The position numbers and the translations under genes were made by a program. A stretch of DNA of 44,273 bases. It comes from Cyanobacterium sp. T60_A2020_053. GTDB taxonomy: Bacteria; Cyanobacteriota; Cyanobacteriia; Cyanobacteriales; Cyanobacteriaceae. This document shows positions 1 to 44,273 of this stretch, in pieces (position 1 is the stretch's first letter; each line of letters begins with the position of its first letter). The DNA is taken from positions 1 through 44,273 of the forward strand of contig JACYMF010000039.1 in assembly GCA_015272165.1 (NCBI GenBank), written 5' to 3'. The notes under the pieces were generated by a model that did not search any database, had not been told where the DNA came from, and was given only the letters and a program-made list of their open reading frames with translations.

Positions 1-61
1 TCCTGTCATAAAACTTTTTCCTTCATTATAAATCATCTCATAAAAATGCAACGCCCAAAAT

Positions 62-757
62 TTAACCCATAACTTGAAGATATTCTATGGCAGCTTGAAG
101 TGGAGAATCATAAGACATAGCAAACTGAGAAAACCAAAAACCTTCATCGGAAGTAGGATCAAGATTTTTAAGCCATTTTTCTGCTTTTTGTTTTAATTGT
201 TCTCGTTTTTGTGCTGTTATTTTTGCTTCTTCTTCTTGCCTTTTTGCTTCTGCTTTAGCTTGTCTTTGCTTGGCTAATTCTTCTCGTTTTATTTCTTCAA
301 AACTTTTCTCTGTAATTTTTGTTTTTTTCTGTTTTTGTGCTACTTTTTGTGCTACTTTTTGTGAAATATTATTTAAGTTTTCTTCTACAAAAGATGATTT
401 TTGGGACTGACGCTGATATTTATTTTCAATTTCACTTAATAAGTTATCGTTATTCTTTTGCTTTGATGTAGGTTGATTTTGTTTAAATTTATTTTCAATG
501 TCACTCAATAAATCACTACTTTCTTCATTTGCGGACTTCTTTTTTGACAAATCTTCAATTATATGATCTAGTGAATCCTCATTTTTAGTTTTATTTTGAG
601 GATAATTACTAACTTTTTTCTGCTTAAATTGTTGCTCAATTTGATTTAGTAAATCATCAGAATTATTCTGGGCTGACATAGCTTTTCGATTATGGTTACT
701 AGCGATTTGCTCTAACGTCAAGTTAAGGGATTCGTTTTCATTCTTATTAATCATCAT
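62..757 (-). CDS. Slr1339-family salt-stress-type protein
   Basis: Predicted soluble, very hydrophilic 231-residue protein rich in K, Q, E and N. The N-terminal half carries a repeated motif of the form DLLxxIExxF/YKQ at about residues 34-46, 81-93 and 103-115, with a degenerate copy near 61-72. A charged helix, probably coiled coil (about 150-195), leads into a conserved tail with KAEKWLKNLDP, EGFWFSQFA and AAIEYL. That tail is what I recognise from the cyanobacterial family named after Synechocystis Slr1339, which has been linked to salt stress. The biochemical role is unknown. The start is ATG ATG at 755-757. No partner gene is evident; ppc downstream on the same strand is about 250 bases away. 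Confidence 0.72.
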   Translation of the reverse strand: MMINKNENESLNLTLEQIASNHNRKAMSAQNNSDDLLNQIEQQFKQKKVSNYPQNKTKNEDSLDHIIEDLSKKKSANEESSDLLSDIENKFKQNQPTSKQKNNDNLLSEIENKYQRQSQKSSFVEENLNNISQKVAQKVAQKQKKTKITEKSFEEIKREELAKQRQAKAEAKRQEEEAKITAQKREQLKQKAEKWLKNLDPTSDEGFWFSQFAMSYDSPLQAAIEYLQVMG

Positions 758-1006
758 CTATTTTGGATAATAAAAATAAGCCCGTCAATTATGGAACGGT
801 GGAAGATAATAGACAATTGACAATGGATAATTATGAGATTTATGGTCTCACAGTAATATTTATTATGTTATTTTGTCATTTTAACGCTATTTTTGTCTAA
901 ACAGTGTTTATTTCTGCCTGTTTTTTAACTCTTGTAGTATATCTAAACCCTTGATAATTCCATTTTTTTACTTCTTACTTAAAAAGCGCCCTCCACCCCA
1001 ACAGCA

Positions 1007-4000
1007 TCAACCAGTGTTACGCATACCAGCGGCAATACCGTTAATAGTTAACAGCGCCCCTCGCAATAGTTCATCTTTACTATAACGAAAATGAATCAAC
1101 CCGGCTTTATCCTGACTAGCATACTGCCGTAATCGTTTTAAAAGAGAAACTTGTAAAAAGCCGAGGGGAACGATTGTACCATTGCGTAACTGAACCGAAC
1201 GCTGTAATTCAGGATCATTATCCAATAGTCGCTCCTGTTGATTGATTTGCAGAACAATATCTCGACTACGATAGTATTCTTGGGCAATTTCAGCAAATAA
1301 CTTGCGAAAACGCTCCTTATCCTCATCTTTTGACAACTCCTCCACATAGTGACTTGCCATCTGTAAATCCACTTTAGAAAGAGTCATCTCTACCTTAGAG
1401 ATAACCATTTTAAAGAAAGGCCACTTTAAATAAAAATAACGCAATAACTTTAAATTTTCCTCCGGCTCTTTATCCAAAAACTCCTGTAACGCTGTACCAA
1501 CACCATACCAAGCCGGCAGTAAAAAACGGCTTTGAGTCCAACTAAACACCCAAGGAATGGCGCGCAAAGAACTAATATCCTTCTTGCCACTCTTACGGCG
1601 AGCGGGGCGTGAGCTAATTTGCAACTTACTAATTTCCTCAATGGGAGTTACTGACAAGAAAAAGTCAATAAAATCCGGTTGCTCATAAATTAAATTACGA
1701 TAAGCACGACGAGAAGCCATGGCAATTTCTTCCATGATGTCATTCCAAGGCTCAATATCATCAAAACCACTACCCAACAAACTCGCTTGAATTACTGCGG
1801 TACTAATAGTTTCGAGGTTATATAATGCCAACTCAGGAAGAGAATACTTAGAAGCTAATACCTCTCCCTGCTCAGTAATTTTGATTTTACCGTTAATGGT
1901 AGAAGTCGGTTGAGCCAAAATAGCGGCATAAGCTGGACCACCACCGCGCCCCACCGAGCCACCTCGCCCATGGAATATCTTAACTTTTACCCCATAGCGC
2001 CCTCCCAACTTAGCTAAAACTTTTTGAGCTTTATGAATTTCCCAATTACTACTCATAAACCCCGAATCTTTATTACTATCCGAGTATCCCAACATCACTT
2101 CCTGTAAATCATCGGGTTTTAACCTCGGAATGACTAAACTAGACTCTCCCTGATTAGTGTTGATTTCTTCATAACCCCCCGCCAAACAAGCACGATAAAG
2201 GGGTAAATCAAACAATTCCTGCATCACAGAATAAGAGCGTTTTAAATCTTCCACTGTTTCAAATAAAGGCACAATGCGAATGCTACTGATGCCTAAAACG
2301 GGATCATATAACCCTGCTTCTTTTGCCAATAACAACACCTCCAGCACATCGCTAACATAATTAGTCATACTGATGATGTAAGTACAACAAACCTCTACGC
2401 CAAATTCTTCCTGTAGCGCCCGTAACACCTGAAAAGTTTCAATGGTTTCCGTGGTAGTCTCGGCAAAAGGAATGGGATTAGGCACTAACGGGCGCCGAGT
2501 TTTTAACTCCCTCGTCAGCCAAGCAGTTTTTTCCGCTTCAGAAAGTTCATTGTAAGGACGATCTAAAATGCCTAAATAATTGGCAACCTCATTTAAAGCA
2601 TCGGAATGACGGGAAGAGTCTTGACGAAAATCTAACTCCGTTAAATGAAAACCATAGATTTCCACCTGAAAAATTAAATGCTCTAATTCTTGGCAATTTA
2701 AGCCCGTTTCTTCCAAATTAGTTTTGATTAAGTTTAAATCTTCTAAAAAGTCACGGGCGCTGGGATAAAGATTATCTTCTTTATTTGCCAACTTGATGGA
2801 TTTTCTGGTATCAGGATTAGACAAGCCTTCATTACGCGCTTTGGTATTCTTTAATTTTTCCTCAATAAATGCTAATTTTAAGCGATAAGGCTCTTGACGA
2901 TAGCGCACATACAAACTGTCATACACTTCTGGCATTCTAATGCGATCTTGCTCCAAAGAGTCTAACAACTCAGGCATCACATTACACCAATGAAGAGATA
3001 AACTTAAAACGTCATTCAACTGAACCAGAGAATCCAAATATTTATCAATGACGAGATTACGTTGATAACAAGCGGTTGACCATGTAATCTCTGGAGTTAC
3101 AAACGGATTTCCGTCTCGATCTCCCCCCACCCATGAACCAAAATAACAAAATTTATGATGGGGGGGGTTTAACTTAGGAAAAGTGCTATGGAGTGCCTGT
3201 TGTAAGCGTTTTGTTAGGTGCGGTAAACTATCAAATAACACCTCTTGAAAGTAGTGCAAAGCATAATCTACTTCATCTAATACAGTTGGTTTAAATTGAT
3301 GTAGTTCATCGGTTCGCCACCACAACTGAATTTCGTCCATTAAACGACTGCGGAAATGTTCGGCTTCGTAGGAATTCGTTAACCCCATAGAGCGACAGGA
3401 TTCCTCGGCGCTGTCGAGACGTTCTAAAATATGGGAAATGCGTCGTTGTTTTTTGCGAATGGTATGGCGCACGATTTCGGTGGGGTGCGCTGTAAAAACT
3501 AAGCGAATATCTAACTCATCCAATAAATCTTGGATTTTTTGCGGAGGCATATTCAACTTTTGTAAATGGGGGAAAAGCCAATGAAAAGTTCCCCCACTAG
3601 CTGGATTAGGCTTTTGGGAAAAATAGCTGTAATCTTCTGAACTATTTAACTCCATTTCGCTATTCCTATCGATAACGGAAGTTTGTAGTGCCTTAACTTG
3701 ATCTTCTGTGGTGGTGCTACGGATAATTTTTTGGTTACGTTGCTCGTAATGTTGCTCGACAATATTAATTAGCTGAAAATATAACGCCAGCGCCCGTGCC
3801 GTTTTGATAGCGTCATCTAATTCTAACTGCTCAATCCATTTGCTAACCGACTGTTTGGGGGTTTCACTGGTTTGACCTTCGGGAGAACAAGCGGACTTTA
3901 ACTGTTCTAACAAATCAACTAATTGTTGTCCACATTCATTGCGTAAAATTAACTCCCACAAATTTTCTACCAATTTCAGACGATGACGTAATAATAATTC

Positions 4001-4054
4001 TGAGTTGGAATAAATGCTTAATTCTTCTAGCGCAGTTGTGGTGGTAAAAGTCAT
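1007..4054 (-). CDS. ppc: phosphoenolpyruvate carboxylase
   Basis: Carboxylates PEP with bicarbonate to oxaloacetate, the anaplerotic entry to the incomplete TCA cycle and amino-acid synthesis; cytosolic homotetramer. Family landmarks are all visible: TAHPTE with the catalytic His, [19 protein letters not shown], the glycine-rich [14 protein letters not shown] loop, and the C-terminal [11 protein letters not shown] (most homologues end in QNTG). The reading frame stays open up to a TTG at 4135 (1042 residues). I chose the ATG at 4054 (1015 residues) because it has a GAAG-like ribosome site in front and gives the usual length; an ATG at 4084 is also possible. The gene is single, with an intergenic gap on both sides. 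It contains three GGGCGCT words in the reverse orientation. Confidence 0.97.
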
Positions 4055-4197
4055 AGTAATCGCTTCTTTCCGATTTTGATTCATTGGTGTTGTGCCAGAC
4101 AACCTTTTAATTTTAGCGGTGATTTGTCCTTTCAAAAAGTTTTTTTAGATACATTGCTAGATTTATTTATGAGTTTTAAGATTCCTTAATTTGACCA

Positions 4198-4419
4198 TCA
4201 AACGGTAGTTAGTAATGACTCTTGCACAAGTGTTGGTAATTCTATCAAAACGAAGTAACTGGCTGGATATAAATAGTCTTCTCCACTCTCATCGATAACT
4301 CTTAAATCTCCATCTTGGTTGGCGTCTTCGTCAGCAATAATGGGATAAATTTTGTGCAATTCTAAAGAAGCTGGATAATCTTTATTGTTCAAACAAACCG
4401 CGAATTTATAATTTTCCAT
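4198..4419 (-). CDS. small acidic protein, second gene of a two-gene unit
   Basis: A 73-residue acidic protein with motifs FAVCLNN, YPASLELHKIYPI and RVIDESGEDYLYP. I recognise this as a short conserved cyanobacterial family without an assigned function. It starts 4 bases after the stop of the DUF6972-like gene, so the two are probably co-translated. Acidic partner plus basic partner in a tight pair resembles a toxin-antitoxin or protein-inhibitor arrangement, but that is inference only. There is no DNA-binding motif that I can see. Confidence 0.7.
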   Translation of the reverse strand: MENYKFAVCLNNKDYPASLELHKIYPIIADEDANQDGDLRVIDESGEDYLYPASYFVLIELPTLVQESLLTTV

Positions 4420-4423
4420 GAAA

Positions 4424-4657
4424 CTAATCTAAGTAACGTTTTCTTTTTATTTCTCGTTTGCCAATGCCTTGAGCTTCGTACCAATGAATTTCAGCTTTCC
4501 TAATTGTACCATTTGCTAAACGAATCGTAGCTATACCCTTTAGTTTTCGCCAGCGCCCTTCACCATAGTTTTTCCGAAGACGATTTATGTCTCGAATGGA
4601 GTTACTCACGGCAATATTTTCTATGTTTGTAATTTGACTAATAATTTCAAAATTCAT
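4424..4657 (-). CDS. small basic DUF6972-like protein
   Basis: A 77-residue basic protein with the signature RLRKNYGEGRWRKLKG, followed by an IRLANGTIRKAEIHWYEA segment and a lysine/arginine-rich end (IGKREIKRKRYLD). I recall this pattern as the cyanobacterial DUF6972 family, in which small proteins are frequently encoded next to an acidic partner. The gene is upstream of that partner with a 4-base gap, and downstream of the broken ureF by about 20 bases. Function is not known; a toxin-like or nucleic-acid-binding role is suggested only by charge, size and pairing. Confidence 0.7.
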   Translation of the reverse strand: MNFEIISQITNIENIAVSNSIRDINRLRKNYGEGRWRKLKGIATIRLANGTIRKAEIHWYEAQGIGKREIKRKRYLD

Positions 4658-4677
4658 CCTTCTGGCATTGTTTTTTT

Positions 4678-5354
4678 TTAACTACGAAATAAACGACTAT
4701 ATAAAATTTCGTGTTTCATACTAGCATAAGATAAACCCCAACTACACCAACTTAATTCCTCATCTTTTAGGTTAATAATTTCTTCGGCAATATTCCCCAT
4801 AATTAAGTTAAGTTCTAATAATATTTTTTGTCCTTCTGTTTGCCCTAAAGGAATCAATTTTACTCCCACACTAACTTGATTATTTACCCAATTATGCAAA
4901 TATCCTAAAATGGCTTGTTCTTCAGGGATTCCCCACTTTGCCATAATTAAACCGAAGAGAGGGGCGCTGGATATTTTTTGCTGAAAATAAGGGCTAATTT
5001 CTTGATAAAATTCTGGCTCTATACCCTTAATTAATCTTAATAAACTTTTGCCCATTTGCCAATTTTGTTCTCTTAGCTCTTGAGTTTCACGGGTGGCATT
5101 TAACCAATTATTCCAATATTGTATTTGCTCATATTCTTGATTTTTAGCTAATTGATAACAACGATAAAAAATAGCTGTTTCAATTTTAATTGAGCTGTAT
5201 TTTAATTCATTAGTTAACCATTGTTTTAAACTATTTTGATCAAATATTTTTTTTCTGAAACAAGGGTTTCTAACCCTTCTGAATAAGTATAAGCGCCTAA
5301 TGGTAGGCTAGAATTACACAGTTGTAACAGAGATAAAAGAGAAGTGTTAAACAT
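4678..5354 (-). pseudogene. ureF: ureF, urease accessory protein, frameshifted
   Basis: UreF helps deliver nickel to urease together with UreD and UreG. Translation from the ATG at 5352-5354 gives NTSLLSLLQLCNSSLPLGAY and YSEGLETLVSEKK, the typical UreF N-terminus, but the frame runs into a stop after an eight-A run (T run at 5247-5254 on the plus strand). Reading one base over, the homology continues (IFDQNSLKQWL, TRETQELREQNWQMGKSLL, FGLIMAKWGI) to the stop at 4678. With nine A the protein would be 225 residues, the normal UreF length. This is a one-base indel in a homopolymer: a true null, a slippage-rescued gene, or a sequencing error. No other urease gene is in the window. Confidence 0.85.
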
Positions 5355-5501
5355 CTAATATAATTGACAATGGATAATGGAAGGAATCCAGAATGTAGAA
5401 TGCTAAACAATTGATTCTGAATAAAATATTACTAGAAAATATTGAATTAACTTTACTTTCTAAATTCTAAATTCTAAATTCTAAATTTTTTCTCCCTTTG
5501 A

Positions 5502-6401
5502 TTAGTTTGCCAAAAATAATTCACCACTGGTAACAATTACCGATGCACCTTTAACTTGAACTTTGGTAATTATGCCATTTTCTTTGAAACCGTGCGCCCC
5601 CAACCGACTACAGCGCCCGACATCCTCACCTTGATAAATCTGCCATGCCCAGCGCCCTTCCTGTGCCGTTTCCCGTTGGGTGAGATAACCAGCAAAAGCA
5701 GAAGCAGCCGATCCAGTTGCCGGGTCTTCAGTTATATTTAAAGCAGGAGCAAACATCCGCACCCGATATTCATTTTCTGCTAATTTCACAAAGGGATAGA
5801 CATGGGGCGCCCAAAAATCTTTTAACACCCTCTCCCACTGTGGTTGATTAATTTTCGCTTCTTTTAATGCCTCCACATCCCTGACAGGAATAATTAAAAA
5901 TGGTAAACCACAGGATACCGCCATGGGTTGCCATCCTTCTACCTGTAGCTGTTTTTCTGACAATGATAATACTTGGGCTAAATCATTGATGGCAGGGCAT
6001 TGGGGATAAAATTCTGGGGTGAGGGGCGCTGTGAGGAGGGCGCTGGTGGGAATACCATTCACTGACTCAATCATCACTGGTACAAGCCCCGCTTTTTCCT
6101 CTAAGATAACCTCAGTTTGGGGTGAATCTAAGTTAAATTGACCTAATTTTGCCAGTAAATAGGCTGTGCCAATGGTAGGATGCCCAGCAAAAGGAATTTC
6201 ACCGCCGGGTGTAAAAATACGCAATAAAGCGTTAGCTTCTGCATTTTGAGCAGGGAAAACGAACACTGTTTCAGAAAAATTAAATTCTATGGCTATTTTC
6301 TGCATGATTTCGCTGGATAATCCCTGCGCATCAGGAAATACAGCTAACTGATTACCGCTAAAAATTTGCTCAGTGAAGACATCTAAGGTGTAATATTTCA
6401 T
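5502..6401 (-). CDS. PhzF-family isomerase-like protein
   Basis: A 299-residue protein of the PhzF/diaminopimelate-epimerase fold. It starts with YYTLDVFTEQIFSGNQLAVF, has the catalytic-Glu motif NFSETVFVFP near residue 45, the FTPGGEIPFAGHPTIGTAYL segment, and the second-half DPATGSAASAFAGYL motif. Members catalyse isomerisation or epimerisation by proton transfer; outside phenazine producers the substrate is generally unknown, and nothing here suggests phenazine synthesis. It appears monocistronic and ordinary in base usage, with four GGGCGCT words. The length is complete. Confidence 0.93.
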   Translation of the reverse strand: MKYYTLDVFTEQIFSGNQLAVFPDAQGLSSEIMQKIAIEFNFSETVFVFPAQNAEANALLRIFTPGGEIPFAGHPTIGTAYLLAKLGQFNLDSPQTEVILEEKAGLVPVMIESVNGIPTSALLTAPLTPEFYPQCPAINDLAQVLSLSEKQLQVEGWQPMAVSCGLPFLIIPVRDVEALKEAKINQPQWERVLKDFWAPHVYPFVKLAENEYRVRMFAPALNITEDPATGSAASAFAGYLTQRETAQEGRWAWQIYQGEDVGRCSRLGAHGFKENGIITKVQVKGASVIVTSGELFLAN

Positions 6402-6459
6402 TATTTTTCATACTATGTAATTCGGTGAAGGATTATTAATAAATATATATAAATGAAAA

Positions 6460-7365
6460 TTACTTAACCTTCAAACATTCTTCCACATAAGCCCTTAACT
6501 GTTGTTGATTCATCATTTGTACTTTTTGTAACTCCTGTCGATTATTGATGGCGAATAAATTATTTTTTGAACCATTTTTGTCTCGATAATGTTCCAAATG
6601 AACTAAAACACCGTTAATACGACCAATACGATAACCTAGTTTAGCAAATCTTTCAATCAATTCATTATCTTCCCACCCGTAGGATACAAAACGCTCATTC
6701 ATCATTCCCCCTTCCATAAAAATTTCTCGATTAAAAAATACTGCTCCACCCACAGAATCTTCATAATTAAGTTTAAATAGAGCAGGTGATATTTTTGATA
6801 ATTCATATTTTTGCCTAACAAGATATTGATGTGAAGATTGAGAAAAATCAACACAGATTCCATCATATGGACAAACCATATCTAATTTTTTATCTTTGAC
6901 TAATTTATAAGCCGTCAAAATTTGTAACTTTTCAACTAAAGAATCAGTATCCCAAATGACAATGATTTCTGTATCAGTTTTTTGAGCAATTTTGTTAAGT
7001 ATTTTTGTTTTATGAGTATAAATACTATTAGTTGAATAATGATAATACTGACATTTATCTTTTAGATACTCTAATTGAGGGTTAGAGGATTCTTCTGCCA
7101 CCATAATATTTGTGTCAAAATGATGTCTTAAAAAATCAATAGATAAATTAATATTTTTTTCTCTGTCGGGATGTTCTATTTTTACAGGTATGAGAAAAGT
7201 TACATCGTTTAAGTCACGGCAATCTTTATCGATACGAGATGATTCAGTATCTATAACTTCAATATTATATTTTTTGTTAGTGGCAAAACGGTCTTGATTT
7301 TTAGCAGTTGACTTAGTATTTATATACTGTCTCAGTTTAAGGCGAAAACGATCAAAATAACTCAT
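6460..7365 (-). CDS. family 2-type glycosyltransferase, galactosyltransferase-like
   Basis: A 301-residue GT-A-fold transferase. Evidence: a VTFLIPVKIEHPDR start of the nucleotide-binding fold near residue 55, an IVIWDTDSLV motif (the DxD-like metal site) near 136, and the galactosyltransferase C-terminal signature GGAVFFNREIFMEGGMM with WEDNELIERFAKLGY and an LVHLEHYRD motif. No signal peptide or membrane segment, so it probably acts at the cytoplasmic face on an exported glycan. Neighbours include a GT11 remnant and a 52-base relic of this gene's own 5' region. The gene is AT-rich and lacks the GGGCGCT word common elsewhere, which suggests acquisition. Donor and acceptor are unknown. Confidence 0.85.
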   Translation of the reverse strand: MSYFDRFRLKLRQYINTKSTAKNQDRFATNKKYNIEVIDTESSRIDKDCRDLNDVTFLIPVKIEHPDREKNINLSIDFLRHHFDTNIMVAEESSNPQLEYLKDKCQYYHYSTNSIYTHKTKILNKIAQKTDTEIIVIWDTDSLVEKLQILTAYKLVKDKKLDMVCPYDGICVDFSQSSHQYLVRQKYELSKISPALFKLNYEDSVGGAVFFNREIFMEGGMMNERFVSYGWEDNELIERFAKLGYRIGRINGVLVHLEHYRDKNGSKNNLFAINNRQELQKVQMMNQQQLRAYVEECLKVK

Positions 7366-7537
7366 ACTTAAAATTTGGTAGTTTAGTTCTAATACTTATA
7401 TAATAGGTATGAATTTCACTTTTTGATTCATTTATTTTACAGCCCTGCGTGAAATATAGAAGCATAGAATATTACAATAGATTTTTGAAATTTTTTAAAA
7501 GTATAAATTGCTCTTGAAGTTAACGGTTCTTTAAAAA

Positions 7538-8016
7538 CTAGATTTTAAGCATATAACTAGCATATATATCCTCAGTATTAAGATGTTTTAAGTTTTGTCC
7601 AAACCATAAAGATGGGGCAATAACTTTTTTATTTTGATAAATATTTAACCAACTTGCCCACCAACTAAAAGAACTATTTGCGATGATTTGATGTGGAAAT
7701 ATACTCATTAAATATAAGTCTAAATCATCTCGTTGTGATGTCCAAAAATCAAAGCGTTTTTCTTGAAATAAATCTTGATGACGACACCAATCAATATCAT
7801 CAGAAAATATAACAAAATTAGTAGAATTATCAAAATACTGAATTGCTTGAGCGTAATAATTTAAGGAGCAAATGGGGTGATGGTTAGGATATTTTAAATA
7901 ATCTCCTCGTCTTATATGAATAGCACATTGATAATCAGAAAACTTTTTTTGATATATTTCTTGTATTTGATTCATTACATCAGTATTAGATGTACCATCA
8001 AGTTACAAGTAATCAT
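7538..8016 (-). pseudogene. GT11 alpha-1,2-fucosyltransferase-like gene with internal deletion
   Basis: The 3' part (open from an internal ATG at 7975, 145 residues) contains clear GT11 motifs: CAIHIRRGDYL, NFVIFSDDIDWC, NSSFSWWASWLN and KVIAPSLWFG. A normal family member is about 280-300 residues and starts near a GGLGNQ(M/L)FQ motif. Upstream, an ATG at 8014-8016 begins MITCNLMG, the typical family start just before that motif, but the next bases jump straight to SNTDVMNQIQE in another frame. About 130 N-terminal residues, including the GGLGNQ region, therefore seem deleted. The remaining ORF keeps the GDP-fucose motifs but is probably inactive. Confidence 0.75.
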
Positions 8017-8119
8017 TTTTTGTTATTTTGCGAGAATCATATCAATTTCGGAATATGGGTAATACACGGTAAATCATATCATAACTTTATTTGAGGAAAA
8101 TCCATAAAAATGCCTTATT

Positions 8120-8171
8120 CAATGATTCAGTCTCTATAACCTCAATGTTATATTTTTTATCGAGCAAACCG
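8120..8171 (-). pseudogene. relic of a glycosyltransferase 5' region
   Basis: This stretch resembles 7238-7290, the 5' part of the galactosyltransferase-like gene (the region encoding RFATNKKYNIEVIDTES), over about 52 bases at roughly 80% identity, in the same orientation, with a two-base gap that breaks the frame. It points to a former tandem paralogue that has been almost completely lost. Bases on either side (8017-8119, 8172-8314) show no further gene that I can recognise. Confidence 0.6.
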
Positions 8172-8314
8172 CATTATTAAACTGTGAGCATTAACAACCA
8201 CCTCACGTTTATCAGAAAAATAGCAGTTTATTCTATCAAAACTACTATAGAATCAAACTAGGATTACCTTCAGTAGCAATAATATCTAAGGAGAATGACT
8301 TGGCACATAAAAAA

Positions 8315-8386
8315 AGCCTTTGACGAGGATTGAACTCGTGACCTCACCCTTACCAAGGGTGTGCTCTACCACTGAGCTACAAAGGC
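8315..8386 (-). tRNA. tRNA-Thr (GGT)
   Basis: Reverse complement folds as a tRNA: acceptor GCCTTTG paired with CAAAGGC, D-arm with AGCTCAGTGGTAGAGC, anticodon loop CTTGGTAAG with anticodon GGT, and T-arm with GTTCAATCC. About 72 bases, no encoded CCA. A T run follows the 3' end directly. It lies two bases downstream of tRNA-Tyr and is probably co-transcribed with it. Confidence 0.96.
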
Positions 8387-8388
8387 AA

Positions 8389-8470
8389 TGGGCCGAGCTG
8401 GATTTGAACCAGCGTAGGCATAGCCAGCGGATTTACAGTCCGCCCCCATTAACCACTCGGGCATCGACCC
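8389..8470 (-). tRNA. tRNA-Tyr (GTA)
   Basis: Reverse complement has acceptor GGGTCGA paired with TCGGCCC (one G-U-type mismatch position), a long variable arm typical of class II tRNA, anticodon loop ACTGTAAAT with anticodon GTA, and GGTTCAAATCC in the T-arm. About 82 bases, no encoded CCA. It is the upstream member of a Tyr-Thr tandem. Confidence 0.96.
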
Positions 8471-8556
8471 TTTTGTTTTCACAATTATTAATTATAACTT
8501 ATTCGTTTTTAAAATGCCAACTTTCTGACAAAAAGTATTTTTTCTGACTCGAAGCA

Positions 8557-8985
8557 TTAAACAGATTTCATTTCAAATAATTCAAATACTTGTCGGGAAA
8601 AATCTTTAAGTTTTTCTTGAATTTCATGCACTGGAAGGGATTTTCCTTCTAACTGCCAATTTTCGATGGTAGAAAGTCGCCATACTTCTCCAGTGTAGTT
8701 AAATCCGGCGCTTTCAATGCCAATTAATCGTTGTTGCTGATCGATTTCATCGTAGTGGAAGCGAATTTGCACTAAAATACTACGACTTTGAATTTTCCTA
8801 CTCCAGCCGGGAAAGTGAAAGCCTATATCAATGGAATCAGGATCAACTAATTTAATAGTATCAGGATCATTGCGCCAAGGTTTCAGGTCAGCTTTAACAT
8901 CTGGAAACTGCTGTTTGAATAGATTAACGATGACGGCTATTTTTGTGGCAATTTCTAACCCTTTCGCTTTTTCTTCTGCATTCAT
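8557..8985 (-). CDS. conserved cyanobacterial hypothetical protein
   Basis: A 142-residue soluble protein, no signal peptide or membrane segment. Visible features: an N-terminal helix (KAKGLEIATKIAVIVNLFKQ), an aspartate-rich central segment with DPDSIDIGFHFPGWSRK, and a C-terminal amphipathic helix. It looks like a single small alpha/beta domain that I believe is conserved in cyanobacteria, but I cannot name a function. It lies upstream of the tRNA pair with its own start at ATG 8983-8985; an ATG-containing context (AAAATGTTATGAATG) leaves little doubt about the start. Confidence 0.75.
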   Translation of the reverse strand: MNAEEKAKGLEIATKIAVIVNLFKQQFPDVKADLKPWRNDPDTIKLVDPDSIDIGFHFPGWSRKIQSRSILVQIRFHYDEIDQQQRLIGIESAGFNYTGEVWRLSTIENWQLEGKSLPVHEIQEKLKDFSRQVFELFEMKSV

Positions 8986-9114
8986 AACATTTTTGATAAC
9001 GGTTTAATCCTAAGAGAAGGTTAAGTTTTCATGGTAGCAGTTTCCTTCATTACCTACTTAAAATCGGGCTGGATGCCCGATATACAGAGAAAAATGTGAT
9101 AAAAACTTATTACT

Positions 9115-10014
9115 TTATTCCATAGGAATAAGTTTTTCTTCTAAAATATTTTTCATGGTGGGGTTTGCAAAAAATGTTTTCGTATCTTTAATTAAGTTTT
9201 CGCCCCACAGATTTTTAATTAGGTAATCAATATTACCATATTGTCCATCCATGGTGAGGGCTTCCGATGCGGTTTTAATGGCTTCGCTGGTTTCACCTTC
9301 ACGAAAAAGGGTTACAGCTATTGCTAATAAAGGCTCTGCTTGTCTTTCTTCCATTACCCCTAGGGCTTCGCGCCAACGAGTCAGCGCCCCTCGCCGATCC
9401 CCTTGTTCATATTGTGCTATACCAATATTATTGGTAGCGGGCCAGAATTTTTCATCCAGCTTGATGGCTTGACGGTAGGCGCTGATAGCTTGATTAAATT
9501 GTTTTAGTTGTAAATGGGAGTTGCCTAAGTCGAAGTATGCTTGTGGTGCTTCTGAATTAATTGCTAAACCTTTTTCTAATTCTTGAATGGCGGATTGATA
9601 TTCGCCCATTTGAAAATAAGAGTTGCCCAAAGAAAATAACACTTCTGCTTCTTCGGGTGCTAATTTTTTGGCAGTTAATAGGGCATCTATGGCTTTTTGA
9701 TTTTCCTGTTGTTGCCCATATAATGTACCCAAAATGAACCAAGTTTCGTATTGATTGGGCGCTAACTGGGTGGCTAATTCGGCACGGGTTAAGGCTAAGT
9801 CAAATTCTCGAAAACGGATCAGTTGTACTGCATCTTGTATTAGTTGCATCCCATAGGGTGCTAGGGTTTCAGCGTCAACTTTTGGGGTGTAGGGCGCTAG
9901 GGATTGGGCGCGGAGGGCGCTGGGATTAAAATAGTTTCCTAAGATGGTAATTATTAATAATAATTTGTAACGAAACAACACTTTTACTTTATTTCCTTTT
10001 CTATATATTTTCAT
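9115..10014 (-). CDS. TPR-repeat protein with N-terminal membrane anchor or signal
   Basis: A 299-residue protein. Residues about 13-33 (VLFRYKLLLIITILGNYF) are a signal peptide or membrane anchor, so the rest is likely periplasmic or lumenal. Five or so tetratricopeptide repeats follow from about residue 58 to 225, for example AEVLFSLGNSYFQMGEYQSA, PQAYFDLGNSHLQLKQFNQA and WPATNNIGIAQYEQGDRRGA. TPRs bind other proteins; the partner is unknown. The gene ends about 40 bases after the menF stop region but is a separate reading unit on the same strand. Confidence 0.88.
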   Translation of the reverse strand: MKIYRKGNKVKVLFRYKLLLIITILGNYFNPSALRAQSLAPYTPKVDAETLAPYGMQLIQDAVQLIRFREFDLALTRAELATQLAPNQYETWFILGTLYGQQQENQKAIDALLTAKKLAPEEAEVLFSLGNSYFQMGEYQSAIQELEKGLAINSEAPQAYFDLGNSHLQLKQFNQAISAYRQAIKLDEKFWPATNNIGIAQYEQGDRRGALTRWREALGVMEERQAEPLLAIAVTLFREGETSEAIKTASEALTMDGQYGNIDYLIKNLWGENLIKDTKTFFANPTMKNILEEKLIPME

Positions 10015-10053
10015 TTTTTAATTTTAGCTTATTAGTTCTATTTTTGAATAAAG

Positions 10054-11496
10054 CTAATTATTTTCCAGCGCCCTCAACAATACTTGAAATTTTAGTTCGA
10101 TTTCACTCAATTCTTGTTCAGGTTTTGAACCAGCAACGATACCAGCACCAGCATATAATCGGGCTTTATTACCCCTAATTAAAGCAGAGCGAATCCCCAC
10201 AATAAATTCACAATTTCCCTTAGTATCTAACCAGCCGATGGGCGCTGCATATAAAGAGCGATCAAAATTTTCATAGGCAGAAATTTCCGCACAAGCAACG
10301 TCAATGGGAATACCAGCAACGGCAGGAGTTGGATGTAATTTAGCGATAATTTCTAAGGGGTTAATAGTTTCGATAATCTCTGCATAAATTGGTGTCCAAA
10401 GATGTTGAATATTGGATAATTTTAATAGTTGTAATGAGGCTTTTTTAGGTGTTAATCCTAATTTTAATAACTGTTCAAAAAGAAATTGACTGACGATTTC
10501 ATGTTCTCTTTTTTCTTTTTCACTATTTAATAAATTTTCGCCCAAATAACTATCATTATATTCATTTTTGCCTCTCGGTGCTGATCCGGCTAAAGCATCG
10601 GTTACTAATTGTCGATCTTGAATAGATAAAAGTCTTTCTGGACTCGCCCCGATAAAGTATTCTTCTTCGTTATTACCTACCGCAAAAATATAACAATCAG
10701 GATGATTTTTTCGCAAATTTTCCAGAGATTTAATGATGTTACACGGGCGCTGGAGCTCAATTTCTAAGGCATGGGCAATAACTATTTTTAATAATTTTCC
10801 CCTGTGAATGGCTTGTAAACCTCGATTAACTTTATCAAGAAAAGATTGATAATTATTGGAGTTAATAACAGGTAAAGATGAAGGGTTATTATCATTATTT
10901 TTGTCTTGATAAAATTGCGTTAAATTTTTACTGAAATTATGACTTAGATAATGTTTAATTAAGTCTAATTCAGGGGCATCACTAAGGTAAAAAGTATTGA
11001 CAGTAATAATATATTGATTGTGACGCTTAAATAACTGAATATAAGGAATAAAAATTTGTGCTTGAGGGAAAGATTGACAGGAATTGTCACCATGAGCAAC
11101 AAAATTAAAAGTTGAGAAAAAATAGGGGATTTTTTCACCTTCTAAGTTATCTTGAAAATCAATTTTGTGTTGATATTTATTAATAAAATCTTGACAAATC
11201 TGGAAGCGATTTAATGTGTTATTGTTAGCATTAAACTTATCCTGATTAACCTCTAACTTAACCAGCGCCCCCAACCCCACCACAGCTTCTTCTTTGCGTT
11301 GATTTTCACAGTAAAAAGACACCTGTTGCGGTGGTTTCATCATTGCCAAAAAAACTAATAAATCTATGGGATTAATTTCTTGAGAAATAGAGATAATTTC
11401 TCCCTCATAATCTTGATTTTGTGGAGCAGAAAAAATTAGTTTTTGTAATGTTTGGGAATAGTCGGTTAAAAAATGGTTATCGGGAATTACCGGCAT
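10054..11496 (-). CDS. menF: isochorismate synthase
   Basis: Converts chorismate to isochorismate, the first step towards phylloquinone, the photosystem I quinone. The 480-residue length and the chorismate-binding C-terminal half fit: KIVIAHALEIEL, FIGASPERLL, TDALAGSAPRGK, KREHEIVSQFL, LHPTPAVAGIP, FIVGIRSALI and GAGIVAGSKPEQELSEIELK. The N-terminal half is more variable, as usual. It is divergent from menA, another gene of the same pathway, across about 480 bases, so shared control is plausible. Confidence 0.95.
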   Translation of the reverse strand: MPVIPDNHFLTDYSQTLQKLIFSAPQNQDYEGEIISISQEINPIDLLVFLAMMKPPQQVSFYCENQRKEEAVVGLGALVKLEVNQDKFNANNNTLNRFQICQDFINKYQHKIDFQDNLEGEKIPYFFSTFNFVAHGDNSCQSFPQAQIFIPYIQLFKRHNQYIITVNTFYLSDAPELDLIKHYLSHNFSKNLTQFYQDKNNDNNPSSLPVINSNNYQSFLDKVNRGLQAIHRGKLLKIVIAHALEIELQRPCNIIKSLENLRKNHPDCYIFAVGNNEEEYFIGASPERLLSIQDRQLVTDALAGSAPRGKNEYNDSYLGENLLNSEKEKREHEIVSQFLFEQLLKLGLTPKKASLQLLKLSNIQHLWTPIYAEIIETINPLEIIAKLHPTPAVAGIPIDVACAEISAYENFDRSLYAAPIGWLDTKGNCEFIVGIRSALIRGNKARLYAGAGIVAGSKPEQELSEIELKFQVLLRALENN

Positions 11497-11978
11497 AACA
11501 CTAGAATTATAAATATTTAAGGTGTGTTGAAAAAATGGCTTGAGGGATGGGAGGTATCAGGTTTCGGGTGTCGCGGTGTCGCGGTGAAATGCTTGTAAAT
11601 TAAAGACCTTCGCCAAACAGTGACTTTTCATAAGTCGAACATTTCTATTAATGATTTTTATTTAGAGTAAAGAGGGGCATTTTTAAGCAAAAAAGACCAT
11701 TTTTGGTAGTTTTTTTGTTTTTATGTTGCTGAAAATCTTTATTTGACAAGATTTTGGACTTATTCACTAGAGATGACATGGTTAACTGTAAAGATAAACA
11801 GGGTTTATCCATAAGAAAATGTTAACGAAAATTTAATTTTAAATAAATTATCAATACAAAACCACCTCAAACCTTGATCCCTTAATGGGTTATGATGAAT
11901 ACCCACAGGGCAATTAAGCCACATCAGAGGAAAATTAGTCTTAATAATTATTTTCTATTTTACCGAAATCAAACAATT
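11497..11978. other. menF-menA divergent intergenic region
   Basis: No gene seen. It must contain both promoters. A heptad-type repeat remnant lies at about 11550-11583 (GGTATCAGG, then GGGTGTCGCGGTGTCGCGG). A TTGACA at 11743-11748 has a weak -10-like ACTAGA 17 bases later, pointing to menA; this is a guess. Confidence 0.45.
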
Positions 11979-12884
11979 ATGACGATTACCAATCCAGCTA
12001 TCAATATCAGCCAACGTCAACTATGGTTAGCCGCTATCAAACCGCCTATGTACACGGTAGCAATTATTCCCATTACTTTTGGCGCTGGTTTGGCTTATTA
12101 TGAAACGGGGATTTTTGACGGCGTAATTTTGACAGTTTTTTTGTTTAGCGCCCTCGCCATTATTGCTTGGCTAAATCTTACTAATGATGTTTTTGATGCT
12201 GACACGGGAATTGATGTAAATAAAGCGCACTCCGTCGTTAATCTGACAGGTAAAAAAAATCTCGTGTTTTGGATTGCTAATATTTTTTTACTGCTAGGTT
12301 TAGGGGGAATTTTTCTGATTAATTGGTGGCAAGAGGATATAACGGTTTTTTTGATTATACTTGCCAGTTGTTTTCTCGGTTATACTTATCAAGGTCCTCC
12401 TTTTCGTCTCGGTTATCAAGGTTTAGGGGAGTTAATTTGTTTGCCGACTTTTGGCCCTATGGCGGTGGGCGCTTCTTATTATAGTCAAACTCAGTCTTTT
12501 TCGACTAATTCTCTGCTGGTTTCCAGTTTAATTGGGGTTTCTACAGCAATTATTCTATTTTGCTCTCATTTTCATCAAGTTGAGGATGACTTGAAGGCAG
12601 GGAAAAAGTCTCCCATTGTGCGTTTAGGCACGGCGAAGGGCGCTCTTTTTTTAATGGTCTCAGTTATCATTTTTTATCTATTAGTGTCGTTATTTTGTCT
12701 CTGGGGGATGTTACCGTTAACTTGTTTCGGGGTATTCCTAACTATTCCAGTGGCTTATCAACTGGTTAACCATGTTAATCAATATCATGCCCAACCTGAC
12801 AAGGTTAAAAATTGCAAGTTTATAGCGGTTAACTTTCATTTTCTCACTGGTATGGTGATGGGCGCTGGTTTATTCCTTGGTTAG
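11979..12884 (+). CDS. menA: 1,4-dihydroxy-2-naphthoate phytyltransferase
   Basis: Attaches the phytyl chain to the naphthoate ring in phylloquinone synthesis; integral membrane prenyltransferase of the UbiA family. Two aspartate motifs are visible: NLTNDVFDADTGID near residue 67 and HFHQVEDDLKAGKKSP near 199, with about eight or nine hydrophobic segments. The frame is open from 11892, but I chose the ATG at 11979 (MTITNPAINISQRQLW, 301 residues) because the upstream residues are charged and unlike the family. Its divergent partner is menF. Confidence 0.95.
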   Translation: MTITNPAINISQRQLWLAAIKPPMYTVAIIPITFGAGLAYYETGIFDGVILTVFLFSALAIIAWLNLTNDVFDADTGIDVNKAHSVVNLTGKKNLVFWIANIFLLLGLGGIFLINWWQEDITVFLIILASCFLGYTYQGPPFRLGYQGLGELICLPTFGPMAVGASYYSQTQSFSTNSLLVSSLIGVSTAIILFCSHFHQVEDDLKAGKKSPIVRLGTAKGALFLMVSVIIFYLLVSLFCLWGMLPLTCFGVFLTIPVAYQLVNHVNQYHAQPDKVKNCKFIAVNFHFLTGMVMGAGLFLG

Positions 12885-13269
12885 GGTTTACTGTGCGTAA
12901 CGTCAGTTAAGTAGGTAAGCAAAATTAATTGTGATTTTTATTTTTCTCAAAGCTATGAGAACAGAGGAAGGCAAGGGGCTTAAGCCCGTTGTTTTATTGC
13001 ATAAATTGTAATGGAGTTTTTTCAAAGTCGAAAATTAATTGTTGGTGTCAGGTGTTAGGTTAAAGAATTAACAAAGTAAATCCTTTGACTGATGAATCAA
13101 TGTTTGAGGGTTTTAAACCTGAAACCTGCTACCTCCCTTAACTTAACATTTGAATCAGTGCATAACGTCAATTAAATAGTGAAAACTAAAGATTCAAGCT
13201 AGAAAAACGATTAAGGGTTAAAATATTTTGCTAGTGATCATAAATATTAGTATTTATAGTAAAAAGCAA
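12885..13269. other. menA to M23 peptidase intergenic region with repeats
   Basis: No gene seen. It holds a perfect 12-base palindrome GGGCTTAAGCCC at 12976-12987 followed by T-rich sequence (possible menA terminator, or a repeat, since a related AAGGGGTTTAAAACCCTTG lies near 20340). A dispersed repeat module follows at about 13032-13174. Confidence 0.55.
13032..13174 (+). repeat. dispersed repeat module, copy 1
   Basis: Starts with TTAATTGTTGGTGTCAGGTG, continues with a heptad-like segment and GGGTTTTAAACC, and ends with AACATTTGAATCAGTGC and TAACGTCA. The same order of blocks occurs at 33858-34053 with extra heptads and spacer. Non-coding. Confidence 0.75.
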
Positions 13270-13863
13270 ATGTTAAAACTAAGATGGCGTAGCTTGTGCC
13301 TATTCTTATTAGCCTTCGTGATGATAACCTTGATTCATCATGTTATGTCGCCACTATCGGAAAAAGTGGCATTATCCAAGGAAGAAAGAGTTGCCGCCGT
13401 CTGGAGTAAAGCATCTTTTCCTGTGGAGAATTTTCAGGGTTATACTTCTGGATTTGGTTATCGTATCCATCCCATTTCAGGAAGAAGACAGTTTCACAAT
13501 GGCTTAGATATTGCGGCGCCTTTGGGTAGTTATGTGCGCAGTTGGTGGGGCGGAGAAGTGGTGGCTTTATCAGATAATACGGGTTGTGGTACGATGATTA
13601 CCATTCAATCTGGGCAATGGAATCATGTTTATTGTCATTTGATGGGCAAGGTAGAAAAAACGCCTCAAGGGACAGTATTAGTTGATCGTAATGGTAGTAT
13701 ATTTTTATGGTTAGGGCAAACGGTGGGCGCTGGGACGAGAATTGCTAGGGTAGGAATGACGGGTAGAACTACAGGACCTCATTTACATTGGGAATTAAAG
13801 TACAACGGTAAGAGAATTGATCCTGCTGATGTATTACGGCAAATGTATGCCCAAAACAGTTAG
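13270..13863 (+). CDS. M23-family metallopeptidase (LytM/peptidoglycan hydrolase-like)
   Basis: A zinc peptidase predicted to cut peptidoglycan cross-links. The N-terminus is a membrane anchor or signal (SLCLFLLAFVMITLIHHVM, about residues 8-26), so it acts outside the cytoplasmic membrane. Catalytic motifs counted from the ATG at 13270: HNGLDIA with H76 and D80, and HLHWE with H171 and H173, inside the typical GFGYRIHPISG and VGMTGRTTGPH context. The frame extends to a TTG at 13228; the ATG gives a normal signal sequence, 197 residues. Convergent with the methyltransferase gene downstream. Confidence 0.93.
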   Translation: MLKLRWRSLCLFLLAFVMITLIHHVMSPLSEKVALSKEERVAAVWSKASFPVENFQGYTSGFGYRIHPISGRRQFHNGLDIAAPLGSYVRSWWGGEVVALSDNTGCGTMITIQSGQWNHVYCHLMGKVEKTPQGTVLVDRNGSIFLWLGQTVGAGTRIARVGMTGRTTGPHLHWELKYNGKRIDPADVLRQMYAQNS

Positions 13864-14117
13864 AGGAATGAATTATGAATGATAAATTATGAATTATCAA
13901 GTGTAGGAAAATCATGATTTTTTATACATCATTAGATTGCATAAAATCTTATTTTCGAGGGAAGAATACTTGATTTTTATTGATAATTTAAGTTTGAGGT
14001 ATTTATGGTTTCTAATCACTCTCGAATCTTGATATTAACGAGCTTATTATTTATTCTCCAAAACCTATTTATAAGTCAAAACTCATAATTATCACTTCAT
14101 AATTTATAATTCTCAAT

Positions 14118-14143
14118 GTTGGGTTTCTTTACCTTAACCCAAC
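14118..14143. terminator. possible shared hairpin between convergent genes
   Basis: GTTGGGTT and AACCCAAC form an 8-bp stem with a loop of about 10 bases between the convergent M23 peptidase and methyltransferase genes. No good T run follows on either strand, so it may instead be a remnant of a repeat. The remainder of 13864-14149 shows only AT-rich sequence. Confidence 0.35.
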
Positions 14144-14149
14144 CTACAA

Positions 14150-15163
14150 TTAAACATTAATCATTATTTTTTCTGATAATTTATTGTTAATATCACACTG
14201 CTGTAAAATATTTTTTACTAAAGATTTAATGACGTTAACTACCACACTATTGCCAAACTGTTGATAAGCTACATTTTTATTATCACTGAGGATAAAATTA
14301 TCGGGAAAACCCATGATTCTAGCGCACTCCCTCGGTGCTAATTTACGGATTGTGTTATTAATAAAGTAAAGACCTGTTTTCGCGCCCACCCCACCACCAT
14401 AAGCGGATAAAGTGATAGCATGACCATAAGCATGATAAATTCTTTCCCCTTGTCTGCCTTGACTAATTGCACCAATACGGATGGGTTTTTGAGGATAATT
14501 ACCGTTAATATCAGGCTCAATAGTAATATTTTCTTTAAAAATTACATCGTTTCTTCTAATAATAAACTCTTTAGTTTCTTTGTCATCTAAACAAAAATCA
14601 ATTAATTTAGTTTGACTATTTTCTAAGCTAGGAAAAATAAAATTTGTGAAGTTTAAATCATTTCTAAAAGCAATAATATAAATTCTTTCTCGTTTTTGTG
14701 GTACACCAAAGTAAGATGAATTTAACACTTTTTCAAAAACATTATAACCAATTTCTTGTAAACTATTTTTGACAACTTTTAAGGTATTACCTTGATCATG
14801 AGTGGCAAAATTTTTGACATTTTCTAAGATTAAAATTTGCGGTTGATGATAACTAGCAATTCTCACTACATCAAAAAAAAGTGTCCCTCTGGTATCTTCA
14901 AAACCTAATTTTTTCCCTGATATACTAAAGGCTTGACAGGGAAACCCAGCGCACAAAATATCATGATTGGGTATATTATGGGCTGGAATTTTGGTAATAT
15001 CTCCTGCTGGTAAAATACCGTAATTTTCTTGATAAATTTTTTGACAATTTTTATCCCATTCGGAAGCGAAAACACATTGGGCACCATAAAAATTTAAGGC
15101 TTGATGAAAACCGCCAATTCCTGCAAATAAATCAATGAATTTAATATTTTTTAATGGTTTCAT
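14150..15163 (-). CDS. DNA (cytosine-5) methyltransferase, M.HhaI-like, predicted GCGC
   Basis: A 337-residue C5-methyltransferase with all ordered motifs: I DLFAGIGGF (11-19), IV GFPCQAFSISG with catalytic C76, VI ENVKNF (114-119), VIII PQKRERIYI (155-163), and IX/X RECARIMGFP and FGNSVVVNV. The target-recognition region (about 225-268) has QGERIY and AITLSAYGGG, very close to what I recall of M.HhaI, which methylates GCGC. It follows a broken HinP1I-like endonuclease gene; HinP1I also recognises GCGC. Activity is likely since nothing is missing. The gene is AT-rich and has none of the GGGCGCT words found in surrounding genes, which suggests transfer. Confidence 0.94.
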   Translation of the reverse strand: MKPLKNIKFIDLFAGIGGFHQALNFYGAQCVFASEWDKNCQKIYQENYGILPAGDITKIPAHNIPNHDILCAGFPCQAFSISGKKLGFEDTRGTLFFDVVRIASYHQPQILILENVKNFATHDQGNTLKVVKNSLQEIGYNVFEKVLNSSYFGVPQKRERIYIIAFRNDLNFTNFIFPSLENSQTKLIDFCLDDKETKEFIIRRNDVIFKENITIEPDINGNYPQKPIRIGAISQGRQGERIYHAYGHAITLSAYGGGVGAKTGLYFINNTIRKLAPRECARIMGFPDNFILSDNKNVAYQQFGNSVVVNVIKSLVKNILQQCDINNKLSEKIMINV

Positions 15164-15751
15164 TTTATAATATCATTAATTACTAAAATTTTATTTTTTG
15201 AAAAAAAAATCAATAATTCTTTTAATTACATTTTCTGGCATTTCATGAAAAAATAACCTTCTCTGGTCTTTTATGCTTTTTAATTCTTCTGAACTTAAAA
15301 TATCTTTTGGCAAAATTTCACCAGTAAATGCTTTTAGCCATTTTTCTACTTCATTGTCAAAGTTCCACATTTTTTTGTAAGTTTTTACAGGTCTTTTATC
15401 CACTTGATTAAAACCAGCAGAAATATTAGCTTTTTTTAATGAAATATTCTCTATATGTAAAACATTTTTAATTATTATTTTTACCTGAACTTGAATATCT
15501 GCTTTTTTATATTTAATCGATTCTTCATATTTATCTGTTGATATACCTAATAAGTTTGCATTCTCTTTGGAAATTTTTACAGGTATATGTAAAGCATCAA
15601 TCGAACTAATTTTTTCAGGAATATATCCCATTATCTCTAGCCACTTTTTTGCTTCATTATCTATTTTCCATGATTCAAATTTTTTACAAATTTCTTTTTC
15701 ATTTAAAAAACCTTCTTTTGCGGTAAGTAAACCTATATATTTGGTATTCAT
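15160..15751 (-). pseudogene. HinP1I-like restriction endonuclease, frameshifted and C-truncated
   Basis: The frame from 15751 (186 residues) resembles R.HinP1I as I remember it: TAKEGFLNEKE, FESWK, KKWLEIMGY, GFNQVDKRP, MWNFDNEVEKW, AFTGEILP and DQRRLFFHE. HinP1I is about 247 residues with an SD-X18-QXK active site; here the matching positions read A84-D85-X18-S104-L-K106, so the Gln is lost. The frame ends after nine T (plus-strand A run 15201-15209). With eight T it would read FFSKNKILVINDIIK, matching HinP1I around KNRVLVLTDIL, then stop at the TGA overlapping the methyltransferase ATG. The last 70 or so residues of HinP1I are absent. Probably inactive. Confidence 0.8.
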
Positions 15752-15966
15752 TATCTATTTATTTTAATGTTCTTATCATTCAAATATAGCAATTCTATAT
15801 CATTCATGAGAAACTAAATTTGGCTTAATAAACAAGTGTTATTAATTCTACATTCTCAATTTATGCCAAGTGAAAATGATATAAATCAGATAAGATTACT
15901 ATAGTTAGGTTTTATTTCTCAAGCCAATTCCTACAAACATTTTAATCATTACTTCTGATTTCTTAC

Positions 15967-17445
15967 ATGATTTTAACTGATGAGCTAATCTTTCAATATC
16001 GCCGATGTGACCGTAAAGCATTTTTAAATTATTATTGTAAGGAAGATGAAAAACCACAACCGAGAGATTTTGTTGCTAAGTTAAAACAGGAAAATATCCT
16101 TCATTGTCAAAATCTTCTCAATCATCTTCAGTTATCTTATCAACAACCCCAAACTCTATGGCATGATACTTCTGGCATAATAGCAGAAACGCTGGAGTTG
16201 ATGGCGAAGGGCGCTGAATGTATTTATGATGGTAAATTATCTACTTTTTGGTATTATGACCTTAATTTGCCACCGGTAGAAATGGTAATTAATCCAACTC
16301 TATTAATTAGACAAAACCAACCTTCTCATTTTGGCAATTGGAGTTATCGGGGGGTTAATTGCCATTTAGGGAAAAACCCTAAGCCTGAGTATAAGTTAAT
16401 TTCCGCTCTACAAACGGCGATAATTGGCGATATTCAGGGGAATCACCTCAATCATGGGGAGTTTGTGGTGCGTAGTTTGAAAATTCATCGGGTGAGTTTG
16501 GCTATTTGGTTGCCGAAGGTGAAGGAGTTAGTTAAGGAGTTGGTAATTTTATTACAGTCACAAGAAATTCCAGAGGTGTTTGTGTCTCGTCAAAAATGTC
16601 ATCTTTGTAATTGGCATGATGATTGTTATTCCAGCGCCCGTCACCTCAATCATTTATCATTGATACCGGGTATAACGCCCCAACGTTACCAATTATTAGT
16701 TAATCAGGGTATTAAAGATTTTGAGAGTTTGGCAGAGTTATCAGCTTTCGAGTTAGCACAAATCATCGATCATCCTACCATTGCTGATAATCTTTATCTA
16801 CAGGTGAGGGCGCTGAAACTTAATCAAGGGGTGGCTAAAATTTTTCCTCTTCCTACTATCCCCCATAGTACCATCGAATTATATTTTGACATTGAAGCTG
16901 AACCAGAGCGCAATCTCGATTATTTACTGGGGGTTTTGTTAGTTGATCATGAACAACAAGAACAAAGGTACTATTATTTTTTAGCAAAAGATAAAACAGA
17001 AGAAGGCAAAGCGTGGGGAGAGTTTTTACAATTTATGGAGCAATGGCGAGGGGCGCTGGTATATCATTATTCTGAATATGAAGTGGAAACCATCAAACGT
17101 TTAGCTCATCTTTATCATACACCTCCAGCAATTTTACAACCGCTACTATCACGGTTAGTGGATGTGCATAAAATTATTACTCGTAACTACGTTTTACCTG
17201 TGGAAAGTTATTCTCTCAAATCCTTAGCAAAATGGTTAAATTTTCACTGGCGCACTCCTGAAACTGGAGAAATTAACGTTAATGGTCGTTTGTTGGGGGG
17301 AGATCAATGTGTGGTATGGTACGATCAATGGTTAACTACGGGTAATCCAGACTATCTACAATATATTTTGACTTATAATGAGGATGATTGTCGAGCTACC
17401 TATGTGGTCAAAAATTGGTTACAAAATCAAGGGTTGGTGAATTAA
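15967..17445 (+). CDS. TM0106-family RecB-like putative nuclease
   Basis: A 492-residue protein with a Cas4/RecB-like N-terminal half and an RNase H-like C-terminal half. Cysteines placed as in iron-sulfur nucleases are visible: C14 (YRRCDRK) and C211-X2-C214-X5-C220 (CHLCNWHDDC). A helix-hairpin-helix-like segment follows (LSLIPGITPQRYQLLVNQGI, 231-250). The exonuclease-like part has YFDIEAEPERN, YHYSEYEVETI and YNEDDCRAT, giving the acidic residues expected for metal binding. Family members are widespread in cyanobacteria, with presumed DNA processing function that has not been shown. No CRISPR array or helicase partner is adjacent. Confidence 0.87.
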   Translation: MILTDELIFQYRRCDRKAFLNYYCKEDEKPQPRDFVAKLKQENILHCQNLLNHLQLSYQQPQTLWHDTSGIIAETLELMAKGAECIYDGKLSTFWYYDLNLPPVEMVINPTLLIRQNQPSHFGNWSYRGVNCHLGKNPKPEYKLISALQTAIIGDIQGNHLNHGEFVVRSLKIHRVSLAIWLPKVKELVKELVILLQSQEIPEVFVSRQKCHLCNWHDDCYSSARHLNHLSLIPGITPQRYQLLVNQGIKDFESLAELSAFELAQIIDHPTIADNLYLQVRALKLNQGVAKIFPLPTIPHSTIELYFDIEAEPERNLDYLLGVLLVDHEQQEQRYYYFLAKDKTEEGKAWGEFLQFMEQWRGALVYHYSEYEVETIKRLAHLYHTPPAILQPLLSRLVDVHKIITRNYVLPVESYSLKSLAKWLNFHWRTPETGEINVNGRLLGGDQCVVWYDQWLTTGNPDYLQYILTYNEDDCRATYVVKNWLQNQGLVN

Positions 17446-17603
17446 GCATTGAGATAAATGAGTAATTTATGAAAAATAAATATTTGGCTTAACTCTTTAA
17501 TTTATGAGCATTTCACCTGAAACCTGACACCTCCCCTCACCATTGGACTTTTTCCGCAATCCCTATGTAAACTAAAATAGACAAATTATCATTCATCACA
17601 TCC

Positions 17604-18506
17604 ATGACTCAACCATCCAGAGGGCATCTTTTAACGGAACAAATTAACCCTCAGAGTACCAGTTTAGACCAATTATCATCATTAGAAATAGTTGATCTAT
17701 TCAATCAAGAAGATTTAAAAACCATTGATGCCGTCAAAGCAAGTCGGGAAGTCATCGCCCAAGCTATAGACATCACGTCGGAATCCTTGAGGGGGGGAGG
17801 GCGCTTATTTTACATCGGAGCGGGTACTAGCGGACGTTTAGGGGTGCTTGATGCAGTAGAATGTCCCCCCACCTTCTGCACTCCGCCCGACTTGGTACAG
17901 GGGATTTTAGCAGGGGGTGAGGGCGCTATGTTTAAAAGTTCCGAAGCCCTGGAAGATCGCTCGGAAGATGGGGCTCAAGCTATGATTGATCATGGTATTA
18001 CTTTTCAAGATGTAGTTGTTGGTATTACAGCAGGTGGTACAACGCCTTATGTGCGAGGGGCGCTGGAAAAGGCGAGAAAAATTGGTGCGAAAACAGTATT
18101 TATCAGTTGTGTGCCTTCCGAGCAGGTTAAAATTGATGTTGACGTGGATATTAGGCTGTTGACGGGCGCTGAAATTTTAGCAGGTTCAACCCGTCTAAAA
18201 GCTGGTACAGTTACTAAAATGGTGCTAAATATTATCTCTACGGGGGTAATGGTTAAACTAGGAAAAGTTTACGGTAATCGCATGATTGATGTCTCCGTGA
18301 CAAATAGTAAATTGTTAGATCGCGCTTTGCGTATTATCACTGACTTGACAAATTTAGATCGGCAAACTGCTCAAGAACTTTTACAACAAAGCGGTTTATC
18401 AGTAAAATTAGCTTTGTTGATGCACTGGAAAAACCTTAATTTAACACAAGCTCAAACTTTGTTAACTGAAAATGACGGTAATCTCCATCAGTCTTCACAA
18501 CTATAA
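17604..18506 (+). CDS. murQ: N-acetylmuramic acid 6-phosphate etherase
   Basis: Cleaves the lactyl ether of MurNAc 6-phosphate to GlcNAc 6-phosphate and lactate in cell-wall recycling; cytosolic, SIS-domain fold. The 300-residue length and motifs fit: LDQLSSLEIVDLFNQED, YIGAGTSGRLGVLDAVECPP, GGEGAMFKSSE with the catalytic acid, GITAGGTTPYV, and STRLKAGTVTKMVLN followed by MIDVSVTN. No MurNAc transporter or kinase is next to it. It contains GGGCGCT words in different reading frames, a good example that the word is not codon-driven. Confidence 0.96.
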   Translation: MTQPSRGHLLTEQINPQSTSLDQLSSLEIVDLFNQEDLKTIDAVKASREVIAQAIDITSESLRGGGRLFYIGAGTSGRLGVLDAVECPPTFCTPPDLVQGILAGGEGAMFKSSEALEDRSEDGAQAMIDHGITFQDVVVGITAGGTTPYVRGALEKARKIGAKTVFISCVPSEQVKIDVDVDIRLLTGAEILAGSTRLKAGTVTKMVLNIISTGVMVKLGKVYGNRMIDVSVTNSKLLDRALRIITDLTNLDRQTAQELLQQSGLSVKLALLMHWKNLNLTQAQTLLTENDGNLHQSSQL

Positions 18507-18698
18507 CTAAGCGCAGGAATAATATCAAGTTATCAATGATTGTGATAAAGTCTCTCGCCAAGACGCAAAGACGCAAAGTTTTATAGTCAGTAATCAAAGG
18601 GATTTGAGATGATAAAGGGTTTAAGTTTCTTGCTTCTTCGTCTCTTCCCTATATACGATTAGTTTTACACGAGAATTTATACGGAAAAATAATTAATA

Positions 18699-20249
18699 AT
18701 GTTGAATTTATCAGAAAATTTTACTACTGTAGTAATAGGGGTAATTGCCCTGACGATTCTTATTTGGGGCTATAATCGAGGCAAACAATTTGGCGAAATT
18801 GGCATTTTAGCTTGGTTACAATCTGTAACTTTAATGACTCCTTGGCTATTCTTTTTTGCTTGTTTAGCAACAGGTATTTACCTTAATTTTATCGGTATTA
18901 TTATCCTGTTATTATTATCGGCTAGTATCTATATTTATCTAGGTAAAGTGATCCGCAAAAAAGCCTTAGAACAAAGTTTATCGTCTTTTAATCTTGATAG
19001 AATTAATCAACAAAAAACTAATATTTTGAATACAGACAAAGACCCACAAGAGCAAACAAAACAAGAACTACCATTACAATCTAATAATCAATCTTCTTTT
19101 CGTAATCAACCTCCTGAGCCTAATTTTACCCCCATTGATGAAGATGATTTAAACATTATTAAGGGAATTTTTGGCATTGACACTTTCTTTTCTACTGAAG
19201 TAATCCCTTATCAAGAGGGGGCAATTTTTAAAGGTAATTTACGCAGTGAACCTGATATTGCCCACGACAAGTTAAGCTCTAAATTAACTGAAAAATTAGG
19301 GGAAAAATATCGTTTATTTTTAGTCGAAACCCCGGAAGGTAAACCTGTTGTTATTGTCTTACCTAGTACAAACGATCCTAAACCTTTAACTTTAGCCCAA
19401 AAAAATATTGCTTTGGTGTTATTGGTGGCAACAATTTTCACTTCTGTGGAAGGCATTAGTATTTTATTGGGTTTTGATTTAATTGATAATTGGCAACGTT
19501 ATCCAGAGTCTTTACCGTTGACTTTGGGTTTATGGTTGATTTTATTTGCCCATGAGATGGGGCATCGTTTTTATGGTCAGAAGTATGGAGTTAAGATTAG
19601 CTTACCTTTTTTTCTGCCCAATATCCAAATTGGTAGTTTTGGAGCGATTACTCGTTTTGAGAGTTTGTTAGCTAATCGTGCGGTTTTATTCGATATTGCT
19701 TTTGCGGGTCCTGCGGTGGCAGGAGTGTTATCTTTAATTATGTTAGTGTCAGGGTTGATGATGTCGGGAGGTGACACGGGGTTACAAATTCCTTCCCTAT
19801 TTTTTCAAGGCTCAGTTTTGGTGGGGGGTTTAGCTAAATTGATTTTAGGTGCTACTCTATCTCAGCAAACGGTAGGTATTCATCCTTTGATGATTTTGGG
19901 TTGGTTGGGGTTAGTGATTACGGCGCTTAATTCTTTACCGGCTGGGCAGTTGGATGGAGGGCGCGTTATTCAAGCGATTTATGGTCGTAAGGTTGCCCGT
20001 CGTGCTACTATTTTGACGTTAATTATTCTGGGTATTGTTAGTTTATTTAATACTATTAATGCTTTGCCTTTTTATTGGGCGATTGTGATTCTCTTTTTAC
20101 AACGGGATTTAGAGCGCCCTTGTCTTAATGAGTTAACGGAATTGGATGATGGGAGGGCGCTTTTGGGTATTGGTTTAATTTTGTTGGCTTTGCTAACTTT
20201 GATTCCTGTTACCCCTAGTTTGGCTATTCGTTTTGGTATCGGTATTTAG
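18699..20249 (+). CDS. site-2 protease family (M50) zinc metalloprotease
   Basis: Intramembrane protease of the EGY1-like type found in cyanobacteria and plastids. Two N-terminal membrane segments (about 10-28 and 45-80) precede a soluble insertion (90-235, with a DEDDLNIIKGIFGI element seen in the family). The membrane protease core follows: HEMGH at 285-289 in a hydrophobic segment and LPAGQLDGGRV near 413-423, supplying the third zinc ligand. About eight membrane segments in total over 516 residues. Substrate unknown; family members act in regulated proteolysis and, in plants, chloroplast development. Confidence 0.93.
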   Translation: MLNLSENFTTVVIGVIALTILIWGYNRGKQFGEIGILAWLQSVTLMTPWLFFFACLATGIYLNFIGIIILLLLSASIYIYLGKVIRKKALEQSLSSFNLDRINQQKTNILNTDKDPQEQTKQELPLQSNNQSSFRNQPPEPNFTPIDEDDLNIIKGIFGIDTFFSTEVIPYQEGAIFKGNLRSEPDIAHDKLSSKLTEKLGEKYRLFLVETPEGKPVVIVLPSTNDPKPLTLAQKNIALVLLVATIFTSVEGISILLGFDLIDNWQRYPESLPLTLGLWLILFAHEMGHRFYGQKYGVKISLPFFLPNIQIGSFGAITRFESLLANRAVLFDIAFAGPAVAGVLSLIMLVSGLMMSGGDTGLQIPSLFFQGSVLVGGLAKLILGATLSQQTVGIHPLMILGWLGLVITALNSLPAGQLDGGRVIQAIYGRKVARRATILTLIILGIVSLFNTINALPFYWAIVILFLQRDLERPCLNELTELDDGRALLGIGLILLALLTLIPVTPSLAIRFGIGI

Positions 20250-20794
20250 GGTGCGCTAAGAAAGTTAAGTTATGGGGGCAAATTGACAATTGATAACGGA
20301 TAGTTGACAAATATGAGGTTCTACTATTTGTGTATAGGTAAGGGGTTTAAAACCCTTGTTATCATAAACTCTCCAGAAATACAGGCAAGATGCCTGTTTC
20401 ACCGTGCAAAAATCCTAATTGTTGGAGAAGTTTAATACTCGCGCGCTGGGCTTGTATTATTGAAGATCATTACAGCGAAAAACGGGGTAAATCTAGCCCG
20501 ATGGATATTGAGTGGGCAAAAGATGGACAAACTGGAGAGTTATTTATTGTCCAAGCGCGCCCCGAAACTGTACAATCTCAAAAATCAGGCAACGTCTTAA
20601 AAGATTATAAGTTAATTGGTAGCGGTGATGTGTTAATTACTGGTCGTGCGGTGGGTGAAATGATTGGGCAAGGTTTAGCGCGCGTCATCCTTGATGTACA
20701 CCAAATCAATCAGTTTAAAGAGGGTGAGGTGTTAATCACTAATAAAACCGACCCTGATTGGGAACCGATTATGAAAAAAGCTAGTGCCATTGTC

Positions 20795-21036
20795 ACTAAT
20801 CAGGGTGGGCGTTTTCATTCTCAAAAATGTTAGTTTCTCAAACTAGCCAATAATCTGAAATTCAGAGGTTTTTAACTACTAATAAATCAATTAATAGTAA
20901 AAAATCCTCCTGTCTCCCTGAATCTCCCCCCTTTTTAAGGGGGGTTGGGGGGGATCATCCTTATATTGTCTTCTTGTCAAAAACAAATCAATTTTGATCC
21001 TGACTTTGAAAACACCCTGACTAATCAGGGTGGGCG
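20795..21036 (+). repeat. 17-bp direct repeats around the insertion in ppsA
   Basis: ACTAATCAGGGTGGGCG is present at 20795-20811 and again at 21020-21036, encoding TNQGG twice. It was single in the ancestral gene and was duplicated with the insertion. The second copy is also the right arm of a small palindrome, ACCCTGA-CTAA-TCAGGGT. Confidence 0.85.
20807..20992 (+). mobile_element. 186-bp MITE-like repeat, copy 1, inserted in ppsA
   Basis: Identical by eye to the reverse complement of 43833-44018. It has no coding capacity, and contains a series of hairpins: AGTTT-CTC-AAACT, CTGAA-A-TTCAG, TACTA...TAGTA and CCCCCCTTTTTAAGGGGGG. No clear terminal inverted repeats. In ppsA it is followed by 27 more bases (20993-21019) before the second copy of the 17-bp direct repeat. 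Its transposition enzyme is not in the window. Confidence 0.8.
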
Positions 21037-22261
21037 CACCTGCCATGCGGCAATCATCGCCAGAGAAATGGGTATCCCTGCTATTGTTGGTTGTGGTAAT
21101 GGAACAGGGGTATTACAAACAGGTCAAGATTTAACGGTATCGTGCGCTGAGGGTGAAGAAGGTCGGGTTTATGATGGTTTGATTCCTTTTGACATTGTGG
21201 AAACGGCGCTGGATAATTTGCCGAAAACTAAAACTAAAATTTTGATGAATGTGGGCAATCCTGAAGAAGCATTCAAATTGGCTTCTATTCCTTGTGACGG
21301 CGTGGGTTTAGCTCGTTTAGAGTTTATCATCGCTAATCATATTAAAGCGCACCCCCTCGCTCTTATGCACTTTGATCAGTTACAAGACCCTTTGGTAAAA
21401 CAGGAAATTGCTAATTTAACGAAAGGTTATGACAATAAGGCTGATTTCTTTGTGGATAAAGTGGCACGAGGGGTGGGCGCTATTGCGGCGGCTTTTTATC
21501 CTAATCCCGTGGTGGTCAGGATGTCTGATTTTAAATCTAATGAGTATGCTAATCTGTTGGGGGGCGCTGATTTTGAACCGAAAGAAGAAAACCCCATGAT
21601 TGGTTGGCGCGGCGCTTCTCGTTACTATGATGAAAAATATCGAGACGCTTATGGCTTGGAGTGTCGGGCGCTGAAACGAGTGCGCGATGACATGGGTTTA
21701 ACTAATGTAATTCCCATGATTCCATTTTGTCGTACTCCCTACGAAGGTCGTCAAGTTTTAGCAGAAATGGCAAAACACGGCTTAAAACGGGGTGAAAATG
21801 GCTTACAAGTCTATGTCATGTGTGAAATTCCTAGTAATGTCATTTTAGCGGATCAATTTAGTGAAATTTTCGACGGTTTCTCTATTGGTTCTAATGATTT
21901 AACTCAGTTAACCTTGGGATTAGACCGAGATTCTTCCTTGGTAGCGCATATTTTTGACGAACGCAATCAAGCGGTTAAAGATATGGTAGCGTTAGTTATT
22001 GCCAAAGCGAAACACAATGACCGAAAAATCGGTATTTGTGGACAAGCGCCTAGTGATTACCCTGAGTTTGCTCGTTTCTTGGTTGAGTTAGGCATTGATT
22101 CCATCAGCTTAAACCCTGATTCGGTGTTAAAAACTTTACTGGATATTGCTAAGTTGGAGGAAAGATTGGAGAATAAATAGGGGTTGATGAAAAAGTAGAA
22201 TCATGATGGTAATGGATAATGGATAACTAATTCTTCATCTGTTATCCATTACCGATTAATT

Positions 22262-22346
22262 CTTACTCTCCTTCTCCCTTTCTCCCGTGCTTCCTCTGCT
22301 TCCTCTTCCAAAATTTAGATTTTTGGTTCAACTTTGCAAAAATCTT
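22262..22346 (-). repeat. dispersed repeat with AAATCTAAATTTTGG core, copy 1
   Basis: The reverse complement has TTTTTGCAAAGT, then CAAAAATCTAAATTTTGG and GAGGAAGCA, and ends in a purine-rich stretch GGGAGAAAGG. The same order is found on the plus strand at 28711-28787. It lies between the ppsA remnant and gyrB. Confidence 0.7.
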
Positions 22347-22398
22347 GCTTTCTCCCCTGCTTTAAGACAGCCATAGACAAGAGAGACAGGGGAAATTT

Positions 22399-25300
22399 TT
22401 AAACATCCAACTCCATCAGATTTAATCGTGGGCCATGGGTTTCGATAAACTCTCGGCGAGGCGCAACTTTATCACCCATCAACACTGTGAAAATTCGATC
22501 CGCTTCTAGCGCATCCTCAATTTCTACCCGTTTCATCATGCGCGTTTCAGGATTCATGGTGGTATCCCACAACTGTTGGGGCATCATTTCCCCTAAACCT
22601 TTAAATCGCTGGATATTGTAGTTAGCATTCGCTGGAAACTCAGCAATTTTTTGCTGTAACTCCCGATCACTATAACAGTAATAATGATTTTTACCCCGTT
22701 CTAATTTATAAAGAGGAGGACAAGCAATGTAAATATATCCTTGTTGCACTAATTCCCTTTGATAACGGTAAAAGAAAGTTAATAAAAGTGTACGGATGTG
22801 GGCGCCGTCCACATCAGCATCCGTCATAATCACGATATGATGATACCGTAACTGACTAGAATCAAACTCATCTCCTCTGATACCTAATCCTAAAGCAGTA
22901 ATCAAAGATTGAATCTCATTATTCTTATAGATTTTCGCATCATCAGTTTTTTCGATATTCAAAATCTTACCTCTGAGGGGTAAAATCGCTTGAAAACGTC
23001 TATCCCTTCCCTGTTTGGCACTGTTGTGAACAAAAATACCACTAGCTAAAGCAAAATTATGGGTATGAGGTACTTCTATATCATAAACATCCATTAATTC
23101 CGTGATCGGTTCAATTTTGACAACCCGATGATTATAATTAGCTACAGCTTCTAAAACTTTATCTTGATTGCCATTGAAATAACGTTCACAAAAAGTCTCT
23201 AGTTTTAATAAAGATTTATCCCCTGTTTGTAAGCGATATTGATTATAGACTTCAAAATTAGCATACCCATAGTCAATTTCAATCTGCTTGAGAGCAGAGA
23301 GAGTTTTATTGTAGTAAGTTTTTGATAATGCTTGAAGGCGTTTCTCCCGAAATTCAGAGGTCCATTGTTTTTTAGTTTCTTCCCTTCTCCAGTTCAATAA
23401 ATCTTCATCTTGCCATTGTTTTTTCGCCAAATCAGATAAATCTTGACGAGCAGAAGGATTATTTTGATAAAATTCCTTTACTCTCTGACTTTGAGTTTGA
23501 CAATTATTTTCATCACTCCAATAGAGTTGTTGAGCTTCATATAACTGTTGAGCATTCTTCTCACGGTATTCAGGGTTATTATTGTAGAAATCAAGCCATT
23601 TTTTGCCCATATAAACTTTATACTCTACATCTTTCCATTGAGCTTTTGCTTGAGCAGATAATACCTCACGAGTATCCGATTGTTTCATTCTTTCACTCAT
23701 AAAAGCTCGATATTCATTAGTTTGATGACTTTTGCGGGCTTTTTCGATGACATCTGGACGGTGTAATGTATGTTTAATGTGACGATGGTGTAACGCTAAA
23801 TGTTCTTCTGGTGAAAGTCGAAGAATATTTTTAGGACTGTTATTGAGCTTATTGAAATCGATATGATGTCGGTGGCTACCCTGACTAGCTTGATAAATTC
23901 CATGTTTAAGATTGTAAAAATCTGCTAGTAAATGAGTATAAACCCATGATTCATCACTCCAAACCATTTCATAACCATCCAAACCAGCACCAGTTTCAGC
24001 ATTTTGTTGAGACAATTTACGATACAAAGGCATCAAAGAGTCATCAGCCGTTAAATGTTGAGCTTGTTTGTAACTGCCATCTCGCAACATAAAACGATGA
24101 TCTGGTGTACAGATTAACTCCTCACCATTATCTAAAGTCAATTTGATAACCTCAGCATTTTTCTTGGTGATGCGAGGATTAATGATCTTTTCGACACAAA
24201 CCTGACCATTTTCATTGACAGTATAACAAAAATGTTCTTTTCCTTGCTTTTGTTCAGCGACGACATCTTTAAAACTAATATTTCTGCCATCGGCTAAAGC
24301 GATGAGAGTGTCTCCGGACCAACAGCCCCCCGCACTATCTCCTTCCACGAGGAAAATTTCTGACTCTGAAGGGTCTCTTGTACTACAATCTGCTAATTTA
24401 CCGGGTAAAGGAGAAGACTCTAACACCGATTTACGTCTGACTAACTCCCTAGCGCGCCTCGCCGCTTCCGCCGCCTTAAAGGCTTGTACAGCTTTTTCGA
24501 TGATACTATCACCCACATGGGGATTAAATTCGAGATATTCATTTAAGACCTCACTAACCAGAGAGTCAACAATACCTCTTACTTCTGAGTTGCCAAGTTT
24601 GGTTTTGGTTTGTCCTTCAAATTCTGGGTCTGGTACTTTGACGGAAATCACCGCTGTTAGACCTTCTCGGACATTTTCTCCCCCCAAATTAGGCTCGTTT
24701 TCTTTAATTTTATTGCGTTTGCGCGCCACATTATTTAAGGTACGGGTTAAAACCGTTTTCAATCCTTCTAAGTGAGTACCACCATCAACCGTGCGGATAT
24801 TATTAGCAAAACCTAAAATAGTATCACTGTAGGAATCAATACACCATTGTAGGGCGACTTCCACCTGTACACCATTTTTCTCCCCCTCCACATAAATAAT
24901 ATCAGAATGTAATACCTCTTTGTCCCTCGTCATATAGGTTACATACTCTTTGATGCCCCCTTCGTAACAGTAGGTTTCTTGTCGTGGAGAAGTAACACGA
25001 TAATCAGAAAAAGTGATTTTTACTCCGGCGTTGAGGTAAGCTAATTCTCGTAATCTTCCTGAGAGGGTATTGTAATCAAATTCAGTGGTTTCTGTGAAAA
25101 TTTGTGCATCAGGTAAAAAACATATCGATGTACCTGTAGAATGTTCTTGGTCAGGGGATGCGATTAACTCAGTGACGGGTATTCCTCTTTCGTAGCGTTG
25201 TTGATGGATATTACCTAAGCGCCATACTGTCACTTGTACCCACTCAGAAAGGGCGTTAACCACTGATATACCTACTCCGTGTAGCCCCCCTGACACTTTG

Positions 25301-25638
25301 TAACCGCCACCACCAAATTTCCCTCCAGCATGGAGTACAGTCATCACGGTTTCCAGCGCTGATTTTTTGGTGGTAGGGTGAATATCGGTGGGAATACCTC
25401 TACCATCGTCAGTAACTCTTACTGAACCATCGGCGTTAATATCGATCTCAATGTGGGTACAATGACCTGCTAAGGCTTCATCGATGGAATTATCCACTAC
25501 CTCATAAACTAAGTGATGCAGTCCTCTAGGTCCTGTAGTACCTATGTACATGCCCGGACGTTTTCTGACCGGTTCTAAGCCTTCGAGAACTTGAATTTGC
25601 TCTGCGCCGTAGTTTGAGGTTTGTTTTTCGATAGCCAT
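22399..25638 (-). CDS. gyrB: DNA gyrase subunit B precursor with intein
   Basis: ATPase subunit of gyrase, which introduces negative supercoils together with GyrA. Ordered features: GHKL ATPase (VLEGLEPVRKRPGMYIG at 17-33, VVDNSIDEALAG, TDDGRGIP, GGLHGVG), transducer region, Toprim with LVEGDSAGG (430-438) and MTDADVDGAHI (866+), and the C-terminal QRFKGLGEMM. A 434-residue intein interrupts just after EGDSAGG; the mature protein would be 645 residues. ATG at 25638 with an AGGAAT site upstream. Single gene, with an AT-rich leader of about 240 bases. Confidence 0.97.
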   Translation of the reverse strand: MAIEKQTSNYGAEQIQVLEGLEPVRKRPGMYIGTTGPRGLHHLVYEVVDNSIDEALAGHCTHIEIDINADGSVRVTDDGRGIPTDIHPTTKKSALETVMTVLHAGGKFGGGGYKVSGGLHGVGISVVNALSEWVQVTVWRLGNIHQQRYERGIPVTELIASPDQEHSTGTSICFLPDAQIFTETTEFDYNTLSGRLRELAYLNAGVKITFSDYRVTSPRQETYCYEGGIKEYVTYMTRDKEVLHSDIIYVEGEKNGVQVEVALQWCIDSYSDTILGFANNIRTVDGGTHLEGLKTVLTRTLNNVARKRNKIKENEPNLGGENVREGLTAVISVKVPDPEFEGQTKTKLGNSEVRGIVDSLVSEVLNEYLEFNPHVGDSIIEKAVQAFKAAEAARRARELVRRKSVLESSPLPGKLADCSTRDPSESEIFLVEGDSAGGCWSGDTLIALADGRNISFKDVVAEQKQGKEHFCYTVNENGQVCVEKIINPRITKKNAEVIKLTLDNGEELICTPDHRFMLRDGSYKQAQHLTADDSLMPLYRKLSQQNAETGAGLDGYEMVWSDESWVYTHLLADFYNLKHGIYQASQGSHRHHIDFNKLNNSPKNILRLSPEEHLALHHRHIKHTLHRPDVIEKARKSHQTNEYRAFMSERMKQSDTREVLSAQAKAQWKDVEYKVYMGKKWLDFYNNNPEYREKNAQQLYEAQQLYWSDENNCQTQSQRVKEFYQNNPSARQDLSDLAKKQWQDEDLLNWRREETKKQWTSEFREKRLQALSKTYYNKTLSALKQIEIDYGYANFEVYNQYRLQTGDKSLLKLETFCERYFNGNQDKVLEAVANYNHRVVKIEPITELMDVYDIEVPHTHNFALASGIFVHNSAKQGRDRRFQAILPLRGKILNIEKTDDAKIYKNNEIQSLITALGLGIRGDEFDSSQLRYHHIVIMTDADVDGAHIRTLLLTFFYRYQRELVQQGYIYIACPPLYKLERGKNHYYCYSDRELQQKIAEFPANANYNIQRFKGLGEMMPQQLWDTTMNPETRMMKRVEIEDALEADRIFTVLMGDKVAPRREFIETHGPRLNLMELDV
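23023..24324 (-). other. GyrB intein with HNH homing endonuclease
   Basis: Residues 439-872 of the precursor. Splicing motifs: C439 at the start (CWSGDTLIALADGR), block B TPDHRFMLRDG, a block-F-like VYDIEVPHTHNFAL, and the C-terminal VHN followed by extein Ser (SAKQGRD). The insertion site is that of the Synechocystis GyrB intein as I recall. The central 270 residues contain an HNH-type nuclease core, SHRHHIDFNKLNNSPKNI, then repeated basic W/Q/K-rich helices suggesting a DNA-binding region. The nuclease motif appears intact. The segment has no GGGCGCT word, unlike the two exteins' surroundings. Confidence 0.95.
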
Positions 25639-25881
25639 ATTTTATATTCCTGTTTTCAAGGCTTATTTAGGGTTTTTTAACCTTGAATGATATTTTACTC
25701 AAAATTTATAACTCAGTATAGTTTAGCACTATTTAAAGCCTATTTCAGCTAATTTTTACTATAGAGTTAGTGGACAATGGATCATTGATAATGAGTAATC
25801 GTGGGTTTTTACCTGTCACACTCGTATAAATTTATTATTGCCCTTTACTCTTTGCCCTTTTAACTACTTTTCAAGCAAGTT

Positions 25882-27288
25882 TTATTCATAAGGAAATTTA
25901 AGAGTAAAAATAGTGCCTTTTTGCGGTTGAGAAATCAAAGAAATATTACCATTCATTGCTAACACTAAAGTTTTGACAATAGCTAATCCTAATCCGCTAC
26001 CGCTGTCATAACGAGTTCTGGCTTCATCCATACGGTAAAATCGCTCAAAAATACGATTTTGATAAGCTAGGGGAATGCCAATACCATGATCTTCTATTTC
26101 AATAATAATATCTTCTTTTTTACTTACTCTAATTTCAATTAGGGTATCGTCAGAGGAGTATTTAATGGCATTATCTAATAGATTCAAAAAAATCTGTTTA
26201 AAACGGTTAATATCAACTTTTATATTAATATTTTGATCCTCAATGGATAAAGTTATTTGTCTTTGGCTATATTGTTGAGCCATAGGGATAATTTCTCTTA
26301 ATAATTCGCTCAATTTAACTATTTCCATTTGTAATTTTATATTACCGCTATCTGCCCTTGCTAATTCTAATAAATCTTGTAATAGTTGCACCGTGCGCCC
26401 TGCTTCTGAATTGGCAATGGTTAAGGCTTCTTTTTGAGTTTTAGTTAAATTATCTCCCCTTCTTAATAAACTTTGTAAGTAACCAGAAACAATGGTTAAT
26501 GGAGTTCTTAATTCGTGGGAAACATTACTTAATAACTGTTCTTGATTATCCCAACTTTCGCCTATTTTCAGTAATAATTCTTCGATAGTCAGGGCTAATT
26601 TTCTGACTTCGGTGGGCGCTTGGTTAAATTTTAGGGAAACTTCTTTTAATTTGTCTGGGGAAATATTTTTAGCAGTTTTGGTTATGTTATCTATAGGTTT
26701 AAGGGCTAAACAAATATAGGTACTGGTAGCGTAAATAATGGCTATGTTAGTTAAAAATATAATCAAAAATAAGGTTTTTAGTAAATCATTCAATAATAGT
26801 TGATCATCATTAATATTCTGAGCTACATATATTGTTTGTAAATTTTTTTCATCAAAACTAATTTTCAATGAACACATAAGCCAATATTGATTACTAATAT
26901 TAAAAATTTTTGGTTGATCAGTAATATTTTCTACGGTGGTAATTTCTGGTGATAGATTATCGGAATAAGTTGTTATTTTGGCTTGATCAGTTTTAATCCA
27001 CAGCAATGTTTTTGGGCTGGAATAACTTTTAATTGTTTTATCTAAAGCCTGTTGCGGTGAATACATTTCTTGATAAATTTTGACATCATTAGGTATTTGT
27101 TGAGCAAGATTATTCAGGTGTTTTTCATGACTCATAATTAGACGATTTTTCATTTGCCAACTCATGGCAAAAGCAACACCAGTTAAGCCAGTAATTGACA
27201 AAATACTAATACCTAATATTAAGCGAGTTTTTAGTGAGTTAAAATCTATTTTTCTTTTGATAAACACTTTTAATTTATGCTGTGGCAA
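25882..27288 (-). CDS. membrane sensor histidine kinase
   Basis: A 468-residue two-component sensor. Membrane segments at about 22-43 and 170-195 bracket a periplasmic domain of about 125 residues without a recognised fold. A HAMP-like linker (197-245) leads to the HisKA dimerisation domain with H258 in SNVSHELRTPL, and the ATPase domain with the N box LNLLDNAIKYS, G1 EDHGIGIP (399-406), F box IFERFYRMD and G2 SGLGLAIVKT. All catalytic motifs are intact. No response regulator is adjacent; the nearest one here is about 11 kb away. The ligand is unknown. Confidence 0.93.
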   Translation of the reverse strand: MPQHKLKVFIKRKIDFNSLKTRLILGISILSITGLTGVAFAMSWQMKNRLIMSHEKHLNNLAQQIPNDVKIYQEMYSPQQALDKTIKSYSSPKTLLWIKTDQAKITTYSDNLSPEITTVENITDQPKIFNISNQYWLMCSLKISFDEKNLQTIYVAQNINDDQLLLNDLLKTLFLIIFLTNIAIIYATSTYICLALKPIDNITKTAKNISPDKLKEVSLKFNQAPTEVRKLALTIEELLLKIGESWDNQEQLLSNVSHELRTPLTIVSGYLQSLLRRGDNLTKTQKEALTIANSEAGRTVQLLQDLLELARADSGNIKLQMEIVKLSELLREIIPMAQQYSQRQITLSIEDQNINIKVDINRFKQIFLNLLDNAIKYSSDDTLIEIRVSKKEDIIIEIEDHGIGIPLAYQNRIFERFYRMDEARTRYDSGSGLGLAIVKTLVLAMNGNISLISQPQKGTIFTLKFPYE

Positions 27289-27714
27289 TCCTAGATGAGT
27301 TGTGGGATTATTTTTGTAATTAAGGGGGGTAACATCGGGTTAGAAGTCCAAAATACTTTGAAAATATATTATTTTTAGGGATGTTTATTTATTATCAAAA
27401 AATGTTGTGTAAAGTTTACAACTTAGTTATATAGCGTTTTTCATGGTTATGAGGTACAAAATAAAATCAAAGTCTGCTCGATTAGAAAGATTTGAGCGTA
27501 CCTCATAAGTGTAGAAATTGCTATAAAAAGATTATGTCTTCGTAATTTACCCACCGTGTAATGAATTACACGGCTGACGGGCAGATCGTTCAATAAATTG
27601 AACTAAGATATTGATATTACTAATTTGTAAGTGTTCAAGCAAACTTGATATAAGATAAAGACCTTTCCATAAACTATTAAAACGTTTTTAACTGATATTT
27701 TACTGAGTTTGGGC
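27289..27714. other. intergenic region upstream of the histidine kinase
   Basis: No gene seen. It contains the histidine-kinase promoter region and a copy of the palindromic CCGTGTAAT repeat (about 27536-27603). The remainder is AT-rich without further structure that I can see. Confidence 0.5.
27536..27603 (-). repeat. double-palindrome intergenic repeat, copy 1
   Basis: Two perfect palindromic arms: CCGTGTAATGAATTACACGG at 27554-27573 and GTTCAATAAATTGAAC at 27588-27603, about 15 bases apart, with ACTTTACCCAC-type flank on the left. Orientation is reverse to copies at 28851 and 38503. Confidence 0.85.
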
Positions 27715-28689
27715 TTAAGGCTTTTCTATAATTAAATGATGGTTTTCGACTCTTACCAGCGCCCTCCGCCCTATACTAGAAGTCTGACTTTTATTTGGTG
27801 CATCGATTAACTGGACGACTGCCTCTATTTGCTCGAAACTGGGCATTTTAGTTAAATTTTGAACTAAAAATAATTTTATCGCCCTTCTTTGCAATGCTAA
27901 CGGCTTTTCCTGTAATATTTTACGGTCGATAGTATGACGATTAATTGTCCCTAGAGTTAGTAAAAGTTGGGCTTGGTGATGGAGATATTCCCCTTCAGCC
28001 TTGAGAATTTCGGCGGTATGGGCGAGATGCTTTTCCACTTGGGGATTAAAATGATGTTGCAGATAGGGCATCAATTCCAAGCGAATGCGATTACGGCGAA
28101 ACTGTTTATTGTCGTTGTAAGTATCCCACCAAATGGGTAGCTTAAACTGCTGACAAAAATCGAGGGTATCCTGACGGGAAAAATTGAGCAGAGGGCGCGC
28201 CAACCCTATGCTATCACTCAGGGGACGACTCCAATCAAGCGCGCTTAAACCGTCACTTCCAGCGCCCCTCAACAGGTTATAAATCAAGGTTTCAGCCCGA
28301 TCCGTTAAAGTATGCCCTGTAATAATATAATCGTAGGCTAATTCTTGTGCCAATTCTGTTAACACTTGATAACGCCATTGTCGGGCGCTAGACTCATTTT
28401 CCTTAATGGGGTGAAGGGCGCTGATAACCTGTAAATTTACGCCCCAATCATGACAAATTTTCTCTAAATGTTCAGGTAAACCTTGATCTAATGCCCAACG
28501 GTGATCACAGTGTGCTAACATACACTGCCATGACCATTTTGGCTGTAAATCTAAGATTAAACGAGCTAAACAAAGGGAATCTTGTCCTCCTGATATGGCA
28601 ATTAAGATTTTGCTGTTTTTTGGTAGAATTTGCCTACATTTGAGAGTTTGATGTAATTTACTATGGTAATCGCTCCAAATTGCCTTCAT
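27715..28689 (-). CDS. tilS: tRNA(Ile)-lysidine synthetase
   Basis: Adds lysine to C34 of the CAU-anticodon isoleucine tRNA so it reads AUA; an essential PP-loop ATPase. ISGGQDSLCLAR at 32-43 is the PP-loop; AHCDHRW, ARQWRYQ, YIITGHTLTDRAET, LLRGAGSDGLSAL and NRIRLELMPYL are further TilS signatures. Length 324 residues is typical for cyanobacteria. Upstream and downstream gaps contain palindromic repeats rather than genes. Confidence 0.95.
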   Translation of the reverse strand: MKAIWSDYHSKLHQTLKCRQILPKNSKILIAISGGQDSLCLARLILDLQPKWSWQCMLAHCDHRWALDQGLPEHLEKICHDWGVNLQVISALHPIKENESSARQWRYQVLTELAQELAYDYIITGHTLTDRAETLIYNLLRGAGSDGLSALDWSRPLSDSIGLARPLLNFSRQDTLDFCQQFKLPIWWDTYNDNKQFRRNRIRLELMPYLQHHFNPQVEKHLAHTAEILKAEGEYLHHQAQLLLTLGTINRHTIDRKILQEKPLALQRRAIKLFLVQNLTKMPSFEQIEAVVQLIDAPNKSQTSSIGRRALVRVENHHLIIEKP

Positions 28690-28710
28690 TTTTTATCTAG
28701 GGCGCTAAAA

Positions 28711-28787
28711 AACAGGGTTTTTGCAAAGTCGAATCAAAAATCTAAATTTTGGCAGAGGAAGCAAAGGAGGCATGGGAGAAAGAGGAG
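28711..28787 (+). repeat. dispersed repeat with AAATCTAAATTTTGG core, copy 2
   Basis: TTTTTGCAAAGTCGAATC, then AAAAATCTAAATTTTGG, GAGGAAGCA and a purine tract GGGAGAAAGAGG. Partner of the inverted copy at 22262-22346. Lies between tilS start and the SbcD-like gene, non-coding. Confidence 0.7.
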
Positions 28788-28850
28788 ATTTTTTCTATTT
28801 TATTATGTCAAGTTCGTTTTATCACTTATAAATTAATTAAAATGATTTTA

Positions 28851-28915
28851 GTTCAATTTATTGAACGAGATACTATTAGCCGTGTAATTCATTACACGGT
28901 GGGTAAAGTACGAAG
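28851..28915 (+). repeat. double-palindrome intergenic repeat, copy 2
   Basis: GTTCAATTTATTGAAC at 28851-28866 and CCGTGTAATTCATTACACGG at 28880-28899, followed by TGGGTAAAGTACGAAG. Confidence 0.85.
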
Positions 28916-28967
28916 CTAGAATCTATTTGTAATAATTTCCCTTGCCCCTTGCCCTTTGGAATAATTA

Positions 28968-30179
28968 TCAATTGTCAATTAATTCCCTAGCCGCCGTCAA
29001 CATCTCCTCAGCAATATCTTTCATATCCTCCCGATTGGTGAGATAAGTGGATAAAGCAGAATAAGGATCAAGATTACTACCTTCTCCCAACTCAGGTAAT
29101 CGGCGCCGACTTTCTTTCGTAACAACATTAGCCCGAATACTCTTGGTATGGGCGGATTCTAAGGCTTCATTAATAATTTTTTGGTCAATATCATCTAATT
29201 GGGTGGAGTGCGCTTGATAAATTAACCTTACCACTGCCGACTCAATGGAATGCTTGGCAATTTCCCTGAGAATATCCCGCAAAGGATTTTCACTCTTAGT
29301 AACATCAATTTCTATGGTACAAAAAGGACGAGCAGGTAACGGGCAAAACTCCCAGCGCCCTTCACCGTTACCCTCAATATCAATTAAAACATAACCTTTA
29401 TCTTCCTTTTCTTCCGAAAAATCAACCCTTTCAATACTTCCAGCGTAAACCACAGGAGGATTATTACGAGGATTAAGATTTTGATGTTTATGAACATGAC
29501 CCAGCGCCACATAATTAAACTCAGGGCGAATTAATAAAGATAATGGTATTTGAAAACCCTTACCCACCGCCAAATAACGCTCCGCGCCTAATTGCGCCCT
29601 TTCTGCCATCAAATGCCCTAGTAAAATAGTAGGAATTTCAGGATTTAAACGACGTATTTCCCCTTCTAAAGCTGCATTGACTTTCTGGATTAATAATTGG
29701 TTAATTTGCTCCATAGTCATATTAGCAGTTTTCTCTTTCGTCACCAAAACCGAACGAGTTAACCAAGGTAGAGTAATCACCTGAATTTTCCCCGATTTGG
29801 TTTCTAGGGTATGAGTTGCCAACTTTTCTCCCACAATAATATTAGGCACACCCAAACTATGATAAATAGATAAACTAGCGCCCCCCACCCCATGACTATG
29901 TTGATCATGATTACCCACCAACAACACCGTAGGAATGTCAGCTAAACGGCGAAACTCCCTAGCAAAAGCTGATTGGATGTAGGGCGCTGGGGTGCTATCA
30001 GGAAACGCATCCCCTCCAAATAAAACTAAATCCACCGGTTCATTTATAGCACGATCAATACACAGACTCAAACTATGTAAAAAATCTTCAAATCGAGTAT
30101 TTAAGCCAGTTTCAGGATTAATTTTGCCATGGGAATAGCCACTACTTAAATGAATGTCGCTGAGATGTAGTATTTTCAT
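28968..30179 (-). CDS. sbcD: SbcD/Mre11-like DNA repair exonuclease
   Basis: Calcineurin-like metallophosphoesterase, 403 residues. Metal-ligand motifs in order: LHLSDIHLS (D7, H9), DLVLFGGDAF, LVGNHDQHS, ILLGHLMAE and VALGHVHKHQN. This layout is that of SbcD, the nuclease partner of the SMC-like ATPase SbcC, which opens hairpin DNA ends. No sbcC is adjacent. The last codons, ELIDN followed by the stop, come from an AATTGACAATTGATAA repeat seen at many gene edges here. Confidence 0.9.
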   Translation of the reverse strand: MKILHLSDIHLSSGYSHGKINPETGLNTRFEDFLHSLSLCIDRAINEPVDLVLFGGDAFPDSTPAPYIQSAFAREFRRLADIPTVLLVGNHDQHSHGVGGASLSIYHSLGVPNIIVGEKLATHTLETKSGKIQVITLPWLTRSVLVTKEKTANMTMEQINQLLIQKVNAALEGEIRRLNPEIPTILLGHLMAERAQLGAERYLAVGKGFQIPLSLLIRPEFNYVALGHVHKHQNLNPRNNPPVVYAGSIERVDFSEEKEDKGYVLIDIEGNGEGRWEFCPLPARPFCTIEIDVTKSENPLRDILREIAKHSIESAVVRLIYQAHSTQLDDIDQKIINEALESAHTKSIRANVVTKESRRRLPELGEGSNLDPYSALSTYLTNREDMKDIAEEMLTAARELIDN

Positions 30180-30204
30180 AAGCTATTCTTTAAAAATAAT
30201 CTTA

Positions 30205-30273
30205 ATTCAATTTCTTGAACTTAATCTAGGTAGCCGTGTAATTCATAACACGGTGGGTGTAGGGCGAAGACAT
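30205..30273 (+). repeat. double-palindrome intergenic repeat, copy 3
   Basis: A degraded copy: TTCAATTTCTTGAAC at 30206-30220 and CCGTGTAATTCATAACACGG at 30234-30253, then TGGGTGTAGGGCGAAGAC. Immediately downstream (about 30308-30360) is a pure pyrimidine tract of CTCCCTTT units. Confidence 0.8.
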
Positions 30274-30442
30274 AAAAAGGGCAAAGGTTGAATGAATTAT
30301 GAATTATAATCTCCCTCCCTTCTCCCTTTCTCCCTTTCTCCCCTTCTCCCTTTCTCCCCCATCTTGCCTGTCTTTCTGGAGAGGTATATTGATCAATTTT
30401 CGATAAGAAAATTAAACCCCTCAGCCATAGTAATACCATAAC

Positions 30443-33400
30443 TTATAAAATAGCATTACGATCCAATACTAATAAATTTCTCAACTGATCAGTATCTAAA
30501 TCTGTTAACCAATCCTCACCACTATTAATAGTTTGTTCTGCTAACTGTTTTTTACTCTCCAAAATATCATTAATTTTCTCCTCCAAAGTACCACTGCAAA
30601 TAAACTTATGTACCTGTACATTTTGAGTTTGACCAATGCGAAAAGCTCGATCCGTAGCTTGATTTTCTACCGCAGGATTCCACCAACGATCATAATGAAA
30701 AACATGATTTGCTTTTGTTAAATTTAATCCAGTTCCCCCTGCTTTTAACGATAAAATAAAAATAGGAGGACCTTGCGGATCATTCTGAAAACGATCAACC
30801 ATTTCCTGCCTTTTTTCCATTTTTGTAGTACCTGATAAAAATAAAACTTCTACCCCTAATCGTTTCTTTAAATAAGGCTGTAAAAGATTACCCCATTCAG
30901 TAAATTGTGTGAAAATTAAAGCTCGATCTCCTTCAGCTACAACTTCTTCGAGCATTTCTTCTAATCGTAAAAGTTTACCAGACCTTTGCTCAAAATCTAA
31001 ATCATCTTCCTTCAAAAAATGACTGGGATGATTACAAACCTGCTTTAATTTCATCAATAAAGTTAATACTAAACCATGACGCTGAATACCTTGAGCATTA
31101 TTAATTTGTTCTAAAGAATTATCTACTAATTTTTGATATAATTGTGCTTGTTCAGAAGATAAACCACAATAAACATTCATTTCCTGTTTTTCTGGTAAAT
31201 CTTGAATGATATTTTTATCAGTTTTTAACCTTCTTAAAATAAATGGCTGTACTAAACTTCTTAATGTCTTCAAAGAATCTTGATCGCCGTACTTTTCAAT
31301 AGGTAAAATAAAACGGCGCTGAAAAAATTGTTGATTACCCAAATAACCCGGATTCAAAAACTCTAAAATAGACCATAATTCTGATAAACGATTTTCTACA
31401 GGAGTACCAGTTAAAGCCACTCGAAAATCAGTATTTAACTGTCGAATAGCTTGGGTTTGTTTAGCTTGAGGATTTTTAATATTTTGTGCCTCATCTAAAA
31501 TTAACCCCTGCCAATCTGCCAATTTTAAACTGTCTAAATCACGAAAAACTAGGGCATAACTGGTAATAATTACATCACTATTTTGAGCTTCTTTGACGAA
31601 ATCCTTGCCTTTTTTTCTTTGCTCACCATGATGAATAATTGTTTTTAAACTAGGAGCAAATTTTTTAATTTCTCTTTGCCAATTATTGATAACCGAAGTT
31701 GGACAAACAATTAAACAACATTTTTCCAAAAGTTTATCTTGTTTCAATTTTAATAAAAAAGCAATTAATTGGATAGTTTTACCTAAACCCATATCATCAG
31801 CTAAACAAGCACCTAAATTCCATTTTTCTAAGAAATAAAGCCAACTAAAACCAGCTTTTTGATAAGGTCTTAAATCTCCATGAAAACCTTTTGGAGTAGG
31901 TAAAATTTTAATTTTTTGATAATCATTAACACTATTAATCAACTCAGAAAGTGCGCCACTGCTTTCAAAAGAAACTACTGGTAATTTAGCAATCATTTCG
32001 TTATTGCCACTACTAAGACGTAGTGCATCTTCAACGGTTAAATTAATGTTACTATTGGCTTGAGAGAGAATATCTTGAGCTGCTTTCACATCAGCAGGTT
32101 GCAAAGCTAACCATTGCCCATCAACTTCCACAATAGGGGATTTTTGCGCTAATAAACTTTGAAACTCTTTATTAGTTAAAACTTTATCCCCAATAGCTAC
32201 TTTAAGATTATAACTAAGCAAACTATTTAGATTTAAACGCTCACCTTTTTTAAGATTAACTTTAGCCTCAATTTTCACTCCTAAACGTTTTTCCCCAGCG
32301 CCCTCCGTCAAACCATCGGGTAAAATAATACCTAAACCATTATCTTGCAATTGCCACACTGCACCTCGAATAAATTGATAAGCGTCAATGGCATTTAAAG
32401 CACAAAAATTAGGCATTGGCTGCATCAAACTTTCAGCAATGGGAGAATAAATTTTCGCAGCCAATCCTAAACCTTTTAACAAAATTTCTTGAGAGTTTTC
32501 GATGCGCCTTTCACCAATATCTAAATCAGGATGAGGATGTTGCCAAATTTGCTCAGAAGGCACTAAAAAATCAGGATTATCAATGGCTTGTAAATAATAA
32601 TCTAAACGCCAATCATCATATTTATTTTCTTTTGCTGGAGGCGGAGTTAACTTAAAACAAGTACGATATTTTTTCTTAGCTAGTTGAAAATCTGCTGTAA
32701 TTAAATTATCCTGAATAGGTAAAGTCCAATGATCAAAAGCCATCTTTAAACGCTTACTTTCATTAGATGGTAAATCACAGTAATTAATATCAGTTTTACT
32801 TAAAGAATTTAACCAAGGTTCAACTGTTAAATTAACTCCTGTATTAATGGGAATATCTAATAATTCTCTTAATTGTAAATCGATAATATCTGTTAAAATT
32901 CCTAAAATTAATTCTTGAGGATCAATAGTAGGAGATTCTTCAGAATCAACGTAACAGCGACAAATAGAAGGCATTGTTTGAGTAAATTTAGTCAGGCGCA
33001 CTTGATCTTTATTACTATCTAGTAAAGGTTGCCAAACACTACAGTTATTCTCATCAATAGTTGGTAGAAATTTTTGACGACAAATTAAATCTAAACTCCA
33101 GCGATAAATATGACTCCAAAACCTTAAATCTGAGCCAATATTTTCATCTTCTCTTAGGGGTAATTGTTGTAGTAAAGCTAAACTATTTTTAATATCTAAT
33201 TTCATTCCTCGCACTAGCCAAGGATATAAAATAACAGTGCTTAGTTTATTTTCGATGGTAATGAATTGTTCATAAAGTAAAGGTACCACTGTTTTAGAAC
33301 GAGGCTTTTTTTGAACAGGAAATAATACTAATTGTTCTTCATTTTGATAGTTGTCATCATGATTGATATTATAATTATTTAAAGCAGAAATTAAATGGTT

Positions 33401-33547
33401 GATAGCATCACTTTGAAAAGGATAATCATAAATATCTCTAGTTTGTAAATCATATTTTTCTGAGCCTAATTGCTTCCATTCTTCATACCAAATAAAAAAG
33501 TATTTCTGCTGGTTTTTGATGATGAAACTACCGTGCAACATTGACAT
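30443..33547 (-). CDS. SNF2-family DNA-dependent ATPase/helicase
   Basis: A 1034-residue protein. The first 500 residues hold the SNF2-helicase-associated region found in bacterial members. The ATPase core follows: FHGDLRPYQKAGFSWLYFLE, Walker A DDMGLGKTIQ near 585, LIVCPTSVINNW, DEAQNIKNP near 687, VALTGTPVEN, and the second RecA lobe with FTQFTEWGNLL, GGTGLNLTKANHVFHYDRWW and DRAFRIGQT. Such proteins translocate on DNA; related HepA/RapA displaces stalled RNA polymerase, but this bacterial subfamily is poorly known. Only one GGGCGCT word is seen in its 3.1 kb. Confidence 0.94.
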   Translation of the reverse strand: MSMLHGSFIIKNQQKYFFIWYEEWKQLGSEKYDLQTRDIYDYPFQSDAINHLISALNNYNINHDDNYQNEEQLVLFPVQKKPRSKTVVPLLYEQFITIENKLSTVILYPWLVRGMKLDIKNSLALLQQLPLREDENIGSDLRFWSHIYRWSLDLICRQKFLPTIDENNCSVWQPLLDSNKDQVRLTKFTQTMPSICRCYVDSEESPTIDPQELILGILTDIIDLQLRELLDIPINTGVNLTVEPWLNSLSKTDINYCDLPSNESKRLKMAFDHWTLPIQDNLITADFQLAKKKYRTCFKLTPPPAKENKYDDWRLDYYLQAIDNPDFLVPSEQIWQHPHPDLDIGERRIENSQEILLKGLGLAAKIYSPIAESLMQPMPNFCALNAIDAYQFIRGAVWQLQDNGLGIILPDGLTEGAGEKRLGVKIEAKVNLKKGERLNLNSLLSYNLKVAIGDKVLTNKEFQSLLAQKSPIVEVDGQWLALQPADVKAAQDILSQANSNINLTVEDALRLSSGNNEMIAKLPVVSFESSGALSELINSVNDYQKIKILPTPKGFHGDLRPYQKAGFSWLYFLEKWNLGACLADDMGLGKTIQLIAFLLKLKQDKLLEKCCLIVCPTSVINNWQREIKKFAPSLKTIIHHGEQRKKGKDFVKEAQNSDVIITSYALVFRDLDSLKLADWQGLILDEAQNIKNPQAKQTQAIRQLNTDFRVALTGTPVENRLSELWSILEFLNPGYLGNQQFFQRRFILPIEKYGDQDSLKTLRSLVQPFILRRLKTDKNIIQDLPEKQEMNVYCGLSSEQAQLYQKLVDNSLEQINNAQGIQRHGLVLTLLMKLKQVCNHPSHFLKEDDLDFEQRSGKLLRLEEMLEEVVAEGDRALIFTQFTEWGNLLQPYLKKRLGVEVLFLSGTTKMEKRQEMVDRFQNDPQGPPIFILSLKAGGTGLNLTKANHVFHYDRWWNPAVENQATDRAFRIGQTQNVQVHKFICSGTLEEKINDILESKKQLAEQTINSGEDWLTDLDTDQLRNLLVLDRNAIL

Positions 33548-33857
33548 AGATTTTTATTTTTATAAGAAATTATTAAATTAATAATAGTTAATTGAAATCA
33601 AAAGGGCAAAGGTAAATTTGAAATTTACACTGCGATTAAATTTAATCACCTCTTACGGCTCATTTTAGATGAATAAACCACGTTTTTTGTTTCTCGCAAA
33701 GGCGCAGAGGCGCAAAGAGAATATTTGTGATAATCGCAAGTGTGGTTTAAGGAAATTAAAACTACTGTAAAAGAGGATTTTTTAAATCTTTTATTATTTG
33801 ATAATTTTTAAAACGGCAACTATTTTCTATTAATAACTGATGTTAGGCAAAATATAG

Positions 33858-34053
33858 AATTAATTGTTGGTGTCAGGTGTCGGGTGTCAGGTATTAGGTA
33901 TTAGGTTAAAGAATTGACAAGAAACTTATGTTTATTGATCTTTTTGTTGTACAAGAGTCTATTGAGGGAAGGGTTTTAAACCCGAAACCTGCTACCTGCT
34001 ATCTGAAACCTCCCTTAACGTAACATTTGAATCAGTGCGTAACGTCAGTTAAT
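33858..34053 (+). repeat. dispersed repeat module, copy 2
   Basis: Same order of blocks as 13032-13174: TTAATTGTTGGTGTCAGGTG, heptads, GGTTAAAGAATT, GGGTTTTAAACC, heptads, ACATTTGAATCAGTGC and TAACGTCA. This copy has more heptads and about 40 extra bases in the middle. Confidence 0.75.
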
Positions 34054-34276
34054 AAGTTTTATAAATAGAAGAGCATATTTGAGTAGTTGTTTAGTAATAT
34101 CAGTGATAAATTAAAAACACTTGATGATGAGTTTAATCACTAATAATAATATGGGTTTAGCATCTCAAGAATAATGAGTATAAAAGTTATTCTGTTTTGC
34201 TATAACCTTTAATCATATCATCTTAATGATCATTAATAACAAAATTGACAGGAAAAAGCATCGTCAGCAATTAGAG

Positions 34277-34322
34277 TTTGCTGAATAAATCAAAACCCTT
34301 GTCAAACAAAGGTTTTAAGCAT
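34277..34322 (+). repeat. two-stem hairpin repeat, copy 1
   Basis: TGCTGAATAAATCAAAAC, then CCTT...AAAGG and TTTTAAGCA. TGCT/AGCA form an outer stem and AACC(C)TT/AAGGTT an inner one. A second copy with changed stem bases lies at 40926-40972. Confidence 0.6.
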
Positions 34323-34329
34323 ATCTGTA

Positions 34330-34390
34330 AAGGTGTCAGGTATCGGGTATTAGGTTTGAAAATTATACCTGAAACCTACTCACCTTTAAA
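34330..34390 (+). repeat. heptad repeats (AGGTNTC/ACCTGAA type)
   Basis: GGTGTCAGGTATCGGG, TATTAGGTTT, then the opposite-strand form ACCTGAAACCTACTCACC. Similar runs occur at 11550-11583, 17511-17535 and 43758-43826. This matches the short tandemly repeated repetitive heptamers described for cyanobacteria. Confidence 0.65.
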
Positions 34391-34422
34391 CCTTTGCCCC
34401 TTGCCCTTTGCCCTTCACTTCA

Positions 34423-35259
34423 TTAGCCTTTCACACCGCTACCCACATCACTGGGAATAATATATTTTTGTAGTATGATAAATAAAAGGATGACGGGCGC
34501 TATGGAAATTATCGATCCAGCCGCCACTAAACGCCAATTCAAATCAAGGGAACTGGCAAGGGTTGCAACTCCTAATGGTAAAGTATAGTAGTTGGGGCGA
34601 TCTAACACAATGAGAGGCCACAAAAAATCGCTCCAAGCGCCAATAAAAACAAATATAGTAAGGGTAATGGTAGCTGGGCGTATGGCAGGTAACATAATAT
34701 GCCACCAAATACCAATTTCGCTACAACCGTCAATCCTTCCTGCTTCTTCTAATTCTTTTGGCACTCCTAAAAATGCTTGTCTTAGTAAAAAGATACCAAA
34801 TGCAGAGGCTAAATTGGGAAAAATAACGCCTAAATAACTATTTCTCAATCCAAAGTTGACGGCTAAAATATACAAAGGAATCATGACAATTTGAAAGGGA
34901 ATCATAATGGTGGTGACAATCATGATAAAAATTATTTTTTTGCCTTTAAATTCTAATCTGGCTAGGGGATAGGCGGCTAAAGAGCAAAATAGTAAATTTA
35001 AACTAACGGTTAAAATAGCCACAATAATACTATTATTTAAGTATGTGCCAAAGGGATAATTTTGCCAAACGGTAATAAAGTTTTCAATGGTAATTTGTTT
35101 AGGAATAAAGTTGGGAGGAAAGGAAAATATATCTTCTCCTGCTGATTTAAAAGATGTTCCTAATAGCCATAATAGGGGAAATAACATTAATAGAGCAATT
35201 ACTGTCAATATTAAGTAGATAATAATAATTTCAGCAGTTTTTTTTCTTGTTTTTGTCAT
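34423..35259 (-). CDS. carbohydrate ABC transporter permease (MalG type)
   Basis: Inner-membrane permease, 278 residues, with six hydrophobic segments (about 10-30, 75-98, 108-130, 142-162, 195-218, 244-268). The EAA loop is visible as EEAGRIDGCSEIGIWW...LP near 176-195, where the ATPase contacts. The family pairs with a MalF-type permease, a binding protein and an ATPase, none of which is within the window. It is therefore an orphan subunit whose partners must be elsewhere, as happens in cyanobacterial sugar transporters. Sugar specificity cannot be told. Confidence 0.92.
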   Translation of the reverse strand: MTKTRKKTAEIIIIYLILTVIALLMLFPLLWLLGTSFKSAGEDIFSFPPNFIPKQITIENFITVWQNYPFGTYLNNSIIVAILTVSLNLLFCSLAAYPLARLEFKGKKIIFIMIVTTIMIPFQIVMIPLYILAVNFGLRNSYLGVIFPNLASAFGIFLLRQAFLGVPKELEEAGRIDGCSEIGIWWHIMLPAIRPATITLTIFVFIGAWSDFLWPLIVLDRPNYYTLPLGVATLASSLDLNWRLVAAGSIISIAPVILLFIILQKYIIPSDVGSGVKG

Positions 35260-35404
35260 AGTTAATTAGGGTTTAATGAAAAAGTGGTGTCGTTGAGGTA
35301 GGGAAAAGGGGAAGGGGAAAAGTCCGAAATATTTATCAATCAAAAACTTTAGTAAATATGACTAATAATATCAAGTTCAGATGATTAGTTATAAAAAGAT
35401 TATA

Positions 35405-35470
35405 TCTTTGCTCTATAGTCACCGTTTAATGAATTACACAGCTAATGATATTTCGTTCAATAAATTGAAC
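35405..35470 (-). repeat. double-palindrome intergenic repeat, copy 4
   Basis: A degraded copy: ACCGTTTAATGAATTACACAGC near 35421 with one arm mutated, and an intact GTTCAATAAATTGAAC at 35455-35470. Confidence 0.75.
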
Positions 35471-35497
35471 TAATATGAAGTTTTAAAATCTTTATTA

Positions 35498-35556
35498 TTG
35501 GATAACTAATTATTCATCGTCCATTATCAATTATCCATTATCAATTATCAATTGTC
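35498..35556 (-). repeat. AATTGACAATGGATAATTGATAATT repeats at the polA 3' edge
   Basis: A cluster of TTATCCATTATCAATTATC units directly after the polA stop codon. The same family is at about 803-830, 5361-5378, 20278-20310, 39895-39930 and 40876-40920. Confidence 0.65.
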
Positions 35557-35558
35557 TT

Positions 35559-38393
35559 TTATTTTGTTTCTAGCCAATTATTACCAATGTGAATATCAAC
35601 TAATAAAGGAATAGATAAATTTACCACATTTTCCATTATGTCTTTAATTTTAATGGTTAATTCTTCTTGTTCATCAGGATAAATTTCTAAGACTAATTCA
35701 TCATGAACTTGTAATAATAATCTACTCTGATAATTAGTTAATAATTCTGCTATTTTCACCATAGCTAATTTAATTATATCGGCGCTTGAACCTTGTATGG
35801 GAGCATTGGCGGCGGCGCGTAGCATTTGGGCATCATAATTATTGAATTTTAATTCAGCTAAATTGATTGATTCTACACTTTCACCTTTTAACTGGTTTGA
35901 AGGGCGCTGGTTAAAATAAAAATATCTTCTTCTGCCTAAAATTGTGGTGACATAACCATTTGCTAATGCTTCTTTTTTCATGGTTTCTAAGTAATTAAAT
36001 ACTTGAGAATATTTTTCCCTATAAATTGTAATAAATTTTTGTGCATCAGCCACAGAAATACCAGTTTGACGAGAAAATTTCTGAGCGCCCATCCCGTAGA
36101 TAACGCCAAAATTGATAGTTTTACCTAGATTTCTTTCCTCGGAGGTAATATCTTCTTTTCCTAATAATAATTTAGTGGTGACAGCGTGAATATCTTGGTT
36201 ATTTTGATAGGCATTAATCAAAATAGGCTCTTGACTTAAATGGGCTAAAATTCTTAACTCAATTTGTGAATAATCAGCACCTAAAAACAACCAGTTGTCT
36301 TGAGGGATAAATGCCCGTCTAATTTGCCTAGAAAATGCTGTACGAATGGGAATATTTTGTAAATTAGGATGAGAAGAAGATAATCGCCCTGTGGCGGTAA
36401 CGGTTTGATTATAGTTAGTATGAATGCGTTTAGTTTTAGCGTTAACTAAGGTTGGTAAAGCATCAACATAAGTCGATTTTAGTTTAGAAAGGGTGCGATG
36501 TTGTAAAATTTGTTCGATAATAGGATGATCTTTTTCTAATTTTTCTAAGATGTCTTGATTGGTAGAATAACCTGTTTTAGTTTTTTTAGTTTTACGAGTA
36601 TCTAAACCTAGTTTATTGAATAATAATTCACTTAATTGTTTTGGGGACGAAAGGTTAATTTCTTCTCCAGCTAATTCATAAGTTTTACTTTCAATGGTGA
36701 CTAAATATTGATTGATTTCCTCTGCTAATTGAGATAAGTATTCTTGGTCAATTTTTACGCCAACTGTTTCCATTTTTGCTAGTATTGGCTCTAATTTTAC
36801 CTCTAAAGCAAATATATTTTTTAAGTCGGTAATATTTTTTAATTCTTGTTCTAAAACTAGAGTTAATTTATAGGTAGCAAGGGCATCTAATGCACAATAT
36901 TCAGCACTTTTAGAAATAGGCAAATCAGCAATAGTTTCATTTTTTCCTAATTCTAATTGATCATAATCTAAGGAAATAGTATCAGTTAAATATTGACGAC
37001 AAAGGCTACTTAATTTGTGACTTTGTTCGGGTTGCAAAACATAACTGGCTAACATGGTATCAAAAACAACTCCTTGTAAATTAATACCATGATGATGAAA
37101 AATTAAGCGATCAAATTTAGCATTTTGTAAAGTTTTTGGATAAATTTCACTACTTAAAATTGGTTGTAATTTTTCTAAAACAAATTTCAATTCTAATTGT
37201 TGTCCGGCTGTATGTTGTAATGGAATATAAGCGGTTTCATGGTCATTTTCACCCCAAGCGCACCCCACCCCAACCAAGCGCCCTTCCCTGACATCTAAAG
37301 AGTCGGTTTCTGTATCCCATGCCGTGGGTTTTTCTCGGTCTTTTTGCTGTTGTAAAATATCAATTAATTGCTCTAATTTTTCTTCTGTATCAACGATTAA
37401 AGGTTGAATAACGGTGGAGGGCGCTGGATTATTAAACAAAGATAATTGACTATCTTCTTTTTGCTCATTTTCTTGACTAATTTTTAATTCATCTCCTCCT
37501 AATCGAGCTTGAATTTTATTGATTTGAGCAATAAAACTCCTTAACTCTAACTCTTCCAAAAGATTCAAAGTTTCTTGACTATTAAAACCCCTTAAATAAT
37601 AACTTTTTATATCATTATTTACCTTGACATCTGTAACGATTTGTGCTAAGAATTGAGAATGTAAAGCAGACTCTTTTCCTTCAATTAATTTTTTTTTATT
37701 TGCCCCTTGAATGTTGTCAATATTGGCATAAATATTACTGAGATTATCATACTCAGCTAATAATTTTACCGCCGTTTTGTCACCGATTCCCCTAACTCCG
37801 GGTATGCTATCCGATTTATCACCACAAAGGGCTTTATAATCAACAATTTGACTAGGCTTAACCTCTAATTTAGCAAAAACTTCCTTCTCATCAAATTCAT
37901 CATAAATACCCAATTTTTTTTGGGGATAAAGTACCGTAATTTTTTGCTCATCATTAACTAATTGAAATAAATCTCGATCTCCAGAGACAATTTTTACAAT
38001 GTAATTTTCCTTCACCGCTTCCGTGGCAAGACTACCGAGAATATCATCAGCTTCATATCCAGCGCCCGTCACCGTAGTAATATTGAGACAGTGAAGAAGT
38101 TCATAAAGATTAGCCAAATCGGTAATAAAATCTGACGGCGTTTCTCGACGATCTGCCTTATAATTACTATCAGCTTGATGGCGAAAAGTTGCCTCTTTCA
38201 AATCAAAAGCCACCGCCAACGCTTGGGGTTGATAGGTGTCAATTAACTGAAACAAAGAATTGAGAAAGCCAAAACAAACACTGGTAGGAATACCTTTAGA
38301 AGTATATAGCGCCCCTGAGCGCGCTTTAGCAAAGGCATAATAAGCACGATAAGCTAGGGAATGTCCGTCAATTAGCAAGAATAAGGGATTCAT
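35559..38393 (-). CDS. polA: DNA polymerase I
   Basis: A 944-residue repair and Okazaki-processing polymerase with three domains. 5'-3' nuclease (1-290): LLIDGHSLAYRAYYA, AGYEADDILG, SGDRDLFQLV, CGDKSDSIPGVRGIG. 3'-5' proofreading (about 330-520): exo I AWDTETDSLD at 358-367, exo II LQNAKFDRLIF, exo III YCALDALATYKL, so proofreading residues are intact. Polymerase (560-944): GRLSSSHPNLQNIPIR, motif A DYSQIELRILA, motif B NLGKTINFGVIYGMG, motif C LLQVHDELVLE. Single gene, flanked by repeat elements. Confidence 0.97.
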   Translation of the reverse strand: MNPLFLLIDGHSLAYRAYYAFAKARSGALYTSKGIPTSVCFGFLNSLFQLIDTYQPQALAVAFDLKEATFRHQADSNYKADRRETPSDFITDLANLYELLHCLNITTVTGAGYEADDILGSLATEAVKENYIVKIVSGDRDLFQLVNDEQKITVLYPQKKLGIYDEFDEKEVFAKLEVKPSQIVDYKALCGDKSDSIPGVRGIGDKTAVKLLAEYDNLSNIYANIDNIQGANKKKLIEGKESALHSQFLAQIVTDVKVNNDIKSYYLRGFNSQETLNLLEELELRSFIAQINKIQARLGGDELKISQENEQKEDSQLSLFNNPAPSTVIQPLIVDTEEKLEQLIDILQQQKDREKPTAWDTETDSLDVREGRLVGVGCAWGENDHETAYIPLQHTAGQQLELKFVLEKLQPILSSEIYPKTLQNAKFDRLIFHHHGINLQGVVFDTMLASYVLQPEQSHKLSSLCRQYLTDTISLDYDQLELGKNETIADLPISKSAEYCALDALATYKLTLVLEQELKNITDLKNIFALEVKLEPILAKMETVGVKIDQEYLSQLAEEINQYLVTIESKTYELAGEEINLSSPKQLSELLFNKLGLDTRKTKKTKTGYSTNQDILEKLEKDHPIIEQILQHRTLSKLKSTYVDALPTLVNAKTKRIHTNYNQTVTATGRLSSSHPNLQNIPIRTAFSRQIRRAFIPQDNWLFLGADYSQIELRILAHLSQEPILINAYQNNQDIHAVTTKLLLGKEDITSEERNLGKTINFGVIYGMGAQKFSRQTGISVADAQKFITIYREKYSQVFNYLETMKKEALANGYVTTILGRRRYFYFNQRPSNQLKGESVESINLAELKFNNYDAQMLRAAANAPIQGSSADIIKLAMVKIAELLTNYQSRLLLQVHDELVLEIYPDEQEELTIKIKDIMENVVNLSIPLLVDIHIGNNWLETK

Positions 38394-38502
38394 TTAGTGG
38401 CTCTTGTACAGTAGTTATGATAAATTAATTTTTAAGGAGAGGAAATTAGACATAGGCGATGGTGATAATTGATTACTCATAAATCAATTAAAAATAATCT
38501 TA

Positions 38503-38570
38503 GTTCAATTTATTGAACGGGATACTATTGGTTCCGTGTAATTCATTACACGGTGGGTAAAGTGCGAAGA
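38503..38570 (+). repeat. double-palindrome intergenic repeat, copy 5
   Basis: GTTCAATTTATTGAAC at 38503-38518 and CCGTGTAATTCATTACACGG at 38534-38553, then TGGGTAAAGTGCGAAGA. Best-preserved copy together with the one at 28851. Sits between polA and the response-regulator gene. Confidence 0.85.
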
Positions 38571-38604
38571 GATAATATTTTCTGTTGTTTGATTTTTAGA
38601 TAAA

Positions 38605-39318
38605 TTAATCTTGTTTACCAAACCAATAACCCTTGCCGTAAATAGTGTGAATGAGAATAGGTTGATTTTTCGATTCTACCTTGCGCCGTAACAAGCGCAC
38701 CACCGCCACCACCACATTACTACTCGGCGCTTCATCTTCTGACCATAAATATTGGTAAATTTGTTCTTGGGTAACTAACTGATGAGAATTAAGCAAAAAA
38801 AACTCCAATAACTTAAACTCCTTTTCTGATAGTTTTAGTAATTTACCATCACGATAGGCTAATTGACTAAGTTGATCTAACTCAATATTATTTAAACGGA
38901 GAAGATGACTAGACAACTCTTGGGGCTTTTCTTCTTTTCCCGTGCGCCGTAAAAGCGCCCTTACCCGTGCCAATAATTCCCGTAACTCAAAAGGCTTAAT
39001 CAAATAATCATCAGCGCCCGCATCCAATCCCAAAACACGATCATCGAGGGTATCTTTAGCAGTTAAAAACAAAACGGGAGTATTAGATAAAGTTGCATAA
39101 TTAGCAGTGGGATTGCGTAACAGCAGACAAATTTCTAGCCCCGTGCGCAAAGGTAGCATCCAATCGAGAATCACCAAATCAAAACGATGGTTAGTTAATA
39201 ACTCCAAAGCCTTGCCACCATCACAAGCATATTGCACCTCATAGGCTTCGTGGCTTAAAATCGCCGTCAAACTCGCTCCCAATTCTAATTCATCTTCCAC
39301 CAATAAAATGCTACTCAT
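38605..39318 (-). CDS. OmpR/PhoB-type response regulator
   Basis: A 237-residue transcription factor. Receiver domain 1-120 with the acidic pair E8-D9, phosphoacceptor D52 (VILDWMLPL), T86 (FLTAK) and K108 (YLIKPFE); winged-helix domain about 140-235 (SEKEFKLLEFFLL, VVVAVVRLLRRKVE, IYGKGYWF). It overlaps the preceding CPBP protease gene by 8 bases, so the two are probably co-transcribed. No histidine kinase is adjacent. It resembles cyanobacterial RppA-like regulators, but I am not sure enough to name it. Confidence 0.93.
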   Translation of the reverse strand: MSSILLVEDELELGASLTAILSHEAYEVQYACDGGKALELLTNHRFDLVILDWMLPLRTGLEICLLLRNPTANYATLSNTPVLFLTAKDTLDDRVLGLDAGADDYLIKPFELRELLARVRALLRRTGKEEKPQELSSHLLRLNNIELDQLSQLAYRDGKLLKLSEKEFKLLEFFLLNSHQLVTQEQIYQYLWSEDEAPSSNVVVAVVRLLRRKVESKNQPILIHTIYGKGYWFGKQD

Positions 39319-39889
39319 AATCAGGATTTATTTTCCAAAGTAAACTAGAAATTAAATTAGTGACGATGTGCGCCGTGATGGGAATACAAAGGTTATCAGT
39401 AAAATAGACACTAAAACCAAACATCAAGCCAATAATGGTTGCCCACAAGACATAATGCCAATTAGCTTGATCATTCCAGTGTAAAACCCCAAATAAAAAA
39501 CTAGAGAGAATAACAGCGCCCCAGCCGTAACCAAAAGCCGGTATCATCAACCCACGAAACAATAATTCTTCACTCAAACCGGGTAATAAGCCCACCCAGA
39601 TTAAATCAGGAATAGCTAAAGGAGTGATAATTAAATTGAGATATTTTTTCGCGCTGAGACGATAACCCAACCAAAGTTTACTTACTATGGTGCTTAAACC
39701 AATTACCAGAGCCCCCAACAATACACCTTTTATGAGGCTTTCCCCGTCAGCGTGGAAAGGCACAAGGGCAATATTTCCCCACCGTTGCCATACCTGAGTA
39801 ATCAGTAACAAAATTATTGCCGTTACCCCCATTAAAACTAAAATTTGGGTACGGCTTAAAGATTCTAAATTAGGTTGATTATCATTCAT
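39311..39889 (-). CDS. CPBP-family intramembrane metalloprotease
   Basis: A 192-residue membrane protein with about five hydrophobic segments. Family motifs: GLSEELLFRGLMIP (motif 1, EE...R), FLFGVLHW (motif 2, with His) and ITAHIVTNL (motif 3). Members process prenylated or bacteriocin-type substrates or, in many bacteria, have unknown ones. Translationally linked to the response regulator, whose ATG lies inside this gene's last codons. Starts at ATG 39887-39889, just after an AATTGACAATGG repeat. Confidence 0.9.
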   Translation of the reverse strand: MNDNQPNLESLSRTQILVLMGVTAIILLLITQVWQRWGNIALVPFHADGESLIKGVLLGALVIGLSTIVSKLWLGYRLSAKKYLNLIITPLAIPDLIWVGLLPGLSEELLFRGLMIPAFGYGWGAVILSSFLFGVLHWNDQANWHYVLWATIIGLMFGFSVYFTDNLCIPITAHIVTNLISSLLWKINPDYE

Positions 39890-39894
39890 GAAAA

Positions 39895-39930
39895 TAATTG
39901 ATAATTGATAATTGACAATGGATAATTAAT
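39895..39930 (+). repeat. AATTGATAATTGACAATGG repeat upstream of CPBP gene
   Basis: Three overlapping units directly upstream of the start codon; the region must include the ribosome site and perhaps promoter. It is followed on the plus strand by a CTCCCTTT/CTGCCTCC pyrimidine tract at about 39958-40022, which lies just beyond the ycf66 stop. Confidence 0.55.
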
Positions 39931-40033
39931 TCTTTACCTACCAATTAATTCATAATCTTCCTCTGCCTCCCCTTCTCCCTCTGCTTCCCTTTCTCCCTCT
40001 GCCTCCCTTTCTTCCCTTTCCATCCACAAAAAT

Positions 40034-40825
40034 CTATGATTGCTCATCGGAGGAATCAAGGGGTTGATAGTCAACATATTCCGTTCCCACAGAGGAGACA
40101 ATATCTTCTGGTGATTTAGGACGACGGGGGGGGCGAGAAGAAGAGCGCTGGGTGTAGTCACCACGACTAGGACGAGAAGGAGGGCGCTGGGTATAATCAT
40201 CACGAGTTGGACGAGAGGGAGGGCGCTGGGGGGTTCTTCTAGGGGGAGTATCGTCCCAAGCATCTGGGTTGTCATCCCAAGCATCATCATAACCACCACG
40301 AGCGGGGGCATTTCTGGAGGGCGCTTGGTCATAACCGCCACGGGAAGGGGGGCGACGACGAGGCGCCCTCCCCTCTTCCACAGAAGCACTACGACGAGTA
40401 TTATTACGGCTAGGGCTACCTTGTAAACGGCGACGGTCGGGGATTTCTTCTTCATACTCATCCTCATAACCATCAATGCGATCTAACTCAGCCCGATAAA
40501 CTCGACTCGGTGAAGGGCGCTCGTCTTCCACATAAGAATTACCTCGCCTCGCCTGTTGTCCAGTAGCGCCCCTCAAACGTACGGTTTCACCAGCAAAAAA
40601 TACCGCAGAACCGGCTAGGAGCAGTTGGCAAAACTGTAAAATCGGGTCTAAACGCCAACCATGCCACAATAAAATACCTCCGCATAACAAGCCCACGGCG
40701 GCAAAGAAAATATCATGATCCCTTGATACTTCGGGACGTAAAGAACGTAAAAGGTATAAACCACCACCGGCTACCGCAAGGAAAATACCTAAAATACTTG
40801 CACTGTTAAAACCAAAATTAACCAT
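40034..40825 (-). CDS. ycf66: Ycf66-family protein
   Basis: A 263-residue protein. Residues 1-90 match Ycf66, a family shared by cyanobacteria and some plastids: MVNFGFNSASILGIFLAVAG, three or so membrane segments (about 5-24, 38-55, 63-80), ending in FFAGETVRLRGATG. The rest is disordered and rich in R, P, S, D with short repeats such as PPSRPTRDDYTQR and PPSRPSRGDYTQR. Function unknown; presumed thylakoid or membrane located. The repeats in the tail coincide with the DNA word GGGCGCTGG. Confidence 0.9.
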   Translation of the reverse strand: MVNFGFNSASILGIFLAVAGGGLYLLRSLRPEVSRDHDIFFAAVGLLCGGILLWHGWRLDPILQFCQLLLAGSAVFFAGETVRLRGATGQQARRGNSYVEDERPSPSRVYRAELDRIDGYEDEYEEEIPDRRRLQGSPSRNNTRRSASVEEGRAPRRRPPSRGGYDQAPSRNAPARGGYDDAWDDNPDAWDDTPPRRTPQRPPSRPTRDDYTQRPPSRPSRGDYTQRSSSRPPRRPKSPEDIVSSVGTEYVDYQPLDSSDEQS

Positions 40826-40875
40826 TTGAAAAAACCCTTTTGCTGTCTCTGTTTATCTTAACTCAATGTCTTGTC

Positions 40876-40920
40876 AACAATTGATAATTGACAATGGATA
40901 ATTGACAATTAATAATTAAT
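40876..40920. repeat. AATTGACAATGGATAATTG repeats upstream of ycf66
   Basis: Four overlapping units in the 280-base gap between the HTH gene and ycf66. Followed by a two-stem hairpin repeat (40926-40972). The rest of 40826-41106 holds nothing else recognised. Confidence 0.6.
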
Positions 40921-40925
40921 TAGGG

Positions 40926-40972
40926 TCTGCTGAATAAATCAAAATCCTTCTTAAATAAAGGATTAAAGCAGA
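40926..40972 (+). repeat. two-stem hairpin repeat, copy 2
   Basis: TCTGCT at the left pairs with AGCAGA at the right; inner ATCCTT pairs with AAGGAT. Homologous to 34277-34322 with altered inner-stem bases that keep pairing. Confidence 0.6.
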
Positions 40973-41106
40973 ATAAAACCCAGAAAAAGTGTCAAAAATA
41001 TGTTTTTTCTCTAAAAATACTGTATTTTTTCTATCCCAATAAAAAATTATTGATTCTAAATTCTAAATTCTACATTCCTTTCACGACTCCACTTTTTTAG
41101 AAACCC

Positions 41107-42276
41107 CTAAACACACTCATATACTTTGCCATTCATCAGAATACGAGTAATACCTTTAGATTGTAAGCAAGAGGTAGTTTTTTGTAGAATTTTAGTATCA
41201 GGTAATTTAATTACTTTACCTTTACGGTCGCAGAATCTTTTTGCCACTCGGTGATTATCAAAAATTGGTAAGGTTTTTTGATTATTTTCTCCTAGAGGAA
41301 TTTTACCTAATTCAGCAAATTCTTTCAGAGGTCTAGTCATTAATTCTGCGGTACGATCAATGGCTAAATAGCAATTACGAGCAAATTTTGCTTCCGATAG
41401 AGGTAAAACCTCCACTTCCTTAATGTTAATGGTGGATTTTATTTCTTCTTCTTCACCAAAATCATCATCATCAAAGTCTTCCTCTTCGTCATCTTCGTCC
41501 ACATCTTCCCCAAACATGGCTTTGAGGGTGTTAACTGATTCTAAATTTTGCTCTTCTTCAAAATCTTCCTCATCATCTTTCATGAGGTTATTTGAGTCAT
41601 TGTAGTAGTTATTTTCTTCTTCTTCTATTTCATTTTCTGTTATTTCTAGGGGATTATTAACGACATTTTTTACTTTGAGGATGGGTTTTTGAATGATTCT
41701 TTGGGGAGATTCCTCCATGGTATCAGGGGTGATAGTTTCTTGATTTTCAATCACCAAATCTTCAATATCTTCCCCTTCTGTGGTTTCTTCAACTATATCA
41801 TTTTCAGGAGTTTGATCCCTTATAACTTCCTCAACAGCTTGATTTTCAATAATTTCATCTTCTATGGCTTCTTCAACGATGTCATTATTGCTATCTGTTA
41901 GCTGAGTATCTTCGGTAATGTCATCTAAAGAATTATTCTCTAAAACAGGGGTTTCTAAAGGAGAAATTTCTAACTGTTGAGATGATATTTCTGGGGTGAC
42001 GGGCGCTGGAAACAACAAAATTTCATCAACAATGGTATCGGATGATTGTTTAGATTGTTTTTTGTGGGCTTTTTTGCGAGAATTAGCGCGCCCCAACCGT
42101 TTTTGTTGTACTAGGTCATCATATTCAGAGGGGGACAAACTAAGTTTGATAATACGACTAATGGTAGAATTAGTCACCCCAAAGCGCTCCGCCAGAGTAG
42201 ATGATGTTTCATCGGTGTCACGGTATAGATTCAATATCTCTTGACGATCATCCTCAGAAAGTTTTTTGGGACTCAT
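41107..42276 (-). CDS. helix-turn-helix protein with long acidic linker
   Basis: A 389-residue protein in three parts. Residues 1-50 are a transposase-like helix-turn-helix (DRQEILNLYRDTDETSSTLAERFGV...STISRII), followed by a basic patch (RKKAHKKQ). Residues about 80-285 are a very acidic linker with runs of E and D (EDVDEDDEEEDFDDDDFGEE). A C-terminal domain of about 100 residues is conserved-looking (EAKFARNCYLAIDRTAELM, RVAKRFCDRKGKVIKLP, ILMNGKVYECV). I think it is a cyanobacterial conserved protein, possibly DNA-associated, but no function is known to me. Divergent from carA. Confidence 0.8.
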   Translation of the reverse strand: MSPKKLSEDDRQEILNLYRDTDETSSTLAERFGVTNSTISRIIKLSLSPSEYDDLVQQKRLGRANSRKKAHKKQSKQSSDTIVDEILLFPAPVTPEISSQQLEISPLETPVLENNSLDDITEDTQLTDSNNDIVEEAIEDEIIENQAVEEVIRDQTPENDIVEETTEGEDIEDLVIENQETITPDTMEESPQRIIQKPILKVKNVVNNPLEITENEIEEEENNYYNDSNNLMKDDEEDFEEEQNLESVNTLKAMFGEDVDEDDEEEDFDDDDFGEEEEIKSTINIKEVEVLPLSEAKFARNCYLAIDRTAELMTRPLKEFAELGKIPLGENNQKTLPIFDNHRVAKRFCDRKGKVIKLPDTKILQKTTSCLQSKGITRILMNGKVYECV

Positions 42277-42543
42277 AATTCCAACCCCGCTTATTTATTT
42301 TGACTAAGTCTCATGCACTGTCCTTAATAATGTGACTTATTAGGGGCTAGTTTGTCAAGAATACTTGATTTGTATGATTGATTCAGCGTAATTTAGAGTT
42401 AAAATTCAGTGAGCAATGATTCACAATCGATAACAATAGGTTTAAACCCATTGCCTAGATGAATTTGATTATATCTGCCTAGTTAAATAGGTGGAATAAT
42501 TGCTAATATTTCTGTCATTACAGGGAAAATAAGTTTAATTTTT

Positions 42544-43689
42544 ATGTCTATTTTACACAATACCAAAGCGATATTAGTTTTAGCTGATGGCACAGCTTAC
42601 GAAGGTTTTTCTTTTGGGGCAAAAGGTACTACCATGGGGGAAGTGGTTTTTAATACGGGAATGACTGGTTATCAAGAGGTTTTAACTGATCCTAGTTATT
42701 CTGGTCAAATGGTCACATTTACCTATCCTGAGTTGGGAAATACGGGGGTTAATCCGGAAGATGAAGAATCCTATAAACCCCATGTAAAGGGTGTTATAGC
42801 CCGTAATATTTCCCAGCGCCCCTCAAACTGGCGCTCTACCCAGTCTTTACCAGAATACCTCAAACAACATCAAGTAGTAGGTATTTACGGCATTGATACG
42901 AGGGATTTAACCCGTCGTTTGCGTTCTTCGGGCGCTATGAATGGCGCTATTTCCACGGAAATATTGGACCCTGAAGAATTGTTAATTCAGATACAAAGCG
43001 CCCCCACCATGGCAGGATTAAACCTCGTTAAGGATATTACCACCAAAGAAATTTACCAATGGACAGAAATTACTAATTCACAATGGGAATTTAATCCTAG
43101 GGCGCACATCAGCGATGAAGAAACCTTTACTGTAGTAGCAGTGGACTTTGGTATTAAAAGAAATATTTTAAAACGTTTAGCTAGTTATGGTTGTCGTGTG
43201 ATTGTTGTACCAGCGCACACCGCCCCGGCAGACATTCTGGCTTATAATCCTGATGGTATCTTTTTATCCAATGGACCCGGAGACCCTTCCGCCGTCGCCG
43301 AAGGCATTGCCACCGCTAAGGAGTTATTAAAAGCAGAAAAACCTACTTTCGGTATTTGTATGGGACATCAAATTTTAGGCTTGTCCATGGGCGCTGAAAC
43401 CTTTAAACTAAAATTTGGTCATCGTGGCTTAAATCAACCGGCTGGATTGAGCCAAAAAGTAGAAATTACCAGTCAAAATCATGGTTTTGCTGTTACTGAA
43501 GAATCTTTAAGCACATCCGTAGAGATTACCCATTTCAACTTAAATGATCGTACTGTAGCTGGTTTGAAACATAAAACACTACCATTTTTCTCTGTACAAT
43601 ATCACCCCGAAGCTAGTCCGGGTCCTCATGATGCGGATTATCTCTTTGAACAGTTTGTTAAATTGATGCGCGACCATAAATCTAAATAG
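42544..43689 (+). CDS. carA: carbamoyl-phosphate synthase small subunit
   Basis: Glutaminase subunit supplying ammonia to CarB for carbamoyl phosphate, feeding pyrimidine and arginine synthesis. N-terminal domain with [17 protein letters not shown] and [21 protein letters not shown]-terminal class I amidotransferase with [12 protein letters not shown], nucleophile C272 in [11 protein letters not shown], and [14 protein letters not shown] carrying His and Glu. Complete at 381 residues. The ATG at 42544 has a poor ribosome site. carB is not adjacent. About 267 bases separate it from the divergent HTH gene. Confidence 0.97.
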
Positions 43690-43757
43690 GGTTTGCTGAA
43701 AAAGTGCAATGGTGAGGTGAAGGGAAAAGGGCAAAGGGCAAAGGTTAGAAGATGACT

Positions 43758-43826
43758 AGGTTTCAGGCTTCAGGTTTCAGGGGTAATTTTCAAACCTAAT
43801 ACCTAACACCTGATACCTGACACCTT
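43758..43826 (+). repeat. heptad repeats facing each other
   Basis: AGGTTTCAGGCTTCAGG on the left and ACCTGATACCTGACACC on the right, separated by about 20 bases; the two arms can pair into a long hairpin. Same family as at 34330-34390. Confidence 0.65.
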
Positions 43827-43832
43827 TACAGC

Positions 43833-44018
43833 ATTGATTTGTTTTTGACAAGAAGACAATATAAGGATGATCCCCCCCAACCCCCCTTAAAAAGGGGGGA
43901 GATTCAGGGAGACAGGAGGATTTTTTACTATTAATTGATTTATTAGTAGTTAAAAACCTCTGAATTTCAGATTATTGGCTAGTTTGAGAAACTAACATTT
44001 TTGAGAATGAAAACGCCC
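43833..44018 (-). mobile_element. 186-bp MITE-like repeat, copy 2
   Basis: Reverse complement of the element in ppsA (20807-20992), identical in my base-by-base comparison. Here it lies between carA and a coiled-coil gene, so insertion is harmless. The right flank has two further partial AACGCCCTG motifs (44012-44020 and 44048-44056). Confidence 0.8.
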
Positions 44019-44128
44019 TGCTTAGGAAGGGTGGGAAGGAAAATGAGAACGCCCTGATTTTTGTAGCGGTTTAATGAGTTACAATCAATGAATAAATGAA
44101 GAAAAAAAATAAAATAATGGTATAGATT

Positions 44129-44273
44129 ATGGCTACCACGGCGGATGATGTTTGGCAACTATTGGGCGAATTAGCTATTGCTCAAAAAGAAACAGAAAGA
44201 CGTTTTCAGGAGACAGAGAGACGTTTTCAAGACACAGAGAGGATTTTAAAAGAGCAATCTTTAGAAACTGAAC
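44129..44273 (+). CDS. coiled-coil protein, start only (DUF3782-like)
   Basis: The first 48 codons, cut by the window end. Reads MATTADDVWQLLGELAIAQ, then repeated KETERRFQ, ETERRFQ, DTERILKEQ units, a typical start of a cyanobacterial family with a TERRFQ coiled coil and, in many members, a C-terminal PD-(D/E)XK nuclease-like domain (DUF3782 and relatives). The C-terminus cannot be seen, so the nuclease part is only expected. Follows the 186-bp element by about 110 bases. Confidence 0.65.
   Translation, partial: MATTADDVWQLLGELAIAQKETERRFQETERRFQDTERILKEQSLETE

Follow-up and report, generated by a model that had tools for sequence, protein, structure and literature searches.

A GCGC-centred, asymmetric iterated word in a cyanobacterial genome with little HIP1, and a solitary M.HhaI-like methyltransferase predicted to act on its kernel

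The host genome of the DNA described here (G000) contains very few copies of the iterated word HIP1 and thousands of copies of another word, GGGCGCT, whose kernel is GCGC, the predicted target of an M.HhaI-like cytosine-5 methyltransferase that lies beside a dead restriction endonuclease gene. We propose, at about even confidence for and against, that this methyltransferase now plays the role of the CGATCG enzyme of HIP1 genomes, the word built round GCGC having replaced HIP1 and a second factor setting the flanks of the word. The features found in the window (the whole stretch of DNA that was analysed, 44,273 nucleotides) are as follows:

14150..15163, minus strand: M.HhaI-like, GCGC-type cytosine-5 DNA methyltransferase, 337 aa, intact, matching PF00145 over its full length
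14933..14944, minus strand: FPCQ motif, residues 74-77, aligned to M.HhaI and invariant in 11/11 family homologues
14435..14467, minus strand: recognition loop 1, SQGRQGERIYH, residues 233-243, with Arg237 at the site of M.HhaI Gly236
14390..14419, minus strand: recognition loop 2, AITLSAYGGG, residues 249-258, identical to M.HhaI and invariant in 11/11 family homologues
15191..15751, minus strand: what is left of a HinP1I-family restriction endonuclease (186 of about 280 aa), with matches to PF11463 and R.HinP1I
15164..15210, minus strand: lesion seen by three-frame translation, a frame break at a T run, after which the homology continues for about 13 residues in a different frame
1..44273, both strands: 68 copies of the iterated word GGGCGCT, with the predicted methyltransferase target, GCGC, as its kernel

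The first-pass annotation had placed the two genes within 14150-15751, and they were confirmed there, at 14150-15163 and 15191-15751. Among solved structures the best match of the methyltransferase was M.HhaI (E 8e-114), with 173 of 313 aligned residues identical (55%). The protein has the PF00145 fold with all conserved motifs, including PCQ within the FPCQ sequence that we take to be the catalytic motif, and its QGERIY and AITLSAYGGG segments align with the recognition loops of M.HhaI, in agreement with the earlier reading of this region. Measured against the loops of the M.HhaI type (GGQGERIY and AITLSAYGGG), the only deviation is the Arg in place of Gly236. At this position all 10 family relatives have Gly and only the host genome has Arg, and in 31 HhaI-type loci of public genomes (at least 49% identity and the loop covered; 31 of the 80 loci listed) the residue was Gly in 30, Ser in one and Arg in none; the best public-genome match listed was 61% identical. 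The dN/dS of the gene against four relatives was 0.18-0.25, which indicates long-term purifying selection and is silent on selection after the death of the endonuclease. In a weakly resolved tree the host copy did not cluster with those of the congeners; its locus is rich in AT (GC 0.31 and 0.24 versus 0.36) and lies in a word-free stretch of 2.48 kb, the nearest GGGCGCT copies being at 13725 and 16209. Taken together, these three observations suggest that the methyltransferase locus may have come late. A second GCGC-type methyltransferase is represented elsewhere in the host genome, at G000:C65:28480-28701, by a C-terminal fragment of 73 aa that shares 70% identity with the window copy.

The gene upstream is HinP1I-like, as had been suggested, on the basis of partial matches: it covers only positions 17-117 of the 208 of the PF11463 R-HINP1I profile and aligns with only residues 1-54 and 60-145 of the 247 of R.HinP1I, falling short of a full-length R-HINP1I domain and representing a remnant, not a functional member of the family. 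When the three frames were translated beside the homologues of G007 and G003, the frame was seen to break at a T run near 15201-15210 and the homology to stop at the start of the methyltransferase, and the C-terminal residues that are present in the intact G007 homologue (about 80) were missing, which bears out the earlier description of the gene as frameshifted and C-truncated. Because the frame break sits in a homopolymer, a sequencing error is possible there; the C-terminal loss is independent of it. Since the 186-codon open reading frame contains no internal stop, the damage looks recent. The locus thus consists of the remains of a HinP1I/HhaI-type restriction-modification system in which the endonuclease is dead and the methyltransferase is intact; with only a broken endonuclease adjoining it, the methyltransferase is a solitary enzyme, as had been anticipated, and its predicted product is G(m5C)GC.

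When the genomes of the order were searched for this pair, PF11463 was found in 4 of 60 (G000, G003, G007 and G010). The frame of the G003 gene is broken, the G010 gene has lost its middle and retains a 156-aa frame, and only the homologue of G007 (G007:C1:1572332), with an open frame of 283 aa, is intact. Like the HhaI/HinP1I restriction-modification systems, which act at GCGC, the host locus combines a methyltransferase with M.HhaI loops and a HinP1I-family endonuclease beside it; unlike them, the endonuclease is broken in three of the four genomes, including the host. No PF11463 match was found beside the methyltransferase in G002, G004, G008, G011-G014 or G036. Close homologues of the methyltransferase (E up to 1e-100) were present in 12 of 388 genomes of the order, namely the host, 10 of its 14 other family members and G036, and the copies outside the host are 70-75% identical to its enzyme; in G012 the copy runs off the end of a contig, and in G010, which has two copies, one contains an internal TGA. 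The latter copy (G010:C1:882329-883318) adjoins the endonuclease gene without its middle; this pair seems to be in decay in both its genes, and G010 keeps a solitary copy at another place.

The word GGGCGCT occurs 68 times in the window compared to 1.99 expected from shuffles, and 5,427 times in the whole 3.36-Mb genome (2655 + 2772 on the two strands; about 1,615 per Mb), while the reversed word occurs 1 + 1 times. The excess over expectation is 41 times in the host and 2.5 times in three complete congeners (G002-G004). The abundance and the GCGC core claimed in the first-pass annotation were therefore upheld, and the word itself required refinement, as it is longer and asymmetric, approximately 15 bases of the form GGTGrnGGGCGCTgg. 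The bases flanking GGGCGCT are G at -6 (59%) and -5 (61%), T at -4 (44%), G at -3 (69%), a purine at -2 (87%) and G directly after the word (60%). Copies with their flanks preserved were found in all six frames of the long open reading frames (at least 120 aa) and outside them, and on these grounds neither a codon effect nor a protein motif was accepted as the source of the word. Deamination or very-short-patch repair was also considered as a driver and gave no clear sign, the C4-to-T one-off variants standing at 1.27 of expectation in the host and 0.77 in G002-G004. When the 388 genomes were ranked by density, the host came first and none was near it, the next being G125 (about 620 per Mb, with 632 copies of the reversed control) and G071 (about 510 per Mb, with 295), at rounded genome sizes. 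A ranking by the ratio of word to reversed word was dropped, since AT-rich genomes contain few copies of the reversed control and the ratio misleads, making G036 (102:2), G011 (177:2) and G002 (286:8), among others, look high. Among the titles listed in full-text literature searches, none was on a GGGCGCT word in a cyanobacterium.

Other sequence peculiarities were noted along the way. GGCC is nearly absent from a 447-kb sample of the host genome (0.06 of expectation) and stands at 0.00-0.34 in ten family genomes. In a 242-kb sample of the host, AATACTT followed GGNGRN at 76 of its 195 places, pointing to a second repeat family. Within the window, a 32-bp interspersed repeat at 13044-13075 has more than 10 copies at 94% in G002, and about 200 bp outside the listed open reading frames (8313-8521) are 92-97% identical in three congeners and are perhaps an RNA gene.

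To delimit the constant part of the word, one-letter variants were counted position by position, on the reasoning that they should be common outside a methyltransferase target and not inside it. With the upstream GGNGRN fixed, the one-offs numbered 6, 36 and 38 at positions 1, 2 and 7 of GGGCGCT, and 1, 2, 2 and 0 at positions 3-6, which spell GCGC. Without this anchor, one-offs in the host stood at 1.9, 3.2 and 3.0 times their level in G002-G004 for positions 1, 2 and 7, and at 1.05, 0.66, 1.21 and 0.48 times that level for positions 3-6. HIP1 served as the positive control: relative to the HIP1-poor host, one-offs at positions 1 and 8 were 14-fold in G002-G004 and 34-fold in five other family genomes, compared to 0 to 2.2 inside CGATCG. 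In the anchored test, position 1 of the new word varied rather little as well (6 versus 1.25 per kernel position, p 0.012), and the 8-mer GGGCGCTG gave a blurred edge of the kernel at position 3 (1.80 versus 1.92 at position 1, at small counts). The kernel of the word is GCGC, the same four bases that the methyltransferase is predicted to recognise. The link between word and GCGC methyltransferase is stronger than the first-pass annotation had it; the link looks real, its cause being unproven.

An association of the word with the enzyme by itself was not supported. The ten family relatives and G036 carry the enzyme and only 24-498 copies of GGGCGCT, and the GCGC count in the ten sampled was 0.23-1.03 times the expected one. 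Of the 12 genomes with a close enzyme among the 388, 11 fall below the word density of the host, and simple causation of the word by the enzyme was rejected. Nor does the orphaning of the methyltransferase account for the word by itself, since G003 has a dead HinP1I-like gene and a live methyltransferase, yet keeps 2,053 HIP1 sites. What sets the host apart from its enzyme-bearing relatives is the near absence of HIP1 together with the absence of the putative CGATCG methyltransferase.

HIP1 (GCGATCGC) is present at 59 sites in the host compared to 2064, 2053 and 1989 in G002, G003 and G004, respectively, and the observed-to-expected ratio of CGATCG is 0.83-1.0 in the host and 9-29 in ten sampled relatives. 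A 422-aa enzyme, queried with the G002 sequence and regarded, on account of its distribution across HIP1 genomes, as the putative CGATCG methyltransferase (presumably of the DmtC/M.Ssp6803I type), was found in 51 of 60 genomes of the order, as a single match of at least 300 bits in 35 and in two pieces in 16, and is absent from the host assembly. The eight other genomes without it were G001, G005, G006, G009, G013, G021, G043 and G044; G001 and G005 are 63% and 67% complete, and G001 has a fragment of the enzyme at a contig end. Whole HIP1 counts were available for 15 genomes: the three HIP1-poor ones (the host, G006 and G009) all lack the 422-aa enzyme, and 10 of the twelve HIP1-rich ones have it, the other two being the assemblies of 63-67% completeness. 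G006 and G009, of the same family as the host, have 41 HIP1 sites each, no PF00145 genes and a GC content of about 0.45, and no replacement word was detected in the 80 and 20 kb sampled from them. In G013, the 422-aa enzyme was not found and HIP1 is kept (10 sites in 40 kb); this genome has two copies of a close GCGC-type methyltransferase and no excess of GGGCGCT. When word sites of the host were aligned to congeners, 7 of 72 (on average two alignments each, some redundant) coincided with a HIP1 site in one congener or more, compared to 29 of 2760 alignments at random positions, about 1% per alignment, which indicates that the word stands partly where HIP1 was and mostly arose elsewhere. The host also keeps a PF02086 gene (D12, possibly GATC).

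Replacement of HIP1 by another word has precedent. Elhai (2015; PMC4390886) described alternate HIPs, GGCGCC in Calothrix PCC 7103, rCCGGy in Oscillatoria PCC 10802 and GCsGC in Cyanothece PCC 7822; according to the parts of that paper used here, HIPs occur at 1,000-2,000 per Mb, the three genomes have matching methyltransferases, Calothrix lost its CGATCG methyltransferase, and a recognizable GCGC methyltransferase occurred in 0 of 97 genomes. As far as this source goes, the host genome resembles these cases in its low HIP1 count, in a GC-rich word at 1,000-2,000 per Mb, in a methyltransferase that by prediction could methylate it and, as regards Calothrix, in being without the CGATCG methyltransferase; it differs in that the alternate HIPs are palindromic or degenerately so while the host word is asymmetric, about 15 bases long and palindromic only in its 4-base kernel, and in that many members of the family carry a close homologue of the enzyme and lack the word. 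We therefore assign the host genome to the alternate-HIP phenomenon as given there (PMC4390886), new in its GCGC-type methyltransferase and its non-palindromic word. The parallel that had been drawn with Synechocystis is apt on the portions of the literature consulted (PMC6604393, PMC4390886): M.Ssp6803I (slr0214, m5CGATCG) is likewise a solitary enzyme, an m5C methyltransferase with a target that forms the core of HIP1, the iterated word of its genome (PMC6604393), the difference being that its target is CGATCG and that HIP1 holds a second mark, GATC, whereas the host word contains GCGC and no GATC.

Under the reading that we prefer, HIP1 has collapsed along with the loss of the putative CGATCG methyltransferase and the asymmetric GCGC-centred word has taken its place; the solitary GCGC methyltransferase would mark the kernel of the word, as the CGATCG methyltransferase does in HIP1 genomes; a methylation-dependent process, such as the G-m5C-directed mismatch repair proposed by Elhai, would favour and keep the copies; and a second DNA-reading factor would set the flanks GGTGrn and gg. 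Elhai's account, in which words build up around the site of the resident m5C methyltransferase once the CGATCG enzyme is gone, fits most of the observations, and leaves the one-sided flanks and G013 unexplained. Against our proposal, the word extends beyond GCGC, with strong flanks that are one-sided, and the enzyme is widespread among relatives without the word and may have reached its locus late; a search for a mechanism of flank choice turned up nothing. The host genome moreover carries further m5C (PF00145) methyltransferases at C30, C31 and C37.

The association of word and enzyme could instead be a coincidence, which we consider rather unlikely, the word being a Chi-like or DNA-uptake-like signal with its own reader protein and the methyltransferase an unrelated restriction-modification relic common in the family. 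Chi sites and DNA uptake sequences are short, asymmetric and present in hundreds to thousands of copies, with a strong core and weaker flanks; they are non-palindromic and G-rich on one strand, and uptake signals cluster in terminators. The host word is likewise long, non-palindromic and G-rich on one strand, with an asymmetric core and graded flanks, it is indifferent to reading frame, it favours the coding strand of the long open reading frames (193 versus 140, p 0.004), and 10 of 14 family relatives have the enzyme without it. Set against this, the one-off pattern of the word has its edges at or beside GCGC, as that of HIP1 has its edges at CGATCG, and the overrepresentation is tied to the loss of HIP1, on whose sites in congeners some copies fall, and to a methyltransferase target. 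In addition, the strand counts of the whole draft show no bias (p 0.12), contig orientation being arbitrary in this assembly of 118 unordered contigs, and, unlike uptake signals, the copies are scarce outside long open reading frames (34 of 367, while 25% of the sample lies outside).

That the partner of the word is another methyltransferase of the host (C30, C31, C37 or a non-m5C enzyme) appears improbable. The three further PF00145 genes and several PF02086 genes make such a partner conceivable, and plasmid searches with C37 and C30 gave generic names only among the 40 matches listed for each. However, C31, which is 42% identical to the window methyltransferase, has orthologues in the HIP1 genomes G003, G004 and G011 (78-95%), none with the word, C30 has one in G001 (95%), also without the word, and the GCGC kernel fits the one enzyme with an M.HhaI-like target recognition domain. 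At the C31 locus (L093:672-2448), the m5C methyltransferase is followed by two adjacent open reading frames of 132 and 130 aa, which may be a split partner endonuclease. A changed specificity, in which Arg237 in loop 1 would make the enzyme read a longer asymmetric site such as GnGCGCT and so explain the one-sided word, is very improbable: this Arg is unique among 11 family sequences and against the 31 HhaI-type loci and is found in the sole word-bearing genome, and M.HhaI does read its palindrome through a single asymmetric loop pair, but QGERIY and AITLSAYGGG are unaltered and a single change would probably not suffice to recognise GGTG at a distance of eight bases.

A second, weaker case is that of G071, a genome without HIP1. 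The first-pass annotation had held that relatives rich in the word and lacking a GCGC methyltransferase would count against the link; none of the 388 genomes reaches the density of the host, and G071, of another family, is somewhat rich in a related word and has no close GCGC methyltransferase. In G071, CGATCG is at 0.17 of expectation in 41 kb and the top words are centred on GGCGCY, with GGCGCT at 6.3 and GGCGCC at 3.3 of expectation in 53 kb. G071 has three PF00145 genes, none of the 422-aa type, and for two of them the sampled congeners offered no close match; in G049, a congener, both HIP1 and a 56% relative of the 422-aa enzyme are present. The C57 enzyme of G071 is 50-53% identical to plasmid enzymes, and one of the 12 names among the matches listed was 'modification methylase HindV', the others being generic; the specificity of HindV is GRCGYC. 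As far as the source consulted describes it, Elhai's Calothrix case resembles this one (PMC4390886).

The reason for the thousands of copies of HIP1 in cyanobacterial genomes has been a question since the 1990s. In one member of this genus, HIP1 has fallen and another word has risen, and the constant part of each word is the predicted target of a resident m5C methyltransferase. A tentative generalisation, which we hold as possible and somewhat doubtful, is that the word has been re-targeted within a single genus, a solitary GCGC methyltransferase having become the anchor of a new HIP-like word once the CGATCG enzyme was lost, the specificity of the methyltransferase deciding which word accumulates and a separate reader imposing the flanks. 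The asymmetry of the new word makes it possible to test the kernel, predicted to be methylated, apart from the flanks, and the relatives that have the same enzyme and lack the word are ready-made controls. If true, the re-targeted word would be a natural experiment in which the kernel of methylation is set apart from all other parts of the signal.
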